Made by a program: the position numbers and the translations under genes. Below are positions 1 through 19,794 of a DNA stretch of 19,794 bases, in pieces (within the stretch, counting starts at the first letter, position 1; every line of letters starts with the position of its first letter). The stretch comes from a bacterium. GTDB taxonomy: Bacteria > Chloroflexota > Dormibacteria > UBA8260 > Bog-877. The notes below the pieces were generated by a model. That model saw only the letters and a list, made by a program, of their open reading frames with translations, was not told the origin of the DNA and ran no database searches. Location of the stretch: assembly GCA_021791455.1 (NCBI GenBank), contig JAJYWM010000092.1, forward strand, positions 1 through 19,794. Reading direction: 5' to 3'.

Positions 1-710
1 GCGGCACGGTCGGGGGGGCGGCGGCGCGGCTGCTCCAGCGCCAAGGTGCTTCCCCGCTCCTTGTGGTCAAGCGAGGACCGCGGGCTGCGGCGCTCGCTCA
101 GGCGATCGGGGGAGAGTTGATCGACCGCCAGGGGCTGCTGGACAATGCCGGCCGTTTTCAGCTGATCATCTGCAGCACCACCAGTGAGGAGCGGGTTCTG
201 TTGCGATCGGAGGTCGAGGCCATCCGGGGCCGCCAGGCCCCCGACTCAAATCTCCTGATCCTGGACTTGGCGGTGCCCCGCGACGTTGAGCCCGAGGCGG
301 GCGAGCTGAAGGGGGTCGAGCTGCTGGACATAGATCATCTGGGCGGGGTGATCACGGAGAACATGAGCCGCCGCGAGGTGCACCGTCCCAAGGCCGAGCT
401 GGTGGTGGAGCGCGGGGTTCGCGAGCTCGTGGATGAGCTGCGTGGCAGGGGCGCAGGGCCCGTGATAGCGGCGCTGGTGGACCGCGCCGAAGAGGTGCGC
501 CAGGGGGAGCTCAAGCGGGCGATCTCGAAGATGAGGCCCCTCGACGACGCCGAACGGGTCCAACTGGAACGGCTCACCCAGGCGATCGCGGCTAAGCTGA
601 TGCACCAGCCGATCAACTTCCTCCGTCAGCACGCCGAAGACCGAGATCGACGGCGCGTCCTGGAAGAGGCCTTCGGCCTCAGTGTGGACGAGTCCTCGGA
701 AGGCGCTTGA
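1..710 (+). CDS. hemA: glutamyl-tRNA reductase, C-terminal part (cut by window start)
   Basis: This enzyme reduces glutamyl-tRNA(Glu) to glutamate-1-semialdehyde with NADPH, the first committed step of C5 heme synthesis. The reading frame is open from the window edge; codons start at base 3, and about 235 residues are visible. The first visible residues (GTVGGAAARLL) fit the dinucleotide-binding loop and first helix of the NADPH domain. The rest of that domain follows, with DLAVPRDVEPE. The helical dimerisation domain comes next (ALVDRAEEVRQGEL, then AAKLMHQPINFLR near the end). The catalytic N-terminal domain lies outside the window. The stop overlaps the TTG start of hemC (TTGA), which implies translational coupling. 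The identification is firm from these motifs and from the hemC/hemD/hemB neighbours. Confidence 0.93.
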   Translation, partial: GTVGGAAARLLQRQGASPLLVVKRGPRAAALAQAIGGELIDRQGLLDNAGRFQLIICSTTSEERVLLRSEVEAIRGRQAPDSNLLILDLAVPRDVEPEAGELKGVELLDIDHLGGVITENMSRREVHRPKAELVVERGVRELVDELRGRGAGPVIAALVDRAEEVRQGELKRAISKMRPLDDAERVQLERLTQAIAAKLMHQPINFLRQHAEDRDRRRVLEEAFGLSVDESSEGA

Positions 711-1594
711 CCGCAATAGGCACCAGGGGGAGTCCCCTCGCCGTCGCCCAGGCCAATCTCGTGCTGCAAGCCCTGCGGTCGGTTGCGCCCGCGCTGGAGC
801 TGACCCTGGAGTTGATCCAGTCTGAGGGAGATCTAAACCCAGAGCTTCCGGTTCCAGACCTGGCCGGACAAGGGTGGTTCTCCTCCCGTCTGGAGAGGGC
901 CTTGGCCGAAGGCATTGTGGATGTGCTTGTGCACAGCGCCAAGGACCTCCCGAGCACCCAGCCTCCGGAGCTCACCGTCGCCGCCTACCTGCCCCGTGAG
1001 GATCCCCGCGACTGCCTGGTAACCCTGGATGGGAGCCACTGGCGGGGGCTCAAGCCGGGAACCGCCGTGGGCACCTCCTCGCCCCGGCGTGCGGCCCAGC
1101 TGCTGGCGCTGCGCCCGGATCTGGTTCCCACCCCGATCAGGGGCAACGTGGACACCCGGCTTGGGCGCATGGGACAACTGGGCCTGGGTGCGATCATGGT
1201 TGCCGGCGCCGGCCTCAATCGACTTGGAAGGGGAGGGGATGGGTTCCCCCTGGACCCGGTCCAGGAGTGCACCCCGGCCCCAGCCCAGGGCGCCATCGCG
1301 GTGCAGGTTCGCAGGAACGACCCGATCGCGGAGATGGTCGCGGCGATCGACGACCACCCAACCAGATCCTGTGTGGAGGCGGAGCGGGTGGTGCTGGCGG
1401 CGATGGGCGGCGGATGCCGTCTGCCCCTGGGAGCTCTGGCTCAACCGCTTCCCGACTCCTCCTTCCGGCTCACCGTCGCCTGGTCACCCACCGGCAGCGG
1501 GGCCGACCTGGAGCGCAAGAGCGTGATTCTGCCGAGCGCCGACCTCGTACCGGGCGCGGAGGCGATCGCCAGGCATCTTTCTAGGGGCAGATGA
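707..1594 (+). CDS. hemC: porphobilinogen deaminase (hydroxymethylbilane synthase)
   Basis: Polymerises four porphobilinogen molecules into hydroxymethylbilane in the cytoplasm. It has 295 residues, close to the family's usual 300-315. Visible motifs are GTRGSPLA at residues 5-12, the catalytic Asp80 in HSAKDLPS, and the substrate-binding GTSSPRR. The dipyrromethane cofactor Cys237 lies in GGGCRLPLGA. The start is a TTG at 707 that overlaps the hemA stop by four bases. No better in-frame start is seen, and the conserved IGTRGSPLA begins only three residues later, so the N-terminus is very short but complete. The stop overlaps the ATG of hemD (ATGA). Confidence 0.97.
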   Translation: MTAIGTRGSPLAVAQANLVLQALRSVAPALELTLELIQSEGDLNPELPVPDLAGQGWFSSRLERALAEGIVDVLVHSAKDLPSTQPPELTVAAYLPREDPRDCLVTLDGSHWRGLKPGTAVGTSSPRRAAQLLALRPDLVPTPIRGNVDTRLGRMGQLGLGAIMVAGAGLNRLGRGGDGFPLDPVQECTPAPAQGAIAVQVRRNDPIAEMVAAIDDHPTRSCVEAERVVLAAMGGGCRLPLGALAQPLPDSSFRLTVAWSPTGSGADLERKSVILPSADLVPGAEAIARHLSRGR

Positions 1595-2373
1595 CGACAC
1601 CGCTTTCGGGGCGGCGCGTGGTGGTGACCCGTCCCAGCACCCAGGCCGAGGAGCTGTGCCACCTCCTCGAGGAAGCCGGGGCCACTCCCGTCCCAATTCC
1701 CGTCCTGCGACTAAGGCCACTGCTCGATCCTGAGGCGATAGTGGAGCTGCGCACTCGGATAGCCGCTGGCGACTTTCAGGACGTGGTCTTCACCAGCGCC
1801 AATGCCTGCTCGCTGCTCTTCGAGCCGGGGACTCTGCCTCAGGGAGCGGCTCGAGCCTTCGCGATCGGCCCGGGGACGGCCATCCCCCTGGAGCGAGCCG
1901 GCTGGTCGGTGCAGAGCCTCCCGGATGGCTTCGTCGCGGAGGCGCTGGTGGACAGGATCGCGCAGGAGCCATGTGCAGGTAGGCGAATGCTGTTGCCGCG
2001 GGCCAGGGGCGGCAGGGCCGTGCTGCCCGACCGCCTCCGGGCCCTCGGCGCCCTGGTGGAGGAGGTGGAGCTGTACGAGGCCGTTCCCGCCTGGGAGTCA
2101 CGGTCACTCCTGCAGGCGGAGCTGAGGTCCGCGCGGTGCGACTGTGTCACGTTTGCGAGCGGCAGTGCGGCGCTCTTCTTTGCGGATCTGGCAGGGCCGG
2201 TGAGAGCTCCCGAGGGTTGCGTCCTGGCCGCCATAGGGCCGGCCACCGCAGCGGCCATGGCCGGCGTCGGAATCGTGCCTCAGGTCGTTGCCGATCCCCA
2301 TACCATCAAGGGTCTGGTCGAGGCCCTGCTGACCTGGTACGGCCATTTGCCAGACAATGAGGGCCAACCATGA
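1591..2373 (+). CDS. hemD: uroporphyrinogen-III synthase
   Basis: Closes hydroxymethylbilane with inversion of ring D to give uroporphyrinogen III, the branch point to heme, siroheme and corrinoids. It has 260 residues, typical of the family. HemD sequences diverge strongly, but the characteristic pieces are present: GRRVVVTRP at the N-terminus, DVVFTSANA, FAIGPGTA, the second-lobe LLPRARGGR, and VTFASGSAA followed by AAIGPATAAA. These fit the two-lobed fold. The start ATG overlaps the hemC stop, and the stop overlaps the hemB ATG (ATGA in both cases). The position between hemC and hemB confirms the call. Confidence 0.95.
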   Translation: MTTPLSGRRVVVTRPSTQAEELCHLLEEAGATPVPIPVLRLRPLLDPEAIVELRTRIAAGDFQDVVFTSANACSLLFEPGTLPQGAARAFAIGPGTAIPLERAGWSVQSLPDGFVAEALVDRIAQEPCAGRRMLLPRARGGRAVLPDRLRALGALVEEVELYEAVPAWESRSLLQAELRSARCDCVTFASGSAALFFADLAGPVRAPEGCVLAAIGPATAAAMAGVGIVPQVVADPHTIKGLVEALLTWYGHLPDNEGQP

Positions 2374-3356
2374 GCTTTCCCGAAGATCGTCCGCGTCGGC
2401 TGCGCCGCACCGCAGGGCTCCGCCGGCTGGTCCGGGAGGCCTCGATCCGTCCTGAGGACCTGATTCTGCCCTGTTTCGTCGCCGAGGGAATAACCGAACG
2501 CCGAGAGATCGTCTCGATGCCAGGGGTGTTTCAGGAGACCCAGGAGAGCCTGTTGGAGTTGGTGACGCAAGCGACTCGGCTCGGGGTTGGCGGAGTGATC
2601 CTTTTCGGGGTGCCCGAGCGCAAGGACCCAAGGGGAAGCTCCGCCTGGGACGAGCGCGGGGTCGTGCAGCGCGCCCTGGCCGGACTTCGCAGAGAGTTCC
2701 AGGACGAGCTGGTGCTGATGGCCGACGACTGTCTAGACGAGTACACAGACCATGGGCACTGCGGAGTCCTTAACCAGCAGGGCGAGGTCGACAACGACAT
2801 CACGATCGAACTCTACGCGCGAGTTGCCGTCAGCCAGGCCGAGGCGGGGGCCGACGTGATCGCCCCCTCGGGGATGATGGACGGGCAGGTCGCCGCCATT
2901 CGCGAGGCCCTGGACGGTGCGGGGCACACCTCGACCGCAATCCTCGCCTATTCCGCGAAGTTTGCCTCCTGCTTCTACGGACCATTCCGCGACGCCGCCG
3001 ACTGTGCTCCCCAATTCGGAGACCGGCGCGGCTACCAGATGGACCCCCCTAACCGCAGGGAGGCGATGCGGGAACTGGAGCTGGATCTTCTGGAAGGGGC
3101 CGACATGCTCATGGTCAAGCCGGCCCTACCGTACTTGGACATCGTCCGGGAGGCACGGGACCGCTTCGAGCTCCCGCTGGGGTGTTACAGCGTCAGTGGG
3201 GAGTACGCGATGCTCAGGGCTGCAGCCGCCGCGGGAACGTTCGACCTGCGCTCAGCGGTGCTGGAATCCCATGTCGCCATGCGCCGCGCCGGCGCCGACT
3301 TCGTTCTCACGTACTTTGCCCTTGACATCTGTCGCTGGCTCTCGGAGCAGCTCTGA
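2370..3356 (+). CDS. hemB: delta-aminolevulinic acid dehydratase (porphobilinogen synthase)
   Basis: Condenses two 5-aminolevulinate molecules to porphobilinogen. It has 328 residues, the standard length. The two Schiff-base lysines are Lys197 (AYSAKFASCFYGPFR) and Lys250 (MLMVKPALPYLD). The metal motif reads DDCLDEYTDHGHCG (residues 119-132). Positions 121 and 131 are Cys as in zinc enzymes, but position 123 is Asp as in the zinc-independent class, so this is a hybrid Cys-Asp-Cys site. QMDPPNRREAMRE is the conserved flap. The start ATG overlaps the hemD stop and the stop TGA shares one base with the next ATG (TGATG). Function is secure; the metal requirement is not. Confidence 0.97.
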   Translation: MSFPEDRPRRLRRTAGLRRLVREASIRPEDLILPCFVAEGITERREIVSMPGVFQETQESLLELVTQATRLGVGGVILFGVPERKDPRGSSAWDERGVVQRALAGLRREFQDELVLMADDCLDEYTDHGHCGVLNQQGEVDNDITIELYARVAVSQAEAGADVIAPSGMMDGQVAAIREALDGAGHTSTAILAYSAKFASCFYGPFRDAADCAPQFGDRRGYQMDPPNRREAMRELELDLLEGADMLMVKPALPYLDIVREARDRFELPLGCYSVSGEYAMLRAAAAAGTFDLRSAVLESHVAMRRAGADFVLTYFALDICRWLSEQL

Positions 3357-4042
3357 TGAGAGTGTCGTGGATGCGCTGGGGCGGCGTGGTCGTAGCAGTG
3401 GGAATCCTGGCCGCGGCTGGGGTGACCGCGTTTTTTGTCAACGTCGGTGCTCAACGGGAGGTTCCTGCCGTGTCTCAGTCGAATTGCGAAGGCGCCACTT
3501 TCGGTAATCCCCTGGGGCCGCTGAACCAGCCCGCCAACGTCCACCACTATGATCGGGAGCCGGCGTTCACGATCAACGACCAGCGTCTCTATGAGGCCAC
3601 CATCAGCGTGCCTGAGGGCAAGATCGTGGTATGTCTGGTGCCGGGGTGGGCTCCCATCACAGTCAACGTCTTCGTGACTCTGGTGAGAAACCACTTCTTT
3701 GACGGGCTGCGCTGGGCCCGTGATCCATCGACTGCGCCGGGTGGCCCTGTCATTCAGGGAGGCAGCCCCACCAACAATCTGAGTGGCGGCCCAGGCTTCC
3801 AGTTCAAGAGCGAGAAGGTGGTGAGCCCTCTCTATAAGAACGGCGCCTATCCCGCCGGGGCCGTGGCCATGGCCAACGCCGGCCCCAACACCAACGGCAG
3901 TCAGTTCTTCATAACCCTTTCCAGCTTCACCCTGTCCCCCGACTACAACCTCTTTGGCGAGGTGATCTCCGGGCTCGACGTGGCAAAGCGGGTGAAGAAG
4001 GGTGACCCCATGGAGATCACCGTGAGGGAGCAACTGCCCTGA
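3356..4042 (+). CDS. membrane-anchored cyclophilin-type peptidyl-prolyl isomerase
   Basis: Cyclophilins catalyse cis-trans isomerisation of prolyl bonds during folding. Residues 8-30 form a single hydrophobic segment after a positively charged start. It has no clear lipobox or cleavage site, so it is probably a signal anchor facing outward. The catalytic domain spans about residues 80-225. It shows the [20 protein letters not shown] core, an Arg in LRWAR at the catalytic-Arg position, [19 protein letters not shown] and the signature [17 protein letters not shown]. The length of 228 residues fits an anchored cyclophilin. The ATG at 3356 shares its A with the hemB stop. Its place between hemB and hemL is unusual, because it is not a known heme enzyme. 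A role in folding exported proteins fits the nearby tat genes, but this is inference. Confidence 0.93.
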
Positions 4043-4089
4043 CCGCGTCCCGGCCCGCGGGGGCGGCCATTCCGCGCTCGACAGCGGCG

Positions 4090-5376
4090 ATGCAGAGGGC
4101 GATGGCCGTCCTCCCCGGGGGGGTAAACAGCCCGGTGCGGTCATTTCGGTCGGTTGGCGGCGATCCGCCGTTCTTCAACCGTGCTGAAGGGGCGTTCCTC
4201 TTCGACCTGGACGGCAATCGCTACATCGACATGGTGCTGGCGTACGGGCCCCTCATTCTCGGTCACCTGCATCCGGCGGTCACGGCCGCGATCTCCTCGC
4301 AGCTCAAGCGAGGAGAGGCCATGGGAGGGCCAACCCTGATGGAGGTGGAGCTGGCCGAGTTGGTGCGTCAGCTGATGCCGTCGGTTGAGATGTTGCGGCT
4401 CGTCAACAGCGGCACCGAGGCGACCATGAGCGCCATCCGATTGGCCCGGGGCGTGATCGGGCGCGATTTGATCGTGAAGTTCGCCGGCTGCTATCACGGG
4501 CACAGCGACGCGCTGCTCGCCGAGGCCGGATCGGGGGTGGCGACCCTGGCGATACCGGGATCGCCCGGGGTCCCGTCGGCGACTGTGTCGGACACCGTCG
4601 TGCTGCCCTACAACGACCCGAAGGCGGCTCGCCAGCTCTTCGCACATCAGGGCGAACGGGTCGCGGCCGTGATCATCGAGCCCATCGCCGGCAACATGGG
4701 TGTGGTGCCCCCCAGGCCGGGTTTCCTGGCCCTGCTCAGAGAGCTGACCAACCGGGCCGGAGCAATCCTCATCCTGGACGAGGTGATGACCGGGTTCAGG
4801 GTCGCCCTGGGGGGAGCCCAGGAGCTTTATGGAGTTGTGCCGGATCTCACCTGCCTGGGCAAGGTAATTGGTGGTGGCCTTCCGGTGGGAGCGTTCGGGG
4901 GACGAGCTGATTTGATGGAGCAGCTCGCGCCGGTCGGGCCCGTCTACCAAGCGGGGACCCTCAGCGGCAGCCCGCTGGCGGTCGCTGCCGGGCTCGCCGC
5001 CCTGGGGGAGCTCTCCTCGTTTGATCCCTACCGATTGCTGGAGGACGCAGGGGAGCGGCTGGAGCGGGGCCTGATAGGGGCCGCCGGCGAGCTGGGATTC
5101 CCGATGCATGTCAACCGGGTGGGTTCGATGCTCACCTTCTTCTTCAGCAGCCTTCCCGTGACCGACTATGACTCCGCGCGCGGGTCTGACCTTCGCTTGT
5201 TCAGCATGGTGCACCGGGGCCTGCTCGAGAGAGGGGTGTTCTGGCCACCATCGCAGTTTGAGTCATCGTTCCTCTCCGCGGCGCACGACGATGGCCTGGT
5301 CGATCAGGTGGTGGAGGCGTTCCGCGAGTCTCTGCTCGCCGCCCGGGAATCGCCGGCGAGGCACGGCGGCAGCTGA
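4090..5376 (+). CDS. hemL: glutamate-1-semialdehyde 2,1-aminomutase
   Basis: A PLP enzyme that converts glutamate-1-semialdehyde to 5-aminolevulinate, completing the C5 route begun by HemA. Family motifs include [37 protein letters not shown], the cofactor Asp in LDEVMTGFR, the PLP lysine in [16 protein letters not shown] (Lys258 from this ATG), and [10 protein letters not shown]. The first ATG at 4090 gives 428 residues. However, the family-conserved Ser and hydrophobic residues 8-12 positions before PGG are encoded partly upstream of it, and no ribosome site precedes it. The frame is open back to a CTG at 4039 that overlaps the cyclophilin stop (CTGA) and has GAGGGAG eight bases upstream. 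The real start may therefore be 4039 (445 residues). Confidence 0.96.
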
Positions 5377-5404
5377 GATGCGGAGCCTTCGCGAAATACC
5401 CTGG

Positions 5405-5413
5405 TGCTATACT
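5405..5413 (+). promoter_or_regulatory. extended -10 promoter element for tatA
   Basis: TGCTATACT is an extended -10 box (TG, one base, TATACT, five of six matches to TATAAT). It lies in the 75-base gap between hemL and tatA, about 39 bases before the tatA ATG. The -35 position about 17 bases upstream is weak, which extended -10 promoters tolerate. It would start a separate tatA-tatC-rph-rdgB transcript. This is a motif-based prediction. Confidence 0.5.
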
Positions 5414-5451
5414 CCGGGCGGTTTCGGTACTTTCTCAATGAGGCGCTTGCC

Positions 5452-5730
5452 ATGATCAGCGACCACTGGCCAGAGATACTCATCGTCCTGCTGATAGCCC
5501 TGGTGGTGTTCGGGCCCAAGCGGCTTCCGGAGCTCGGCCAGGCGCTGGGAAAGGCCATCAACGAGTTCCGCCACGCGACCCGTTCCATGACGGAGGAGGC
5601 CAAGTCCTACACGACCGGGCTCACTCCGCCTCCACTGGATCCGAGCCAGTCGGCAACCGTGACCCAGTCCACCGCGACCCCAGACCTCCCCGGCGTGGCC
5701 ACCAGCAGCTCCTCCGAGTCGGCGGGCTGA
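5452..5730 (+). CDS. tatA: Sec-independent (twin-arginine) translocase subunit TatA
   Basis: TatA oligomerises to form the pathway for folded proteins across the membrane. From the ATG at 5452 it has 92 residues. It has one transmembrane helix (about residues 7-21, PEILIVLLIALVVFG), the hinge FGPKRLPELG, the amphipathic helix ending NEFRHATR, and a Ser/Thr/Pro-rich disordered tail. A longer frame starts at a GTG at 5404, but that codon lies in the -10 box. The ATG at 5452 has GAGG eight bases upstream and puts the helix where the family has it. tatC follows after 22 bases. No tatB is visible nearby, which suggests a two-component Tat system. Confidence 0.93.
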   Translation: MISDHWPEILIVLLIALVVFGPKRLPELGQALGKAINEFRHATRSMTEEAKSYTTGLTPPPLDPSQSATVTQSTATPDLPGVATSSSSESAG

Positions 5731-5752
5731 TCGCCTCGGACCACCAGTCGAC

Positions 5753-6547
5753 ATGGCCACCCGCCGGGTAGGCTGGCGGGGAGGAGCCCGTGGTCAGGTT
5801 GGGGGAGAGTCGCCCGCGGCCGACCGTGAGCTCACCCTGGTGGAGCATCTCGAGGATCTCCGCCGGGCCATCATCTGGAGCCTCATCGCCTGGGGCATAA
5901 CCACCAGCGTCGCGTTCGTCTTCAATCAGCGCCTGATCGCGATCCTGGAGCGGCCCCTGCATCTTGCCCTCCAGCACACCCACTCGCCGTTCGGGCAGAG
6001 GGTCGTCGTCACCAGTCCGCTCCAGGGCCTGGCCATCCCCATCGAGGTGGCCGCCGTGGCAGGAGTGATCCTGGCGCTTCCGGTCATCGTCTGGCAGCTG
6101 TGGCGATTCGTGGCTCCGGGCCTGCGGTCGACCGAACGCCACCTGGCGTTCCCATTCGTATTCGGGACCCTCTTCTTCTTCGCCCTGGGCGGGTTGTTTG
6201 CCTATTTCGTGATCCCGATCGGGCTCACCTTCCTTGCCACCTTCTTGGGCAGCAATGCCGTCTACCTGCCGGACCTCGGAGCCTACCTCTCGTTCCTGGC
6301 CCTGGTCGTCCTCATCTTCGGGATCACCTTCGAGATGCCGGTCGCGCTATGCTTGCTGGCCGCAGTCGGGGTCCTCAGCAGTGAGCAATTGAAGCGCTGG
6401 CGCAAGGCCGCCATCTTCGTGATCATCCTGGCGGCTCTGTTGATCACCCCAGGGGCCGACCCGTTCACCCCCACGTTCCTATCGATCGCCCTGATCCTGT
6501 TCTATGAGGGGAGCATATTGTTCATCCGCCACGCACTTCACCGCTGA
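5753..6547 (+). CDS. tatC: Sec-independent (twin-arginine) translocase subunit TatC
   Basis: TatC is the polytopic membrane receptor for twin-arginine signal peptides. It has 264 residues with six predicted hydrophobic segments. The family cytoplasmic signature LTLVEHLEDLRRAI is near residue 28, with Glu in the HLEDLR motif. Later come LPVIVWQLWRFVAPGL and the conserved ITPGADPFTP in the last third. The first ~27 residues are charged and poorly conserved. No strong ribosome site precedes the ATG at 5753, so a start slightly downstream is possible. The stop shares a base with the rph ATG (TGATG). Confidence 0.95.
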   Translation: MATRRVGWRGGARGQVGGESPAADRELTLVEHLEDLRRAIIWSLIAWGITTSVAFVFNQRLIAILERPLHLALQHTHSPFGQRVVVTSPLQGLAIPIEVAAVAGVILALPVIVWQLWRFVAPGLRSTERHLAFPFVFGTLFFFALGGLFAYFVIPIGLTFLATFLGSNAVYLPDLGAYLSFLALVVLIFGITFEMPVALCLLAAVGVLSSEQLKRWRKAAIFVIILAALLITPGADPFTPTFLSIALILFYEGSILFIRHALHR

Positions 6548-7272
6548 TGGCGCGCCAGGACGGCCGCGGGGACGAACAGGCCAGGCCGATCGCGATTGTG
6601 GTCGAGCAGGACAGCTGGGCGGAGGGTGCCGTGACCATATCCCTGGGAGGGACAAGGGTGATCTGCACTGCGACCGTCGAGGAGAGGGTGCCACCGCACC
6701 GCCGCGGCACAAGAGCGGGGTGGGTCACCGCGGAGTACGCGATGCTGCCCCGCTCCACCCACGAGCGCAGTCCCAGAGAACGCGGGGGCCGAGTCGATGG
6801 GCGCTCCCAGGAGATCCAGCGCCTGGTGGCACGGTCGCTGAGGGCGGCGGTCGACATGCACAGGCTCGGTGAACGCACCGTGATCGTCGACTGCGACGTC
6901 TTGAGGGCGGACGGAGGCACCAGGACAGCCTCGATATCGGGAGGGTTCGTCGCGCTGGCCCTGGCCTGCCGACGCCTGATGGCGGCTGGGATGGTGAGAT
7001 CTCAGCCGATCACAAGGCAGATCGCAGCCATCAGTGCTGGACTGGTGGATGGGCGCCCGCTCGTCGACCTCGACTACGGCGAGGATAGCCGGGCATCGAC
7101 GGATCTCAACCTGGTGATGACAGGAGAGCTCGAGATCGTGGAGATCCAGGGTACGGCGGAGGGAGGGACCCTGGCTCAGGATCAGCTCCTGTCCCTGCTT
7201 GGTCGGGCCCAGACAGGGATTGGAGAGGTGCTGCGGGCACAGCGACTGCTGTTGGATGGAGAGCCCGGGTGA
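6547..7272 (+). CDS. rph: ribonuclease PH
   Basis: A phosphorolytic 3'-5' exoribonuclease that trims tRNA 3' ends; the family forms hexameric rings. It has 241 residues, the usual size. Motifs are GGTRVICTATVEERVPP, WVTAEYAMLPRSTHERSPRER (the Arg-rich tRNA-binding and active-site segment), GRSQEIQRLVARSLRAAVD, TVIVDCDVLRADGGTRTASISG (phosphate-site Thr-Arg-Thr) and LVDLDYGEDSRASTDLN with catalytic acids. IQGTAEGG follows. The ATG shares a base with the tatC stop. The stop overlaps the rdgB GTG (GTGA). The rph-rdgB pair is a common bacterial arrangement. Confidence 0.97.
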   Translation: MARQDGRGDEQARPIAIVVEQDSWAEGAVTISLGGTRVICTATVEERVPPHRRGTRAGWVTAEYAMLPRSTHERSPRERGGRVDGRSQEIQRLVARSLRAAVDMHRLGERTVIVDCDVLRADGGTRTASISGGFVALALACRRLMAAGMVRSQPITRQIAAISAGLVDGRPLVDLDYGEDSRASTDLNLVMTGELEIVEIQGTAEGGTLAQDQLLSLLGRAQTGIGEVLRAQRLLLDGEPG

Positions 7273-7925
7273 CGGAGGGTCCGGCGGGTGTGCCGACGGT
7301 GCCACCAACAAGGGTCGAGAAGGTGGTGCTGGCTACCAGAAACCGAGGCAAGTTGGGAGAGCTGACCCGCCTGTTGGCTGGGCTTCGGTGGAACCTGGTT
7401 GCCCTCGACCAGTGCCCGCGCGGTGCTCAGGTGTGCTGGAAGGAGGATGGCGCCACCTATCAAGAGAATGCGGCCATCAAGGCCTGGGCCACGGCCCGTG
7501 GCACGGGCCTTGCCGCACTCGCTGACGATAGCGGCCTGGAGCTTGACGCCCTGGCGGGCTGGCCAGGCCTCCACACCGCGCGCTGGATGGGTGGTCAGGC
7601 AACCAGCGAGGAGTTGCTGCAGGGGATCGCGAAGAGGGTGGCCCAGCTGGCCCCGGACCGCCGCGGTGCCACATTCCGTTGCGTGCTTGCCTACGCGCCC
7701 CTTCTCCCCGAGAGGAGCGCCCCGGTGTTTGCGGAGGGCACGCTGAGGGGCACCCTGCTGAGCGTGCCGCGCGGGAACAACGGATTCGGCTACGACCCCA
7801 TCTTCGTTCCCAGTGGGTACTCAAGGACCCTGGCCGAGATGGAGGAAGTGGAGAAGGACTCCATCAGCCATCGCGGGCTCGCCGCCCGGGCCATGGTTGC
7901 GGCGGTTCTCAATAGCTCGATCTGA
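7269..7925 (+). CDS. rdgB: non-canonical purine NTP pyrophosphatase (RdgB/HAM1 family)
   Basis: Hydrolyses ITP, dITP and XTP to monophosphates, cleaning the nucleotide pool. It has 218 residues. Motifs are VVLATRNRGKLGEL near residue 19, DGATYQENAAIKAWA, ADDSGLELDALAGWPGLHTARW, GNNGFGYDPIFVPSGY, and DSISHRGLAARA near the C-terminus. These are the substrate- and metal-binding signatures of the family. The GTG at 7269 overlaps the rph stop by four bases. The first ~15 residues (Pro/Val-rich) are extra relative to most family members, but no internal start is clearly better. Confidence 0.96.
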   Translation: MTEGPAGVPTVPPTRVEKVVLATRNRGKLGELTRLLAGLRWNLVALDQCPRGAQVCWKEDGATYQENAAIKAWATARGTGLAALADDSGLELDALAGWPGLHTARWMGGQATSEELLQGIAKRVAQLAPDRRGATFRCVLAYAPLLPERSAPVFAEGTLRGTLLSVPRGNNGFGYDPIFVPSGYSRTLAEMEEVEKDSISHRGLAARAMVAAVLNSSI

Positions 7926-8014
7926 CCGATTTCGAATTGAGAGGCCGCGATCGCATCAGCGGGAACAATAAGATGGCAGCGGCACTTACGCGCTGGTGCC
8001 AGGGTAGGGCCGCA

Positions 8015-8086
8015 CGGGGCGTGGTGCAGGGGTAGCACGCCACTTTTGGGAAGTGGAGGTCGCAGGTTCGAATCCTGCCGCCCCGA
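8015..8086 (+). tRNA. tRNA-Pro (anticodon UGG)
   Basis: The 72-base cloverleaf is complete. The acceptor stem CGGGGCG (8015-8021) pairs with CGCCCCG (8079-8085), and the discriminator A is at 8086. The D stem is GTGC/GCAC and the anticodon stem CCACT/AGTGG. The loop TTTGGGA has anticodon TGG at 8047-8049, and the T arm is GCAGG-TTCGAAT-CCTGC. The C1:G72 pair with A73 is typical of bacterial proline tRNA. CCA is not encoded. Confidence 0.97.
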
Positions 8087-8129
8087 GGCTGCTCCCGGAG
8101 CCGGTGCTGTGCCGCGTCGTCCGGCCGGG

Positions 8130-8882
8130 TCAGTCCAGCGCTTGGGGGACGCTTAACGGTGGGTGTTCCAGGTGCCGAGCGGTGGCTCTGCCGCTCTTGT
8201 TGACTCGATCCACCAACTCGCTGGCGATTGCCACGGATCGGTGCTTGCCCCCGGTGCATCCAACCGCCACCCTGAGCACTGACCTGCGCTGGGAGCGGTA
8301 CAGGGGAACCAGATCCAGCAGCATCGGCAGGAAGCTGTCAACCAGCGTCTGGGCGCCCGGCTGCGACATCATGTGACGCCTGACCGCGGGGTCGCTGCCC
8401 GGCAGGTCCCTCATCTCGGGAACCCAGTAGGGGCTGTCCAGGAAGCGCGTGTCGACCACCCAGTCCGCCTCGGCTGGAAGCCCATAACGGAATCCGAAGG
8501 TGAAGAAATCCACCTGCACCTGTTCCCGGTCGCGCCAGTCATCCAGTAGCTGTCGCAGGTAGGCCGCGCTCGTCTGGTTGAGGCTCAGCACGCGCCGGTG
8601 GGGCTCGCGCACCGGTTGCGCCAATCCGGCGGCCTCGGGGGAGCCCACTGTCAGCAGCCAATAGCGGGTGTCAGTCTGGTCGAACTCCCTGATCCACTCG
8701 CTCCCAGCCCGCTCGCTGGCGACGACTGCCAGGTCCGGATGCTGGGCCAGCGCTCGCCCCACGGTGAGACTGCGGTCCCCTCCGGGGTTGCCCAGGTTGA
8801 GCAGGGCGTAGCCCGCTTCCTGGGTGAGACCCTCCAGCGCCTCTCTGAACCTTTCCTCACCGACGACAACTACCAGCGACAT
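8130..8882 (-). CDS. rapZ: RapZ/YvcJ-family protein with degenerate NTPase domain
   Basis: RapZ proteins bind RNA or nucleotide signals through a C-terminal domain; in E. coli RapZ steers RNase E to GlmZ. The C-terminal domain is well preserved here: FFTFGFRYGLPAEADWVVDTRFLDSPYW (residues 126-153) and GCTGGKHRSVAIA (208-220). The N-terminal domain normally starts with a Walker A loop after the first beta strand. Here the sequence runs MSLVVVVGEERFREALEGL with no Gly-x-x-x-x-Gly-Lys-Ser/Thr, so ATP binding is probably lost. The start at 8882 has GGAG eight bases upstream on the minus strand and matches the family's first strand. A frame extension to 8960 adds 26 low-complexity residues and is rejected. 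Length is 250 residues, against about 285-300 for the family. Confidence 0.88.
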   Translation of the reverse strand: MSLVVVVGEERFREALEGLTQEAGYALLNLGNPGGDRSLTVGRALAQHPDLAVVASERAGSEWIREFDQTDTRYWLLTVGSPEAAGLAQPVREPHRRVLSLNQTSAAYLRQLLDDWRDREQVQVDFFTFGFRYGLPAEADWVVDTRFLDSPYWVPEMRDLPGSDPAVRRHMMSQPGAQTLVDSFLPMLLDLVPLYRSQRRSVLRVAVGCTGGKHRSVAIASELVDRVNKSGRATARHLEHPPLSVPQALD

Positions 8883-9032
8883 CGCAAATACTCCGAAGCG
8901 GCCTATCCAATCGCTGGCAGATTCAGCCTCCCCGCTGCATCCGCCGGCGGCGTCTTCCATTCTGGGCCGCTACACCTCAAAAATGGAAGGCCCGGGCGCG
9001 ACTCTCAGTTAGCGCTCAGCTGCAGCTAGGGC

Positions 9033-10247
9033 TCAGCTCAGGCGCCGATCGAGCTCCGTGGCGAGGCTCCCGATGAAATCCTCGCTGGTGAGCCACGGGG
9101 CGTCCGGTCCGATCAGGAGAGCCAGATCCTTGGTCATGCGGCCTCCCTCCACGGTATCGACGCAAACTTCCTCCAGGGTCCTGGCGAAACGCACCACCTC
9201 GGGCGTGCCGTCCAACTCCCCCCGATGGGCAAGGCCCCTGGTCCAAGCGAAGATCGAGGCAATGGGATTGGTCGAGGTCGGCAGTCCCTTTTGGTGTTGG
9301 CGGAAGTGGCGTGTAACGGTACCGTGCGCGGCCTCCGCCTCCATGGTGCGGCCGTCGGGGGTGAGCAGGACGCTGGTCATGAGCCCCAGGGATCCATAGC
9401 CCTGAGCCACGGTGTCGGACTGGACGTCGCCGTCATAGTTCTTGCAGGCCCAGACGTAGCCACCTTCCCACTTCAGCGCGGCCGCCACCATGTCGTCGAT
9501 CAGGCGGTGCTCATAGGTGAGGCCCGCGGCGACAAACTGCTCTTTGAACTCGCTGTCGAATATCTCCTGAAAGATGTCCTTGAAGCGACCGTCATAGGCC
9601 TTGAGGATGGTGTTCTTGGTGGACAGGTAGACGGGATATCCGCGTCGCAGGCCATAGCTGAACGAGGCGCGCGCGAAGTCCCTGATGGAGGAGTCGTAGT
9701 TGTACATTCCCAGCGCCACGCCGCCTTCGTCGAAACGGGCGACCTCCATCTCCATGGGCTTGCTGCCGTCGTCGGGGGTGTAGGTGATGGTCACCCGGCC
9801 GGGGCCCGGAACCACAAAGTCGGTCGCCCGGTACTGGTCCCCGTGGGCGTGGCGGCCGATGACTATCGGCTTGGTCCAGCTGGGAACTAGCCTCGGGATG
9901 TTGCGCATGACGATCGGCTCCCGGAAGATCACCCCGCCCAGGATGTTGCGGATGGTCCCGTTGGGTGACTTCCACATCCGCTTGAGGCCGAACTCGCTGA
10001 CTCTCGCCTCGTCCGGGGTGATGGTGGCGCATTTCACACCCACCCCGCGCTGGGCGATGGCGGTGGCGGCCTCGATGGTCACCTGATCGTCGGTGGCGTC
10101 GCGATTCTCAATTCCAAGGTCGTAGTAGTCCAAATCGACGTCCAGGTGGGGCAGGATCAGCTGATCCTTGATCATCTGCCAGATGATCCGCGTCATCTCG
10201 TCCCCGTCCAACTCGACCACCGGGCTGGCGACTCTAATCTTCGTCAT
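9033..10247 (-). CDS. icd: NADP-dependent isocitrate dehydrogenase (eukaryotic-type subfamily)
   Basis: Oxidatively decarboxylates isocitrate to 2-oxoglutarate in the TCA cycle, making NADPH. It has 404 residues and is close in sequence and numbering to the animal cytosolic/mitochondrial homodimeric enzymes. Isocitrate-binding residues are Thr77, Ser94, Asn96, Arg100, Arg109 and Arg132 ([13 protein letters not shown]). Metal-binding acids are Asp250, Asp273 and Asp277, with Lys210 on the other subunit's site. AHGTVTRH (306-313) contains the Arg-His pair that favours NADP. The ATG at 10247 is preceded by GAGGTG on the minus strand. The frame continues 86 codons further upstream, but that part has no family similarity. 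rapZ follows on the same strand after 150 bases. Confidence 0.96.
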
Positions 10248-10555
10248 GGCCACCTCAACTGGCGCCCAACCGGCGGGTCCACACTTGCGAGCCCTCCCTG
10301 TTAGACCAAATAGGTACTGTTCTGGCGCGCGCTGCCGGTCCTCGCCCCGTTGCAAGTCCGCCTCGCTCGGGGACAAGGGCCCGAGCCCGGGCGCCCGGTT
10401 CAGATTAGCGCAGGCGATGATCGTCGCGCCGCCGCCTGTCCGGGTTCTCGGCCTTGACAGCCGGGACTGATTGTCGACAAAATGTAATCGACCTCGGCGA
10501 ACCAATCTTGAGCCGTTGGGGTGACTGAGCCCATCATCATGGAGGCCGAACGGTC
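10248..10555. promoter_or_regulatory. divergent intergenic region between icd and the catabolic cluster
   Basis: These 308 bases separate the divergently transcribed icd and the first oxidoreductase gene. The right-hand part holds a TTGACA box and the candidate operator (10454-10487), listed separately. The ribosome site GGAGG is at 10541-10545. The left part must hold the icd promoter, but I see no box good enough to place it. No credible coding region is visible here. Confidence 0.6.
10454..10487 (+). promoter_or_regulatory. candidate GntR operator/promoter module, copy 1
   Basis: TTGACA (10454-10459) is followed after nine bases by GATTGTCGACAA (10469-10480), one base, and ATGTAA (10482-10487). 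The core TTGTCGACAA is a perfect ten-base palindrome of the TTGT-N2-ACAA form used by FadR/FCD-type GntR regulators. The same elements at identical spacing occur before the GntR gene at 16828. A weak -10 (CAAAAT, 18-base spacer) would lie within the palindrome and its flank, so binding would block transcription of the downstream oxidoreductase gene. Confidence 0.65.
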
Positions 10556-11689
10556 TTGCACAGAGTCGGAGTGATCGGCGCGGGTCGATGGAGCAGGACG
10601 GCGCACCTCCCCGCCTGGCGCCGAGATCCCCGCTGCCGAGTGATGGGGGTCTACGACTCGGACGGTTCGGTCGGGGCAGGCCTAGACCAGAGCTTGCGCG
10701 TAGGGTCCGCCAGTGAGCTGATCGACTCGCCGGATATCGACATTATCGATGTGGTCACCTGGAATCCCAGTCACTACGAGTACGCGGCGGCGGCCATTGC
10801 GGCTGGCAAGCACGTGCTCTGTGAAAAGCCCGTCCACCATGACTACCGGCGGACCAAGGCGCTGAGCGACTTGGCCCGCTCGAGGGGACTGCGCACCAAG
10901 GTTGGGTTCACCTTCAGGTTCAGTCCCGCCATGATGCGGATGAAGCAGCTGATTGATGAGGGCTTCATCGGGCGGCCCCTGGTCTTCAACGGATTCGAGC
11001 AGAACTCCCAGTTTCTCGACCCTGGCACTCCGATGAGGCTGGGCGAGACCACGACCACCGAGGACGGTCAGCTGAGAGCGGCGTCCCTGGAAGGATATGG
11101 GGCTCCCATCATCGACCTCGGGCTCTGGTTCGTCGGGGATGACCTGGCCGAGGTGGTCGGCCTGCTGACGAATCAGGTGTTCGAACGGGTCGTTCCCGGT
11201 CATGACCACCCGGTGCCTGTCCCTCTGGATGACGCGGACTGCTTCATCGGGCGATTCCGTGCCGGAGCGATGGCCACCGTGCAAAGCAGCTACGTCACAG
11301 TGGGCAACTATCCCGGCCTCGAGGCCCGGCTCTACGGTACGGAGGGAGCGCTCATCTGTCGCCTGGTGGAGGAGAAAGGAGTGTGTGAGCGGCTCTGGGG
11401 GGCCACAAAGGCCTCTGTTGAGTTCGAGCCGCTCCCGATTCCGGAAGAGCTGTTTCCTGCTGGAGGATCGCTCCAGGAGCCCTGGCCGACCTCCTTCTAC
11501 TCCAACCTGGTGAGCGACTTCCTGGACGACATCGAAGCTCCCGAGAGGGTGGGCGGTGGGACGTTCGCCGACGCGGCCAGGGTGCAGGAGGTCATCGATG
11601 CAGTGGAGCTGTCGCACCGGCAGCATGCCTGGGTGACCTTGCCCCTAGCCGCCGCTCAAGACATCTCCGGCTTGGATTCCGAATCATGA
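10556..11689 (+). CDS. Gfo/Idh/MocA-family oxidoreductase 1
   Basis: A predicted NAD(P)-dependent oxidoreductase of the glucose-fructose oxidoreductase/inositol dehydrogenase/MocA family, 377 residues. The Rossmann motif VGVIGAGRW is at residues 4-12 and the conserved cofactor/catalytic CEKPV at 89-93 (Lys91). The C-terminal sheet domain carries [13 protein letters not shown]. In the usual Asp-x-Gly-x-His active-site motif, Asp187 and Gly189 are kept but His is Trp191, so the chemistry may differ or be lost. It shares long identical stretches with the gene at 15640, so the two are paralogs. The start is TTG with GGAGG ten bases upstream; a stop at 10526 excludes any ATG start. It heads the cluster behind the operator module. 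The substrate is unknown. Confidence 0.9.
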
Positions 11690-11811
11690 AGTTGCAGGGA
11701 GCAGACCCCAAGACCCGGCCACACCTGGTCGAGGGAGGTCCCGGCCGGGGCCGAACGACCCACGCGGCTGCCGCCCTCCCCAGCGTCTGCGCGAAGGCGA
11801 GGCAGCGCTGA
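11686..11811 (+). CDS. possible small ORF, 41 residues, coupled at both ends
   Basis: This frame fills the gap between the first oxidoreductase and the hydroxyacid dehydrogenase. Its ATG overlaps the upstream stop (ATGA) and its TGA shares one base with the downstream ATG (TGATG). It encodes a basic peptide starting [14 protein letters not shown] and ending KARQR, with one Cys and no membrane segment. I recognise no family. The ribosome site is weak. The exact double coupling matches the style of the surrounding genes, but a chance open frame in GC-rich DNA is quite possible. It may act only to carry ribosomes to the next start. Confidence 0.3.
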   Translation: MKLQGADPKTRPHLVEGGPGRGRTTHAAAALPSVCAKARQR

Positions 11812-12854
11812 TGAGTGATGCGACCAGGCGTCGTGTCCTGATCACGACCTACCTGGAGCCCGCCCTCATCGAGGGCCTCCGGGCTCAGTTACCTGAGCTC
11901 GAGATCCTGGTTCCCTGGGACCTCTTGGAGCTGCCCAGGTATGACGCCGAGCACCGTCTGCCCCGCGCGGAAAGTGACGGGGCCAAGAGGACATGGCGCG
12001 AGCTGATCGGGTCGGCTGAGATCCTCTTCGACTTCGGCCCAGCCTTCATGCACCCGGAGCTGGGGACGACAACCGGCCTGCGCTGGATTCAGGCGACCTC
12101 GGCCGGGGTTGGCCAGCTTGTCCATCGGATCGGTCTGGACCAGCCCGGCACCCCCATCGTCACCACCGCCAGGGGTGTACACGGACGGGCTCTCGCCGAG
12201 TTTGTGGTCATGGGGCTGATCGCGCTCAACCGTGACCTCCCGCAGACCCTCAGGGACCAACAAGCCAGACGTTGGGTGCGAGGCTCCGGCCGCCTCATTC
12301 GTGACCAGAAGGTAGGGATCCTGGGGCTCGGGAGCATAGGACGAGAGGTGGCCGGCCTGCTCGGCCACTTCGGCGCCCACACGATCGGCATTGTCCGTTC
12401 GCTTCAGGGGCGGGAGCCGGCTGCTCTTGGAGTTGATGAGCTGCATCCGCAATCGGCTCTCGACGAGCTTCTGCCCCGGCTTGACTGCTTGGTCCTGAGC
12501 TGTCCCCACACCCCCGAGACGGAAGGGATCATGGACCAAAGCAGGCTTGCGCTGCTGCCCCAGTCCGCCGTCCTCATCAACATCGCCAGGGGTCAGGTGG
12601 TTGACGAGCCGGCCCTGATCAGGCGGCTGGCGGAGCAGAGGCTAAGAGGGGCCGTCCTCGACGTCGCGGCGACCGAACCCCTGCCCGCGGACAGCCCCCT
12701 GTGGAGTCTGCCCAACGTCATCATAAGTCCCCATTCAGCCAGCACGGTGATTGGCGAAAACCAAGCGATCGCAGAACTGTTCGCCAGCAACCTCAGGGCG
12801 TATCTGGAGCGCCGGGAGCTCGTCAACGTGCTCGACAAGGGGCGTCTGTACTGA
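11811..12854 (+). CDS. D-isomer-specific 2-hydroxyacid dehydrogenase
   Basis: A predicted NAD(P)-dependent enzyme that interconverts 2-keto acids and D-2-hydroxy acids, 347 residues. The Rossmann motif GILGLGSIGREVAG is at residues 169-182. The catalytic triad is Arg260 (NIARGQVVDE), Glu289 (ATEPLP) and His308 (ISPHSA), all intact. The second strand of the Rossmann fold ends in IVRS (Arg196) rather than an acidic residue, which suggests NADP(H) preference, as in glyoxylate/hydroxypyruvate reductases. The ATG at 11811 has GAGG (11799-11802) a few bases upstream. The next gene starts at or within 20 bases of its stop. In this cluster it could reduce a keto-acid product; the substrate is not predictable. 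Confidence 0.93.
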   Translation: MSDATRRRVLITTYLEPALIEGLRAQLPELEILVPWDLLELPRYDAEHRLPRAESDGAKRTWRELIGSAEILFDFGPAFMHPELGTTTGLRWIQATSAGVGQLVHRIGLDQPGTPIVTTARGVHGRALAEFVVMGLIALNRDLPQTLRDQQARRWVRGSGRLIRDQKVGILGLGSIGREVAGLLGHFGAHTIGIVRSLQGREPAALGVDELHPQSALDELLPRLDCLVLSCPHTPETEGIMDQSRLALLPQSAVLINIARGQVVDEPALIRRLAEQRLRGAVLDVAATEPLPADSPLWSLPNVIISPHSASTVIGENQAIAELFASNLRAYLERRELVNVLDKGRLY

Positions 12855-12856
12855 AG

Positions 12857-13708
12857 GTGGTTACTGCGAACGTGGAAGCGCTGGTCCGAGTCGCGGTCGA
12901 GGGACAGGTGAGCCATCCGGGCCTGCGCGGAAACTTCACCGTAGGCTTCGATGACCGCCCCCAGATGCGCCCCGGCATGGCCGGGGTGACGGTCAACTTG
13001 CGAATCGGCGACCGGGCTCTCGGCTGGCAGTGTGATCATGGAGAGCCAGGGGTTTCGGCTGAAGGACCAAGCCCCAACCGCCACCTTGCCCTGCAGGTGC
13101 TGGCGGCTCTTGGGAACCGCGTTCGCATGACCTCCGGACTGGCTCAGGGCGCGATTGGCACTGTCACAGGGAAGCACGCCTTCGTCCTTATCGACTTCCC
13201 GGCCGACGTTCTGGCGGAGATCTGTCCCGGCGATCGCCTGGTCGTTGAAGCATGGGGCCAGGGTCTGCAGCTGCTGGACCACCCTCGGGTCACGGTCCGC
13301 AACCTCGGGCCGGAGCTGCTCGGCGCGCTGAAATTTGAGTCTGACGACGGCTGCGGGCTGACGGTGCCGGTGGTGGCCAGCCTTCCCGCCCGCGTCATGG
13401 GAGCAGGTATCGGCATGAGTTCCGAGTGGGCGAACTGCGACGTGATGTTGCACGATGCCGCCCTGGTCGATGAACTGGGGCTGGCGAATCTTCGCCTCGG
13501 GGATCTGGTCGTCATGGAAGAGCAGGATCACCGATATGGGCGATGCTTTCGCTCGGGATGGACCTCGGTTGGAGTCGTCGCTCATGCCCTGGGCCCCACC
13601 CCCGGGCACGGGGTGGGGGTGGTCACCATCCTCACCGGACCTGCGGCTGACCTGGGGACCCGTGCCGACCCCGGAGCAAATGTCGGCGACCTTCTGGGAT
13701 TGCGCTGA
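12857..13708 (+). CDS. DUF4438-family protein A (function unknown)
   Basis: Resembles the DUF4438 family, whose best-known member is a Thermotoga protein of solved structure but no assigned function. It has 283 residues from GTG 12857. Family-like segments are CDHGEPGVS (59-67), GAIGTVTGKH (98-107), VLIDFPADVLAEICPGD (110-126), EAWGQGLQLLDHP (131-143), VPVVASLPARVMGAGIG, LRLGDLV and PGHGVGVVTILTG (249-261). The first ~155 coding bases of a longer frame from 12701 lie inside the preceding gene and are not conserved. GTG 12857 or GTG 12872 (GAAGGTGG 12 bases upstream) is the likely start. The stop overlaps the ATG of a paralog (ATGA). Conserved His residues (61, 142, 251) hint at metal or ligand binding. 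Confidence 0.82.
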   Translation: MVTANVEALVRVAVEGQVSHPGLRGNFTVGFDDRPQMRPGMAGVTVNLRIGDRALGWQCDHGEPGVSAEGPSPNRHLALQVLAALGNRVRMTSGLAQGAIGTVTGKHAFVLIDFPADVLAEICPGDRLVVEAWGQGLQLLDHPRVTVRNLGPELLGALKFESDDGCGLTVPVVASLPARVMGAGIGMSSEWANCDVMLHDAALVDELGLANLRLGDLVVMEEQDHRYGRCFRSGWTSVGVVAHALGPTPGHGVGVVTILTGPAADLGTRADPGANVGDLLGLR

Positions 13709-14598
13709 TGGCTGACCGGGACAACGCAGACCTCTTGGTGGAGACCCGGGTAATGGGTCAGGTGACGAGCCCTGAGCTGTCGGGGGGTGTCTACGCCGTC
13801 GACAGCTCAGGGTTGCCGTTCGTACCGATCGGCAGCGGGGGGATCAAGTACAACGTCAAGGTTGGCATGTCCGCCTTCGGATGGGCCGGGGACCAGGTCG
13901 AGCCCGGAGTGAGCCTCGCCCATCCTCAAGCCGCGGCCAATGCCGCTCTCAGCACGTTTGCGTGCGTGGGGAACACGGTTCAGGTCAGAACCGGGATGGC
14001 TGCGGGGGCTCTCGGGACCGTCACCGGCAAGCACGAGGAGTTCGTGACCTACCAACACGTTCTGGTCGACTTCGATGAAGAGACTCTCGCCAAGCTCTGT
14101 CCCGGTGACCAGGCGGTGGTCAGGGCTCACGGCACCGGGCTCGCCTTGGCGGACGCAAGCGATGTCACGCTGCACAGTTTGGATCCCGGCCTGTGGCGCA
14201 AGCTCACCCGCCCCGCACGCGGCCAGGCGCTAGTCGAGATCCCTGTGGTGGCGGTCGTGCCCCCACATCTGGTGGGAATCGGAAGCGGCCGACTAAGTGC
14301 CGCCACTTCGATATGCCTGCAATTGGGATGCCGGGACGACCTTGGCCAACTTGGGTTGGATGACCTGCGTCTCGGAGACCTGGTAGCCGTCACCGACTGG
14401 GACGGTCGCTACAACACCGGGTACCGTCCCGGGGCGATGCTGATCGGTTGTGTGTCGACAGGTACGAGCCGCCTGGCGGGCTACGGTCCCAGCCTCACCA
14501 TCCTGGCGTCCGGCCGGGGGGGCCAACTTGGCGCAACCATCGATCCTGAGGCGAACATCGCACGTCTGCTGGCTGTCGGGACCTGGCGGCAGCCGTGA
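13708..14598 (+). CDS. DUF4438-family protein B (function unknown)
   Basis: A 296-residue paralog of the preceding gene, collinear along its whole length. Shared blocks are EPGVS (65-69), GALGTVTGKH (100-109), VLVDFDEETLAKLCPGD (118-134), VPVVA-like IPVVAVVPPHLVGIGSG (178-194), DLRLGDLVAV and LTILASG. Several positions that are His in protein A differ here: Gln63 for His61, Ala150 for His142, Tyr259 for His251. It also has GTG for GQG. The core TGKH is kept. The start ATG overlaps the stop of protein A, so equal, coupled production and a heteromeric complex are plausible. The stop overlaps the next start (TGATG). Function is unknown; it is predicted cytoplasmic, with no signal or membrane segment. 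Confidence 0.82.
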   Translation: MADRDNADLLVETRVMGQVTSPELSGGVYAVDSSGLPFVPIGSGGIKYNVKVGMSAFGWAGDQVEPGVSLAHPQAAANAALSTFACVGNTVQVRTGMAAGALGTVTGKHEEFVTYQHVLVDFDEETLAKLCPGDQAVVRAHGTGLALADASDVTLHSLDPGLWRKLTRPARGQALVEIPVVAVVPPHLVGIGSGRLSAATSICLQLGCRDDLGQLGLDDLRLGDLVAVTDWDGRYNTGYRPGAMLIGCVSTGTSRLAGYGPSLTILASGRGGQLGATIDPEANIARLLAVGTWRQP

Positions 14599-15611
14599 TG
14601 GCAGACGTGGACCGCTCCATCAGCTCCAGTGACGAGTGGGATATAGGCCTGGACTGGGCCATCCTGGGGACAGCCAACATCGCCCGCGGCAACTTCATTC
14701 CGGCACTGCGGGTCGCCGGCGGGCGCGTGGTGTGTGTGGGCAGCCGCGATGTCGAAAGGGCGACTGCGTTCATCGCCGAACAACGGCTTGAGGCCAAAGC
14801 CTGCACCTATGAGCAGGCCCTGGCCGACCCCCATGTGCAAGCCGTATATGTGGCTCTCCCCAATCACCTGCATGCGCAGTGGGCGGAGGCCGCCCTGGCG
14901 GCCGGGAAAGCGGTGCTTTGCGAGAAACCGCTGGGCCGTGACGGCGCCGAGGTCTCGCGGATCCTGGCCCATGCCGAGTCCAACCGAGGGCCTCTGTGGG
15001 AGGCTTTCGCATTTCCATTTCATCGCCAATGGGAGCGGCTGGTGTCCCTGGTCGACGGCGGAGCGGTTGGCGATCTGCGCGAGATCCACTCTAACTTCCA
15101 CTTCCGGGTTCGCGACCCCAGCAACATTCGTTGGGAGGCCGCGATGGCGGGCGGGGCCCTCAACGACGTGGGGTGCTACCCAATCCACCTGGCCAGACTT
15201 CTGTTTGGCTCCGAGCCAACTCGGTCCAAGGCGCTCTTTCTGCCCGGAGGCAGAGGCGTTGACGCTGAGAGCCAGGGGGTGCTCGACTTCGGCCGCGGGC
15301 GACGCCTGATCTTCAGCTGCGGAATGACCCGTTGGCGCGACAGTTCAACTCGGGTGATCGGCACAGACGGCGAAATTCGTTTGACCGACCCCTACCATCC
15401 CAACCCTGAGGACAGCCTCAGCCTGGTTGTGGCTGGGCGCATGACCGTTGAACGATTGGTGGCACCGGAACCATCGTTCTCCGCGATGCTGCGGGCGATC
15501 TCCACTTCCATCAAGGGTCGCTCCCTGCCTTCGCACCTGGCTCGGGACGACAGCCTGGGGACCGCGGCAGCCCTGGAGTTGGTCAAGGCTACTTGGGAGC
15601 CGTGGGATTGA
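14598..15611 (+). CDS. Gfo/Idh/MocA-family oxidoreductase 2
   Basis: A 337-residue NAD(P)-dependent oxidoreductase of a different branch from the other two in the cluster. The Rossmann motif is AILGTANIARGNF (residues 21-33, with Thr-Ala-Asn instead of a strict GxGxxG) and LCEKPLGRD is at 107-115 (Lys110). The active-site segment GGALNDVGCYPIHLAR (185-200) has Asp190 and Tyr194. This Asp-x-Gly-x-Tyr form is typical of glucose-fructose oxidoreductase, 1,5-anhydrofructose reductase and dihydrodiol dehydrogenase relatives, where Tyr acts as acid/base. WEAFAFPFH fits the same branch. ATG 14598 is preferred; a GTG lies directly before it at 14595. The catalytic set looks complete. The substrate is probably a sugar-like or cyclic polyol compound (inference). 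Confidence 0.9.
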   Translation: MADVDRSISSSDEWDIGLDWAILGTANIARGNFIPALRVAGGRVVCVGSRDVERATAFIAEQRLEAKACTYEQALADPHVQAVYVALPNHLHAQWAEAALAAGKAVLCEKPLGRDGAEVSRILAHAESNRGPLWEAFAFPFHRQWERLVSLVDGGAVGDLREIHSNFHFRVRDPSNIRWEAAMAGGALNDVGCYPIHLARLLFGSEPTRSKALFLPGGRGVDAESQGVLDFGRGRRLIFSCGMTRWRDSSTRVIGTDGEIRLTDPYHPNPEDSLSLVVAGRMTVERLVAPEPSFSAMLRAISTSIKGRSLPSHLARDDSLGTAAALELVKATWEPWD

Positions 15612-15639
15612 GCGCAAGGAGAAGCGCAGGAGGAAACCG

Positions 15640-16806
15640 TTGAGCGACAACCTGAGAGTGGCGGTGATCGGCGCGGGGAGGTGGTCCAGTCGGGCCCATC
15701 TACCGGGGTGGCAGCGCTGCCCCGGAGTCGATATAGCGGTGGTCTGCGATCTTGACCTCTCCTTGGCACAGCGACGCTCCGCCGAGTTCGGTGCGGAATC
15801 CGCTGCCACCGACTACCAAGAGGTTATCGCTCGAGCCGACGTTGACATAGTGGACGTCTGCACACGCGACGAGCATGACCCGATTGTCTTCGCCGCGCTG
15901 GAGGCGGGCAAGCACTGCCTGACCGAGAAGCCGGTGGCTCACCGGGCCGCGGACGTCTGGCGGGCGGCCGGACTGGCTCGGGAGCGAGGCGTCAAGACCA
16001 AAGTGGGGCTTACCTTTCGCTATGCACCTGCGATCGCCTACATGCGCGAGCTGATTCAGGATGGCTTCTGCGGCACCCCATTCGTGTTCAACGGCTATGA
16101 ACAGAACAGCCAGTGGTTGGACCCGGACAACCCGGCGGACAAGAGGATCCTGAAGGAACCCGCCGGGGACGACCCGGTGGGGGGATGGTCGCCACTGGAA
16201 GAGGAGATAACCGTCTCCTCCTTAGAGGGATACGGCGCCCCAATCATCGACATCGGCCTCATGAGCACAGGAGGCGAGGCCAAGGAGGTGGTCGGGGTGC
16301 TGAAGAATTTCGTCAAGGAGAGACGTCGCACCAATCTGCACCAGGAGCGCGAACGGATCAACATCGATGATGGCGACGTCTTCATCGCCAAACTCGACAA
16401 CGACGCTGTCATGACCATCCAGAGCAGTTATGTCACGGTCGGCAACTACCCAGGGGTGGAGGCCCGCCTGTACGGCGACAGGGGTGCGCTCATCTGTCGG
16501 ATCGTCGACGAGAACGGGGAGTGGCAGCGCCTTTGGTCGGCGTCGGCGGATCAGGTCGAGTTTCAGCGCATGGAGATCCCCTCCCGCCACTTCCCGCCGG
16601 GGTACGTCCCCGGGCATGGCTGGGAGGAGACGTGCTACGGCAACCTCATCAAGAGCTTTGTCGACGAGATCTCAACCGGGGGCACGGAAAACCAGGGCGA
16701 CTTCGTTGCTGGCGCCAAGGTGCAAGAGATCATCAACGCGGTCGAGCGCTCCCACCGCAGCCGAGCCTGGACCGAGGTCTTCCACCCCCAGAGCAACTCC
16801 AGGTGA
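15640..16806 (+). CDS. Gfo/Idh/MocA-family oxidoreductase 3 (paralog of oxidoreductase 1)
   Basis: A 388-residue NAD(P)-dependent oxidoreductase. The Rossmann motif VAVIGAGRW is at residues 7-15 and TEKPV at 95-99 (Lys97). It shares near-identical stretches with the gene at 10556: [27 protein letters not shown] and [19 protein letters not shown]. The motif Asp204-x-Gly-x-Met208 lacks the usual catalytic His, as in that paralog. An insertion relative to the paralog lies around residues 165-190. The start is TTG 15640 with a perfect AGGAGG six bases upstream. An open frame extends to 15448 but overlaps the preceding gene and is not family-like. The regulator gene follows 61 bases downstream. 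Confidence 0.9.
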   Translation: MSDNLRVAVIGAGRWSSRAHLPGWQRCPGVDIAVVCDLDLSLAQRRSAEFGAESAATDYQEVIARADVDIVDVCTRDEHDPIVFAALEAGKHCLTEKPVAHRAADVWRAAGLARERGVKTKVGLTFRYAPAIAYMRELIQDGFCGTPFVFNGYEQNSQWLDPDNPADKRILKEPAGDDPVGGWSPLEEEITVSSLEGYGAPIIDIGLMSTGGEAKEVVGVLKNFVKERRRTNLHQERERINIDDGDVFIAKLDNDAVMTIQSSYVTVGNYPGVEARLYGDRGALICRIVDENGEWQRLWSASADQVEFQRMEIPSRHFPPGYVPGHGWEETCYGNLIKSFVDEISTGGTENQGDFVAGAKVQEIINAVERSHRSRAWTEVFHPQSNSR

Positions 16807-16827
16807 GATCAGATGGTAGCGCCACGG

Positions 16828-16865
16828 TTGACAAAGGCTGCCGATTGTCGACAACATGTAAACAT
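16828..16865 (+). promoter_or_regulatory. candidate GntR operator/promoter module, copy 2
   Basis: TTGACA (16828-16833), nine bases, GATTGTCGACAA (16843-16854), one base, ATGTAA (16856-16861). This matches the copy at 10454 in sequence and spacing. The second element extends to ATGTAAACAT, an imperfect inverted repeat (ATGT-AA-ACAT) centred 11 bases, one helical turn, from the centre of the TTGTCGACAA palindrome. This would allow two dimers side by side. The module ends two bases before the regulator ATG, consistent with autoregulation. Confidence 0.68.
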
Positions 16866-16867
16866 CC

Positions 16868-17602
16868 ATGACTGAGGAAGAGGCTCGTCCGATCGCGCTC
16901 GAGGTCGTCCACCAGCGCAGCCTCTCTGAGGAGGTTGCCGACCGCATCCGGGAAGGCATAGTGACGGGCGCCTTCAAACCTGGCCAGCACCTGCGTGAGG
17001 TGGACTTGGCGGAAGCGCTGGAAGTCAGCCGGAGCCCGGTTAGGGATGCGTTTGCGCAGCTTCATCACGAGGGCCTGGTGACCGTCAGGCGCCACCGCGG
17101 CGCGGTGGTGGTCGGGCTGAGCTCGGACGACATAGAGGACCTCTACAGCCTGCGGAGGAGCCTGGAAGGGCTGGCGGTGCGATTGGCGACGGAGCGCGCT
17201 ACCCCTGACGAGCTAGACCAGATGCGGGAACTCGGATCCGGCAGCGGGCTGCAGCCGGCAGCGCTCAAACCGCGCCAGTTCGCGGAGGCGGACATCGCCT
17301 TCCACGATCTGCTCTACCAGGCAGCTCATCATGCCCGGCTCTATGCCTGCTGGTCGATGTTGCGCCCTCACGTCTTCCGCTTTCTCCTCACCCGCAACAT
17401 CGCCGAGTCCGACTACGAGGCGATCTTCATCGGGGAGCACGCGGCTCTGGCGGAAGTCATCTCCAGCCGCTCCGCCGAGGCGGCGACCGAGATGATTGCG
17501 GACCATTTGGAGGGGTCGCACAGCCGCCTGGTCAAGCATTACCCGACAGATGGGGGCATGGGCCAGGCGCGAGGCGGGAAGAACGCCGGGGAGGGCCGCT
17601 AG
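16868..17602 (+). CDS. GntR-family transcriptional regulator, FadR/FCD subfamily
   Basis: A DNA-binding regulator of 244 residues, probably responding to a small organic acid or sugar-derived ligand of this pathway. The winged helix (about residues 15-85) shows SEEVADRIREGIVTGAFKPGQHLRE and the recognition region LAEALEVSRSPVRDAFAQLHHEGLV. The FCD ligand domain follows. Its metal-binding set is visible as Asp142 and His146 (ADIAFHDLL), His191 (EHAAL) and His213 (DHLEG). ATG 16868 comes two bases after the operator and has no Shine-Dalgarno sequence, so the message is probably leaderless. It likely represses itself and the cluster headed by the oxidoreductase at 10556. The last ~20 residues are low-complexity. 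Confidence 0.94.
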   Translation: MTEEEARPIALEVVHQRSLSEEVADRIREGIVTGAFKPGQHLREVDLAEALEVSRSPVRDAFAQLHHEGLVTVRRHRGAVVVGLSSDDIEDLYSLRRSLEGLAVRLATERATPDELDQMRELGSGSGLQPAALKPRQFAEADIAFHDLLYQAAHHARLYACWSMLRPHVFRFLLTRNIAESDYEAIFIGEHAALAEVISSRSAEAATEMIADHLEGSHSRLVKHYPTDGGMGQARGGKNAGEGR

Positions 17603-17686
17603 ATGGCGGCAGCCAACTCGAGTCAGTGTTGGGGGGCTTAGCCAGGGTGGGCCAGGACCCGGGATGTGACCTACGAGATCCAGCCT

Positions 17687-17698
17687 CCCACCGGTGGG
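17687..17698. repeat. 12-base perfect palindrome between regulator and lipoprotein genes
   Basis: CCCACCGGTGGG reads the same on both strands. It lies in the 209-base gap before the solute-binding lipoprotein gene and could be an operator. GC-rich chance is also possible. The remainder of this gap shows no clear promoter boxes and only very short open frames. Confidence 0.35.
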
Positions 17699-17782
17699 GC
17701 GTGGCCCCTGGGAAGCGCGGACCTTGGCGACAGGGCGGGCGTATCGGAGCACGACGGCGGAGTGGACGGTGAGTTGTAGAAG

Positions 17783-17794
17783 GGCAGATCTGCC
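17783..17794. repeat. 12-base perfect palindrome abutting the lipoprotein ribosome site
   Basis: GGCAGATCTGCC is a perfect inverted repeat directly followed by the ribosome site AAGGAGGT (17795-17802). A protein bound here, or RNA structure at this place, could control expression of the transporter gene. It is unrelated in sequence to the TTGTCGACAA operator. Confidence 0.4.
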
Positions 17795-17811
17795 AAGGAG
17801 GTTCATTTCCA

Positions 17812-19638
17812 GTGATCAACGCGATTAGGGCCCTCGGCCACCGTCGGATGCAGCGGCGATGGCAGGTGACGGCGCTGCTGGCGGCGGCGGCCTTCCTGCT
17901 CACCTCGTGCGCCAGCAGCGCGACCAGCACCGGCACCTCGGCCCAGAGCGGTGGCACCGCCACCTTCGCTGAGACCGCCGGCCTGCCGCCACCCTGGATC
18001 TTTCCGCTGTACCCCGCCACCGACTTCACCGTGCAGTTCCAGAGCCAGTTCGAGTACCTGATGATCCCCCCCCTGTACCAGTTCGGCAGCGGGACGTCGC
18101 CGGCCATCAACTACAGCATCAGCCTGGCCTATCCTCCGATCTATCAGGACGGGGACACCCAGGTCGTGATCAAGCTGAAGCACTACGTCTGGTCCGATGG
18201 GACCCCGGTCACCGCTCGTGACGTCACCTTCTGGATGAACGAGCTGCGGGCCGAGAAGCTGAATTGGGCCGCCTATGTGCCCGGGTCCTTTCCGGACAAC
18301 GTGACCTCGATCAAGGTCAACAACGCCTACGAATTGACCTTCACTTTGAACAAGGCCTACTCGCCCACCTATTTCACCGACAATGAGCTGGCCCAGATCA
18401 CTCCCATGCCGCAGCAGGCGTGGGACAAGGAGAGCGCCAACGGGGCCGTGGGCAACTACGACGAGACGACCGCGGGCGCCAAGGCGGTCTTCAATTTCCT
18501 CAACGGTCAATCCAAGGACATCGCCACCTACTCCTCCAACCCACTTTGGAAGGTGGTGGACGGTCCCTGGAAGCTGACCACCTTCCTCAACAGCGGCTAT
18601 GTGGTGATGGAGCCCAACCGCTCGTACAGCGGGCCCGACAAAGCCCACCTCTCCAAGTTGGTGTTCCTGCCCTTCGACAGCGAGGTCGCCGAGGTCAACG
18701 CCCTCAAGGCCGGCACCGTCGACGTCGGCTATCTGCCCACAACCGACGCGGGCCTGCGCACCTCGCTGAAGGCCCAGGGATACACCTTTGGCCTCTGGCC
18801 CACGTACGGGTTCAACTCGCTCATGATCAACTTCCACAACCCGACGGTGGGCGCGGACTTTCAGCAGCTGTACATCCGACAGGCTCTGGAGCGACTGATC
18901 AACCAGCCTGAGTGGATCAAGACGGCCCTGGCAGGTTACGGCCAGCCCGACTACGGTCCGGTGGTGAACGGCACGCCTCAGCTGACGGCTCCCATCGAGA
19001 GCCCGAGCAAGTATCCCTATTCGTACAGTTCCACGGCCGCGAAGGATCTTCTCCGGAGCCACGGGTGGTCGATCGTCCCAGGGGGGGTGGACACCTGCAC
19101 CTCGCCGGGGACCGGCAGCAACCAGTGCGGGGCCGGAATCGCCGGTGGCAGCAAACTCTCCTTCAACCTGATCTACCAGGACAACTACGCCGCAGGACTT
19201 CTGGAGATGGAGGAGTACAAGTCAACCGCAAGTCAGATCGGCGTCCAGATCAATCTGACCAGCAGCACATTCGCGTACGCAGAGGCCGTGCCGTGCTCCA
19301 GCTCCCAAGCGTCCTGCAGTTGGCAGATCGACGACTGGGGCGGGGGGATCTACACGCTCCCCTACTACCCGCCCGGAGGTGGCTACTTCGCCTGCAACGG
19401 AGCGCTCAATGCCGGCAGTTACTGCAGCAGCAAGGAGGTCAGCCTGTCGGATGCGGCCAAGGCCCCCGGCGGCAGCCTCATCCCCTGGGAGACCTATGTC
19501 GCCCAGCAGCTGCCAATGCTGTGGATACCCAATGCTGACTACCTTTTGCTTGAGGTGAAGAGCAATTTGCGGGGAGTGCTGCCCGCCAACCCGCTGCTCT
19601 CGATCTATCCCCAAGACTGGTACTTCGCCAACAAATAG
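17812..19638 (+). CDS. ABC transporter solute-binding lipoprotein, family 5 (peptide/oligosaccharide type)
   Basis: Captures a solute outside the membrane for an ABC importer; 608 residues. The signal peptide has Arg residues, a hydrophobic stretch (about 18-30) and the lipobox LLTSC with Cys33 as lipid anchor, followed by a Ser/Thr-rich linker. The family-5 signature VIKLKHYVWSDGTPVTARDVTFWMNEL is near residue 125, and ALKAGTVDVGYLP and LYIRQALERLINQPEW follow. Family 5 binds peptides but also oligosaccharides in several lineages. The only other cysteines form three close pairs in the last third: 429/439, 495/502 and 528/538, probably disulfides. The start is GTG 17812 with AAGGAGGT nine bases upstream. 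With catabolic oxidoreductases upstream, a sugar-like ligand is more likely than a peptide (inference). Confidence 0.92.
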   Translation: MINAIRALGHRRMQRRWQVTALLAAAAFLLTSCASSATSTGTSAQSGGTATFAETAGLPPPWIFPLYPATDFTVQFQSQFEYLMIPPLYQFGSGTSPAINYSISLAYPPIYQDGDTQVVIKLKHYVWSDGTPVTARDVTFWMNELRAEKLNWAAYVPGSFPDNVTSIKVNNAYELTFTLNKAYSPTYFTDNELAQITPMPQQAWDKESANGAVGNYDETTAGAKAVFNFLNGQSKDIATYSSNPLWKVVDGPWKLTTFLNSGYVVMEPNRSYSGPDKAHLSKLVFLPFDSEVAEVNALKAGTVDVGYLPTTDAGLRTSLKAQGYTFGLWPTYGFNSLMINFHNPTVGADFQQLYIRQALERLINQPEWIKTALAGYGQPDYGPVVNGTPQLTAPIESPSKYPYSYSSTAAKDLLRSHGWSIVPGGVDTCTSPGTGSNQCGAGIAGGSKLSFNLIYQDNYAAGLLEMEEYKSTASQIGVQINLTSSTFAYAEAVPCSSSQASCSWQIDDWGGGIYTLPYYPPGGGYFACNGALNAGSYCSSKEVSLSDAAKAPGGSLIPWETYVAQQLPMLWIPNADYLLLEVKSNLRGVLPANPLLSIYPQDWYFANK

Positions 19639-19651
19639 CTCAACCCTCCTC

Positions 19652-19680
19652 GGTCGCCAGCCCAACGGGGGCTGGCGACC
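19652..19680 (+). terminator. hairpin after the lipoprotein gene
   Basis: GGTCGCCAGCCC (19652-19663) pairs perfectly with GGGCTGGCGACC (19669-19680) around a five-base loop, starting 13 bases after the stop codon. The 12-base-pair stem is strong, but no T-run follows. It may be a partial terminator or an RNA-stabilising hairpin that lets the binding protein be made in excess over downstream transporter subunits, a common pattern in ABC importer operons. Confidence 0.55.
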
Positions 19681-19734
19681 ACTCGAGGGGCGCGGTTGCG
19701 CAGTCCGACCGCCATTTGGGAGGAATCATCTACT

Positions 19735-19794
19735 GTGAATGCAAATGTGCCAGGCGGGCCAAGGTCCTGGGGCTGGCTTGACGATGAGGCAGCG
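19735..19794 (+). CDS. start of a further gene, cut by window end (possibly ABC permease)
   Basis: A GTG at 19735 is preceded by GGGAGGA (19718-19724) ten bases upstream, much like the ribosome site of the lipoprotein gene. The frame is open for all 20 remaining codons, starting MNANVPGGPRSWGW. No family can be recognised from so few residues. Position after a solute-binding protein suggests a transporter subunit, but this is only context. Confidence 0.45.
   Translation, partial: MNANVPGGPRSWGWLDDEAA

Follow-up and report, generated by a model that had tools for sequence, protein, structure and literature searches.

Structures of the DUF4438 protein TM1086 have been solved and, to our knowledge, no function has been assigned to it. 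TM1086 (Thermotoga maritima; PDB 3dcl, 3n99) is the sole DUF4438 protein that we found among solved structures; no paper in the open-access literature searched mentions DUF4438 by name, and none in the literature searched brings DUF4438 together with TldD. The routes for inositol (iol), rhizopine (moc), and levoglucosan have more than one Gfo/Idh protein per regulator-linked unit, as does the locus described below; we know of no part in these routes for DUF4438, the D-2-hydroxyacid dehydrogenase (D2HDH), or TldD/E. The Escherichia coli TldD/E protease processes the microcin B17 precursor and does not feed catabolism (PMC5810440). Here, we report a cluster at positions 10454-19794 of the window, i.e., the whole stretch of 19,794 nucleotides that was analyzed, which combines three Gfo/Idh/MocA proteins, one D2HDH, and a pair of DUF4438 proteins with a GntR/FCD regulator and a family-5 lipoprotein. 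The preliminary description of this DNA knew of no characterized pathway with such a set, and the searches made returned no match. We prefer, at slightly less than even confidence, to read the cluster as one GntR/FCD-controlled regulon of Chloroflexota, probably Dormibacteria, for catabolism of a peptide-like amino-acid conjugate rather than as a sugar/polyol route. Its features are as follows:

10454..10487, + strand: promoter/operator 1, upstream of Gfo1; TTGACA and GATTGTCGACAA, with an 18-mer that recurs exactly at 16844
10556..11689, + strand: Gfo1, Gfo/Idh/MocA oxidoreductase of the type with an 11-residue motif (PF01408 78.7 bits, PF22725 42.9 bits)
11811..12854, + strand: D2HDH (PF02826, 2-Hacid_dh_C, 169.7 bits)
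12857..13708, + strand: DUF4438 copy A (PF14505 129 bits, PF20999 116.1 bits), predicted GTG start at 12857
13708..14598, + strand: DUF4438 copy B (PF14505 140.9 bits, PF20999 93.9 bits)
14595..15611, + strand: Gfo2, Gfo/Idh/MocA by Pfam, with a D-V-G-C-Y motif
15640..16806, + strand: Gfo3, Gfo/Idh/MocA by Pfam; predicted TTG start with AGGAGG upstream
16828..16861, + strand: promoter/operator 2, before the regulator gene; exact copy of the 18-mer, conserved operator
16868..17602, + strand: GntR/FCD regulator (PF00392 65.4 bits, PF07729 83.8 bits)
17812..19638, + strand: family-5 solute-binding lipoprotein (SBP_bac_5, PF00496, 138.3 bits)
19652..19680, + strand: stable hairpin with a 12-bp stem after the lipoprotein gene (z -4.25 for a 96-nt region)
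19735..19794, + strand: opening 20 codons of a predicted further gene, frame VNANVPGGPRSWGWLDDEAA, too short for a similarity test

Domain calls are Pfam scores above the curated cut-offs (for PF14505 and PF20999, 24.9 and 27 bits, which both DUF4438 copies exceed); the Gfo3 scan used a longer ORF starting at 15448. The middle genes are tightly joined: the D2HDH stop at 12854 nearly touches the GTG of copy A, copies A and B share a TGATG overlap (13706-13710), and copy B and Gfo2 share a GTGATG overlap (14595-14600). The gene set and the overlapping middle genes claimed earlier are thus confirmed by the Pfam calls and the stop/start overlaps. There is no permease gene within the window (1-19794).

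A TTGACA box stands at 10454, the start of the cluster, and the 18-mer ATTGTCGACAAnATGTAA has exact copies at 10470-10487 and 16844-16861, with no match in 200 shuffles even when up to three mismatches were allowed. The palindrome TTGTCGACAA lies upstream of each of the two units of the window and is found again in relatives: the 20 loci that carry a DUF4438 pair (273,321 bp, counting the window) have 10 exact copies, and the 20 control loci (326,606 bp) have none. One control locus, L071, shares ~2 kb with the pair-bearing L050; one set of shuffle controls consisted of approximate dinucleotide shuffles of 18 loci. Seven of the 10 copies stand 10-11 nt after TTGACA, as in the window, L050, L051, and L053, and two copies in Deinococcota lie between divergent DUF4438 copy A and GntR genes. 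We consider this conserved palindrome before the GntR/FCD gene a candidate operator; the regulator itself has the GntR helix-turn-helix and FCD domains (Pfam) that define the FadR subfamily.

The order Gfo1-D2HDH-DUF4438 A-DUF4438 B-Gfo2-Gfo3 is conserved in six Chloroflexota genomes of the same class (G290, G276, G144, G382, G152, and G240), and in G290 and G276 it runs on through the GntR and lipoprotein genes on a single contig. Of 110 genomes in that class, 10 carry DUF4438, always as two copies, and relatives of Gfo3 (E<=1e-60) occur in eight of the 110, all within these 10; please note that members of a single class cannot be counted as independent of each other. The earlier proposals of one regulator-linked unit and of paired DUF4438 proteins are supported by this conserved order with its shared operator and by the two copies in 10/10 genomes, and the co-occurrence check suggested at that time, now run, did not refute the association: both Gfo/Idh and GntR genes were found with DUF4438 in several genomes. 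The linkage differs in Deinococcota, where no genome has both a Gfo3 relative (6/111 genomes) and DUF4438 (8/111), DUF4438 pairs and Gfo3 each being found in the absence of the other. The Gfo3 relative of G001 is on another contig, by D2HDH, IclR, and DUF885 genes and not adjoining DUF4438.

The predicted structure of DUF4438 copy B (pLDDT 90.5) has the TM1086 fold. All 18 second copies fall in one clade of the tree (support 98/92), and the grouping of first copies is weakly supported (87/63). Copy A retains five residues of the single-copy family (H61, E63, D195, R229, and R283) that are replaced in most B copies; B retains D60, and many B copies of the window type retain H107, H243, and H251. 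Copy A is probably the site-bearing subunit, its conserved site possibly binding a metal, with copy B as a diverged partner. Of 18 DUF4438 pairs, 17 directly adjoin a 2-hydroxyacid-type dehydrogenase, either D2HDH immediately upstream of copy A (11/18) or, in all six Deinococcota pairs, Ldh_2 immediately downstream of copy B. Elsewhere the neighbors of the pair are aminotransferases, peptidases of families M24 and M20, AstE/AspA, amidohydrolases, and dipeptide-type importers DppBC. A nickel-pincer (NPN) dependent enzyme was considered for paired DUF4438, but LarC (PF01969) was not found in 10/10 paired genomes in the class.

Gfo1, Gfo2, and Gfo3 each score above cut-off both for the Rossmann domain (PF01408) and for a C-terminal Gfo domain, and the EKP lysine is present in all 20 aligned Gfo proteins of such clusters. 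In canonical Gfo/Idh/MocA sugar or inositol dehydrogenases, the His of D-x-G-x-H is catalytic. Gfo1 and its paralogue Gfo3 depart from this pattern, with Pro in the His column in 14 of 14 sequences (the two of the window included), and are marked by the 11-residue motif, the Gfo1 form of which was seen in eight Gfo1 sequences. Gfo2 has D-V-G-C-Y in 6/6 sequences, retaining the D..Y active-site pattern, and among its solved relatives are sugar 3-ketoreductase, 1,5-anhydrofructose reductase, and glucose-fructose oxidoreductase; it is therefore still likely that part of the substrate is a sugar. D2HDH carries INIARG, ATEPLP, and SPHSA (Arg/Glu/His) at 256, 287, and 306, which we take to be its catalytic motifs.

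The lipoprotein carries a lipobox-like LLTSC and has orthologues in the same place in L050 (72% identity) and L051 (77%). It matches solved peptide-binding proteins weakly (best E 6.6e-7), and the SBP_bac_5 family also includes carriers of sugars and of other solutes. The hairpin that follows, with a z of -4.71 at the matching place in L051, is possibly a partial terminator. The window extends 156 nt past the stop codon of the lipoprotein gene, and another reading frame begins there with a GTG at 19735; more genes therefore probably lie past the edge. In five genomes, a TldD-type metallopeptidase gene is directly 3' of the lipoprotein orthologue; the window thus probably cuts off such a gene, and, judging from these relatives, the frame at 19735 is probably its start. 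The earlier suggestion of genes beyond the edge gains support from both observations. L050 and L051 have two PmbA/TldD genes in tandem, with HEXXXH in the first protein only. The TldD proteins of the relatives score below the NCBIfam TldD cut-offs. TldD-like proteins are widespread in the class (58/110 genomes, E<=1e-40), and G538 and G387, with a 60% identical lipoprotein, have no TldD match at that threshold.

In the proposed pathway, the regulator would repress two promoters via TTGTCGACAA until released by a pathway compound. The lipoprotein would capture an oligopeptide-like conjugate, in which a sugar- or hydroxyacid-type moiety is linked to an amino acid or a short peptide, and after import a TldD/TldE pair, whose genes probably lie immediately beyond the end of the window, would cut the amide bonds. 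Oxidation or reduction of the sugar-like moiety would fall to the Gfo proteins, with Gfo2 acting as an ordinary enzyme and Gfo1/Gfo3 as a non-canonical paralogous pair, and D2HDH would handle a 2-oxo/2-hydroxyacid product. DUF4438 A and B would together make up a single two-subunit protein that acts on this 2-oxo/2-hydroxyacid side. Several observations given above weigh against this reading: the weak lipoprotein match, the sugar enzymes among the solved relatives of Gfo2, the wide spread of TldD-like proteins and their lack in G538 and G387, the precursor-processing role of E. coli TldD/E, and the separation of Gfo3 from DUF4438 in Deinococcota. More speculatively still, the DUF4438 pair may be a new kind of two-subunit enzyme (site-bearing plus degenerate), co-inherited in Chloroflexota and Deinococcota and acting on 2-oxo/2-hydroxyacid intermediates of an undescribed peptide-like-conjugate regulon, in which Gfo1/Gfo3 would represent a Gfo branch with a different active site.

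The preliminary description considered a sugar/polyol redox shuttle a reasonable hypothesis. In such a route, a modified sugar or glycoside would enter via the lipoprotein and be oxidized and reduced by the Gfo proteins, D2HDH would finish a sugar acid, and DUF4438 would perform some step. Three Gfo/Idh proteins in one cluster speak for it, as do two Gfo3 clusters of Deinococcota (L082, L083) that contain DHDPS-type aldolases and a protein resembling Gfo2, and solved Gfo relatives including scyllo-inositol/L-glucose dehydrogenase, sugar 3-ketoreductase, DgpA, and 6a3f, listed as a putative dehydrogenase and presumably levoglucosan dehydrogenase. However, Gfo1 and Gfo3 lack the catalytic His, the inositol and levoglucosan equivalog cut-offs are missed, a peptidase pair adjoins in relatives, the DUF4438 pair elsewhere has peptide- and amino-acid-type neighbors, and no kinase, aldolase, or isomerase lies between Gfo1 and the second TldD-type gene of L050/L051, whose flanking ORFs were scanned in part. 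The shuttle is thereby weakened, and we now regard it as unlikely, though a serious competitor of the peptide-like-conjugate reading.

Two other explanations are improbable. The TldD/E pair could be the maturation protease of a modified-peptide biosynthesis cluster, as TldD/E is a known RiPP-processing protease (PMC5810440), but the binding lipoprotein and GntR/FCD regulator suggest uptake and catabolism. A shade less probable again is the salvage of muropeptides or lactyl sugars, a particular form of conjugate catabolism in which TldD/E would cut the peptide stems, D2HDH would take a D-lactyl-type acid, and the Gfo proteins would take the amino sugar; it agrees with finding a D-specific hydroxyacid enzyme together with a family-5 binding protein and a peptidase in a single unit, but no MurQ-type etherase, deacetylase, or kinase was found from Gfo1 to the second TldD-type gene in L050/L051. 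That unrelated genes merely adjoin in one genome is hardly credible: once genomes are compared nothing favors it, and the order conserved in six relatives, the conserved operators, and the co-occurrence of Gfo3 with DUF4438 in the class all speak against it.

DUF4438 becomes directly testable through a conserved unit that has a defined operator, a regulator of known class, and a binding lipoprotein, and the lipoprotein ligand or the regulator inducer would name the pathway. A DUF4438 regulon would also explain a Gfo/Idh branch with a rebuilt active site.

Compared with known systems, the window has two diverged, adjacent DUF4438 copies, likened by fold to TM1086. Its Gfo proteins miss the NCBIfam equivalog cut-offs by hundreds of bits, with Gfo1, Gfo2, and Gfo3 at 90.8, 70.7, and 87.0 bits against 355 for inositol 2-dehydrogenase (IolG, TIGR04380), and at 89.1, 57.4, and 104 bits against 650 for levoglucosan dehydrogenase (NF052479). 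The tandem of L050/L051 resembles the E. coli TldD/TldE heterodimeric metalloprotease in having HEXXXH in one subunit only (PMC5810440), but the TldD/TldE genes of the relatives, which lie outside the window, belong to a catabolic-type unit with a binding lipoprotein. The regulator resembles AnsR of Corynebacterium glutamicum, a FadR-subfamily GntR protein, in that its candidate operator is, like the AnsR operator, an inverted repeat with TGTC/GACA halves (PMC9145765), and the spacing of the candidate operator, TTGT-CG-ACAA, is one base shorter than the consensus TNGTNNNACNA quoted in the same source.

The eight genes stand in the order and on the strand given in the preliminary description, each above its Pfam curated cut-off: a Gfo/Idh/MocA oxidoreductase (Gfo1), a D-2-hydroxyacid dehydrogenase (D2HDH), two DUF4438 genes (copies A and B), two further oxidoreductases (Gfo2 and Gfo3), a GntR/FCD regulator, and a family-5 lipoprotein (SBP5) with a lipobox-like LLTSC. 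The overlapping starts and stops claimed for the middle genes are present in genes 2–5, which touch or overlap: the D2HDH stop is at 12854 and the next gene's GTG at 12857, copies A and B share TGATG (13706–13710), and copy B and Gfo2 share GTGATG (14595–14600). The unit is real and conserved, with the same gene order in six relatives. The run Gfo1–D2HDH–copy A–copy B–Gfo2–Gfo3 is unbroken in the compared genomes G290, G276, G144, G382, G152, and G240, at about 50–82% identity to the window, and in G290 and G276 the GntR and SBP5 genes are next on the same contig (in G276 with an SDR gene ahead of GntR). The lipoprotein gene adjoining Gfo3 in G240 is more distant (42%), the orthologue being on another contig. 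In G387 a contig ends with D2HDH–copy A–copy B, adjoined by a distant SBP5 gene, and G538 has the DUF4438 pair with SDR, Gfo1, SBP5, and Gfo3, arranged differently.

The first part of the window (3–10247), as judged from its translations only, holds the heme-synthesis run hemA, hemC, hemD, hemB, hemL, together with a peptidyl-prolyl isomerase, tatA/tatC, rph, rdgB, a RapZ-like protein, and, on the minus strand, icd, whose listed start at 10505 appears over-long; MTKIRVASP near 10247 is the likelier start. One tRNA gene is listed:
8015–8086, tRNA-Pro

In the class of G290 (one Chloroflexota class), DUF4438 occurs in 10/110 genomes, two copies in each; Gfo3 relatives (E<=1e-60) occur in 8/110, all eight within those ten, the remaining two of which are the variants G355 and G537. 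In the phylum sample, Gfo3 relatives (E<=1e-90) were found in 6 of 301 genomes, all six of which also carry the DUF4438 pair; one of the six, G001, has its Gfo3 relative on a separate contig adjoining D2HDH, IclR, and DUF885 genes. Please note that these counts are not independent because the compared genomes are related. The link between Gfo3 and DUF4438 breaks in Deinococcota, where DUF4438 is found in 8/111 genomes, Gfo3 relatives (E<=1e-40) in 6/111, and both in none. Family-5 lipoprotein relatives are numerous in some genomes of G290's class, at least 11 each in G355, G537, G538, and G387.

The unit is very probably regulated as one. TTGACA followed by GATTGTCGACAA lies ahead of Gfo1 (10454) and ahead of the GntR gene (16828), and the two sites share the 18-mer ATTGTCGACAAnATGTAA without a mismatch; 200 shuffles gave no match to it even when up to three mismatches were allowed. 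The exact palindrome TTGTCGACAA has 10 copies in 20 loci bearing the DUF4438 pair (273,321 bp, window included) and none in the 20 control loci (326,606 bp); in an 18-locus set, 10 copies were observed against a shuffled mean of 0.15 (max 2), and the 19 other palindromes from the same half-site letters had no copy in the same set. TTGACA stands 10 or 11 nt ahead of 7 of the 10 copies. In L051 the copies lie 14 nt ahead of GntR and 49 nt ahead of Gfo1, and in L050 ahead of GntR and of the short-chain dehydrogenase gene. L053 and L070 have the palindrome upstream of a lipoprotein gene; in two Deinococcota loci, L066 and L068, it sits between copy A and GntR, which are divergently oriented. The exact form is absent from the remaining pair-bearing loci. 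A two-mismatch form, within GGTCGACAATATACT, is upstream of Gfo1 in five relatives. The GntR regulator would repress through these TTGTCGACAA sites. According to PMC9145765, the FadR-subfamily operator consensus is TNGTNNNACNA, one spacer base longer than the operator here.

The preliminary description had reasoned from inositol and sugar-epimer routes, in which several Gfo/Idh enzymes alternate oxidation and reduction, to the remodelling of a modified sugar or polyol. EKP is retained in all 14 Gfo1/Gfo3 sequences examined; the His of GALGDIGAHIVD in 4h3v is catalytic, and at this place all 14 have a different 11-residue stretch, so that the His column is Pro. A role as alternating sugar redox enzymes is therefore doubtful for two of the three, Gfo1 and Gfo3. 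Gfo2 has D-V-G-C-Y in 6/6. Window Gfo3 is 47–52% identical to Gfo1 of five relatives; its 120 listed relatives are mostly 57–66% identical and come from several phyla, the closest organism-named one among the matches listed being P0126 (78%, Candidatus Dormibacteria). Six Deinococcota genomes have Gfo3 relatives with SBP5 and DppBC, near D2HDH; ketopantoate-reductase-like, IclR, and DUF885 genes (the last peptidase-like) were Pfam-confirmed in the one or two loci scanned. Here again a peptide-type importer stands with redox and 2-hydroxyacid enzymes. In the loci of these six genomes, L079–L084, this DUF4438-free cluster recurs as SBP5–DppB–DppC, a 366–386 aa gene (ketopantoate-reductase-like where scanned), and the Gfo3 relative, with DUF885 where scanned and, on the opposite side, D2HDH and IclR (where scanned); L082 and L083 add DHDPS and a Gfo2-like gene. 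The order in L078 (G001) is D2HDH–IclR–Gfo–DUF885.

In 11 of 18 pairs the gene immediately before copy A is D2HDH (window, L048–L053, L070, L001, L047, L076; by phmmer similarity, 70–91 bits, in the last three), the cut pairs L002 and L069 being left out. An Ldh_2 dehydrogenase is immediately downstream of copy B in all six Deinococcota pairs (L063–L068), and only L077 has neither. Aminotransferases adjoin the pair or lie one gene off in L001, L047, L076, L063, L064, L065, and L067; some of the same stretches also hold AstE/AspA, amidohydrolases, M24, M20, DHDPS, epimerase-type SDR, Gfo, SBP5, and DppBC genes. Because of these dehydrogenase, aminotransferase, and peptidase/amidohydrolase-type neighbors, we see DUF4438 as part of amino-acid-like catabolism, on its 2-oxo/2-hydroxyacid side, the pathway class being a moderate inference. 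No characterized pathway matching the unit was found in the searches carried out, in agreement with the preliminary description. Single-copy DUF4438 genes have different neighbors, which range from SelB to genes of the xanthine-dehydrogenase and lar types. In L036 (G257, 1208–8112), one adjoins Ni_insertion (LarC), NAD_synthase-like, AIRC, QRPTase, and FAD_binding_2 genes, to which we assign lar and nad names, taking the NAD_synthase-like gene as LarE-like and AIRC as LarB-like. Counting only DUF4438-bearing genomes, LarC is in 11/13 with a single copy versus 2/19 with paired or cut-off pairs.

The component families are each already known; the DUF4438 A/B pair is the truly unknown part of the unit. 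In a tree of 51 DUF4438 proteins, for which the program warned of long branches, all 18 second copies fall in a single clade (support 98/92). The 18 first copies cluster with weak support (87/63), joined by L002, whose second copy is masked by N, and by L069, which is cut at a contig end; the 13 single copies are separate. Both halves of the tree repeat the main groups (window type; L001, L047, and L076; Deinococcota), with small internal differences. The simplest reading is that A and B arose by a single old duplication and were inherited jointly from then on; transfer between phyla may also have played a part. Residues are given here in copy A numbering. D60, H61, E63, H107, D195, H243, H251, and R283 are invariant, and R229 nearly so, across single and A copies, and their types lead us to guess at a putative metal site. 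H61, E63, D195, R229, and R283 are replaced in most B copies; D60 is retained by most B copies, H107 by window-type B copies, and H243 and H251 by just over half of the latter. Window copy B has Gln61, Glu63, Cys195, Thr229, Thr243, Tyr251, and Gly283, and its model (pLDDT 90.5) has TM1086, the Thermotoga maritima DUF4438 structure, as sole significant structural match.

Past the edge of the window, the next gene is probably TldD, since TldD follows the lipoprotein in relatives and the last 60 bases are an open reading frame with a strong hairpin ahead, as in L051; 20 codons are too few for proof. By match coordinates, TldD is directly 3' of the lipoprotein orthologue in G290, G276, G152, G240, and G144, with proteins 62–63% identical to G290's; at E<=1e-40 TldD had no match in G538 or G387, whose lipoprotein is 60% identical. 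In G290's class as a whole, TldD proteins of lower similarity are common (58/110 genomes). Two PmbA/TldD genes directly follow the lipoprotein gene in L050 and L051, HEXXXH being present in the first protein and absent from the second, the same distribution as in E. coli TldD/TldE according to PMC5810440.
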